From contig OX422191.1 in the NCBI GenBank assembly GCA_949130485.1, positions 8,371,754-8,435,753 of the forward strand: a stretch of 64,000 nucleotides of DNA, read 5' to 3'. This document shows positions 1 through 64,000 of this stretch, in pieces; the first letter of the stretch is position 1, and each line of letters starts with the position of its first letter. The stretch comes from Agelas oroides (Eukaryota; Porifera; Demospongiae; Agelasida; Agelasidae). The notes beneath the pieces were generated by a model. It did no database searches and was not told the origin of the DNA. It saw nothing but the letters and a program-made list of their open reading frames with translations. The position numbers were made by a program, and so were the translations under genes.

Positions 1-220
1 CTAGAGAACATATATGCATCCACCTGTTGCATGGCTATTATCCAGTTCAGATCCAGATATAAATAGACAGCAGATGGGTGCATATGGACTGGTATACGTT
101 GGCTAGCAGATAAGTGTCTCTGAAACTTGATGGATTGATGGATGATAATTGTGTTTTTTGATTCCTTTAATTGTAGACTCATCTGTTCAATGAACGCTGA
201 AAACTGCAGTAACCTGCACT
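1..220. repeat. Right half of a fold-back repeat (full copy at 11518-11905)
   Basis: The window opens inside this repeat. Bases 1-220 match 11675-11890 with few differences, and in the second copy this segment is the central part and right arm of a long inverted repeat. The left arm of copy A presumably lies before base 1. It marks the equivalent position in the two copies of the tandem duplication. Confidence 0.7.
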
Positions 221-763
221 CATGGCCATTTTAACCAAGTAGTTTTTGTTGTGTGTTGTTCAGTTGAGTAACAAGAATTAAAGTATCAAAAATCCCGCTC
301 AGTCAGACACTCAGTCTTGCTCCAAAAGGACATCAGAAACCAATAGTAAATGGCTTAGATGACCAAACAATAACCGTTGTCATGCACAGGAAATTGACAT
401 CTGCGCTTCGGAGCGGGAGGGCCTGGGAACGTACATTTCTTAAACCCGTTAATTGGTTTAATTGTTTCTGCGGGGAAGGGTAGGGTATAAGGGTTGGGGC
501 AGGTTTTGTTTGCGCAAACGTTTCTGCGGTTTGTCCCTCAAAGCTAGTACTTAAGTAGTTGCTAGAACGAGGCTAGCTTGCAAGCAGAACTGTCGACGTT
601 GCTCTTTTCGCTGTCGTCGGAGATCGGAAGCAGGTCGTCTTGAAGTAAGTCGTCTAGCTCCATGCATGCATGGCTTCATCAGTGTATATTTAATACTATG
701 GCCAAACTCCTTGTTTATAAAGCAAAACAGTATACTCTAAAATTGCCAGAGGCTCGACCACGG

Positions 764-844
764 GATCTAGCTACGCTATTTATAGAAACCCTTGGGTCGC
801 TACAGCCAAGGGCCCTCGCGTTTCTATATAAATAGCGTAGATCT
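764..844. repeat. Short fold-back (inverted repeat)
   Basis: The ends GATCTAGCTACGCTATTTA and TAAATAGCGTAGATC are inverted copies, and an inner CCCTTGG/CCAAGGG pair continues the stem. The same hairpin, slightly degraded, occurs in copy B at about 12357-12442, so it predates the duplication. Confidence 0.7.
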
Positions 845-1482
845 CTTGGTCTCAGCGTCTAGCACTGTAAATCCCTCCCATCATCTTATTTACATACCAA
901 AATGGTATGAATCATTGTTATTTGCATGTGAACGGCCTGCACTGTGAGTTTCAACGTCTCGATATTTGTACTTATCATACTTTAAGATGAGCCGTTGTGA
1001 CGCAAGGCTAAACTAAAACTATGGCAAACACTTTTTCTGAATGTGGTGACTCTTGGCAGCCATATCACATCACAGGAAACATAACAAGTGTCAAGTCACT
1101 CCTTTTAGCTATGTAACTTCGTAAATACATTTGATGTGTGTGTCCAGCTAAAACTTTCCAAAATTGAGCTTTGGAACACTGTAAGTACGCACTTGTATTT
1201 GCTTATCAGCTACATGTATTTGCATACCTCTTGCATTACTGCAAAAGTGTCTGGTTCATAAAACCTCTGAGCGATGTGTAGAGCAACCAAAAATTACAAT
1301 CAACTGTAGTCAGTTGAGTAGGTAGCTAAATCATTATGTCTGGTGGAATCCCTTCCTGTCTGTACAAAGCCATGCATAACAGCTGGCTGGCACTACACCA
1401 TGTCTATAGTATAATAGTTGTAGCTATTTATATATACTTACCTATATATATATAGACTGCATTGTTATTCTAGCAAAGTATT

Positions 1483-1651
1483 CAATTGTGTGACTATCCT
1501 TACTATGCAAATTTTATGAATGCAGTGCTGGAAAAGAATTCATGCAGTGGGAACTGATAATTGATTAAACTTTACTAGCCTAGCTCCCATTAAAATGTTT
1601 TACAAGCACTACATCCTTTGAATTAGCATAGTAAGGACAGTCACGCAATTG
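1483..1651. mobile_element. Small MITE-like element with CAATTG...CAATTG inverted ends
   Basis: Inverted ends (CAATTGTGTGACTATCCTTA and its partner near 1630-1651) flank about 110 bp. A second copy lies in CFAP206 intron 14 (52154-52306), with the same ends and a shared interior (TTTACAAGCACTACAT). Two dispersed copies with the same boundaries support a mobile element; no coding capacity. Confidence 0.6.
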
Positions 1652-2219
1652 TAGTAACCAAATAATTTACTAATATATATATAGGTAAGTTCTTTATTGC
1701 AAACTCCAAGGAATAAAAGGTAGCTAGCTATCAATGATTTGTTATAGATAGATAGCTAACAGTTAATTTACAACTGATTTCAAGTATCTAGCAAGCAGTG
1801 ACATTGACTAGGTTTCCAAGAATGCGTTATGTGGGAAGTTCAAGTTTATGGCAGATGTTATTACACACAGCATCTAGTGGGTTTACTTGTAAACATCAGT
1901 TTCTATTGACAGTTACTTGTGAATACACGTATACCAACTTGTGGTAAAGGTTTTTTTGTGAACACCAGAACAATGTAATTACCAGCTTGTGCATGGTGAG
2001 CTCATACTGCTGCACAGTCATCTCAGTTAGGTTTGGCCTCATCCAGGCTCCAGGAGGCCTTGGCCCACCTCCCATCTTTGTCGTGGTATAAGGTTACATC
2101 CATTATCCACTCAATGAAACATGAGTATAGCTGCTGCATGCATAGAATGTTTCAACCAAGTTGGTATTTACGTTGCTCAGTATTCATAAACAACCTCCAC
2201 CATGCACAATCTGGTATTC

Positions 2220-2600
2220 ACTGGAAGTTGATTTAACCTAAGATGGGTCACCTCAGTTGCAGGACCTTAGCCCATGCTACCTCCTGCATTTACCACAGTG
2301 TAGAGTTACAGCTTTTGTGTACTCAAAGTTCCAATAAGGCATGAGTACAATACATGAATATTGCCCAGAGGTAACCATAAATATTTTTAGTTCATCCAAT
2401 AATACATGAATATTGCCAGAGTTCCACCCCTTTTTGGCACAGGCATGCAATTACAAAATGAATTGTATTTGCTGGAATTCTTGACTGGACAAGGGATGTA
2501 ACCCTAAACGATGGTAGAAAAGGTGGGTCACCACCTGAATGAACCCAGACTGCAACTGAGATGACATTTATTGGGTTAAATCAACCTCTAATTTATTTTA
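2220..2600. mobile_element. MITE related to the CACTGTAAAA/TA family
   Basis: The left side (GTTGATTTAACC...CAGTTGCAG) and the right side (CTGCAACTGAGATGAC...GGGTTAAATCAACC) are inverted copies. Both match the ends of the element in CFAP206 intron 15 (52546-53020) and the one at 55668-56089. The outermost CACTGTAAAA is not clear here. No coding capacity. Confidence 0.55.
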
Positions 2601-2814
2601 CTGATATATATATGCATGCATGCATGACCAGCCTGTTCCTCACACTCACCCCACAGTGCATGTGACAAACACTGCACATCCCTAGTGTGATAGAGTGTAT
2701 TCATTGATTTACATTCATTTTTATGATTGTAATAGCAAGTTGTAAGAACATTAGTGTTATACATAAACATATTGTGAATGTAACTGCAAATCCTCTGCTT
2801 TTCTGCAGTGCATA

Positions 2815-5800
2815 ATGGCTCAATCCCCAACGTTCATTGCTCTTGTGGCAGCACTGTTCATTAACACTCTCTCCTACTGTTCTGCTGAGAATGTGTACTG
2901 TGTCACACCCACCATTGCCTCATGCTCATCCTGCCCTCACAATGCAACCAATTGCACCACACTCTCTGAGTATGCACAGGAAGCTGAACTGTATTTTACT
3001 TCCAACACCACTATGGTGTTCTTGCCAGGTGACCATGTTCTTAATGCAGATATCACAGTTGCCAATGTAGCCGGACTGACCATGCGTGGAGAGTCTTCCT
3101 CAGGCAATGACAGAGCAACAGTTGTTTGCAATGGACCAGTTGGCCTCAAGTTCACAAACACGGTGAACTTCAAAATACATTATTTAGCTTTTACCAATTG
3201 CAGCAGGAGCTCTAGTGTGCCTCTAGTTAGCAACTATGGCCTGCTTTTGCAATCCTCGCAAAGTGCTGAACTAGTTAACTGTTCTTTCCATGACAACCTT
3301 GGCACTGCACTTGTAGTGAATAACACCACTGTTACTCTGGCGGGGAACAGTGAGTTCACACATAACCACTGTGAATCTACCTCTGGATCTAACTCCTGTA
3401 CAAGAGGAGGAGGTATTTATGCTCTCAGTAGCAAGTTAACATTCACTGGAAACACAATCTTCCTTCAAAACAATGTGTACGTGTACAGTTACGGTGGTGG
3501 GGCAATCTATGCATCACATAATACTGTACTTAGTTTTAACGGAACCAGCAATTTCATCAACAACTCAGCAGATGATAATGGTGGAGCAATCTACACATTT
3601 GAAAATACTAGACTTAGTTTCAACGGAACCAGCAATTTCATCAACAACTCAGTAAGCTTTGCTGGTGGAGCAATTTATGCATCAAATAGCACTTTACTCA
3701 GCTTCAATGGAACCAACAACTTCATCAGTAACTTAGCATTCACTGGTGGTGCAATCTACATATTACACACAAGTGTGCTTCGCTTCAATGGAACCAACAA
3801 TTTTATCAACAACTCAGCACCATTGTATGCTGGAGCTATCTATGCAGATTACAACACTACACTTACATTCAATGGAACAATAAACTTTACTAACAATGGA
3901 TGCAATGGAGGTACAATCACACTGTATGGAGGTGGAATGTTTATGGGGCTAAGATCCGTGTTCTACACTTTACCTAACACAACTGTGCAATGGGAAAATA
4001 ATTGTGCAAATTTTGGAGGGTCCATCTATGTCCTTGACACTAGCCCCTTAAGTTATTGTGAGTATTCCACATACATACCAAAAGAAGAATGCTTCTTTCA
4101 ACTTCCTGACCAGAATCTGTCCAGTGCTGATATCAGACTTGTTTTTGTGAACAACTGCTGATACTGCAGGAAGTGTGTTATATGGTGGTGCAATAGACCA
4201 CTGCAAACTCATTGGCCTGGACTCATACAGCTCTGGTGAAGTGTTTGACATGATAGTGCATATTGAAGATGATAATTATAACAGCACATCTTCAAACATT
4301 TCCTCTGAGCCAATTCACATATGTCCATGTGAAAACCACCTTCCAGACTGCAGTGTGTCTGAGTATAACTTTCCACGCACAGTGTATCCTGGTGAAACAT
4401 TTAAGGTTTCTGTGGTTGCAGCTGGACAAAGAGATGGAACCGTTCCTAGCACAGTGAGAAGTAGTATAAAGAAGGGTAGTCTTCATGAGTATGAATACCT
4501 CCAATCAGTAAACAACACCTGCACTACACTCAGCTACACTGTTTTTACACTGTCTCCACAAGTGTACATAATTTTGTTTGCAGAAGCTAGCCCATGCCCA
4601 ACATTTGTGGACACATACCTTAGTGGCGTGTTACAACTGAGCATTTCAGTGAACATAAATCAAACCTGCCCACCTGGATTTAACATTTCTGGCTCATCGT
4701 GTGTCTGTGAAGCAAGACTCGCGCAATATATCGGTACACATCAATGCAATATAACAAATGGAGTAGGGGAAATAACACGTGATTCAAGTCAACACTTTTG
4801 GGTTGGATATCAATCTAATGAACTAATTCTCCACCCACGTTGCCCATTTGACTACTGTGTCAATGATAAAGTGATCTTTCCTCTCAACAATACAGACGTT
4901 CAGTGTGCATACAACAGGTCAGGCCTCTTGTGTGGAGCTTGCAAGCAAGGTTATAGTATGGTACTGGGCACTTCGCAATGCTGGAAGTGTACAAACAGCC
5001 ATCTTGTCTTGCTCGTCCCTTTTGCAGTGATGGGAGTAGCACTTGTCTTCTTCCTCCTTGTTTGCAAACTGACTGTGGCAACAGGAACACTCAGTGGCCT
5101 ACTGTTTTATGCCAATATTGTTGGAGCCAATCGTGCAATCTTTCTACCAGTGGAATCTACTAATGCTTTTTCAATCTTCATTGCATGGCTAAACCTTGAC
5201 TTTGGTATTGAAACGTGTTTCTATAATGGACTGGATGCTTACAGCAAAACATGGCTGCAGTTTGTGTTCCCAGTGTATATTTGGGTGATAGTAGGACTCA
5301 TGATTCTTGTTAGCCGCTACTCACACAAATTTGCAAAGTTGCTTGGTAGCAACCCAGTTTCTGTGCTAGCAACACTCATCCTCCTCTCGTATACAAAGAT
5401 CCTTCGCACATTGATCAATGTGATCTACATCACCTACCTTGAGTATCCAACATACAACAGATCTGTATGGCTGTACAATGCCAACATTGACTATCTCAGT
5501 GACAAACACATTCCACTCTTCCTAGTGGCAGTACTCGTCTTCCTCTTCCTCTTTCTTCCTTACACTCTCTTGCTTCTCTTTGGACAGTGGCTGCAGGCTA
5601 TATCCCACCTGAGGCTCTTCTCATGGGTCAACAGGCTGAAACCGTTTATGGATTCATACCATGCTCCCTACAAAGCAAAACATCGCTACTGGCCTGGACT
5701 ACTGCTTGTGCTTCGCTTTGTTCTTCTTCTAGTTTTTGCCTTTGAATTCAATCCTCAACAGGACAGAACAACCATAAATCTGCTAGCAATTCTAGTGGGA

Positions 5801-6277
5801 GCTGGGATTCTTCGAATGTGGGCCTGGCTCAGTGGTGGGGTTTACAGGAAATGGTGTCTAGGTGCCCTAGAAGGTTCATTTTCTCTGAACTTGATCATCT
5901 TAGCTACTTCCACCATGTATATCTACCATCTCAATTACTCACAAGAAGTCCAACTTGCAGTTGGGTATACTTCTGTCTCCATAGCACTTGCAACATTCAC
6001 TGGGATCCTCGCTGTTCAGCTGGCAAATGTAACTGGCATTGCTCGATACCTTAAAAGGAAGTGTGTGGCAATCAGACGTGTACATCACGTTCAAGCAGAA
6101 ATGCAGCCTTCAGATATTGATACGCTGCCAGATCGGCTGGTAAACCCAGGGGAGTATGAACCACTTCTAGACACTCCAGAAGGACATATGACTGCTGAGC
6201 CTACAGAAGAAAAACAATTGGTTAATGAGGCAAGAAGAAGACTAACTCCTGTGTATACCTATGGCTCCACTAACTAG
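2815..6277 (+). pseudogene. Beta-helix (GGAIY/FNGT repeat) multi-pass membrane protein, copy A, frameshifted
   Basis: Frame 1 (2815-4161) has a signal peptide (about residues 1-24), a Cys-rich N-terminus, and five 28-29-residue repeats of the form GGAIY...LSFNGT.NFINNSA. These resemble chlamydial Pmp-type repeats that fold as a right-handed beta-helix. Frame 2 (4175-6277) continues with a Cys-rich EGF-like stretch (CPPGFNISG, then LLCGACKQGY), about nine membrane segments, and a cytosolic tail ending TYGSTN. Compared with copy B, two bases (TC or CT) are missing near 4156-4157, giving an immediate TGA. With them the ORF would be 1154 codons without introns. A 3' splice site (TTTTCTGCAG) ends 6 nt before the ATG, implying a 5'-UTR intron. 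Function unknown; likely a surface receptor or adhesion protein. Either a pseudogene, or a sequencing error at one site. Confidence 0.8.
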
Positions 6278-7632
6278 TTTTGTAACTTTCCGTGCTTCAA
6301 ACATTTTATTAAATGATAGCTGCTGCTACATAGTGTGCAATGGGTACATCAGTTCAACTTATGTAGCTAGAACTTTTGCTTTCCTATAATTTACACGAGT
6401 ATGTACCTTTCTTTGCATTTATGCTGTTTACAACACATGTTTTGCCCCCTCACCCAACGTATGGCATTGTTATTTCATCCAGGCCAAAGTACTAATGTTA
6501 GCTGATGTATACTGGCAAATCATAATGCAACTGAAGCAGCTCTTGCATATACTATTGGTATTACAACAAGCTACCAGGCATGTAAAAGATTTTAGCTCCA
6601 GCATCATGGCTTGTGTTTTTGTAGATTTATAGCTCCAGCATGTGGTGCTTGTGAGTCAGGTATCGAGTAGTCTAATTTTGTGAACTGTGAAGAAGTTAAC
6701 ACACACCACCAGTTTAATTTGATATACCTAATGGTCACATGCAAAATGGTTATTAACAGTAGTGTTCCGAGTACACATATACATGTATATGTGCGTACAG
6801 CATTGCATGTATCTATATACAGTACTGTGTAGCTATTTACATGCATGCCTGCTAACCAGGTAAGCATCATAGATGGCCATAGCTAAACCTTATGCTAGCA
6901 GGGGCTGGTTTCGTGATGAAAAGAGCCATCCAAATTATGTCAGGAGAAAATCTCTTTCAGTACCAGCATACCAACACACTACCAGTGATGTTGTAATCTG
7001 TAGTTGTATCAATTGCAATTAATTACAAATTTAAGGTAATTTTAATCACAATCGTACTTGGTCAGTTGGAACACCATGTAGTTGGTAATCATAATGTGCT
7101 TTTGAAGTCAATTAAATACAATCATATCTAGTGGGTGGTTGCAAAATGCTTCCTAAAAGTTGGTCAGAAACTTCCTTATCCGCACCTGTTGAAAGGGCAA
7201 TCGACCAAACAGCGAAGATGTTGCAAGCTGATAGGTTCACACTGGCCATGGTTACCAAAACTTACAACCTTGTTTATCGACAATATAATGCTCTAAGCAT
7301 TAACTTGACTACCAATAGCTATCAATATATCACAAAAGTAATTGTAATTGTAAAGATTACAGCATTTTGAACACCTGCAATTAGTAAGTGTAATTGTAAT
7401 TGAGGAAGAAGTTTTGTATTTGTACTTAAATGTAATCATTGCATCACTGGTGGACACTGATGTGCATGGTTGCTACATAACAAAACATTAATAATGGCTT
7501 GACACATACTTATGTGTATGTACCTAGTAGACCACATTAATGCAACACATTAAATTACGCAGGCAGCAACAAACTTAGTCTAGTTATTGTCACTGGATTG
7601 CATGCATTTCTCTGAATTCTCGACTTGTATTG
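6278..7632. other. 3' flank of copy A beta-helix gene, no gene seen
   Basis: ATTAAA occurs about 30 nt after the stop and could be a poly(A) signal. The whole stretch aligns with 19522-20835 of copy B with scattered indels. Short ORFs here are not shared in frame with copy B. Confidence 0.55.
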
Positions 7633-7820
7633 CAACATTGTTCTGTTCTGCTCCACCATTGTGAGGTTCAGCTCCACCATTGTGAGGTTCAGCTCCACCA
7701 TTGTGGGGTTCTGCTCCACCATTGTGAGTTTCAGCTCCACCATTGTGGGGTTCAGCTCCACCATTGTGAGGTTCTGCTCCACCATTGTGAGGTTCTGCTC
7801 CGCCATTGTGAAGTTCAACG
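7633..7820. repeat. 21-bp minisatellite (HNGGAEP heptad coding on - strand)
   Basis: About eight to nine copies of a 21-bp unit (TCCACCATTGTGAGGTTCAGC type). On the minus strand it reads as uninterrupted HNGGAEP heptads inside an ORF (7580-7954) that continues with non-repetitive sequence shared with copy B. It lies downstream of the GPCR on the same strand and could be an alternative 3' exon; see findings. Confidence 0.8.
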
Positions 7821-8009
7821 CCGGGAGGATGTTGCATTTCTGTAACAGATTCTGAGGAGAAATTTTTTTGCTCATCACAACAGAATAATTTGTGATCATC
7901 ATTAATTTTGTGATACCCCCCATAATTCCTAGCTAAAGAGAGTACATGTAGCACGAATGAGATTATTGACTATTGTACTCTTCATGTGTAATTTCTACAT
8001 AGGTGACAG

Positions 8010-8073
8010 TAGCCACATACCCAGGCCACTCGTCAAAAAAAACAAACAAACAAGCGGCCTGGGTACGAGGCTA
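8010..8073. mobile_element. TAGYCTCG-type fold-back element, copy A orthologue
   Basis: A 64-bp hairpin with CCAGGCC/GGCCTGG arms lies between two 9-bp direct repeats AGGTGACAG (8001-8009 and 8074-8082). The same insertion, with the same target duplication, is at 21220-21291 in copy B, so it predates the duplication. Confidence 0.8.
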
Positions 8074-8227
8074 AGGTGACAGAAGTGATGGGGACAACAA
8101 AATTTATGTACTAAACGTTCATCCTATGCATTGGGTAACGACAACATCTAGGTCTGAAAAAGATGTGTTTCAGTGGCCAGCACATCCCCTAAAACGTGCA
8201 ACTATGTATGAAATCTACAGTGTAACA

Positions 8228-10678
8228 CTATATATCCTTGTAGAAGGTATAGTACATACCTTGTATCTGTCCTGTTTCCAGTGTTGTAGGGACTTCCCCA
8301 TTTTCCACTGTGGCTGTTGCAATGGTGAGCACAGAGCCATGGGTATTGGAGTTGCACTGGTTGGAGCAATCCCTTGGACGGCTAAAGTGCTTTGAATTTC
8401 GCTCTTTCCAAAAGAAAATGACAAACATTTTTGGTCCAAAAAAGCAGATCAGTATTGCAAAAGCACTTCCTACAAGTGTAGATGCAATGAAACTGTTCTG
8501 AATTTCCTGTCTATTTTGTGTTGCAATGTATACTGGAATGAACGCCACCCAAATCACAAGAAGAGAGAATGCACAGAAACAGATGCACTTGGATTCATTA
8601 AAGTTTACAGGATATTTGAAGCTGAATGTTCCCAAAACTGTAGCAATGATGATAAGTGCACTTTCATACACTACTGATAGGACTAGTGCCACTAGATGGT
8701 CAGATTCGCAGGTGACCACAACTGTTGGGGTATCAAGGGTGTTTGCTTCATTGAGGCACACCTCTCTCCTAACTCCTGGGAGCTGGATTCCTAGGGAAAG
8801 AGCAACGATAAGCATCTGACCAAGTACAAGAAGAAGTGTGAAAATAATCTGGTATCGTGCCTCCATACATCGAAGGCGGCTTAGGGTTGCTTTCTGTAAA
8901 AAGACACGAGCTACTCGAATAATTTTAATGAGAAGAGATCCAAACATTAGTGAAAGGCAGAGCCAGAGTAGTATCCTTTGGCTGATGCAAATTCCCAGCA
9001 GTGGAGGTGATACATAAATGAATGCTGTTATAAGCTGAGGCTGATACCAACCAGTAGCATTATCATCTGCTCCCGGCTTGAGGATTTAACAATTTGCGAA
9101 TTCCAGTACTTTGCAAAGATGAGCAAAATTGTACATGTGATAATCAGTCCAAGGGTTGATACCACCATAACAACAATAGACCATGGATGTGTAAAGGAGA
9201 GAAACACCTCTGGTGAAGCAACACAACTATTACTGCCCCCAAGGGGGTTGTTTCCCCACATCTCACCTGTCGTTGAGCAGTTTCTGCATGCTGTTGCAAC
9301 AGAGTCGTTAGAATACATTTTTCCAAGGCAGGGGTTACACATGCCACAGCAGGATGACTGAACTGGTTCATGATATTCTCCCAATCTGCATCTGCCACAC
9401 TCAGACACAGTAGGCTTGTATACCACATTACCAAAGCTGTCCATTCCAAACTGCGGTCTACTGTTTCTGTTCAGCAAGAGCGATTTTGTGTTATTGTTGT
9501 TGAAAGCAGAACTATTCCAAGTACCAATTTGTTGGAACTCATACTTCTTAATATGGCCAACATCCATTACTTGGTAGTTTAGTATTTCATACATTCCGTC
9601 TGCATTGCCTTGTTTATCAAACTGTACCAGGTTTCCAGTTCGACTCTGAAACTTCAAGTTTGCAATGTAGTTGAGAAAAACTGAGCCATTGAACTCTTCT
9701 CTCTGTCCTCTGCATGTTTGGTTTTGTCTGTACCACTCTAGAGGTTGGTCACAGTTTTCCGTCAGAAAGTCGTGAAGTGCGTGAGCAAATGTGTATACAG
9801 CATCAATCACAAATGGTAGAGCATATCCCTGTTGGTACTGGGGTAAACGTGTAAGATTAGAGTCATTGTCACAATCAACATCTAGAGAGCAGTTTGATAG
9901 ATGTGCATAGAATGTAGAAAACCATGGATTTCGCTTGTTGCTTTGGATTGTCAGTTGAGAATAGTACTCATGGAATTCATCGGACATGTTTATGAGAGGA
10001 ACAGTACCAAACATTCCAGCCGTAGTCTCACTAAATCGTCGAATGACATTGTCTGCTTGAGCCCAGGCACTACTTGCAATCCAAGTGAATCTTTGACGAG
10101 CAGCAGTGTTGGAAATTTCCTGGAGAAGCTTCTCTGCATGCTCTTGAAGGGCATAAAGCACAACCACTGCTGCATGTGATCTGGCTAGTTTCTCAGATAG
10201 GGCTTGATAGTCTGAGTTGACATCAATTCCTTCCTCTAAATCTATGCATATTTCATACTCTTCAGCCAGCCTGCGTAGGTCAGTTACACCAGACTGTCCA
10301 TAGCTGTCTCTGGAATAGACAACGGAAATGAATGTCCAGTTCAAGTGCAAAAAAAGTTCAATCATTGACTGAACCTCAAAGGTATCTGGGGGTATAGTCC
10401 GGTAGAAGTAAGTATAAGTATCTCTGTTACTGAGAAGTGCTGATGTGGAGGCATAGCTCATTTGTGGCATGCTAAACAATCTGCCTAAGCTTGCAACAGG
10501 TACACTGACTTGGCTCAGAGAAGGCCCCACTATCCCAACCGTTTGAGGAAAATCTCCAGTCCCATTTTCACTGGTAATAGAGTTAGACTGGCAGCTCTCA
10601 ATGTTCAACTGTTTACCAGCAACAATCAAGTCTAAAGCCTCGTCAAGACCAATGTTTTCAATGGAACATGTGTCACAA
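8228..10678 (-). pseudogene. Class C GPCR (mGluR-like), copy A, 5'-truncated and frameshifted
   Basis: Very similar to the intact copy at 21502-24297. It covers the Venus-flytrap domain from residue about 118, the Cys-rich NCD3G region, seven membrane segments and the C-terminus. Two lesions are visible. One A of the AAAG run near 9031-9033 is missing relative to copy B, breaking the frame at the start of the membrane domain (8228-8947 continues in another frame). At about 10678 the similarity to copy B stops abruptly, removing the signal peptide and first roughly 117 residues. The poly(A) hexamer AATAAA of copy B (21321-21326) is CATAAA here. Very likely a pseudogene. Confidence 0.88.
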
Positions 10679-11021
10679 CGTATTAAAAGGAGATCAGTTT
10701 GCAGTTGTGTACACCTCTGTCTCCATAGCATTTGCAACATTTATTGGCATCCTCACCTTTCAGTTGGCAAAGGTGACTGGCATTGTTCAATACCTGAAGA
10801 AATGTGCAGCTTTAAAAAAATGTACAATCAGAGATGGTGAAAGAGAAATGGAGTCTGATACTGACTCCCTGCCAGACCGACTAATCAATGTATATGAGTA
10901 TGAACCAGCGCCACAAATAACACAGGAACACACAGCTGCTGAGCACACAGGAAGTGATATGTCACTCAACAAAAAACCAAAAAGACAAATTCCTGTGTAC
11001 ACCTATTTAGCTAACTACTAA
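10679..11021 (+). pseudogene. 3' remnant of a third beta-helix membrane protein gene
   Basis: From about 10690 the + strand encodes the last membrane segment and cytosolic tail of the beta-helix family: VYTSVSIAFATFIGIL, then QLAKVTGIVQYLK, DTDSLPDRLINVYEYEP and the end PVYTYLANY. Copies A and B have YTSVSIALATFTGIL, DTLPDRLVNPGEYEP and PVYTYGSTN at these places. It is clearly more diverged than A and B are from each other, so it is a third paralogue. Everything upstream is missing, replaced by the truncated GPCR of copy A. Confidence 0.85.
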
Positions 11022-11517
11022 CCTTTGCACCATTCAAGGTTGTTCAAATTGGTCTAGAAGTGCAAAGCAACAATGTTAGTTGTCATTGCTAAAAATATGT
11101 TATTTATCGTTTTACTATATAGCTTGGTCAGCTACAATACAGGCTATACAGTATGTTGTACACTGCCTTAAACAACAATGTATCATTGAGCAAAGGAAGT
11201 TTTTATACTCTTTTTGTGTTGCACTATAATGTTAACTATTGTGAACAAATTGTACAAGTCACTCAAGCATGGAATGTGTTTTCAGTGCCGAACCTACCAT
11301 TCACATAGACTTTACAGCAGCCATTGTGTATATACAGTATAACTTGGATGCAGAGAGGATCTCATAATGCTTCCAGCATGTTCAGAAATATGATCATAAC
11401 TTGTTGTACACTACGTAGCTTGTTCAACACTCTATAAGCTATATAACCTGTTACCTAGGCAACATATAAGAATGTTGCTCATATCTCTCTTCTAAAGTAG
11501 GTAACATTTCAAACTAT
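11022..11517. other. 3' flank of the third paralogue remnant, no gene seen
   Basis: AT-rich sequence without sizeable ORFs. It is not obviously similar to the 3' flanks of copies A and B, as expected if it belongs to a diverged third unit. Confidence 0.5.
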
Positions 11518-11905
11518 GTGGTTAAAATGGTTACTGCAGTTTCAGCGTTCATTGAACGGGTGAGTCTAGGAATCCAAAAACAATCATCATCCATCACCCC
11601 CCTCACAATTCCATCCCATCAACCCCCTCACAATTCCATCTAGCTTCAAAGAGCTAACACAGACACTTGTCTGCTAGAGAACATATATGCATCCACCTGT
11701 TGCATGGCTATTATCCAGTTCAGACCCAGCTAATAGACAACAGATGGGTGCATATGGACTGGTATACGTTGGCTTGCAGACAAGTGTCTCTGAAGCTTGA
11801 TGGATGATAGCTAATTGTGTTTTGATTCCTTTAATCGTAGACTCACCTGTTCAACGAACGCTGAAACTGCAGTAACCTGCACTCATGGCCATTTTTAACC
11901 AAGTA
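11518..11905. repeat. Long fold-back repeat at the start of duplication copy B
   Basis: The left arm (GGTTAAAATGG, then TTACTGCAGTTTCAGCGTTC and a match to about 11670) is the inverted copy of the right arm ending CTGCAGTAACC...TTTTAACC. A shorter inner pair (ATATGCATCCACCTGTTG/CAACAGATGGGTGCATAT) continues the stem. Copy A keeps the matching right half at 1-220. Probably a MITE; no coding capacity. Confidence 0.65.
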
Positions 11906-12009
11906 GTTTTTGTTGTGTATATGATATGTTGTTCAGTACCTTAATTAACAAGAAGGTATCACTGCCTACTTGACCACAAAAATCCCGCTCAGTCAGACTC
12001 TCAGTCTTG

Positions 12010-12066
12010 TAGTCTCGCGGAGCCAGACTCTCACACGAAAAGTGAGAGTCTGGCTCCGCGAGACTA
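12010..12066. mobile_element. 57-bp TAGTCTCG fold-back element with 9-bp target duplication
   Basis: Two 25-base perfect inverted arms (TAGTCTCGCGGAGCCAGACT...) are separated by a 7-nt loop. Direct repeats TCAGTCTTG flank it at 12001-12009 and 12067-12075. Copy A has a single TCAGTCTTG and no insert at the matching place (about 311-319), so this is a clean empty/filled site pair and the insertion postdates the duplication. Confidence 0.9.
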
Positions 12067-12635
12067 TCAGTCTTGCTCCAAAAGGACATCAGAAGCCAAT
12101 AGCAAATGACCAAACAATAACCGGTGTCACAGGAATTATTGACATCTGCGCTTCGGAGAGGGAGGGCCTGGGAATGAGGCAAGCTTACAAGCAGAACTGT
12201 CGACGTTGCTCTTTTCCGGCTGTCGTTGGAGATCGGAAGCAGGTCGTCTTGAAGTAAGTCGTCTAGCTCCATGTATATTACTATAGCCAAACTCCTTGTT
12301 TATAAAGCAAAACAGTACGTTGCTATACTCTAAAGTTGCCAGAGGCTCGACCACGGGATCTAGCTATACGCTATTTATAGTCAACCCTTGGGTCGCTACA
12401 GCCAAGGGCCCTCGCGTTTCTAAATCATGATAGCGTAGATCCCTTGGTCTCAGCGTCTAGCACTATACGGCCTAAGCATAGATCTAGTATAAGTTAGATG
12501 ACGGAATCCGTAAGACTCTTTTATATATCCCTTGGGAAAGACCAGTGCTTTCATTCAGTTTCAGAAGTGCGTAGGCTTCAAGCTCTGATCTATCATGGGG
12601 GATAAACGCAGAGGTGTAGCTAGAAACTTTGAAAG

Positions 12636-12837
<202 letters not shown>

Positions 12838-12924
12838 GGGGTTTCTGACTCCTGGAACCCCCCACCAACTCTGCCCTTCCTAGACAAACAGAGAGCACAC
12901 ACACAAGACCATTTATGAAAATGG

Positions 12925-12926
<2 letters not shown>

Positions 12927-12956
<30 letters not shown>
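12927..12956. repeat. Poly-G tract, 30 bp
   Basis: Thirty consecutive G on the + strand. A quadruplex is possible, and assembly length here is unreliable. Not in copy A. Confidence 0.95.
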
Positions 12957-12957
<1 letters not shown>

Positions 12958-13719
12958 TACTATAAGTTCATATTTTTGGTAAGATATGTGTGGCCACTTC
13001 CATAAGTATTTGGTTGTAACTATCAAGCAAATTGGTGATTATGATCACGAAAACAAGTTTCTGTATTAGGAATGTCACTAAACTGCTTGTAGGATTTCTA
13101 GAATAGTTGCACTATACAGTGCTCCAAGGTAAAAACGTTTGAAATAATAGTGTAAATCCCTCCCATCATCTTATTTACATACCAAAATGGTATGAATGAC
13201 TGTTATTTGCATGTGAACGGCCTGCACTGTGAGTTTCAACGTCTCGATATTTGTACTTACCATACTTTAAGATGTGCCATTGTGACGCAAGGCTAAACTA
13301 AAACTATGGCAAACACTTTTTCTGAATGTGGTGACTCTTGGCAGCCATATCACATGACTGGAAACATAACAAGTGTCAAGTCACTCCTTTTAGCTATGTA
13401 ACTTCGTAAATACATTTGATGTGTGTGTCCAGCTAAAACTTTCCAAAATTGAGCTTTGGAACACTGTAGGTACACACTTGTATTTGCTTATCAGCTACAT
13501 GTATTTGCTTACCTCTTGCATTACTGCAAAAGTGTCTGGTTCATAAAACCTCTGTGTGATGTGTAGAGCAACCAAAAATTGCAATCAACTGCAGTCAGTT
13601 GAGTAAGGTAGCTAAATAATTATCAAGGCATGTCTGGTGGAATCCCTTCCTGTCTGTACAAAGCCATGCATGGCAGCTGGCTGGCACTACACCATGCCAA
13701 TAGTATATAGTACTAGAAA

Positions 13720-14260
13720 ATGTAGAACATTGTGGGGGCAAGCCTGAGCAAGCAGGCTACTATGGCTACATGCACATGTCGACATGAACAGACTAAGCTT
13801 CACGTAGAAATGATGAGCTGAATCACTAGCGTTCACGAGTGCCGTTTATGCACGGCCTTACCTGAAGCGATCTCAACCTGGCGTGTATAATTTGTACGGT
13901 CTGCAAGCAGCCTGCCATTGATGGTCACTGCTGTGACAAACAAGAAGTAAGGTACCATGCGTGCTTAAACTTGAGCCGTCTCCGCTACGGTTGCCAATGC
14001 TGCACTCTGGCAGTAGCCCAGCATTGCCCTTCACCTACCTACTTACAGCCCGTTTACACTAGGCATTAGAACGGTTCCAGAACCGTTCTAATGCCTATTG
14101 TAAACACACACCGAACCGTTCTAAACTGATCCGTTCCACGCAGAACGGTACTACCTCAGGTAGGTGGTCTGTACCGGTCCAGAACGGTTCCTAGTGCTAG
14201 TATAAACAAAACCGCTCAAGTGGAACGGTATTAAGCATGTGGTTAGTACCTTGACCTTGA
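13720..14260. repeat. Copy-B-specific block with hairpins
   Basis: Begins with TGTAGAACATTGTGGGGGCAA, which resembles the end of the element at 30073. It contains a 34-bp hairpin at 14062-14095 (GGCATTAGAACGGTT/AACCGTTCTAATGCC) and several more GAACGGT/ACCGTTC copies to 14230, preceded by CCCGTTTACACT. Most likely fragments of one or two MITEs; borders not resolved. Confidence 0.5.
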
Positions 14261-14537
14261 CTCATGCAGCGGTGAAGGTTGTTTGTGAATACCAGAGCAA
14301 TGTAAATACCAACTTGGAGGTTGTTTGTGAATACTGACCAATGTAAATACCTTCTTGTGGTGAGGTCATGCTGCTGCACAGGTCGTCTCAGTTAGGTTTC
14401 GCCTCATCCAGGCCCCAGAGGCCTTGGCCCACCTCCCATCTTTGTCGTGGTATCGATTATCCACTCAATGAAACATGAGTATAGCTGCTGCATGCACAGA
14501 TTGTTTCAACCTAGGTTGCGAATATTAACAATACACT

Positions 14538-14952
14538 CACTGTAAAAACATTTGGATTACTTCAACCATATTTTTGCCATGTCAGTTGCATGCCTGTTGT
14601 GTACGTTATACATCATAAATTTAAGGAATGATAACAATTTGAATTAGAGTGTAGTTGAGAACCTTTTGCTAAAATTAATTAAGATCATCTTGCAGAAGGC
14701 CTAGCTATAAATCAGCATTTCTGGTTAGGTTTGGTGCTTCTTTGATCCTACACATCTACACCTGGAGGAGTTCCTTGGTTGCATGGTTGTGGTAGAAATG
14801 CCAGGAATGCAGCCAAATAGGTCTGATTGAAGAAACTCCTCAATGGACTGTCAAATTATCCTATTTGGTAGCATTCCTTGGATAAAAGTCACACTGATGC
14901 AACTGAGACAACCAAAAAATATGGTTGAAGTAATCCAAGTGTTTTTACTGTG
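14538..14952. mobile_element. MITE with CACTGTAAAAA-type ends
   Basis: The left end (CACTGTAAAAACATTTGGAT, then TACTTCAACCATATTTTT) and the right end (AAAATATGGTTGAAGTAATC, then CAAGTGTTTTTACTGTG) are inverted copies about 60 bp long, each followed inwards by CAGTTGCAT/ATGCAACTG. No coding capacity. Copy A carries a different element of the same general type at about 2220-2600. Confidence 0.7.
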
Positions 14953-15185
14953 TGCATGTGTTGCAGTTCTACAGGTTGTTACTCCGTTTTAGTGTCGATA
15001 AGTGATATAGCATTTATTTTGTAACAGCATGTTCGTACCCGAAAAGTTGTATTTCTTGGTCTACATTGACTTTATGATTGATACTGTAGCTTGTAATTGC
15101 AAGTTGTAAAACCAGAATATGGATAACATAAACGTGCTGTGAATCTAGCTGCAATGGATGATTCTCTGCTTTTCTACAGTGCGTA

Positions 15186-18100
15186 ATGGCTCAATCCCCA
15201 GCATTCATTGCTCTTGTGGCAGGACTGATCATTAACACTATCTCCTATTGTTCTGCTGAGGATGTGTACTGTGTCACACCCACTGCCACCTCATGCTCAT
15301 CCTGTCCTCACAATTCAATGAACTGCACCACACTCTCTGAGTATGCACAAGAAGCTAAATTGTATTTTACTTCCAACACCACTATGGTGTTCTTGCCAGG
15401 TGACCATGTTCTTGATGTGAATATCACAGTTGCCAATGTATCCAGACTGGCCATGCATGGAGAGTCTTCCTCAGGCAACAGAGCAACAGTTGTTTGCAAT
15501 GTGCCAGTCGGCCTCAGTTTTACAAGTATGGTGGACTTCAAAATACGTTCTTTAACTTTTACCAATTGCAGCAGGAACTATAGTGTGCCTCTAGTTAGTA
15601 ACTATGCCCTGCTTTTGCAATCCTTGCGATATGCTGAGTTCGTTGACTGTTCCTTCCATGACAACCTTGGCACTGCACTTGTAGTGGATAACACCACTGT
15701 TACTCTAGCAGAGAACATTGTGTTCACACATAACCACTGTGAATCTACCTCTGGATCTAACTCCTGTACAGGAGGAGGTGGTATCACTGCTTTCAGTAGC
15801 AACTTAACATTCACTGGGAACACAATCTTCCATCAAAACAATGCAATATCAGTGTACAGTTACGGTGGTGGAGCAATCTATGCATCACATAATACTATAA
15901 TTAGCTTCAATGGAACCAGCAATTTCATCAACAACTCAGCACATTATGGTGGTGCAATCTACACATCAAGCAATACTGTACTTAGCTTCAATGGAAGTAA
16001 CAACTTTGTCAACAACTCAGCAGATTATAATGGTGGAGCAATCTACACATTTGAGAATGCGAAACTTAGTTTCAATGGAACCAGCAATTTCATCAACAAC
16101 TTGGTACACTTTGCTGGTGGTGCAATCTACACATCAAGCAATGCTGTACTTAGCTTCAATGGAACCACTAACTTCATCAGCAACTCAGCAGATGATAATG
16201 GTGGAGCAATCTACACATTTGAGAATGCGAAACTTAGTTTCAATGGAACCAGCAATTTCATCAACAACTCAGTAAGCTTTGGTGGTGGTGCAATCTATGC
16301 ATCACACAGCACTTTACTCAGCTTCAATGGAAACAACAAGTTCACCAGTAACTTAGCATTCAGTGGTGGTGCAATCTACACATTACGCACAAGTGTGCTT
16401 TGCTTCAATGGAACCAACAATTTTATCAACAACTCAGCACCATTGTATGCTGGAGCTATCTATGCAGATTACAACACTACACTTACACTCAATGGAACAA
16501 TAAACTTTACTAACAATGGATGCAATGGAGGTAAAATCACACTGTATGGAGGTGGAATGTTTATGGGGCTAAGATCCGTGTTCTACACTTTACCTAACAC
16601 AACTGTGCAATGGGAAAATAATTGTGCAAATTTTGGAGGGTCCATCTATGTCCTTGACACTAGCCCCTTAAGTTATTGTGAGTATTCCACATACATACCA
16701 AAAGAAGAATGCTTCTTTCAACTTCCTGACCAGAATCTGTCCAGTGCTGATGTCAGACTTGTTTTTGTGAACAACTCTGCTGATACTGCAGGAAGTGTGT
16801 TATATGGTGGTGCAATAGACCACTGCAAACTCATTGGCCTGGACTCATACAGCTCTGGTGAAGTGTTTGACATGATAGTCCACATTGAAGATGATAATTA
16901 TAACAGCACATCTTCAAACATTTCCTCTGAGCCAATTCACATATGTCCATGTGAAAACCACCTTCCAGACTGCAGTGTGTCTGAGTATAACTTTCCACGC
17001 ACAGTGTATCCTGGTGAAACATTTAACCCTTTAGGGCCTAAAATATCTTGAAAATATTCTGAACGTGCAATGTCTGCTGAGAAACTCGCTGAAAATGTGT
17101 GTAGCGATCTTTTCCATGTCCTGCAGCAATAGTTACAGCTTTCACAAGCCTCGGGGGTATGCCCCGACAGTTATTTGCAATGATTGTTATTGAAGGCAGG
17201 AAGGGGTGGGATTCAAGGGGCGGAGCGTTCGCCAAGGTAGCCGTGCGGTAAGCGTATCGGTTGGATCATTGCAAAAGTTCTCGTTCTTGTGTTGAATGGC
17301 GCTACTTTCTTCACTAATGGAGAGGAGGGGTCCATAGTAACTCACAATGGAAGCGTTATTCCAGGTAAGCATAAAACAAAGGCACGATAAGTTTTTCTAC
17401 TTGTACCGTTCGAGCGCTATTTACGCTAGCAGACCTGTCGTTGCCAAAACAGCTGTTCGCTACGACTCTCAGCACCATAGCCCGCCTTTATTACTACAAT
17501 TTCAGAGAGGGTGAGAATCAACAAACTGCCAGCAATAGTGTCAGTTTTCGTGGGAGTGGCACTGCGAAGTGAGAAGCCACAAAACTGTACAATGTCAGTC
17601 GCGCACCTTTTGGTGCTATCGGCCCTAAAGGGTTAAGGTTTCTGTGGTTGCAGCCGGACAAAGAGATGGAACCGTTCCTAGCACAGTGAGAAGTAGTATA
17701 AAGAAGGGTAGTCTTCATGAGTATGAATACCTCCAATCAGTAAACAACACCTGCACTACACTCAGCTACACTGTTTTTACACGGTCTTCACAAGTGCACA
17801 TAATTTTGTATGCAGAAGCTAGCCCATGCCCAACATTTGTGGACACATATGTTAGTGGCGTGTTACAACTGAGCATTTCAGTGAGCGTAAATCAAACCTG
17901 CCCACCTGGATTTAACATTTCTGGTTCAGCAATTACATCATGTGTCTGTGAAGCAAGACTTGCGCAATATATCGGTACACATCAATGCAATATAACAAAT
18001 GGAGAAGGGGAAATAACACGTGATTCAAGTCAACACTTTTGGGTTGGATATGACTATCAATCTCACGATCTAATACTCCACCCACATTGCCCATTTGACT

Positions 18101-19521
18101 ACTGTGTTAATGCTAAAGTGAACTTTTCTCTCAACAACACAGACGTTCAGTGTGCATACAATAGGTCAGGCCTCTTGTGTGGAGCTTGCAAGCAAGGTTA
18201 TAGTCTAGTACTGGGCACTTCTCAATGCTGGAAGTGTACAAACAGCCATCTGGCCTTGCTCGTCCCTTTTGCAGTGATGGGAGTAACATTGGTCTTCTTG
18301 CTTCTCATCTGCAAACTGACAGTGGCAACAGGAACACTCAGTGGTCTAGTGTTTTATGCCAATATTGTTGGAGCCAATCGTGCAATTTTTCTACCAGTTA
18401 AATCAACTGATTCTTTATCAGTTTTCATTGCATGGCTAAACCTTGACTTTGGAATCGAGACATGTTTCTATAATGGGATGGATGCCTACAGCAAAACATG
18501 GCTGCAGTTTGTGTTTCCAGTATATATTTGGGTGATAGTAGGACTCATGATTCTTGGTAGCCGCTACTCACACAAATTTGCAAAGTTGCTTGGTCATAAC
18601 CCAGTTTCTGTCCTGGCGACACTCATTCTCCTCTCATATACAAAGATCCTTCGCACATTGATCAATGTGCTTTACATCACCTACCTTGAGTATCCAACAT
18701 ATAACAGAAATGTATGGCTGTATGATGCAAACATTGACTATCTTGAGGGCAAACACATCCCACTTGTCCTAGTGGCAGTGTTCGTCTTCCTCTTCCTCTT
18801 TCTTCCTTACACTCTCTTGCTTCTCCTTGGTCAGTGGCTGCAGGCCATATCACACCTGAGGCTCTTCTCATGGGTCAACAGGCTGAAACCTTTTATGGAC
18901 TCATACCATGCTCCCTACAAAGCAAAACATCGCTACTGGTCTGGACTGCTGCTTGTGTTTCGCTTTGTTCTTTTTCTAGTGTTTGCTATTGAATTCAATC
19001 CTCGACAGGACTCAAGCATTAATCTGGTAGCAATTCTAGTGGTAGCTGGAATTCTTCAAATGTGGGCCTGGCTCAGTGGTGGGGTTTACAGGAAATGGTG
19101 TCTAGATGCCCTAGAAGGTTCATTTGCTCTGAACTTGATCATCTTAGCTACTGCCACCATGTATATCTACCATCTCAATTACTCGCAAGAAGTCCAACTT
19201 GCAGTTGGGTATACTTCTGTCTCCATAGCACTTGCAACATTCACTGGGATCCTCACTGTTCAGCTGGCAAATGTAACTGGCATTGCTCGATACCTTAAAA
19301 GAAAGTGTGTGGCAATCAGACATGTACGTCACGTTCAAGCAGAAATGCAGCCTTCAGATATTGATACACTGCCAGATCGGCTGGTAAACCCAGGGGAGTA
19401 TGAACCACTTCTAGACACTCCAGAAGGGCATATGACTGTTGAGCCTACAGAAGAAAAAGAAATGGTGAATGAGGCACAGGGAAGGCTAACTCCTGTGTAT
19501 ACTTATGGCTCCACTAACTAG
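15186..19521 (+). pseudogene. Beta-helix (GGAIY/FNGT repeat) multi-pass membrane protein, copy B, interrupted by a MITE
   Basis: Paralogue of 2815-6277 with the two bases lost there still present. Signal peptide about 1-24, Cys-rich N-terminus, then eight GGAIY...FNGT repeats (five in copy A), several N-glycosylation sites, a Cys-rich EGF-like stretch, and about nine hydrophobic segments from residue about 818 (for example PFAVMGVTLVFLLLICKL). The tail ends TYGSTN. Hallmarks before the sixth membrane segment are FMDSYHAPYKAKHRYW, as in TRP-like/GPCR-like modules of beta-helix proteins in sponges and protists (recalled, not searched). A 606-bp MITE sits at 17027-17632. Without it and one TTAA the ORF is exactly 1242 codons including stop. 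With it, translation stops at 17051. In-frame splicing around it is conceivable (see findings), so loss of function is not certain. Confidence 0.8.
17023..17636. mobile_element. piggyBac-type MITE, 606 bp, TTAA target duplication, inside coding sequence
   Basis: The element is 17027-17632. Its ends CCCTTTAGGGCC and GGCCCTAAAGGG are perfect 12-bp inverted repeats, and TTAA flanks both sides (17023-17026, 17633-17636). Copy A has the uninterrupted site ACATTTAAGGTTTC. TTAA duplication and CCC-starting ends are the hallmark of piggyBac-family elements. There is no transposase ORF, so it is non-autonomous. Insertion postdates the duplication. Confidence 0.93.
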
Positions 19522-20836
19522 TTTTGTAACTTTCTGTGCTCAATCATGTTATTAAATGACACCTTCTGCTACACAAAATGCTGCATGTACAGTGTGCAAT
19601 AGGTATACATCAGTTCAGCTTACATAGCTAGAATCTTTGCATTCCTTGAATGTGTACATTTATTTGCATTTTTGCTGTATACAACACATCGTTATAAGTT
19701 TGACCCCACTTCTTGCAATGTTATTTCATCAGAGTTCAGAGTACTGATGTTAGTTAGCTGATGTATACTGGCAAATCATAATGCAACTGAAGCAGCTCTT
19801 GCATATATTACAACAAGCTACCAGGCATGTAAAAGATTTTAGCTCCAGAATGGCTTGTGTTTGTCTATATTTATAGCTTGTGAGTCAGGCATCAGGTAAT
19901 TTTGTGAACTGTGAAGAAGTTAACACACCACCTTGATATACCTAATGGTCACATGCAAAATGTATGGCATTGAAATTAGTGTACTAAGTGCACATATACA
20001 TGTATATCTGCATACAACATCGTACCAACATGTAGTACTGTGTTGCTATCCACATGTCTACTAATCAGGTAAATATCAAAGATAGCCATAGCTAAACCTT
20101 ATGCTAGCAGGTGTTGTTTTTTTTAGCTAATTTCATGATGAAAAGAGTCACCCAAATTATGTCAGGATAGGATCAAGGTAACTTTCATTCCGTATCAGCA
20201 TACCAACACACAGTTGATACCAGTGATGCTGTAATCTGTAGTTGTATCAATTGCAATTAATTACAAATTTAAGGTAATTTTAATCACAATTTTACTTGGT
20301 CAGTTGGAATGCCACGAAGTTGGTAATCATAATGTGCTTTTGAAGTCTAGTGGGTGGTTTCAAAATGCTTCCCCAAAGTTGTTCAGAACTTCCTTTATCC
20401 ACACCTTGAAAGGGTGATCGACCAAACAGGAAAGATGTTCACACTGGCCATGGTTACCAAAACTTACAACCTTGTTTATCGACAATATAATGCTCTAAGC
20501 ATTAACTTAACTATCAATATATATCAGAAATTTGAAATAAGTGATTGTAATTGTAAGGATTACAGTATTTTGAACACCTGCAATATTAGTAAGTGTAATT
20601 GAGGACAAATTTTTGTATTTGTACTTGGCGATTGTACATTTAAATGTAATCATTACATCACTGGTGGACACTGATGTGGTGGCTACATAACAAAAAATGG
20701 CTTAATTGACACATACTTATGTGTATGTAACTACACATTAATTAATGCAACACTTTAAAGTACGCAGGTAGCAATAAACTTAGTATAGTTATTGTCACTT
20801 GATTGCATGCATTCCTCTGAATTCTTGACTTGTATT
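19522..20836. other. 3' flank of copy B beta-helix gene, no gene seen
   Basis: Collinear with 6278-7632. ATTAAA about 25 nt after the stop could be a poly(A) signal. ORFs are short and not conserved in frame. Confidence 0.55.
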
Positions 20837-21022
20837 CCAACATTGTGAGGTTCAGCTCCACCATTGTGAGGTTCAGCTCCACCATTGTTCTCTTCAGCTC
20901 CACCATTGTTCTCTTCAGCTCCACCATTGTGAGGTTCAGCTCCACCATTGTGAGGTTCTGCTCCACCATTGTGAGGTTCTGCTCCACCATTGTGAGGTTC
21001 TGCTCCACCATTGTGAGGTTCA
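20837..21022. repeat. 21-bp minisatellite (HNGGAEP heptads on - strand), copy B
   Basis: Orthologue of 7633-7820, eight to nine units, with two units changed to ENNGGAE. The minus-strand frame is open from 21108 to 20755 and its flanks (SSESVTEMQHPP before, MQSSDNN after) are shared with copy A. Confidence 0.8.
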
Positions 21023-21219
21023 ACGCTAGGAGGATGTTGCATTTCTGTAACAGATTCCGAGGAGAAATATTTTTTGCTAATCATAACAGAATAATTTGTG
21101 ATCATCATTAATTTTGTGATACCCCCCAGAATTCCTAGCTAAAGAGAGTACATGTAGCACGAATGAGATTATTGACTATTGTACTCTTTATGTATGTGTA
21201 ATTTCTACATAGGTGACAG

Positions 21220-21291
21220 TAGCCTCGTACCCAGGCCACTTGTCAAAAAAAAACACGTTTTTTTTGGACGAGTGGCCTGGGTACGAGGCTA
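21220..21291. mobile_element. TAGYCTCG-type fold-back element, 72 bp
   Basis: TAGCCTCGTACCCAGGCCAC and its inverted copy surround an A/T-rich loop. Direct repeats AGGTGACAG flank it at 21211-21219 and 21292-21300. Same insertion as 8010-8073. Confidence 0.88.
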
Positions 21292-21320
21292 AGGTGACAG
21301 AAGTGATGAGGACAACAAAA

Positions 21321-21326
21321 TTTATT
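21321..21326 (-). promoter_or_regulatory. Poly(A) signal of GPCR copy B
   Basis: AATAAA on the minus strand, about 175 nt downstream of the GPCR stop. The matching hexamer in copy A is CATAAA. Confidence 0.5.
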
Positions 21327-21501
21327 GTACTAAACATACATCCCATAGTGTAGCTGGTGAAGCCTGTAATTGTCCAACATTCATCCTATGCATTGGGTAA
21401 CGACAACATCTAGGTCTGCCTTTAATACAGAAAAAGATATGTTTCAGTGGCCAGCACATCCCCTAAAACGTGCAACTATGTATGAAATCTACAGTGTAAC
21501 A

Positions 21502-24297
21502 CTATATATCCTTGTAGAAGGTATAGTAAATACCTTGTATCTGTCCTGTTTCCAGTGTTGTAGGGCAGTTCCCATTTTCTGCTGTGGCCGTTGCAATGGT
21601 GAGCATAGAGCCATGGGTATTGGAGTTGCACTGGTTGGAGCAATCCCTTGGACGGCTAAAGTGCTTTGAATTTCGCTCTTTCCAAAAGAAAATGACAAAG
21701 ATTTTGGGTCCAAAAAAGCAGATCAGTATTGAAAAAGCACTTCCTACAAGTGTAGATGCAATGAAACTATTCTGAATTTCCTGCCTATTTTGTGTCGCAA
21801 TGTATACTGGAATGAACGCCACCCAAATCACCAGAAGAGAGAATGCACAGAAACAGATGCACTTGGATTCATTAAAGTTTACAGGATATTTGAAGCTGAA
21901 TGTTCCCAAAACTGTAGCAATGATGAGAAGTGCACTTTCATACACTACTGATAGGACTAGCGCCACTAGATGGTCAGATTCGCAGGTGACCACAACTGTT
22001 GGGGTATCAAGGGTGTTTGCTTCATTGAGGCGCACCTCTCTCCTAACTCCTGGGAGCAGGATTCCTAGGGAAAGAGCAACGATAAGCATCTGACCAAGTA
22101 CAAGAAGAAGTGTGAAAATAATCTGGTATCGTGCCTCCATACATCGAAGGCGGCTTAGGGTTGCTTTCTGTAAAAAGACACGAGCTACTCGAATAATTTT
22201 AATGAGAAGAGATCCAAACATTAGTGAAAGGCAGAGCCAGAGTAGTATCCTTTGGCTGATGCAAATTCCCAGCAGCGGAGGTGATACATAAATGAATGCT
22301 GTTATAAAGCTGAGGCTGATACCAACCAGTAGCATTATCATCTGCTCCCGGCTTGAGGATTTAACAATTTGCGAATTCCAGTACTTTGCAAAGATGAGCA
22401 AAACTGTACATGTGATAATCAGTCCAAGGGTTGATACCACCATAACAACAATAGACCATGGATGTGTAAAGGAGAGAAACACCTCTGGTGAAGCCACACA
22501 ACTGTTACTGCCACCAAGGGGGTTGTTTCCCCACATCTCGCCTGTTGTTGAGCAGTTTCTGCATGCTGTTGCAACAGAGTCGTTAGAATACATTTGTCCA
22601 AGGCAGGGGCTACACGTGCCACAGCAGGATGACTGAACTGGTTCATGATACTCTCCCAACCTGCATCTGCCACACTCAGATACAGTAGGCTTGTATACCA
22701 CATTACCAAAGTTGTCCATTCCAAACTGCGGTCTACTGTTTCTGTTCAGCAAGAGCGAATTTGTGTTATTGTTATTGAAAGCAGAACTATTCCAAGTCCC
22801 AATTTGTTGGAACTCGTACTTCTTAATATGGCCAACATCCATTACTTGGTAGTTTAGTATTTCATACATTCCGTCTGCATTGCCTTGTTTATCAAACTGT
22901 ACCAGGTTTCCAGTTCGACTCTGAAACTTCAAGTTTGCAATGTAGTTGAGAAAAATTGAGCCATTGAACTCTTCTCTCTGTCCTCTGCATGTTTGGTTTT
23001 GTCTGTACCACTCTAGAGGTTGGTCACAATTTTCCATCAGAAAGTTGTGAAGTGCATGAGCAAATGTGTATACAGCATCAATCACAAATGGTACAGCGTA
23101 TCCCTGTTGGTACTGGGGTAAACGTGTAAGATTAGACTCAATGTCACAATCAACATCTAGAGAGCAGTTTGTCAGATATGCATAGAATGTAGAAAACCAT
23201 GGATTTCGCATGTTGCTTTGGATTGTCAGTTGAGAATAGTACTCATGGAATTCATCGGACATGTTTATGAGAGGAACAGTACCAAACATTCCTGCCGTAG
23301 TCTCACTAAATCGTCGAATGACATTGTCTGCTTGAGCCCAGGCACTACTTGCAATCCAAGTGAATCTTTGACGAGCAGCCGTGTTGGAAATTTCCTGGAG
23401 AAGCTTCTCTGCATGCTCTTGAAGGGCATAAAGCACAACCACTGCTGCATGTGATCTGGCTAGTTTCTCAGATAGGGCTTGATAGTCTGAGTTGACATCA
23501 ATTCCTTCCTCTAAATCTATGCATATTTCATACTCTTCAGCCAGCCTGCGTAGGTCAGTTACACCAGACTGTCCATAGCTGTCTCTGGAATAGACAACGG
23601 AAATGAATGTCCAGTTCAAGTGCAAGAAAAGCTCAATCATTGACTGAACCTCAAAGGTATCTGGGGGTATAGTCCGGTAGAAGTAAGTATAAGTATCTCT
23701 GTTACTGAGAAGTGCTGATGTGGAGGCATAGCTCACTTGTGGCATGCTAAACAATCTGCCTAAGCTTGCAACAGGGACACTGACTTGGCTCAGAGAAGGT
23801 CCCACTATCCCAACTGTTTGAGGAAAATCTCCAGTCCCATTTTCACTGGTAATAGAGTTGGGCTGGCAGCTCTCAATGTTCAACTGTTTACCAGCAACAA
23901 TCAAGTCTAAAGCCTCGTCAAGACCAATGTTTTCAACGGAACATGTGTCACGGATGTCAAACCCAAGTGTGATGTTTGGGAGAAGAGTTGGGTGGTCATT
24001 GATGCAATCAAGAGCAAAGAGCATTGCCTCCATTCGTTCCAGGCCACCTTGCAACCGAAAATCTCCACATCCTCCTCCACTAGGGTTCACAGTGTGAATA
24101 GGAAACAGCCCTCCCAACACAAAGTCTTTTTCTGTCCGATTCCTGATACCACTTATTCTCAGTCCATCCACAGCTGTGAGAATTTCTGACTCTATTTCAT
24201 ACTGGTAGAGAGTGGCATTTACAGTCAAAATGCACAGTAGAAGCAGCTGCAACTTACAAAATACAAACTGCATTTTTCTCATCTCTGGTTGAGGCAT
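21502..24297 (-). CDS. Class C GPCR, metabotropic-glutamate-receptor-like, 931 aa, intact
   Basis: Intronless ORF. Signal peptide about residues 7-28 (the start could be Met1, Met7 or Met9). Venus-flytrap ligand domain about 55-500 with the mGluR signatures GPSLSQVSVPVA, PQVSYASTSALLS, IPPDTFEVQSM and DSYGQSG. Cys-rich NCD3G region about 535-600 (CGRCRLGEY...CCGTC). Seven membrane segments about 612-870: NSQIVKSSSREQ before TM2, NFNESKCICF and WVAFIPVYIA at TM6, FFGPKIFVIFF at TM7. The cytosolic tail is short (about 60 residues). Expected to be a plasma-membrane dimeric receptor for an amino-acid-like ligand, coupling to G proteins. At the place of the family's SDGW (ligand amino-group Asp) this protein has ASSAW, so the ligand may not be glutamate. 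Convergent with the beta-helix gene upstream on the + strand. Confidence 0.92.
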   Translation of the reverse strand: MPQPEMRKMQFVFCKLQLLLLCILTVNATLYQYEIESEILTAVDGLRISGIRNRTEKDFVLGGLFPIHTVNPSGGGCGDFRLQGGLERMEAMLFALDCINDHPTLLPNITLGFDIRDTCSVENIGLDEALDLIVAGKQLNIESCQPNSITSENGTGDFPQTVGIVGPSLSQVSVPVASLGRLFSMPQVSYASTSALLSNRDTYTYFYRTIPPDTFEVQSMIELFLHLNWTFISVVYSRDSYGQSGVTDLRRLAEEYEICIDLEEGIDVNSDYQALSEKLARSHAAVVVLYALQEHAEKLLQEISNTAARQRFTWIASSAWAQADNVIRRFSETTAGMFGTVPLINMSDEFHEYYSQLTIQSNMRNPWFSTFYAYLTNCSLDVDCDIESNLTRLPQYQQGYAVPFVIDAVYTFAHALHNFLMENCDQPLEWYRQNQTCRGQREEFNGSIFLNYIANLKFQSRTGNLVQFDKQGNADGMYEILNYQVMDVGHIKKYEFQQIGTWNSSAFNNNNTNSLLLNRNSRPQFGMDNFGNVVYKPTVSECGRCRLGEYHEPVQSSCCGTCSPCLGQMYSNDSVATACRNCSTTGEMWGNNPLGGSNSCVASPEVFLSFTHPWSIVVMVVSTLGLIITCTVLLIFAKYWNSQIVKSSSREQMIMLLVGISLSFITAFIYVSPPLLGICISQRILLWLCLSLMFGSLLIKIIRVARVFLQKATLSRLRCMEARYQIIFTLLLVLGQMLIVALSLGILLPGVRREVRLNEANTLDTPTVVVTCESDHLVALVLSVVYESALLIIATVLGTFSFKYPVNFNESKCICFCAFSLLVIWVAFIPVYIATQNRQEIQNSFIASTLVGSAFSILICFFGPKIFVIFFWKERNSKHFSRPRDCSNQCNSNTHGSMLTIATATAENGNCPTTLETGQIQGIYYTFYKDI

Positions 24298-25645
24298 TAT
24301 CTATATAGGTTATACGTGCTCTTCAGTGTAAATCATCTGTTAAAATGTGTTGTTGTTTTTTATGAAGGGAAATCACGAACGAGCCAATGTTATGTAAACT
24401 CTTGTGAGTACTACATTATAGTAAGATTTGCGACAGCAGAGTAAAAAGGGCATGCAACACCAAAAGTGAACCAGCTGAACCTTTGATCTTAAGGAGTTGG
24501 TAGACCCACCAAGATATACTTTCCACCTTTTCCTCATTAGAGCTTCCCCTACTGCTTACTTTGGTTGTTGCTAGTGTTGCTAAAATGACTGTATATGTAG
24601 CTATGTGGCTGTTAGGTATTTGGCCAAGTCATTTCCAGTCATGAAAGTGAAACGTTAATTATGGAGTTGTTTTGCACATCAAGGAATCTTACTGCAACAC
24701 AACAATGACCTTATAAGGTAATGTCTTATTGTAATTTCTCAACAGCAAGGTGATGACTTTTCCAAGTGCCAACAAAGCAGTATACACATTACAGCCTCAT
24801 TCCATATAAAGCTGGAAGGTCTTACCAAGAGTCTGCATGGGAATGAGACTATATGCATGTTATATGATACAAGATCGATGCACACATGTCTTTATGAGCC
24901 TGTGTAGGTTAATTATATATATCACTGTAAAAACAATTGGGTTACTTTAATTTTCTCAGTTGCATGCTAGTAGCATCTGACCTGGTTCTCCACACAAAAT
25001 TTTAGGGTAGCAGGGCACTGGCAGCTACATGTAGATCTAAATCTCTAGTAAGGCTTAACAGGATCTTGGAGGTAGGGGAGATTGCGACTAAGTCTGTGTG
25101 GTTCAGCTATCAAGACACTGTACACGCCAAGTTGCTGGGTATGGACTCCTAGGCAGCTGAATTATGGTGCTCCTCTCATCTTTTTTGAACAAACTGTATT
25201 TTTATACCAGACTTCATCTGCCTGCCTTCCATGCATGCTGTTTGAACTGAATGTCCGGGATTATGCGTTACACTTGCCCATGCAGGCAATAGATTTATCC
25301 ACCCTTACTTCTGGTATTGTGTAATTTTTATAGGACGTCTTGTAAGCCATGGATAATATAGACTAGTAGACTACGCGGACTATATTATCCATGTGTAAGC
25401 TTGGGACTTCTGTTACAAACGGCGTGCCATATTGCCGCCTGCTTGCGCGGCACCCTTTTCATACATATCCCCCCTCCCCCACTTCCTGGAACGTCACACG
25501 GTCTAGACTAGACTATATATACGACCTTTGTAAAGGGCAGAGTACAAGCACTTCCGTTTCCGGGGGTGCCGAGTGACACCTGTTACGTTATTTAGTTGCT
25601 TGAACGAGCAGTGAACGAGTGACTGAGCAAGTGCAACAATTCAAG
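24298..25645. other. Intergenic region between GPCR copy B and the modular receptor gene
   Basis: Both flanking genes are read away from here, so it should hold both promoters. A TATA-like stretch (CTATATATACGACC) lies about 130 nt before the ATG at 25646. A partial CACTGTAAAAACAATTGGGTTACTTTAA repeat end lies near 24925. A hairpin is at 25349-25393. No gene seen. Confidence 0.5.
25349..25393. repeat. Short hairpin
   Basis: CATGGATAATATAG and CTATATTATCCATG are perfect inverted 14-mers around an 18-nt loop (ACTAGTAGACTACGCGGA type). Confidence 0.7.
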
Positions 25646-28600
25646 ATGTTTACCGTTACACTGTATATAGTGTGGATTACAGGACTGTTGGGTAAGGCAA
25701 TTTTGTAGCCTAAGTAAATTATTGTTACAGCATGTTGGCAGTTTACAATAATCATGTAGCTATAACTCGCCATGTTAAACAATAATGATTTACTTAACGT
25801 TAGCTAGCTAGTTATAATCCTACTTTATGTTATAACTAGCTAGCTAAACATGGCAAGTTAGCTACATGACCATGAGTGCAAACTAAATGAATTTTGCCGT
25901 TATGTTCTTGTTAGGCGTGATGCCCACAAGTGGTCAGACCTCAAGCTGTGGGAGCGCCTGTATCGGCAGCCAAGGTTACTGTCCAGGAAGTTACACTACT
26001 GGTTCAACATGTGTGGATGGTCGCTGCAGGTGTTTGAACAACCCCAACAGGGATGAGTGTACCTGCTTAGGTGAGACATTTGAGTTAGGCCACTCCAAGT
26101 TGATTCATTGTTTCCCATTTCCCGCCCGCACCATTTTATGAGCTGCATTATTTTGTTCATTATGCACACGTTTATTCATTATTGATTCTGTATTTTGTGC
26201 CTGACAGCTGTGATAGCACTGACAGTGTTGTAATAGCAATGTTTTTGAACTTTATACACCCTCTTTGCTCAGAGCCTCTGTAATGAATAATGAATAGTGA
26301 ACCGCCCGCTGTCCTCAGCTTTCCAGTGTAATGGGAAACAATGAATCAACTTGGAGTGGCCTTAGATAATTTCAAGCTGGCTGCATGTGCAATATAAGTA
26401 TCACCATTGTACAAAGCTATACCGGAAAATATCACGAGTTTGTTGCCGTCTGTATTGTTACGAGTGCGCAGCACAAGTAAAAATGCTAACGGCAACAAAC
26501 GGGTGATAGTTTTTCCAGTATAGTTTGGTACTATGGTGATAATGATTTTATCATACGAACCTTCGATTTCATTGCATGTTCAGATGTAGCACATGTGACT
26601 TATAGTACCTGATGCGGATTCTCGCGTGACTTGTAAGAAATATGGCTTTTTATAAACTGCTCACAGCTGCAAGGCTTCCCCAATGACTCCCATACATTCG
26701 CGTCAGTTAGACGTATGATAAATAATATTATTGAGAAAGCCACTTGTGGCTCAATATAGGGGAGAGCAGGGTTTTTAAGATGCTGCAATAACTGGTTTTC
26801 ATGGTTATCAAGCAAACCAATGGATGCAAACCAAAATCTCTGCTACCAGAGATTATATACTGATGGTTAGTAGTGGTTCTTAAGGTTATTGTGGTTATCG
26901 GTGGTTGTGCATGGTTTCTGTTATGGTTCATGGTTATTGTGGTTATCGGTGGTTGTACATGGTTTTCTGTTATAGTTCATGGTTATTGTGGTTATCGGTG
27001 GTTGTGCATGGTTTTCTGTTATGGTTCATGGTTATTGTGGTTATCGGTGGTTGTGCATGGTTTCTGTTATGGTTCATGGTTATTGTGGTTATCGGTGGTT
27101 GTGCATGGTTTTCTGTTATGGTTCATGGTTATTGTGGTTATCGGTCACATGATATTGTGGCCAATACATTTCCAGAAAGGACTGTAGCCCAATTAGAATG
27201 CAACTAGTTGGGAAATCTACTTCTGGAGCCTGACTGCTAGTGCTAGTGGCCGTACCCAGACATAAGACAAGTACACATTGTTGTGGGTACAAACCTGATG
27301 TGAACTGATTGCAAACACACAGGAGATGGTTCCACCAGTGCATATGTACATAACGTTGTAAAGTGTCTATAGACCAAAGCGCAAATGGAGTTCATCGAAT
27401 TTTGTGAAAATTCTGTGCCAGTGTTGCAGCTTGACTGTAGTTGCCAGCATTGTTATAAAGTTGGTAGGTAGAAAGATGGGGACATACTTATTAATGCTTG
27501 CATGAATCTGGGATAATGACAAGTAGCTACAATAGCTGCTACTGAATTTTACTCCAAAAAACTTACATACATGGGTAGCAGCCAAGCTTCATGCCTCAAT
27601 TTACACTGAAATGGGAACTAGTATAGCCTCAACTGATAGCACCAAAAGCAGGACATATAGTAATTGTGGTATGCAAATGTTTTGACTGTGACACACTCAG
27701 TAGTACTTTGTACTTTGATTATACTGAGTCCCAAAAGCAAAGGGTGCAGCGCATACACTTCTCTTATGACAACATACAAGTTCAATGTCAATCAACAATA
27801 CTCAAGTGGCAGTTTGGAATGTGCTGACCATTGTGTATACATGACTTGCACAGCTAGAATCATTCATGAGTTGCTGATTGCATGCATACAGCAGTTGAAC
27901 TCTCATTTTGCAGTCATCACTACAGTGTATTATGTAAATAGTTGAGCCAAATAAGAGTACATGGAATCTTATGGGGCAGATAAGAGAAACATAAAAGCTA
28001 GCAGTCACTGAGAACTAAAAGAAATGTCCCTGCATGGCTTGAGTTAATTGCCACTGCTCAGACAACCAGACATTACCTCTTGTTGGTAATACTGTATTTA
28101 ATCATACGTCTAACTCACACTAATGTATGGGAGTCAATAGGAAAGCCTTGCAGCTGCACGCAGTTTATAAAAAGCCATATTTTTTACTACGAGTCACGCG
28201 AGAATCCGTATCAGTACTACAAGTCACGCGGTAATCCGTATCAGGTATTACAAGTCACGTGCGTGTGTCTGAACGTGCAATGAAATCAAAGGTTCGTATG
28301 ATAAAATCATTATCACCATAGTACCAAGCTATACCGGAAAAAATATCACTCATTTGTTGCCGTTGGCATTGTTACTCGTGCTGCGCACTCGTAACAATAC
28401 AGAGGGCAACAAATTCGTGATATTTTCCGGTATAGCTTGGTACTATGGTGATACTTATATATTACCGTGTTGTAAGGAGAGTGTAAGTTTGTGTTACACT
28501 GACTTCCTTTCATTTATGGTCATCCCTATACAGGTATTGATGGCAACTGCCGCATCACACAGGGTGCAAGTGTTCGTGTGGGAACACCTACTTATGCTGG

Positions 28601-31600
28601 CAGTGCTCAGACAACGTATAGCTGTGTTGCAGATGACAACTGCAATTATGATGTGCATGTGATAGCCAACTATGAGAGCAATGGACATACAGGATTTCGT
28701 GTTCACAATACCGGCAACACCAGGGTGAATCTGGCAGTGACGGGCACAAGTTCAAAGCCACTGATTCTGGTCTTTGTATCCTATGAGCCGGTCAGATGGA
28801 CTCTGAGCATTCCCAGTGGAGTTGTGATTGACAGAGTCATACTGGTATGGAAATGTGGGATGTTGCATGTATACATTTGTGTTTGGCTATGTAAACTGGG
28901 AGGGAAGATAATTGGGGTATTGTTAAGACAAGACACATGTAGTCTTAAGTTGCTATTGGTTATAGTATTGAGACACTGCATGTTAGAAATGTAAATCTGT
29001 TTCACTGCAGCGTTCCTACTACATTGACACAAGCTATGTTGTATATTCCCCTGGTCAAGTATTGACAGTAGAACGAATCTCTAGAAGCTCTCAGACTTTT
29101 CCAACTGGTCATGGACCAGATACAGGAGGTGGTAATACACTTCGTATGTTGCAGTACCTCAGTGGGCGTTTTGGGCCTGTATCCTCATTTAGTGGATCCT
29201 ATCGTGCTGATTCATGGACTCTGCAAATCTCAAGACAGAACAGATCTGGTGTGTTTACAACTGACTGTTTTGAATGTGATAACTGTAGTTTAATTGGCAT
29301 TTTCATACACAGGCTGTACATCACCAACGGTTACTAGTGGGACTGTTGCTATGGCAACCACACATTGGGAAACTACTGTAACAACCCTGGCCAGTGAGAC
29401 ATTTTCAGCTACTTATGTGTAAAATGTTGATACACTATGCATCAGTGCATTGTATTACGCTGCAACACATACAGCATTGGTGATATCTGCTCATTGACAT
29501 CATTCTAGGTACTATTTGTACCAATCACTTGCTTCTTACTGTATTTTACAGGCACTGTAACACCCACAAGTAGTCAGAGCTCAAGCTGTGGGAGCTCCTG
29601 TATCGGCAGCCGAGGCTACTGTCCAGGAAGTTATATCATTGGTCAAACATGTGTGGGTGGTCGCTGCAGGTGTTTGAATAACCCCAACCGGGATGAGTGC
29701 ACCTGTTTAGGTGAGACATTTATATTCATAGCTTGATAGGTATTCTTGAAAGTCTTTATTTGGCTACATTCCTGGCATTTCTACAATGACCACACAACCA
29801 AAGAGGGGAATATGTGTAAGAAAGTAAGTCTTGTGAAAGGAGATATTAATTTAACTAATGCATGGGAGAAGCTTCTCCACTACGCTTGAAATTTATCTTG
29901 GAAATATTTTCATGATGTGACATGCACACAACACCGGCATGCCACTGAGATGACCAGAGTAACCCAATGTGTTTACAGTGGTGCGCACATGCATGTATAA
30001 TTATGGCTGAAGTAACCCAAACTTTACAGTGCATGCATAACAAACAGACAAACTAGGGGAATGTAGAACATTGTGGGGCGAGCGTGAGCAAGCAATGCAC
30101 TACAGCATTGACTGTTAGATAGCTAAGGCTTTACCAGTGAACTGTTAGATCACAGCACACAGGCCATTCATGCATGGCATGTAGCTAAAACGAGGTTTGT
30201 AACCTACTGTTTACAAAAGTGCTCAATAGCTTAGAAAAATTGTCATGGTTGCAGAGAAGAGCTTTTCATGGGGTAGTACCACAAAACAGAGCCATTTGTC
30301 CTACCAGCACGCAGCTACTCTGGTTGTTGCAGTTATAGGCTAAGTCAGAACACAGTCTGGCATGCATAGTCCTTCAAGACTTGAGGCATCTTTGAGAAAT
30401 AGTATTCGGAAGTCGCCACGCATCAGTTATGGAGCAATATCTCTGCTGCCTACTGCGTTCTGTAAGCTGTATGAGCCTTTCTACACAACTGTTAGCCATT
30501 GTACACTTACTGAGTAGGTGGCTGCCTATCCCGAATGTCGTTGCCAAAACACAACTGCTATCTCTCGTACAATAGGTGCGCACGCTCCTGCTGTCATTCC
30601 TGGCTATCTTTCATAACTGTCGTCATTCAAGCTCACCCTAACTAGCTTGCTGCCAGAGCATCAAGTTGTAGGAAAATCTTACTTACACTCCGCATGCGGC
30701 CTGCGGCTATCACGTTAAATTACAGTGTCAAGAATATACGGAACAACGTACAACAGAAAATAATATATATATGAAAAATCGCAATAGAACTCACTAGAGA
30801 GGGGCTCACTCACGCTCGCCCCAATTACTCAAACTCGCTTGAACATGTGACGGGGTAATTATTCAAAAATGGACTGTATAATACACAAGGATTTATACCC
30901 CACGCTCTACCTACTGCATTGATCATGCATCACAAAATTGGTGTGTAACAGGAAGTATGACCTCAACTTGTGGAGTGTGTGTGTTATTTTGTGTACATAG
31001 CCCCCATGACAGGATGCAGAGTCTATTGTGTAATGTACAAGTGCACTATAGACAAAGTACTCTGTAGTGAGGGAATTGCTGAGTACGTTCCTGATACCAT
31101 ATGAACAGGATGTATGGGTGGTGTACATACACATCTCTTTTGGCACTGACCACAATGTTACAGTTTCAATGTCAACACAAATTAGCAATACTCACCCATA
31201 ATTACATCTGATAATAGTGATATGCACTATTCAATGCATCCAAATTAAATAATTTGAGTGGGCATGCGTTAAGTTAGATCCACCCATAAATTCCAGGAAT
31301 TGAATTTCTTGGGTTAGAGTAGATCATGCGTTGCAATGGATTCAAACATGAAAAATTAATTAGTGGCAGCTTGCTAAGTTAGATCCACCCATAAATTCCC
31401 AGAATTGAATTTCTTGCCCTAGATTGGATCATGGGGTAACCCATAATACCCAGTGTACAAAGATATGCAAGTTATTCATTATTCATGAGTTGCTGACTGG
31501 AACCTCATACCTATTGGTGTACAAAGTTTCATCGCTGTAGATAGAAGCTAGGCCACGAGTCTATAGATAGTCTGAAAGACACATGCATTTACTGGTATGA

Positions 31601-34600
31601 GGTATGAAAAGCCATCAGTTGCTGGGTCAAATCTACAAACCCAAGGTCCCTGACTGGAGTTGATTACTGTGCTAAAACAAATGGTCAACCACCAGTCCAC
31701 ACAACCCTCTATATACTGCACAGATTGTACAGAGTCACGCCCAGCAGCTACTATCAAACAGTGAGTTCAGGCAACCCAGCCGGCTAGCAGGCCCCAAATA
31801 AGTCCCTACCCCAAAATATTTAGTCCTACAACTGTTTAGCCCTAGCTTTCTTCCACTCTTATATTATAGCTCCAACAACCACTAATCCCACTACTTGGGG
31901 CTCATAGCCTCGTTCCCAGGCTCTCCCCGCGCGCAAACACTTTTCCGTACTGCAAGCGACGGAAAGCTGGGCAGGGCCTGGGAATGAGGCTACTTATATG
32001 CTTTGATCGAAGGTTATATTGTAGGGCTGCTTCAGACGTTGACAGTACATGATTGAGGACCTTTTATACCCTTGCCACTCCAAACGTTTCACATGTAAGC
32101 TTCTCTTACGTTGAGGCTGTTTTCTTTGGTAATCTCTACAGCTATTGATGGCAACTGCCGCATCACTCAGGGTGCAAGTGTTCGTGTGGGTACACCTACT
32201 TACACTGGCAGGGCTCAGACAACATACAGCTGTGTTGCCAACGACAACTGCAATTATGATGTGCATGTGATAGCCAACTATGAGAGCAATGGACATACAG
32301 GATTTCGTGTTCACAACACTGGAAACACCGGTGTGAATCTGAGAGTGACGGGCACAAGTACAAAGCCACTGATTCTGGTCTTTGTATCCTATGAGCCAGT
32401 CAGATGGACTCTGAGCATTCCCAGTGGAGTTGTGATTGACAGGGTCATACTGGTATGGAAATGTGCAAATGTGTATGTATACATTTGTGTTCGGCTATGT
32501 AAGCTGGGAAAGAGAAAAAAATTAAGGCAAGACACAAGTCATGTAGTTGGGTTGCTAGTGGTTGGCAAAAAAATTTCGGCTTATAGTATTGAGACACTGT
32601 ATGTTAGAAATGTAAATCTGTTTCACTGCAGAGTTCCTACTACCTTGACAACAGCTCTGTGGTATATTCCCCTGGTCAAGTATTGACAGTTGAAAGAATT
32701 CGTAGCAGCTCTCGCACTATTGACTGTGCTTATGGATCAGATACAGGAGGCTGCAACACACTTCGTGTGTTGCAGTACCTCCGTGGAAGATTCGGACCTG
32801 TATCCTCTTTCAGTGGATCCTATCGTGCTGATTCATGGACTCTACAGATCTCAAGACGGAATGGTGTGTTTGCAACTAACCATTATGAGATTGCTAACTG
32901 TAGTTTAATTGGCATCACTATTTTAATATGCAGGCTGTACATCACCAACAATCACTAGCAGGACTGCTATCACATCAACCATACCACATCAGTCAACTAC
33001 TGCAACAACTCTGACCAGTAAGACTTTGTCAGCTACACAATTTGATATTATACTTATGTGTACATTACATGTATCTTATAATCTACTTGACGTATTGATG
33101 AATAGGGTAACAGAGATGCCAGTGTAGATCATCTTGTGTTACCTATTGATCATTCCTACAGATCTAGCCATATTTCTAAAGACTGAAAGTTACGTATACA
33201 TAGCTACATAACCCAGAGCTCCTCTAGATGCAAATGTCATCATTTGTTGGCTCAGTGGTGAATACAAATATTATGGGGAAGGATGCATGGTTGACAAAAT
33301 ATTTCTTCTGTTGCTGTTTTCCCAAACCAAACACATTGCCCTTATAACTTTGCATTGCACTAATTTTTCCCTTGGTCATCCCTACAGATCTTGCTCGTAG
33401 CTGCCAAGTCACACAAGGTGCAAGTGTTCGTGTGGGCACACCTACCTATGCTGGCAGGGCTCAGACAACATACAGCTGTGTTGTAAATAACAACTGCAAC
33501 TACGATGTGCATGTGATTGTCAACTATGAGAGCAATGGACATACTGGGTTTCGTGTTCACAATACCGGCAACACCAGGGTGAATCTGAGAGTGACGGGCA
33601 CAAGTACAAAGCCACTAATTCTGGTCTTCATATCTTATGAGCCGGTCAGATGGACTCTGAGCATTCCCAGTGGAGTTGTGATTGACAGAGTTATACTTGT
33701 ATGTAAACAAGCATGCAATGTATGTGTATGTATACGGCTGGAAAGATATTAAATAAACAGGCCATGCGGTAGTAAGGAAAAGTATTTCGTTGTAATTTCC
33801 ATGGACAGATAATCCTGTGGTATTATAGCAGCATGTAATAATGAGATAGCTACTACGTTATTTGTAATGTGCAATTCTGTCTTTGTAGAGTTCCTACTAC
33901 CTCGACAGAAGCTCTGTCATATATTCCCCTGGTCAAGTAGTGACACTGGAGCGAAGTAACTATCAGACTCTCCCATCTGGTTATAGAGGAGGTAGCAGAA
34001 CACTTCGCGTTTTGCAGTACCTCCGTGGACGTTTTGGGCCTGTATCATCCTTGAGTGGATCCTATCGTGCTGATTCCTGGACTCTACAAATCTCAAGACA
34101 GAACAGATCTGGTATGTTTCTCCTCAGGTGCAGCTAACCACGTATTTGCTAACATTGTTATGGTCTCTTTGTTATACAGTGTGCACTACACATCAGACAG
34201 AGATAGGTATGTAACAGCTGATATATACTGCTAATTAATTACGCTCCCTGTTTGATTCAAGCTATTTGCACATGCAGACACATCTTCAGAAGGCAGTACC
34301 TGCAGTGCAGTTGTGTGTGGTGCAGTTGTTGGAGGAGTGGTTGCTGCTTTGATGCTCATACTTGTGACCATAATAGCAATTGCAATATTTGCTGTTGTTA
34401 AGAGAAAACAATATCAGACAACAACTTCAAGCTCTTCACACAATCAGTAAGTATAGAGATTGCTCATCAACAGTTGTTGTACAATTTAACAGCCTCAGTT
34501 CTGTGTAACTGTGCAAATTTGAGCGTCAATGGCATATGCATTATTTGCAAAGCCTTAATAGCAACCAAACTAGGTAGGATCCAATATGTATGAACTCCAG

Positions 34601-35104
34601 ATGCAAGCTATAGTGTTGATATTAATATTGCCAAAGCTAGAGGAGCTATGGACATGCATCCAATCTGAGTGCACACGTACATGTAGGTGTTAGTGCTATT
34701 GTACTTATCATGTACACATCTGTCATCAACACGTCGGTGCTGGACAGAATCTGATTAATCCTTGGAGATTTTCGTATTTTTCCATTTGTGGGTAGATGAA
34801 GCCAAATCTTTTTCATACTCCTCTCATGGACTTGGTGATCGTCAAAATTCAAATCATTTGTCTCTCTTTTGTGCAGCCTTGGCATGTGCATGACTGTTCG
34901 TTTCTGTATTTTTCTTATCTCAGCACATCTGCAGCCACCACCAACCCATCAGAAGGGGTTGTCCCTACTACATCCCCCTCAAATAATACTGGTTACTGGG
35001 TCGGGATCGGCTGGGTTGAGTTTGACAAGAATTTCGGAAAAAGTATGAATGAGCAGAAGAATGAAGGCCCCATATCCCCACCACCACAGTATGAAGAACT
35101 GTGA
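25646..35104 (+). CDS. Modular type I membrane protein with triplicated unknown domain, 842 aa, 14 exons
   Basis: Exons: 25646-25691, 25915-26070, 28534-28844, 29011-29248, 29313-29393, 29552-29710, 32142-32452, 32632-32863, 32934-33017, 33388-33698, 33889-34111, 34180-34206, 34278-34446, 34924-35104. All junctions are GT/AG, all phases match and the sum is 2529 nt. Exon 1 is a signal peptide (MFTVTLYIVWITGLLG). Exons 2 and 6 encode a Cys-rich module ending NPNRDECTCLG. Exon pairs 3/4, 7/8 and 10/11 encode a repeated domain of about 180 residues (YDVHVI.NYESNGHTGF, VSYEPVRWTLSIPSGVVIDR, LRGRFGPVSS.SGSYRADSW). Exons 5 and 9 are Thr-rich linkers. Exon 13 is a membrane helix (GAVVGGVVAALMLILVTIIA), and the short tail ends PPPQYEEL, a PPxY WW-domain ligand. 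The domain is not one I recognise; a surface receptor or adhesion role is inferred. The third module lacks its Cys-rich exon. Confidence 0.88.
26392..28460. repeat. Long inverted repeat filling intron 2 of the modular receptor gene
   Basis: Outer ends ATATAAGTATCACCAT (26392-26407) and ATGGTGATACTTATAT (28445-28460) are perfect inverted copies. The arms run to about 26730 and back from about 28085, with shared blocks such as AAGCTATACCGGAAAA, CATACGAACCTT and TAGACGTATGAT. The outer 150 bp of each arm is itself palindromic (MITE-like, with GTTGCCGT...ACGGCAAC). The right arm has extra copies of a tact(a)caagtcacgcg(g/a) unit. The spacer holds the 48-bp minisatellite. Confidence 0.75.
26879..27150. 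repeat. 48-49-bp minisatellite
   Basis: About 5.5 copies of a unit containing GGTTATTGTGGTTATCGGTG followed by GTTGTGCATGGTTT. It produces spurious repetitive ORFs. It sits in the spacer of the long inverted repeat. Confidence 0.9.
30073..30822. mobile_element. MITE-like element with GGGGCGAGCGTGAG inverted ends
   Basis: TGTGGGGCGAGCGTGAGCAA at the left and the inverted CTCACTCACGCTCGCCCC at the right, about 750 bp apart. A degraded left end also occurs at about 13726. No transposase ORF and no clear target duplication, so borders are approximate. Confidence 0.5.
31905..31992. mobile_element. TAGCCTCG fold-back element, 88 bp
   Basis: TAGCCTCGTTCCCAGGCTCT, then CCCCGCGCG..., and inverted GGGCCTGGGAATGAGGCTA. 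Nearly the same sequence as 45923-46020, including TTTTCCGTACTGCAAGCGAC. No clear flanking duplication here. Confidence 0.75.
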
Positions 35105-35541
35105 TACCGTCTTTTGTGAAGTCCTGGACTCATAGACACACTAGCGTTATGAATAGTCTGCTACAGTATACTCAACATTGTATGTCTAAATGCAAAAGTA
35201 ACACTACGTATTTATGGATTTGCTGCAACTCATGAGCCTGCACGTTTCTTCTCCTTTCCGTAAACTTTCCACTGTTGATGCTCTATGAAAAAGCGTACTG
35301 CACTGTCAATTTCTTAAGACATAGCCTCACCTTTTACGTACCACTTACAAATGACTGCTGGGTATAGATGCCTGGGAACAAGGTTACATTGTACTAATAT
35401 TGCAACTCTTGCAGACAAATCCTGACATTTTTGGGCTAGGTTTAAAGAATTTCACAGAAACTTAATGTAAGCTGTAGCAACAATAATAATTATACCAATA
35501 CATCCATGCACAGGATAGAAATGACAAAACAGATGCTATAC
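35105..35541. other. Intergenic gap between convergent genes
   Basis: 437 bp separates the stop of the modular receptor (+) from the stop of the MFS transporter (-). It presumably holds both 3' UTRs. No other feature seen. Confidence 0.7.
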
Positions 35542-38500
35542 TTAGCTATCAGCCTTCTCAGGAACGAGGTGTGTCAGTTCAGTTTCTTCATGTTCTGGTT
35601 CACTTTCAGCCACTTCCTCCTCCTCTTCCACCTGATCTGTGCGTTGGGTGCTCTGCTGCTGGTCTGTATTGACTGTTCTAGCCAGCTTTACGTAGAGCAG
35701 AAGGAAGGTAACTAGCATCACTAATTGTATGCCTATCATAATGCACATAGGTATAATGGTGTGTTGCTTGGTTTTCTCATACGCTGCAACAACTGTAAGA
35801 TTGTGTGTGTGTGTTGCGTGGGGTTAGAGAGGAAGGGTAAAATCCTGTGATTAACACTGATTATTCAGTGACAGTCCCGTGCAAAAATCAAAAGTGATTC
35901 CGTAGCATATTTCGATCACAATGCTGCATTCAAATTAGTGTTGTATCACACTAACCTTTCACTAAGAGTATAGGGCTCATACACACTCCATAAATGTATC
36001 AGATATTCATCTACAAGCAAGTGTGAGCCCTGCCTTAAATGGACATTCAGCAATACCATAAGCTCGGGAGCATAAGTACCGGTTCTTCTATTTCAAAATT
36101 GCACATTTTTGTAGTAACAATCGCGTAGGGTACTTATAATCATGGGATATTATACCACGGGGCTAAGTACACAGCAGTGCAAGGACAGCCATCACGATGC
36201 CGTGGTTCCAACGAAGCTACCACTAAAGTAGACTGCTTGACTACTCTGCACTTACGAACAGACCTACTGCCATCTTTGGCAACGCAAAATGGCCATGTGA
36301 TCAACCGGCGGTATTGCTACACTCATCACTAGATGCCGTTGACATCAAATTGCCCTCTACACAAAGCTCATTGCACGACGTCATTGGCATCGAATCTCCC
36401 CGATTGTAAGCAGCTCCTGTGAATTAGTATGTGACCACTGGCTCCAGTATTGTTGCTGCTGCTCCTGGGACAGTTAGTTTACTAAGTCTTGGATGAAACT
36501 CTACCCACACCCGGGTCAAGTGCTTATGGGTACTAGTATTCATAGGTTATACTTATGTTAGTGTGGGTACCAGTATTTATGTGATAGGTACTTATATTCA
36601 TAGAGTACTTGTAATTGATGGGTACTTATAGTTTTTATGGTGTAGCGATTTAAATACACGATGGAAAATGTACACAGGACTGTCACACGTATTGATGCTG
36701 AATGGCCTAGACAGCAATATCAAGCACAAGAAGGACAGGTGATATCAAATAGAGATAACATCAACTACTAGCTGAGATGAGTCCAGTGGAAAGTTGTATG
36801 ACTCACCACAAACCTACTATAGTATGGCAGCATACCAACATGCTGCAACAGCAACAGTTACTATTACCAACTCACTCCAGAGTGGACTAACAATCTTTGA
36901 AAGTGCTGCAGAAGTAAACGCGATGCCTATGACCATACTCTGTGCAAAAAGAAAATAATGACAGTTTAGTTAATTTCGCAGCAAAAAAAACCCTTTTGTA
37001 TACAGTGGTAGTGAGTAAAAGCACAGTGAGATCCATATTAAAGAAATGCCTGATTTATACTAATTGGAACACTTGTAAGACTCCTAATTTCATGAAAATA
37101 TATGGTACCCAATACTTTTCTTTGTGTGTTTTTGTCCTAAGGTGGCCTACACCATCACTCTGGGCAGTGAGATGGCCAACCATGACAGACAAGTCTCAAG
37201 GGTGTTTCTATAACAGGCAACCACCTCCTTGTTATGGCCACTACTCCTGGTCCCAGTTGTACTAATCCTGTGTAAAATAACATGGATCAAGCAACTACTG
37301 GTCTAAACCGGCCAAAAACAAAAAATGCTGATCCCATAGCGCACATTATAGACAGGTTTCACTGTGTAGACTAGATCCAAGATGTCTTACATTAGTGATG
37401 TCCCACTGTATAGCAAGAATGCATGCAAGATTGGTGCTTACCTGAACCTGCTTGTTGACGTAGTCGGTGATGACATTTACAAGGGATACTCGCACCGTGG
37501 AGACAGACATGAGCAGCAATAATGCACCCAGCCAAAACTGAACAAAGTTCAAGGTTTTGTGGACACTTCTGCATAAAAGCCGACAATCTGGACAAACTTT
37601 CCCAGTGATAAACGACTTTGGGGTCCAGTGGCATCCCAATGAAGTGTTCTGTGATTTACACTTCTTTGCTGCCAACTCAACCACCCCCATTTTAATCTGG
37701 TTGGCACTCAGAGAATGTGAGGCTGTCATGCTTGGGGTTTCATTGATCATCGAGTATGATGGTCCATCGAGACTAATTTCCCAGAGAAAGCGTCCTTGGT
37801 AACCTTGGTTTGCAGGGTATACGAAGCTTGCATCCTGTTGTACTAGAACTGAGTTGTTGTTCTGTACTTGTTGCTGGTATGTGTTGATTAATCCAGGATT
37901 GTGATAGAGGCTATAATCCGTGCAGGAGTCATATGGAAGGGACTGCCAGTCAGCCATTAGTGCAGTGGCAGCGATGGATGTGATTATAGCAATGATGAAC
38001 GTGATGCGACTGTTGAGTCTCATATTTTGTAGCACAATTCTGAAACAAAGAATGATCACAATTAATACTCATACAAATCAGTAGGTGATCTAATTATGTA
38101 ACTTTTCTTTGCAGCAAAAAAAAAATTGTTCAAGCATATAATTTTGTTGTACTCCCTACAGACTCATTGCTACGATTAAGAAGCAAGTGGCTTTATATGC
38201 AAAGTCAACTACCAAGTGCCATACAGTACATCCACTTTAGCTGAGCGCTATGATCTAAATACAAATGTGGCAGTCCCATGTAGAAATCGAAGGTTATTCC
38301 GTCGCGTATTTCGATCGCATCGCTGCCTTCGAAGTGCCGTATCGCTGAACTTCCGTTAATGGCGGGGCTCATATGCGCTTCGTAGAGTCATTAGATATTC
38401 ATGCATCTATGAAGCACATATGAGCCCCGCCCTTAACAGCAGTTCAGCGATATGGCACTTCAAACGCAGCAATGCGATCGAAATATGCGATGGAATAACC

Positions 38501-41500
38501 TTCGATTTCTACATGGGACTGCCACAAATGTCACTGGCACACTCACTCAAAACGGTCAACTGCAATTAGTCACAATATTGTCTCAACACTTCAGGAAGTT
38601 TGCCTCGTTTGAAATGAGATTACCTATGGATCTTATACTATAAACCTGAATCAAAGAAAATACAGCATATCCTCGATTATCTGAACCTAGATTTTCTGAA
38701 TCCTCAATTATCCAAACCCCCCAAATAATGATTTTCATAGATGTTTCACTGTGCATTAAATGGAAAGTAATCTACTTTGTATTGTTTCCCTTATCTGAAC
38801 TTTTCACCTATCTGAACACCCCTCTGCCCAAAGGGGTTCGGATAAGTGAGGATGCACTGTATCTGCTACAGATTAGTGTTCACTTTAATTTGGTGTGGAA
38901 CACAGCTACCTCTGGTATCAATAGTAACAGCTTACATTATCACTGCCGCTACAAGTTGTGCAGCCACCAGTCCAAAAAAGAAATAAGGTGTTTCTCTTTC
39001 GCTGAATCCAAAGGAGTCACCAAGGATCGGGTTGATCAGCACGGTATAGATGACTGTAAGCATGCCATGTGAGATGTTGGCGATAACAAAGAAGCCAATA
39101 ACCTGAACGATGTTAAGGATTTCATCAATCTACAAAGTAAATGTTCTCAAGCACATTCATGCAGACAATATATAAACCACATGTGTGAATGTGCAGTCTT
39201 CCATCACAAATTATGCATTCATTTTAACTTATCTGCCCAGGAGACTGGGTATACCATACATAACGCTCCTCTTTGCTAGATTTGTTGCCTCACCTATGAG
39301 GAAGGCCTGAAAAGAGAAAATTCCCCATTTTTGGGTGGGATGAAATTCCCCATGGATGTGGTCCAAAAGCATTTCCGCAAACAAGCGAAAGAGGACCTAG
39401 GAATACACTAGATTCCCTGACTTAGTTGTTAGAGCAAGGTTCAACACACAAGCATGAAAGGCACACGACAATACCGTAATAAAATGTGAGGGATACAAAA
39501 AGGTCGATGCAAGTGATACTGGACCAAGTGCACCTCACACTGCAGCACCGAAAGCTGAAGTGGGGGAGTTTCTGGCACTCGCTCTCTCCTCTCAGTAGCA
39601 ACAGCTGGAGCAGGATGAAGACCCCGCCCACTGCCACATTGAACCATGCTATTGACCTGAATTGGCTTATCGGGAACTGAGCAAACACCACCGTTGCCCC
39701 TATAGAGGTGAAGACACAATTTAATAATGAGATCACTGAGTTGTGAAGCATGACCGTATCCAGCTGAACCTTTCACTAGAACTTGTCTTGTTTTTCTAGT
39801 TTGTTGGTTGACTGTCAAGAACTTTGTGACATTAATGAAATATCCAAATTCAAAGCCTCACATCATGACATGTTTGGATGTTAGGAACAAGCTTTAACTG
39901 GACTGTAAATGTAATTTGTGATTCAAATTATCACGCATGTATATGTAGTAGCAGGGTAGACATTCACTGAAATACCTGCACCACCACAACATTAGATTCA
40001 GCTCTGCTCTATTCTCTAGACTTCAGACTTTCTATCACTGCTCTCTCCCTCCCTGTCTCGTCTTGTCCCATCATGCTTCTCTCCTTACTGGCTACTCACC
40101 CATGCCAAGGAGAAATCCACCCGCCATGCTCAGGGCATGGAAGGCATACAGCACGTCCTTAATTTGCACCTTCTTCTTCTGTTCTGGTTCTCCTCCAAGC
40201 TGTTTGAGTTGTGTTAAATAGAGTTCATGTGTTTCACTAAAGTACGATGGTGCCAGAGCAAAGCTAGATCCGATAACCATTCCAGAAAACAGTCGAGACA
40301 GTATCAACATCCATCCTTGTGTGGCCAAAGCGTAAAGTACGTAGCTGAGTATATGAATTATAAGACCAGCAAAAGAGATGTAACCGTAGGAGACAAATTG
40401 GACGAGCATTCCAGTGGAGAGGGCACCAATAAGTTCACCAATGTTGAGCACTGTGAATGCAAGGGCGTACATCATCTCTGATAGGCCAAATCCTGGTTCA
40501 TACTGAAGGGAGGGAGGGAGGGAGGGAGGGAGGGAGGGAGGGAGGGAGGGAGGGAGGGAGGGAGGGAGGGAGGGAGGGAGGGAGGGAGGGAGAGTAAGAG
40601 GAAGAGGGGAAGAGAGGAAGAAGAGAGCTACTATACCCACCCACACACCTGACACCCACCCACTTCACATGCAAACACACACCTGCACACACGCATACAT
40701 ATGCACACACACAGTCTTCACACTCACACATGGACACACAGATGCATGCATGCACACATCACACACACACACATACACACACAGACACAGATCCAACTCA
40801 CCCCAGTGTGTGTTGTTACATTAGTGATGTCTGCAACTGATGGGTTGGTGATAAACTGGTGAAAAGACGTCACGGTGCTGAGACTGATGCCATACAGTGT
40901 GGAGCTCAGGATGAAGAACAGCCAGTTCAACCGCAGCCTCCATAGCTCCCTCACTGCAAGGGAGCAACATGGTGCAGACACAGGCTGAAGTTTAACTGGG
41001 AAATTAGGCAGCTGTAATTAGAAGCATTACACTGCCATTCCAGTTAAACCAGTCTACTCCCCAGATTTTTTTTCTGCCAGAAAACGAGGCTAATACCTTA
41101 GACAACATTAACTGTAATCGTTTTCACATGCTCAATGTCCAGTAGGGTCCGCTATGCCGAATGGATCATAGTACCGAATGGACCATAGTAGTTATGCATC
41201 ACCATAGCACAAGGCAGACAGGTGGCTGACCCTACTATAATGTAATTGGTATAGCTAATTTTTGGGGAAGCCAAGATAACTAAGGCTTACTACCTTGGAG
41301 ATGCTGTAGTGCACAAATCAAATTTATGTCACATTTGTGGTCCAGTGGTTTCAGGATGTGAGTGGAGATACATACTACTGCTACAGACCACAGTAAGTAG
41401 ACACTATGCTCAGCCTTTGCCCTTTTATGCTATGCAAGCTGTGCTGGTAAAACCCTCCTATTGTGCTCAGTATTATGCTAGCTATCTCGACCATGTTGTG

Positions 41501-41854
41501 TATACATTGATACTGACAGTGCTATTATAAAGCCGACTGAGCTAAGTAACGACCGTCCTTAGTGATCTATTCTGTGAAAATTTAACCCTCTGACAAAATC
41601 GGATTTAGCATGTGAAAGAAAGATCAAGAATCCTAGGGGGCTGGCATTAAAAGAAAGGGTGGCGCACCTTCCCAGTCTGTGGTTTACTTCCAATTACTTA
41701 TTAATTGGCCTATTATGCCAGCATATGCTCCTATGCTAGAAGGTACCTATTATGCTTGAAATTATGCCAGCATAATTCACCAATGCCTAACCGTAAGTGA
41801 TTAGCTACTGAAGTTACACTTACCAAACGGTGACTCAAAACAAGCCTTTCCCAT
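35542..41854 (-). CDS. Major facilitator superfamily transporter, MFSD8-like, 628 aa, 9 exons
   Basis: Exons in transcript order: 41824-41854, 40802-40953, 40100-40502, 39539-39699, 39265-39306, 38936-39129, 37442-38039, 36876-36939, 35542-35783. Phases match throughout and the sum is 1887 nt. The two junctions around the 42-nt exon (AFLIGEATNLAKRS) are the weakest. The protein starts MGKACFESPFVREL. Membrane helices include WLFFILSSTLYGISL, MMYALAFTVLNIGELIGAL, GWMLILSRLFSGMVIGSSFA, WFNVAVGGVFILLQLLLL, ETPYFFFGLVAAQLVAAVIM and CIMIGIQLVMLVTFLLLYV. A large lumenal loop in exon 7 has Cys and N-glycosylation sites (CPDCRLLC), and the tail is acidic (TDQVEEEEEVAESEPEHEET). The architecture fits the MFSD8/CLN7-type or SPX-MFS-related group; substrate unknown. 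MFS membership is sure, the subfamily only probable. A 5'-UTR intron is likely, since an AG site precedes the first coding exon. Confidence 0.82.
35872..36055. mobile_element. Degraded relative of the 8-bp-duplication MITE (38269)
   Basis: GACAGTCCCGTGCAAAAATC, then GTGATTCCGTAGCATATTTC and later GGGCTCATACACAC resemble the left part of 38269-38523, with many changes; the right end is poorly preserved. It lies in the last intron of the MFS gene. Confidence 0.55.
38269..38523. mobile_element. 255-bp palindromic MITE with 8-bp target duplication
   Basis: Ends GGCAGTCCCATGTAGAAATC and the inverted GATTTCTACATGGGACTGCC. Inverted arms of about 110 bp (GGTTATTCCGTCGCGTATTT and partner). Direct repeats ACAAATGT at 38261-38268 and 38524-38531. 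An 8-bp duplication suggests the hAT superfamily. It sits in the MFS intron between 38039 and 38936. Confidence 0.85.
40507..40591. repeat. (GGGA)n microsatellite next to an MFS splice acceptor
   Basis: About 20 GGGA units. On the minus strand it is a CCCT tract ending in CTTCAG, directly forming the polypyrimidine tract of the third MFS exon (starts at 40502). Confidence 0.95.
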
Positions 41855-44300
41855 GGCCACCTTCACCTTGCCATCACCGGTTACAAATGTCCTGGAAAAA
41901 TACGTAAAGCAAGACAGTATTTATTCGTATCATTTACAGTTTCACATACCTTAAGTGAGGTGAGTCATAACCAATTAATGAGTATTGTATGCATTAGATC
42001 AGTTTGTCTGATGGGTTCATTTACTGAGTTAATCATACTCTGTGCAAATTTGATGTTGGTTCCATACATAGAAGATTTACTTGTAGTGTGGATTCCATGA
42101 GCCAAGACAAGCTTAGTTTACATGTACATCACGCTATATATATATATTATATATCACTGCAAAAACAAAATTAATTGGTTATTTTAACCACAGAGTGGTT
42201 GCCCTGGTTGCAGACCAGCTAGAGGGTTATGAAAGGTTCATTGCAACTAATTGCATAATTCAACCTGAGGGGCAGCTACCCAGTTCATCTTACAACCACA
42301 ACACTGACAACCCTCAGAACATCTGTGAGGGAAACTCAGGGAATCATTTGCATCAAGAGTATAGAAGTTCCTTACTGCAGACTTTGAAGTGCATTTAGTC
42401 AGTGAGGTAGTAATGGTGCCTTTTACCGATTTTTCACCACAGCTGCAAGATAAAATCTGGGAATGGCCTGGGAACGAGGCTAGTTCTGAGGGTTGTCAGT
42501 TGTAAGATGAACTGGGCTGTGTCCATAACTTTTCAAAACAGTGATACAGTCAACAATCGATTGATCATTCACCCTGCCAACTAGCCTAGAGCGCTTGGAA
42601 CTAATGTATCCCTGGAATCATTTTGCAGATCCATGGGGTATGTATTATCGAGAGGTCTTATCTACAGACTGGTCTTTATCTTGTGCCCACAGGTTATTAA
42701 AATTCGGAGATAAATGTTGCCAAAAGTTAGCTAACTTCGTAAACCAAATCCTTTACATAAATGTCTACTCAATTTACCAAATTCATTTCTTATTGCAACC
42801 TAATTTGGTAAACCAAACTCTTCTCAGTGCAAAAAGGTATTATTAATTTGGTAAATCATGCGCTTCTAGCCTGTGTAAATGCTACATCAAAAAATACTGC
42901 TATCATCAAAACAGTGTTTTTGGAATAAGATATTCCGTCCTCTGGTATACAAATGATCTTCATAAAACACAATGGTTTTGTGAATAGAGAAGACAATTCC
43001 ATGGTCATTGATCTGTCACTGGACACTCTCAGCAAAAGAACAAATTTCACTCCCCCACCCCTTCACCACTAGTAACCTAATCTGGACTCACACTAAGCAT
43101 GAACAATCAACAAACCACATCTCCCTAAAAACAATAGGCCTAGATGTTGTGTAAAGTCAACCACTGTGCAGGACGCATTTCACCCAATACCAGACCTCAT
43201 CAGCTGCTAGTCTCGCGAGCCAGCCGTATTTTCTTTATTTCCGGTGGGAGGAGCGAGAGGGAGAGAAAAATACGTCTGGACACTCTGGCCAGCTTCCCGT
43301 GTCACGAAGAATGTAATAATTGCTGCAGGTCACGCGCACGGTATGCAAATTAAAACATTTATCCAGCTATGTGTTACTGTTTTGTGAAGCTTGTGCCCAC
43401 ACTGGCAAACTGTCGCGACAGAGCTCATTCAGAACGATCCCGGTAGCACACGTTGAAAAAAAGAGTCGTCTCGAGAGTGGACGCGGTCTGTAATTTCACC
43501 TACTGGAAGAGCGGCCACAGACGCGGCTTCCGGCGACTTGAGAATTCAAGAGCAAGTCGTCTTGATGCTGTTCTTGCACTCGCGAGGTCCCTGTCATGCG
43601 CCTGTGGAGTATAAAGCCCAAAGCAAAGTCAGTAACGTAGAATGCCATCGTAAGCGAGTAGTATACGGGTTGTATACGGGTTGGCATGCAGGAAGTCATG
43701 TGCTTAATTTAGAACGGACCAATCAGATTTGAACCTCATGCATTAGTGCGGATGTCCACGGGAAGCTGGCCAGAGTGTCCAGACGTATTTTTCTCTCCCT
43801 CTCGCTCCTCCCACCGGAAATAAAGAAAAATACGGCTGGCTCGCGAGACTAATCAGCTGCACTGGGGTGGATTTAATAGCTTCCCCTGGGTACATTAGGT
43901 TCCTATTTGGGATGACCCAGAAAACAGTTCTGGTGTGCACTCAACCTGACTTTTCTCTGGTCAAAAACTGTTTTGGTTCCCCTGTCCCCCCGGACCAATA
44001 ATTTTCTTGAAGAAGGCGAGTTAACGAGGCTTCAAGGCCTTACAACTGTGAAGCAAAGCACAGGTTAGGCTTGCTACAGTATAATTTATGTCTATGAAAC
44101 TGCGTTAACTCGTTTACCTCAATCGTTCTCAAACTGGACTTGCGAGAACATCAGCTGCTTACACAGACACCGGTCACTGCGCAGTGGCAACTCTTGGGAA
44201 CGTGTGGCCAATATTGGAATGTAATGAAAAAGGTGGAGCTCAAACTTGACTCCGCCTCTGGCTCCGCCCCCAGGCTAGGGCTTGGGATCACGTGACTACT
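41855..44300. other. Intergenic region between the divergent MFS and CFAP206 genes
   Basis: Both genes are read outward. It contains a CACTGCAAAAACAAAATTAA repeat end near 42156, a half TAGCCTCG-type end near 42455-42480 (GGCCTGGGAACGAGGCTA) and the 644-bp MITE. No gene seen. Immediately upstream of CFAP206 it is GC-rich (CTCCGCCTCTGGCTCCGCC) with a CACGTG at 44289-44294. Confidence 0.55.
43208..43851. mobile_element. 644-bp TAGTCTCG MITE with about 95-bp inverted ends and 9-bp target duplication
   Basis: TAGTCTCGCGAGCCAGCCGT... and its inverted copy (about 95 bp, one T indel, ending near CTTCCCGTG). Direct repeats ATCAGCTGC at 43199-43207 and 43852-43860. The interior has no transposase. 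Its ends are shared with the 57-bp and 65-bp fold-backs at 12010 and 56769, so it is the longest member of that family here. Confidence 0.93.
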
Positions 44301-44314
44301 GTTACCATGACAAC
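44301..44314 (+). promoter_or_regulatory. RFX X-box upstream of CFAP206
   Basis: GTTACCATGACAAC fits the RFX palindrome GTTRCCATGGYAAC at 13 of 14 positions. It ends 14 nt before the CFAP206 ATG. X-boxes in this position are the standard promoter mark of ciliary genes in animals, which supports both the gene identity and the chosen start. Confidence 0.8.
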
Positions 44315-44328
44315 CGATCAACTTTGCG

Positions 44329-55603
<11,275 letters not shown>

Positions 55604-55667
55604 TACTCAGCATCTGTACATATTGTGCATGCTTTTATGGCTGTAGACATACTTCATGCTACATGTT

Positions 55668-56089
55668 CACTGTAAAAAAAAAAAAAAGCAAAAAAAAAAA
55701 AAAAACTGGCGGTTGATTTAGCCCAAGTAATGTCATCTCGGTTGCAGTTCACCCGGGTCCAAGCAGTGGCCCACCTCCTTTTGTCATGGTATAGGGCTGG
55801 AGGTTCCAGCAGAACAGGTTGTAAATGAAATTTGTTTCGTAATTGCATGTTTGTGCCAGAAAAGGGTTGAACTCTGGCTATATTCACGTAGCTATTATTG
55901 GATGAACTTAAATGCATGATCATGCACTATGGGTGAACCTCTGGGCAGTATACATACTTTTACACAAAATATTCATGCCTTATTGGAACTTTGGTGTAAC
56001 CCTACACTGTGGTAAAAGTGGGAGGTGGTATTAGCCAAGATCCTGCAACTGAGGTGACCCATCTTAGATTGTCCAGCTTTTTTCCAGTG
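55668..56089. mobile_element. MITE of the CACTGTAAAA family, degraded, with long A runs
   Basis: CACTGTAAAAAAAA, then GGTTGATTTAGCCCAAG...CGGTTGCAG, and inverted CTGCAACTGAGGTGACCCA...CCAGTG. The interior is shared with 52546-53020 and 2220-2600 (CCCACCTCC, ATGTTTGTGCCA). Confidence 0.65.
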
Positions 56090-56768
56090 TAATGGTTTTC
56101 CCTGGAAAGTGGCACATGCAGAATGTGGTACATTGATTGTTGAACTCACTAGTGGAAAAGTGATTATGTTTGCGCCAGCTACATACACTGTAAAACTTTG
56201 TCGTTGCCAATAGTGTATCGAAAGTGTATTAACAGGTACCATAGCTACTTCAACTATACAAGCTGCATTAATTGACAAAACATATATTGCTGGGCTTATT
56301 TTGCTTGCTCTAATTTTGCCTACAACTAAAGTGGGCCCTGATAGAAAAGGTAGAAGGTAGAAGAACTGTGTCTAGATATCTTCCTCAGTGTCAGGCGCTG
56401 TATCTGTGTAATTAGATTTTTCTGAGTATTTTCTGCATTATTTCTGAGTAGCTAGGTGAAATTATGCAAATTGGTCGTTATAGTAGGGGAAATGAGACAA
56501 CCCCCTCTGGCCTTAGCTACTACCACACTAGTCTTACGTAAATTATTTTTCTGCTGAAGCAGCTATTCACTCCTCAGCATACAACAATGATGTGCATATC
56601 TGGTAACTATACTACCTTTTTGATCGACTTAGCAGTCTCCAAGTTAGTGCATTACACAAGTTGGTGCAGATGTTTAAACAGTATGAGTCTTGATCCTAGC
56701 TAACAACATTGCATGACGGCAGTTTAAGTACGACACCGGAAATCTGGATTATTGAGCATGCGGGTGAA

Positions 56769-56833
56769 TAGTCTCGCAAGCCCGACCCACTTCCGTCTTT
56801 TGCGGCAGTGGGTCTGGCTTGCGAGACTATCTA
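56769..56833. mobile_element. TAGTCTCG fold-back element, about 61-65 bp
   Basis: TAGTCTCGCAAGCCCGACCC and inverted GGGTCTGGCTTGCGAGACTA with loop TTCCGTCTTTTGCGG. Direct repeats GCGGGTGAA at 56760-56768 and 56834-56842; four extra bases TCTA precede the right repeat. Confidence 0.85.
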
Positions 56834-58874
56834 GCGGGTGAAGAAGATTTCCGTTCTTTCCCGTAGAAGTTTGCATGGTTTGAGACTGATACTGTGCTGT
56901 GCAGCTGTTGGGCAGCCATCTAGTACGATCAAAATTGACCCCTCCCCCATTTCAACTCGATTGACGTTTGTGACAGGTGAAACGTCCTTCTTTAGACTTT
57001 ACAGCAGTGTAAGCTGAGGTTAGTGAAGTGGTCTATTTCATTAGCAAATTTAGTGGGAGGTGACCCACTGAATGTGGAACTACTGAGTCTAGTACAGTAA
57101 CTACGTAGGTAGTAGTTAGTGCAGTTTACCTTTTCAGAAATTCAACCTCACAAGTCTGGTATATTCTTTAAATGCAAATTATGCTGGCATGGAAAATGCA
57201 GCAGGTCCAACTTCACAGTGCCTTTCCAGGCAGTGCTACCTGCATAGGAGGAAGGCATGGGGGGCACTTTAATGCTAACATTGTAGCACACCCACATAGT
57301 CAAGTGCTAGCATTTGATACTTGCTATATACATTGTGATGAAGATGGATTGATTTGCAAGGCAAGAGCAGAAGGCACATTACTTATTAGCTATACATGCT
57401 ACTCTTGTACCCTTGCTCTTTAAGCAAAATTTTTATATACAAAAAAAAAAAAAAAAGGCCCAAACATTCATACAGTACATGGATATTAATTGTTGTGCTT
57501 GCATAGCCCTCACACCCAGGCCTTGTACTAGCTTGGTGGGGGTGGGGGGGTAGGGGGTGGGGTAGGTCGGCCATGGAGTGTGTAGTATAACAAATATAGC
57601 AGTGATATACTGATGTTATCGTTTAAATGTCTTTATTAGCTGTTTTATAGCATGCTTATAACTAGGGTTTAAGCCTATTTTTTATAACTGCCTTTTTTCA
57701 CAGTGCTAGAAGTACAGACACCAAAGCGGAACATACCTTTAGTTTCGTAGTCCCCAGAGGACTTGACTTAATTTACTGACCATGCTTAACTACAACTGGC
57801 CTGCTCAGTTACTGTTTGCTAGTCTCGCAAGCCATACCGGCCTAGCGCGGATCGCTTCCAGTATGCGTACTACTGAAAGCCACACTGGGGTTTATTGGGT
57901 TGACTGCCAAGTACTGAGTAGGCAGTGACTTTCATAACCCGTAATAATGCACACTATCAGATGACCAGTCAGCTATGCATACATGTACATGTGCATGCGC
58001 TACAAATAGCCCCCAGCCAATGGAGATGGTTTCCAGTTCCAGTAGCTCAGCAAGCGATGATGATTATGATGAAACTCTTCTCAAGAAGCTCTGCGTGCTT
58101 CTCTGTATGCCTCAGAATGCACCAGAATATATCCCAAATTTCCTAGGGGAGCATCCCCCCAGACCCCCCTAGAGTTACAGGGTGGACATGTTCTCTACTT
58201 CAGCTAATAAGTTTGCCCCTCCCTCCCCAAGATAAAAAGAGTTAGGTACAGCCCTGCACTCTAAGCTGTCACCTATAAGGTATTTAATTTTGGGCTTAAA
58301 AACAAAAGAATACCCCAGAATGAGCTAGCTGAGACAGTAGCCTTGGTATCAAACCATAACAGCTGCAAAAATGATAAAATCCAAGTTCATTTGACCTAAA
58401 TTGATTGCCATAGTCAGGTCTTGGCCTAACTTCCACCTTAAGTTTGGTATGGTAGGAAATTTTCACAAGCATAAATTTTTGTGAATCCACCACAAACATG
58501 CTAACAAAAAAGGTTATTTTCCTCCCATTATTTTCAACAAACTGTGCTATTTCATTTGCTGAAGTTTTGTTCTCCTTTGGTGGTCCAAACCAAACTGAGT
58601 GCAATATTCATGTTTGTGAATATTCATTCAGCATTCATTTGTTTGTGCCACACAAGAAGTACATAGAACTGAGGCTATATTCATACCCTAAAAGATGAAC
58701 TGCTATTCTGGGCTTCTTGGAACCTTGGATAGACAAATGCTGTATTAAATTTTACATCTAAAGTCAAACTACTGGTTTAGTATAGTACATTATCGTGTTT
58801 GCAACAATTTTTACTTGAGTCAGTGCGTGATAATAGCCACTTTCCAAGTTTTGATGTCATCTTTGTTTCCACAG

Positions 58875-61800
58875 CAGCACACCAGACCAGAGAATGAGTG
58901 ACAGAGTGCCACGAAGACAGGTATATTGTTGTGTTGTGAGGGAATACAGATTGGATAAGATCAGTGCTGCAAAACAAGGGATTAATGATATGAATACACT
59001 AAGAACACTGATTACCTACTCTAGATCTTCATTAGTATGATGAATGTTGATCAGTATAATAACGAAGTTGCATAATAATGTTGTTTCACTTGTTTATCTT
59101 CTTTCCCCACATGCTACTTGGTGAACTTGTGTATTCACTCCAACTCAGCCGGTAAGTTCACTATTAGAATCATATACTTCCATATTGTCTGAAAATTCGA
59201 TCCACAAGCTAGATTTGTAAAGTTTAGTGACCAACTCTCCCTTCACCCATTCCCACAAACTCTGACACATGCATCCATTAAGACAGGTACCTTTCCCTAT
59301 TTATTCCTGTCCTCCCCTTTCCAATCTCCCTTTCACTCTCCCCTCCGCTACTCGATCTGCCCTCTCCTCTCTCCTAACCTCATTATGGCCCCACTGTCAC
59401 AAGAGATTACAATACCACCCATTGATAAGCAAACAAGCTTGATACGTCATATTACTTTGAGCATGGTAACACACAACTAGTATGTAGTAACCATTTGAAG
59501 GTGCAAACTTGAACGTGGCAGTTTTAGCTGGTGATGTCACAATGTAGACCTTCCTGTGTATAATTTCTGTGAGGAGGTTACATAATAATGTTGTTTCACT
59601 TGTTTATCTTATTTCCCAACATGCTACACGGTGAACTTGACGTGTGTTCACTCCAACTCAGCCGGTAAGTTGACTATTAGAATGATAACATGTACATATT
59701 GTCTTACAATGCCATACATATTATAATACATGCTAAGATATTGTCACACACAACATCCGTTTTGGCAAATACTTCCCCTCTCCTTTCTCCTCTCCTTCCC
59801 CTCCCTCCTCCCTCTTCCCCAACTGTTGGTTTACTTTGGGCGCAGTAACACACAACTGGTGTGTGTGACAAACAGTGGCATGTGCAAAAAAAAGCATGCA
59901 GGCTTTTGCTTGCATTGTTTTTTTTTTTGTTTTTTTTTTGTTTTTTTTTTGTTTTTTTTTCTATAATAATTCTGCCACCAGGCAAGGATATACACAATAG
60001 CATTAATGCTAATACGAGGTGCACATCCGTACTAACTAAATAAATGGTTCTATTTCAGAGTCTGTGACCTAGTTCGAGAAGAAACAGGACTGGGAATCAC
60101 AGGAGTCCATTTTACATTCCGACTACTAAGCCCAAACCTCATCTTGAGCCCTGGCATGCCATCTCGTATTTGGTACTCAAGTTGCTTAGCCTTTCGTACA
60201 CAGGACTCAAGCTCTTCTTCACTAGATTCAGCGTTGGTAGACCTGGTTGGAGTCATCTTCCGTATCTGCATTGTTGTATTGTAGACCTTCATATGATAAG
60301 CGTATGATGATGATGCGATTTTATTGTGGAGGGAGAAGGAAGAGTGTGTAACTGCCAAAAATTCAAAACCGGTGTATTAAATTGACAGATACCTTTCCCT
60401 ATTCATTCCTGTCCTCCCCTTTCCCATCTTCCTTTCACTCTCACCTCCGCTAACTCCCCATTTTCCCCTTCCCCCAAACTCTGACAGCGCATTCATATAG
60501 ACAGGTACCTTTCCTTATTCCTTCCCTTTCCCATCTCCCTTTCACTCTCCCCTCCGCTACTCTGCCCTCTTCTTTCTCACAACCCCTTTCTGAGATTTTA
60601 TGGCCCCACTGTCACAAGAGATTACAATACCACCCATTGATAAGCAAACAAGCTTGATACGTCATATTACTTTGAGCATGGTAACACACAAGTAGTATGT
60701 AGTAACCATTTGAAGGTGCAAACTTGAACATGGCAGCCTTTAGCTGGTGATGTCACAATGTAGACCTTCCTGTGTATAATTTCTGTGATGAGGTTACATA
60801 ATAATGTTGTTTCACTTGTTTATCTTCTTTCCCCACATGCTACACGATAAACTTGTGTGTTCACTCCAACTCAGCCGGTAAGTTGACTATTAGAATGATA
60901 CATGTGCACATTGTCCGAAATTCGACACACAAGCTAGATATGCAAAGTTTATTGATCAACTCCCCATTCTACCCTTCCCCCAAACTCTGACACATGCATC
61001 TATAAAGACAGGTACCTTTCCCCGGTTCATTCCTGTCCTCCCCTTTCCAATCTCCCTTTCACTCTCCCCTCCGCTACTCCGCCCTCTTCTTTCTCACAAC
61101 CCCTTTCTGAGATTTTATGGCCCCACTGTCACAAGAGATTACAATACCACCCATATAAGCAAAGAAGCTTGATACGTCATATTACTCTGAGCATGGTAAC
61201 ACACAAGTAGTATGTACCAACCATTTGCATGTGCAAACTTGAACATGGCAGTTTTAGCTGGTGATGTCACAATGTAGACCTTCCTGTGTATAATTTCTGT
61301 GATGAGGTTACATAATAATGTTGTTTCACTTGTTTATCTTTTTTCCCGACATGCCACATGGTGAACTTGTGTGTTCACTCCAACTCAGTGGGTAAGTTGA
61401 CTATTAGAATGATACATGAGCACATTGTCCGAAATTCGACACACAAGCTAGATATGCAAAGTTTATTGATCAACTCCCCCTTAACCCCTTTCCCCGCAAA
61501 CTCTGACACATGCATCTATAAACACAGGTACCTTTCCCCGGTTCATTCCTGTCCTCCCCTTTCCAATCTCCCTTTCACTCTCCCCTCCGCTACTCCGCCC
61601 TCTTCTTTCTCCCAAGCCTTTTCTGAGATTTTATGGCCCCACTGTCATAGAGATTAGAATACCATCCATATAAGCAAACAAGCTTGATACGTCATATTAC
61701 GTGAGCATGGTAACACACAACTAGTATGTACTAACCGTTTGCATGTGCAAACTTGAACATGGCAGTTTCAGCTGGTGATGTCACAATGTAGACCTTCCTG

Positions 61801-64000
61801 TGTATAATTTCTGTGATGAGGTAACATAATAATGTTGTTTCACTTGTTTATCTTCTTTCCCGACATGCTACACGGTGAACTTGTGTGTTCACTCCTACTC
61901 AGATGGTAAGTTGACTATTAGAATGATACATGTGCACATTGTCCGAAATTCGACACACAAGCTAGATATGCAAAGTTTATTGATCAACTCCCCCTTCACC
62001 CCTTTCCCCGCAAACTCTGACACATGCATCTATAAAGACAGGTACCTTTCCCCGGTTCATTCCTGTCCTCCCCTTTCCAATCTCCCTTTCACTCTCCCCT
62101 CCACTACTCTCCTAACTCCTTTCTGAGATTTTATGGCCCCACTGTCACAAGAGATTACAATACCACCCATTAATAGGCAAACAAGCTTGATACGTCATAT
62201 TACTCTGAGCATGGTAACACACAAGTAGTATGTAGTAACCATTTGAAGGTGCAAACTTGAACATGGCAGCCTTTAGCTGGTGATGTCACAATGTAGACCT
62301 TCCTGTGTATAATTTCTGTGATGAGGTTACATAATAATGTTGTTTCACTTGTTTATCTTCTTTCCCCACATGCTACACGGTGAACTTGTGTGTTCACTCC
62401 TACTCAGCGGGTAAGTTGACTATTAGAATGATACATGTGCACATTGTCCGAAATTCGACACACAAGCTAGATATGCAAAGTTTATTGATCAACTCCCCCT
62501 TCACCCCTTTCCCCGCAAACTCTGACACATGCATCTATAAAGACAGGTACCTTTCCCCGGTTCATTCCTGTCCTCCCCATTCCAATCTCCCTTTCACTCT
62601 CCCCTCCACTACTCTCTCCTAACTCCTTTCTGAGATTTTATGGCCCCACTGTCACAAGAGATTACAATACCACCCATTAATAGGCAAACAAGTTTGATAC
62701 GTCATATTACTCTGAGCATGGTAACACACAAGTAGTATGTAGTAACCAACTGCATGTGCAAACTTGAACATGGCAGCCTTTAGCTGGTGATGTCACAATG
62801 TAGACCTTCCTGTGTATAATTTCTGTGATGACGTTACATAATAATGTTGTTTCACTTGTTTATCTTCTTTCCCCACATGCTACACGGTGAACTTGTGTGT
62901 TCACTCCTACTCAGGAGGTAAGTTGACTATTAGAATGATACATGTGCACATGTCTGAAATTCAATACACAATTAAGATAGATATGTAAAGTTTAGCTAAC
63001 TCCCCATTCTCCCCTTCCCCCAAACTCTGACAGCCGCATTGATATAGACAGGTACCTTTCCTTATTTGTTCCTGTCCTTCCCTTTCCAATCTCCCTTTCA
63101 CTCTCCCCTGCGCTACTCTGCCCTCTTCTTTCTCACAACCCCTTTCTGAGATTTTATGGCCCCACTGTCACAAGAGATTACAATACCACCCATTGATAAG
63201 CAAACAAGCTTGATACGTCATATTACTTTGAGCATGGTAACACACAAGTAGTATGTAGTAACCATTTGAAGGTGCAAACTTGAACATGGCAGCCTTTAGC
63301 TTGTGATGTCACAATGTAGACCTTCCTGTGTATAATTTCTGTGATGAGGTTACATAATAATGTTGTTTCACTTGTTTATCTTATTTCCCCCACATGCTAC
63401 ACGGTGAACTTGTGTGTTCACTCCTACTCAGTTTGTAAGTTGACTATTAGAATGATACATGTGCACATTGTCCGAAATTCGACACACAAGCTAGATATGC
63501 AAAGTTTATTGATCAACTCCCCATTCTACCCTTCCCCCAAACTCTGACACATGCATCTATAAAGACAGGTACCTTTCCCCGGTTCATTCCTGTCCTCCCC
63601 TTTCCAATCTCCCTTTCACTCTCCCCTCCGCTACTCCGCCCTCTTCTTTCTCACAACCCCTTTCTGAGATTTTATGGCCCCACTGTCACAAGAGATTACA
63701 ATACCACCCATATAAGCAAAGAAGCTTGATACGTCATATTACTCTGAGCATGGTAACACACAAGTAGTATGTACCAACCATTTGCATGTGCAAACTTGAA
63801 CATGGCAGTTTTAGCTGGTGATGTCACAATGTAGACCTTCCTGTGTATAATTTCTGTGATGAGGTTACATAATAATGTTGTTTCACTTGTTTATCTTTTT
63901 TCCCGACATGCCACATGGTGAACTTGTGTGTTCACTCCAACTCAGTGGGTAAGTTGACTATTAGAATGATACATGAGCACATTGTCCGAAATTCGACACA
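58875..64000 (+). CDS. Putative gene with an array of 3-nt micro-exons, partial at 3' end
   Basis: The first exon 58875-58920 follows TTTCCACAG and ends CAG|GTATAT. It holds ATG at 58894 and nine codons (MSDRVPRRQ), phase 0. Then come nine sites where a pyrimidine-rich 3' splice site (CACTCC(A/T)ACTCAG) and a consensus 5' splice site (GTAAGTTGAC) are exactly 3 nt apart: 59149-59151 CCG, 59662-59664 CCG, 60875-60877 CCG, 61389-61391 TGG, 61903-61905 ATG, 62408-62410 CGG, 62915-62917 GAG, 63432-63434 TTT, 63946-63948 TGG. Each would add one codon in phase. The flanking introns are tandem copies of about 510 bp. Precedent: micro-exon genes of schistosomes and 3-nt neural micro-exons of vertebrates. 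Expression and protein are unknown; the gene continues beyond the window. The exon call is inference from splice signals and the variation pattern. Confidence 0.45.
59070..64000 (+). repeat. Tandem array of about 505-517-bp units, higher-order organised
   Basis: Starts of GTAAGT in successive units: 59152, 59665, 60878, 61392, 61906, 62411, 62918, 63435, 63949. Spacings are 513, 1213 (one unit with an insertion of about 700 bp), 514, 514, 505, 507, 517 and 514. Shared blocks include GACAGGTACCTTTCC, AAGCTTGATACGTCATATTA, CTGGTGATGTCACAATGTAG and TAATAATGTTGTTTCACTTG. The first partial unit starts near 59070 inside the intron that follows the exon at 58875, and the array runs past the window end. 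The units from 60878 and from 63435 appear essentially identical through the following junction, giving a 2557-bp five-unit period. Confidence 0.93.
60050..60256 (-). CDS. Small ORF inserted in one repeat unit, unknown function
   Basis: A 68-codon minus-strand ORF from MTPTRSTNAESSEEELESC to VSSRTRSQTLK, with a charged helical-looking middle (CVRKAKQLEYQIRDGMPG). It lies in the unit with an extra 700 bp (about 59700-60385). Downstream on the minus strand is an A-rich stretch with C interruptions (59918-59960 on the +), which could be a retroposition tail. A possible acceptor (CAACAATGCAG) precedes ATACGGAAGATG, so it may be a last exon copied here. The + strand frame is also open but stops at once in the phase the micro-exons would require. 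Not a family I recognise. Confidence 0.3.
   Translation of the reverse strand: MTPTRSTNAESSEEELESCVRKAKQLEYQIRDGMPGLKMRFGLSSRNVKWTPVIPSPVSSRTRSQTLK

Follow-up and report, generated by a model that had tools for sequence, protein, structure and literature searches.

Can a stretch of protein be encoded with a separate exon for each of its residues? The question is raised by the 3' end (58875..64000) of the window, the whole 64,000-nt stretch of DNA analysed here from the sponge Agelas oroides, in which an acceptor AG and a donor GTAAGT recur with a single triplet between them. An earlier note on this DNA had read the triplets as phase-0 single-codon exons in which variation is concentrated, and had offered three meanings: a cassette array that picks one residue, a cumulative micro-exon protein, or targeted diversification of the triplet. 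The phase-0 exons and the triplet-focused variation appear to stand on the sequence evidence set out below; of the three meanings only the cumulative protein is favoured, and it seems to be the best fit among them.

Arrays of three-nucleotide units

All nine units were recovered at the positions and with the triplets that the earlier note had given (Table 1), with 9 matches to YTCAGNNNGTAAGT in the window where 0.09 are expected; 9 matches were reached in 0/100 shuffles. The start exon does end in phase 0, as claimed, and the near-identity reported for the units at 61906 and 62411 is borne out by their introns, which follow the ATG and CGG triplets and are identical at 495/502 aligned bases.

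Table 1. Coordinates of the start exon, the candidate single-codon exons and the Roc-COR exon of the C9 gene
Feature	Position	Strand	Remarks
Start exon	58875..58920	+	Coding part 58894-58920 (MSDRVPRRQ); phase 0 end, followed by GTATAT
Single-codon exon 1, CCG (Pro)	59149..59151	+	AG-NNN-GTAAGT pattern
Single-codon exon 2, CCG (Pro)	59662..59664	+	AG-NNN-GTAAGT pattern
Single-codon exon 3, CCG (Pro)	60875..60877	+	AG-NNN-GTAAGT pattern
Single-codon exon 4, TGG (Trp)	61389..61391	+	AG-NNN-GTAAGT pattern
Single-codon exon 5, ATG (Met)	61903..61905	+	AG-NNN-GTAAGT pattern
Single-codon exon 6, CGG (Arg)	62408..62410	+	AG-NNN-GTAAGT pattern
Single-codon exon 7, GAG (Glu)	62915..62917	+	AG-NNN-GTAAGT pattern
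Single-codon exon 8, TTT (Phe)	63432..63434	+	AG-NNN-GTAAGT pattern
Single-codon exon 9, TGG (Trp)	63946..63948	+	AG-NNN-GTAAGT pattern
Window share of micro-exon array	59149..64000	+	Rest of C9 array runs on beyond the window
Roc-COR exon of C9	C9:8456908-8459043	Same strand as array	Outside the window; starts ~21 kb past its end

The nine units open a longer array, here called C9, of 41 units, the last of which lies at about C9:8451967-8451969. The same genome yielded nine more stretches of array, and the ten together hold 336 units of ~0.3-0.5 kb, with one codon per homologous unit. With any exon length from 0 to 60 nt allowed across the ten fetched stretches, 3' and 5' splice sites lay exactly 3 nt apart in 336/336 units, so that the constant spacing noted in the window extends to every unit read. 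The donor GT is kept in 335/336 units; altered donors are GGAAGT and GTTAGT in two units and GTAAGC in eight. No match to the unit pattern was found in viral or prokaryote collections, to a 551-nt unit among phages, or in Rfam for window positions 58000-64000.

Association with ROCO GTPase genes

The arrays are tied to one gene family. The exon downstream of the C9 array scores 42.7 bits for Roc (cut-off 27) and 44 bits for COR-A (cut-off 35.3) in Pfam, which places it in the ROCO (Roc-COR) GTPase family, and at least 17 close copies of this exon are present in the genome. A Roc exon lies 3' of the array on the same strand in 10/10 stretches. A start exon was recognised in four of the ten arrays, with phase 0 in each case (MSDRVPRRQ in C9 and the homologous MSDRKPSHNQ in C1a, MSRIELPEE in C1b and MSDRESSEK in C17), and none was recognised in the other six; an ATG-TCG with which the C17 array opens was rejected as a start codon, since MSDRESSEK lies upstream of it. 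A 25-nt constant exon is present in 9/10 arrays, and none was recognised in a search of the C9 gene. Wherever found, start exon, triplets and constant exon are in frame with the Roc exon. The common strand, compatible phases and common exons would fit a single putative transcript for array and Roc exon. Downstream of Roc, a Death domain scores above the Pfam cut-off in three frames, two of them in C9 and one in C1b, and two other frames (C1c, C9) match no Pfam family above its cut-off; the Death-domain frames may belong to the same transcript as Roc.

The introns are near-identical, with both ends common to different arrays, as might be expected if introner-type mobile elements had cut a coding sequence into codons. 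Such elements would leave dispersed near-identical introns in many genes, and none were found among 84 A- and T-codon matches, the complete listing for those two classes: in 84/84 the next Roc copy lies in the 3' direction on the unit's own strand, at a distance of 51 to 97 kb for seven of them. The duplicated blocks span 2 to 9 units, as tandem duplication would produce, and insertion at exactly every third base would be left unexplained. An introner origin is thus extremely improbable.

Variability and exchange of codons

The comparison of the triplet with the rest of the unit, which had been set beforehand as a refuting test, gave no refutation. In an alignment of the units over 133 sites, the three positions of the triplet take the top three places for variability (ranks 2, 1, 3), with diversities of 0.69, 0.70 and 0.47 against a mean of 0.126 at the other 130 sites, and the splice signals are almost invariant. 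Together with the 0/100 shuffles and the 336/336 constant length, this ranking rules out chance or simple repeat drift as the source of the array.

Between recent duplicates, the difference per base is ~40 times higher in triplets than in introns, although 12/20 duplicated-block comparisons contain no codon change. Where codons do differ, 1, 2 and 3 nt are changed in 27%, 45% and 28% of cases, close to the 22, 47 and 31% that a redraw from the same array would give, and in 11/13 changed pairs inspected both codons are present elsewhere in the same array. Given the ~40-fold excess, the prevalence of 2-3 nt jumps and the usual presence of the codons in the same array, single codons seem to behave as cassettes, shuffled via duplication and short-tract gene conversion. 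The targeted diversification proposed earlier would instead call for a dedicated mutator (editing, or somatic or germline hypermutation) that rewrites the triplet, to which one might attribute the triplet excess, two C9 units that carry GGA and CGG despite flanks identical over 510 and 1574 nt, and the 2/13 changed pairs for which the fetched array offers no donor in one direction of change. A mutator is nevertheless unneeded and highly improbable, since the codons differ much as if they had been drawn anew from the same array, an outcome expected of short-tract gene conversion, and selection together with such conversion suffices.

Coding signal in the triplets

The triplet slot holds 33 different codons and 0 stops in 336 units, where 14.2 stops are expected. 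When each array-codon pair is counted once (99 distinct pairs), the expectation is 5.4 stops (permutation P 0.0008). A stop test in which permutation is confined to the third base gives P 0.038, and genome-wide matches to CTCAG-TRR-GTAAGTTGAC comprise 16 TGG and 0 stops. The third base is T or C in 65/166 units in split codon boxes and in 22/170 in fourfold boxes (P 5e-8), or in 18/54 and 6/45 distinct pairs, respectively (P 0.03); the units are related through duplication, so these coding-signal tests overstate independence. Third-base T/C thus appears mostly where it changes the residue, a pattern that seems to follow the genetic code.

These data bear on whether the arrays are simply non-coding tandem repeats within an intron, with splice-like sites that act as decoys or recursive-splicing steps and with triplets that are never translated. 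The units are indeed tandem and alike, and the frame remains open when the whole array is omitted. A non-coding repeat is very unlikely, however, in view of the lack of stops, the third-base pattern, the invariant length of 3, the contrast between a highly variable triplet and nearly fixed adjoining sites, and the association of the arrays with a single gene family and a single orientation.

The cumulative C1a peptide has the look of a charged, helix-like sequence. In the cumulative peptides of the 8 arrays with 20 or more units (C1e and C1h being too short), helical and beta periodicity did not significantly exceed that of shuffles, and therefore a coiled coil is not claimed. A database protein with the cumulative C17 N-terminus was sought, and 0/105 candidates gave a score within the limit of E up to 10. 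The 120 matches listed from that protein database look like uninterrupted genomic frames.

Proposed mechanism

The triplets are probably real one-codon exons, read cumulatively as the N-terminal segment of ROCO genes, which follows the short start exon and precedes the Roc GTPase domain. Their splicing and inclusion would join them in order, each in phase 0 and each adding one residue. A 3-nt exon has hardly any room for both splice complexes at once, and the introns are therefore probably removed stepwise; each triplet, once joined, would recreate a 5' splice site (NNN|GTAAGT) from which the following step could start, in a manner close to recursive splicing. Since each codon has a homologous unit to itself, single residues could be added, removed or swapped by tandem duplication and short-tract gene conversion, with frame and splice signals left untouched. 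The segment may serve fast-evolving recognition or oligomerisation in an intracellular immune-type receptor. To our knowledge, the splicing of dozens of consecutive 3-nt exons has no precedent. A literature search listed no array of this kind, and none is described in the portions consulted of PMC5639578, PMC7714060, PMC7392893 and PMC8042270.

The exons may also be real but included as a subset in each transcript, by stochastic or regulated skipping, resulting in many peptides per gene, in the manner of Dscam or of the micro-exon genes of schistosomes. All 336 units being 3 nt, any subset keeps the frame, and very short exons are readily skipped. Alternative splicing in brown algal ROCO genes, whose LRR exons are shuffled, as presented in part of PMC11378527, points the same way. 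A strict choice of one residue from the array, as the cassette meaning had it, is a poor fit with how often the same codons recur (66 units for 10 amino acids in C1a, 41 for 12 in C9). Subset inclusion is a less likely alternative to cumulative reading. It is likewise possible, though doubtful, that a receptor family builds its recognition segment one residue after another, in that stepwise splicing through dozens of one-codon exons, with differing subsets per transcript or cell, combines with germline gene conversion of codons to yield a combinatorial repertoire at the level of single amino acids.

Implications

If spliced as read, the arrays would encode segments of protein, as long as 66 residues in the stretches analysed, with an intron for every residue; this would test how small an exon can be and how far splicing can do without exon definition. 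They would also represent exon shuffling at the level of single amino acids, a scale smaller than any protein fold, in a candidate immune GTPase family from a lineage that is probably early among animals. Were the combinatorial reading true, an animal without lymphocytes would gain a combinatorial receptor repertoire. The arrays allow direct tests of the recognition of 3-nt exons, and of gene conversion and selection in building hypervariable receptor segments.

Comparison with known systems

In recursive splicing, an acceptor lies directly before a donor that is restored for each following step, usually with no exon bases kept; the arrays would retain three coding bases. Dscam-type arrays, which consist of tandem homologous exons that are mutually exclusive, long and encode parts of Ig domains, share with the sponge arrays the use of tandem homologous exons as a possible source of receptor diversity. 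The exons of schistosome micro-exon genes are longer than 3 nt and are not known to be a single 3-nt exon copied in tandem. The two systems would have in common very small symmetric exons and a protein variable by a few residues, as described in part of PMC4350168, according to which such exons make up most of the coding region and the proteins are parasite secretion and gland proteins, unlike the ROCO arrays, where they would form an N-terminal segment only and where 336/336 candidate exons are 3 nt.

Isolated 3-nt micro-exons are described, in the portions of PMC7392893 and PMC8042270 consulted, for Drosophila homothorax and troponin T and for mouse NCAM, which indicates that splicing is possible for a 3-nt exon flanked by CAG and GTAAGT, and a fungal lipS gene has two 3-nt exons (PMC5639578, in part). 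The same portions of these three sources give one or two such exons per gene and describe no shuffling, whereas the sponge arrays have dozens.

The brown algal ROCO genes, in which each exon encodes one LRR (PMC11378527 in part, citing Zambounis et al. 2012), also join a ROCO GTPase to an N-terminal part built from shuffled, tandem, equal-sized exons in a candidate immune receptor. Their structural LRR exons are 72 bp long and in phase 2; the candidate exons of the sponge are 3 nt long, in phase 0, and would each encode a single residue.

Putative single-codon exons in tandem arrays

The nine units noticed earlier in the window, each a predicted single-codon exon between an acceptor AG and a donor GTAAGT, are all present as described, and they come first in an array of 41 units on contig C9, where the window spans C9:8371754-8435753. 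The genome (259.3 Mb, 141 contigs) was searched with an exact pattern spanning both splice sites, which gave 200 matches against 0 for the reversed control, and with a shorter splice-site pattern, which gave 337. Every match in the completely listed pattern searches lies on contigs C1, C9 or C17. Ten stretches were read, one on C9, eight on C1 (C1a to C1h) and one on C17; some are not whole arrays, given that C1e has an additional unit and C1h further units outside the DNA read.

Units were detected with at most 4 mismatches in a 15-nt 3' anchor, in which AG was obligatory, and at most 5 in a 19-nt 5' anchor, and the exon length was left free from 0 to 60 nt. The exon is 3 nt long in 336 of 336 units from the ten stretches, and the same scan left unpaired 12 3' anchors, three of them in the C1h array, and 4 5' anchors. 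Spacing is sometimes two or three periods; therefore, a few units are uncounted or replaced by other sequence. Units 2 and 3 of the window are 1213 nt apart rather than the usual 510 or so, and the insert there has a poly-T run as well as a frame on the reverse strand (…MTPTRSTNAESSEEELESCVRKAKQLEYQIRDGMPGLKMRFGLSSRNVKWTPVIPSPVSSRTRSQTLK), for which Pfam gave no match. The flanks of two segmental duplicates on C1 are about 97% similar across kilobases, and the arrays within these duplicates have strongly different codons and 46 versus 29 units.

The donor is GT in 335 of the 336 units and GTAAG in 334, AG being imposed by the search. A pyrimidine-rich stretch lies at about -55 to -32, and the nearest upstream AG is a median of 71 nt away (minimum 12). 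An AG-free gap of 71 nt has a probability of 0.06 at the intron's own AG rate, which lends weak support to splice function. Close to the 3' end of the C1a array, a GAT unit has the broken donor GGAAGT, and it could reveal whether a single unit drops out silently.

Elsewhere in the window, a gene pair occurs twice, with copies 12 to 13 kb apart; we take its plus-strand member to encode a repeat protein that is outer-membrane-like and its minus-strand member to encode a protein resembling class C receptors. This gene content points to an animal, probably a sponge. A 21-nt tandem repeat, GTTCAGCTCCACCATTGTGAG, is present at two sites, with 8 to 9 copies each.

Coordinates of arrays, associated exons and other features
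Feature	Position	Strand
C9 array, end reached	C9:8451967	
Additional C1e unit	C1:5651106	
C1h array, units continue to	C1:5936664	
Insert between units 2 and 3	window 59850-60340	
Segmental duplicates	C1:5715001-5755000; C1:6198001-6228000	
Unit with broken donor	C1:1118513	
Duplicated gene pair	window 2767-10740; 15162-24300	+ and -
21-nt tandem repeat	window 7645-7817; 20836-21022	
Close Roc copy with three stops	C1:8628657-8630690	
Conserved frame (C1c, C1d, C1e)	C1:5721127; C1:6202805; C1:5643893 (-)	

Variation is concentrated in the triplet

The proposal that variation is focused on the triplet was borne out when triplet and other sites were compared. Within-array mean pairwise diversity is 0.69, 0.70 and 0.47 at the triplet sites, versus a mean of 0.126 and a maximum of 0.34 at the other 130 sites. 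The unit-finding anchors bias the nearest 34 of these towards conservation, and the remaining 96, which are free of such bias, are still less diverse than the triplet. Flanks of 280 nt are identical in 69 unit pairs, 14 of which have unlike codons. C9 units 25 and 32 (counted from 0) have the codons GGA and CGG within difference-free flanks of 510 nt to the left and 1574 nt to the right, and a C17 pair with GCG and CTG shares flanks of 2288 and 393 nt.

In duplicated blocks, summed over 20 partly overlapping comparisons, changes amount to 75 of 33,250 bases in introns and 21 of 234 in codons, a rate about 40 times higher in the codons. No codon change is seen in 12 of the 20 (all of C1c, C1f and C1g, two of three in C1a and one in C17), and therefore C9, C17 and one C1a block account for the excess. 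Of the ten codons that changed, nine did so at 2 or 3 nt.

Evidence that the triplet is probably coding

The 336 triplets comprise 33 different codons and no stops, where base frequencies predict 14.2. With each codon counted once per array (99 pairs), stops are 0 versus 5.4 expected; permuting second and third bases gives P 0.0008, and permuting the third base alone gives P 0.038. Genome-wide, CTCAG-TRR-GTAAGTTGAC is found 16 times with TGG and never with TAA, TAG or TGA.

The 5' splice site favours G at the preceding base, here the third base of the triplet, and G occupies it in 234 of 336. A third base other than G is found in 70/166 triplets of split codon boxes and 32/170 of fourfold boxes (P 3e-6), or 23/54 and 8/45 on distinct pairs (P 0.009). 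For T or C alone the figures are 65/166 and 22/170, or 18/54 and 6/45 on distinct pairs (P 0.03). Therefore, the splice preference tends to be given up where the amino acid changes.

The ROCO gene and the predicted reading frame

An open frame 3' of the arrays, 725 codons long in C9, encodes the Roc and COR-A domains of a Roc-COR (ROCO) GTPase. Of five frames tested further downstream, three (two in C9, one in C1b) score above the cut-off for the Death domain, and the other two, one in C1c and one in C9, fall below it. The genome protein search scores best candidates only, such that copy numbers are lower bounds; it gave at least 60 Roc matches, made up of at least 17 close copies at identities from 63 to 100%, a fragment at 54% and 42 at 22 to 29%. 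The fragment adjoins a close copy that has three stops, yet retains the 25-nt constant exon described below 2.4 kb upstream.

A close Roc copy lies 3' on the same strand for all ten stretches, within the DNA read for seven and by coordinates for C1g, C1h and C17. All 84 units with A or T as first base, classes that were completely listed, share their strand with the next Roc copy 3' of them, at distances of 2.9 to 97 kb; for seven, the distance to this copy (C1:5504714 or the broken C1:8628657) exceeds 50 kb. The copies at C9:8739273 and C1:5377564 have no units of these two classes, and two GAA units lie near the latter.

The constant exon sits between array and Roc, as GAACTGCAAGAGAAGAAGATGAAAG in C1b and C1e and as near copies in C1a, C1c, C1d, C1f and C17 and 3' of C1g and C1h; it was sought in C9 and not found. 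Each of the ten genome-wide matches has one of the 17 Roc copies 3' of it and on its strand, at a distance of 1.7 to 4.0 kb. The exon would be translated in phase 0 as ELQEKKMK and enter the Roc exon in phase 1 (D-YQEALKLG). Start exons, recognised in C9, C1a, C1b and C17, have 27 to 30 coding bases and all end in phase 0; none was recognised in the other six arrays, for which the scan covered up to 8 kb in C1c and C1d and a short upstream region in the remaining four. Therefore, where the exons are known, including all, some or no codons would keep the frame, in agreement with the claim of the earlier note that triplets add residues without a frame shift. A frame conserved between constant exon and Roc in three arrays, KFLNEATIDSVLLAAIEQFEDQTTNRLLIAALEEYEDSGT, gave no match in a Pfam search.

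How codons change

The codon differs from that of the nearest relative in 138 of 336 units, by one base in 37, two in 62 and three in 39 (27, 45 and 28%). Redrawing codons from the same array would give similar proportions, 22, 47 and 31%. Among pairs with unlike codons, synonymous ones number 0 of the 531 whose flanks differ by no more than 3% and 22 of all 5864 within arrays, although the third-base G preference alone would make synonyms rare.

Targeted diversification of the triplet had been suggested. Donors were sought for 15 pairs, hand-picked from the identical-flank and duplicated-block comparisons, 13 of which have unlike codons. For 11 of the 13, both codons are present elsewhere in the same array, and the shared tract that encloses the triplet measures from 13 nt to over 2 kb; for the other two (C1f GAT, C9 ATG) a donor is absent for one direction. 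Given near-identical units with donors in the same array, short-tract gene conversion would account for the multi-base swaps, and a mutator would not be required.

Predicted peptides and comparison with known systems

Joining every codon in order predicts cumulative peptides such as PPPWMREFWAEGPGGWAWETGRALGGAFGALWRAFGLRAQV for C9 and MSFDEFERLELKRLDDPFALDDPFAELPALDDPFLELPELLDK for C17; no periodicity beyond that of shuffles was found in the eight arrays of at least 20 units. The idea of a cassette that chooses one residue per transcript is disfavoured by redundancy in C1a, where 66 units give 10 amino acids. Full inclusion and inclusion of variable subsets would fit the DNA data alike.

According to PMC11378527, brown algal ROCO genes have single 72-bp LRR exons that are shuffled and alternatively spliced, a parallel to the putative shuffled exons of a ROCO gene here. 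This parallel and the family type, with Death domains in copies tested, suggest that array-bearing ROCO genes may have an immune role.

Searches of the open-licence full-text literature, both general and limited to sponges, listed no arrays of single-codon, three-nucleotide or tandem micro-exons. Published cases are single isolated 3-nt exons (PMC7392893, PMC8042270), a fungal gene containing two 3-nt exons (PMC5639578) and two tandem micro-exons in plant genes (PMC7714060). The closest gene type is the schistosome micro-exon gene (PMC4350168). One view would make the array architecture an extreme micro-exon gene; what would set it apart is that shuffling acts on one residue at a time.
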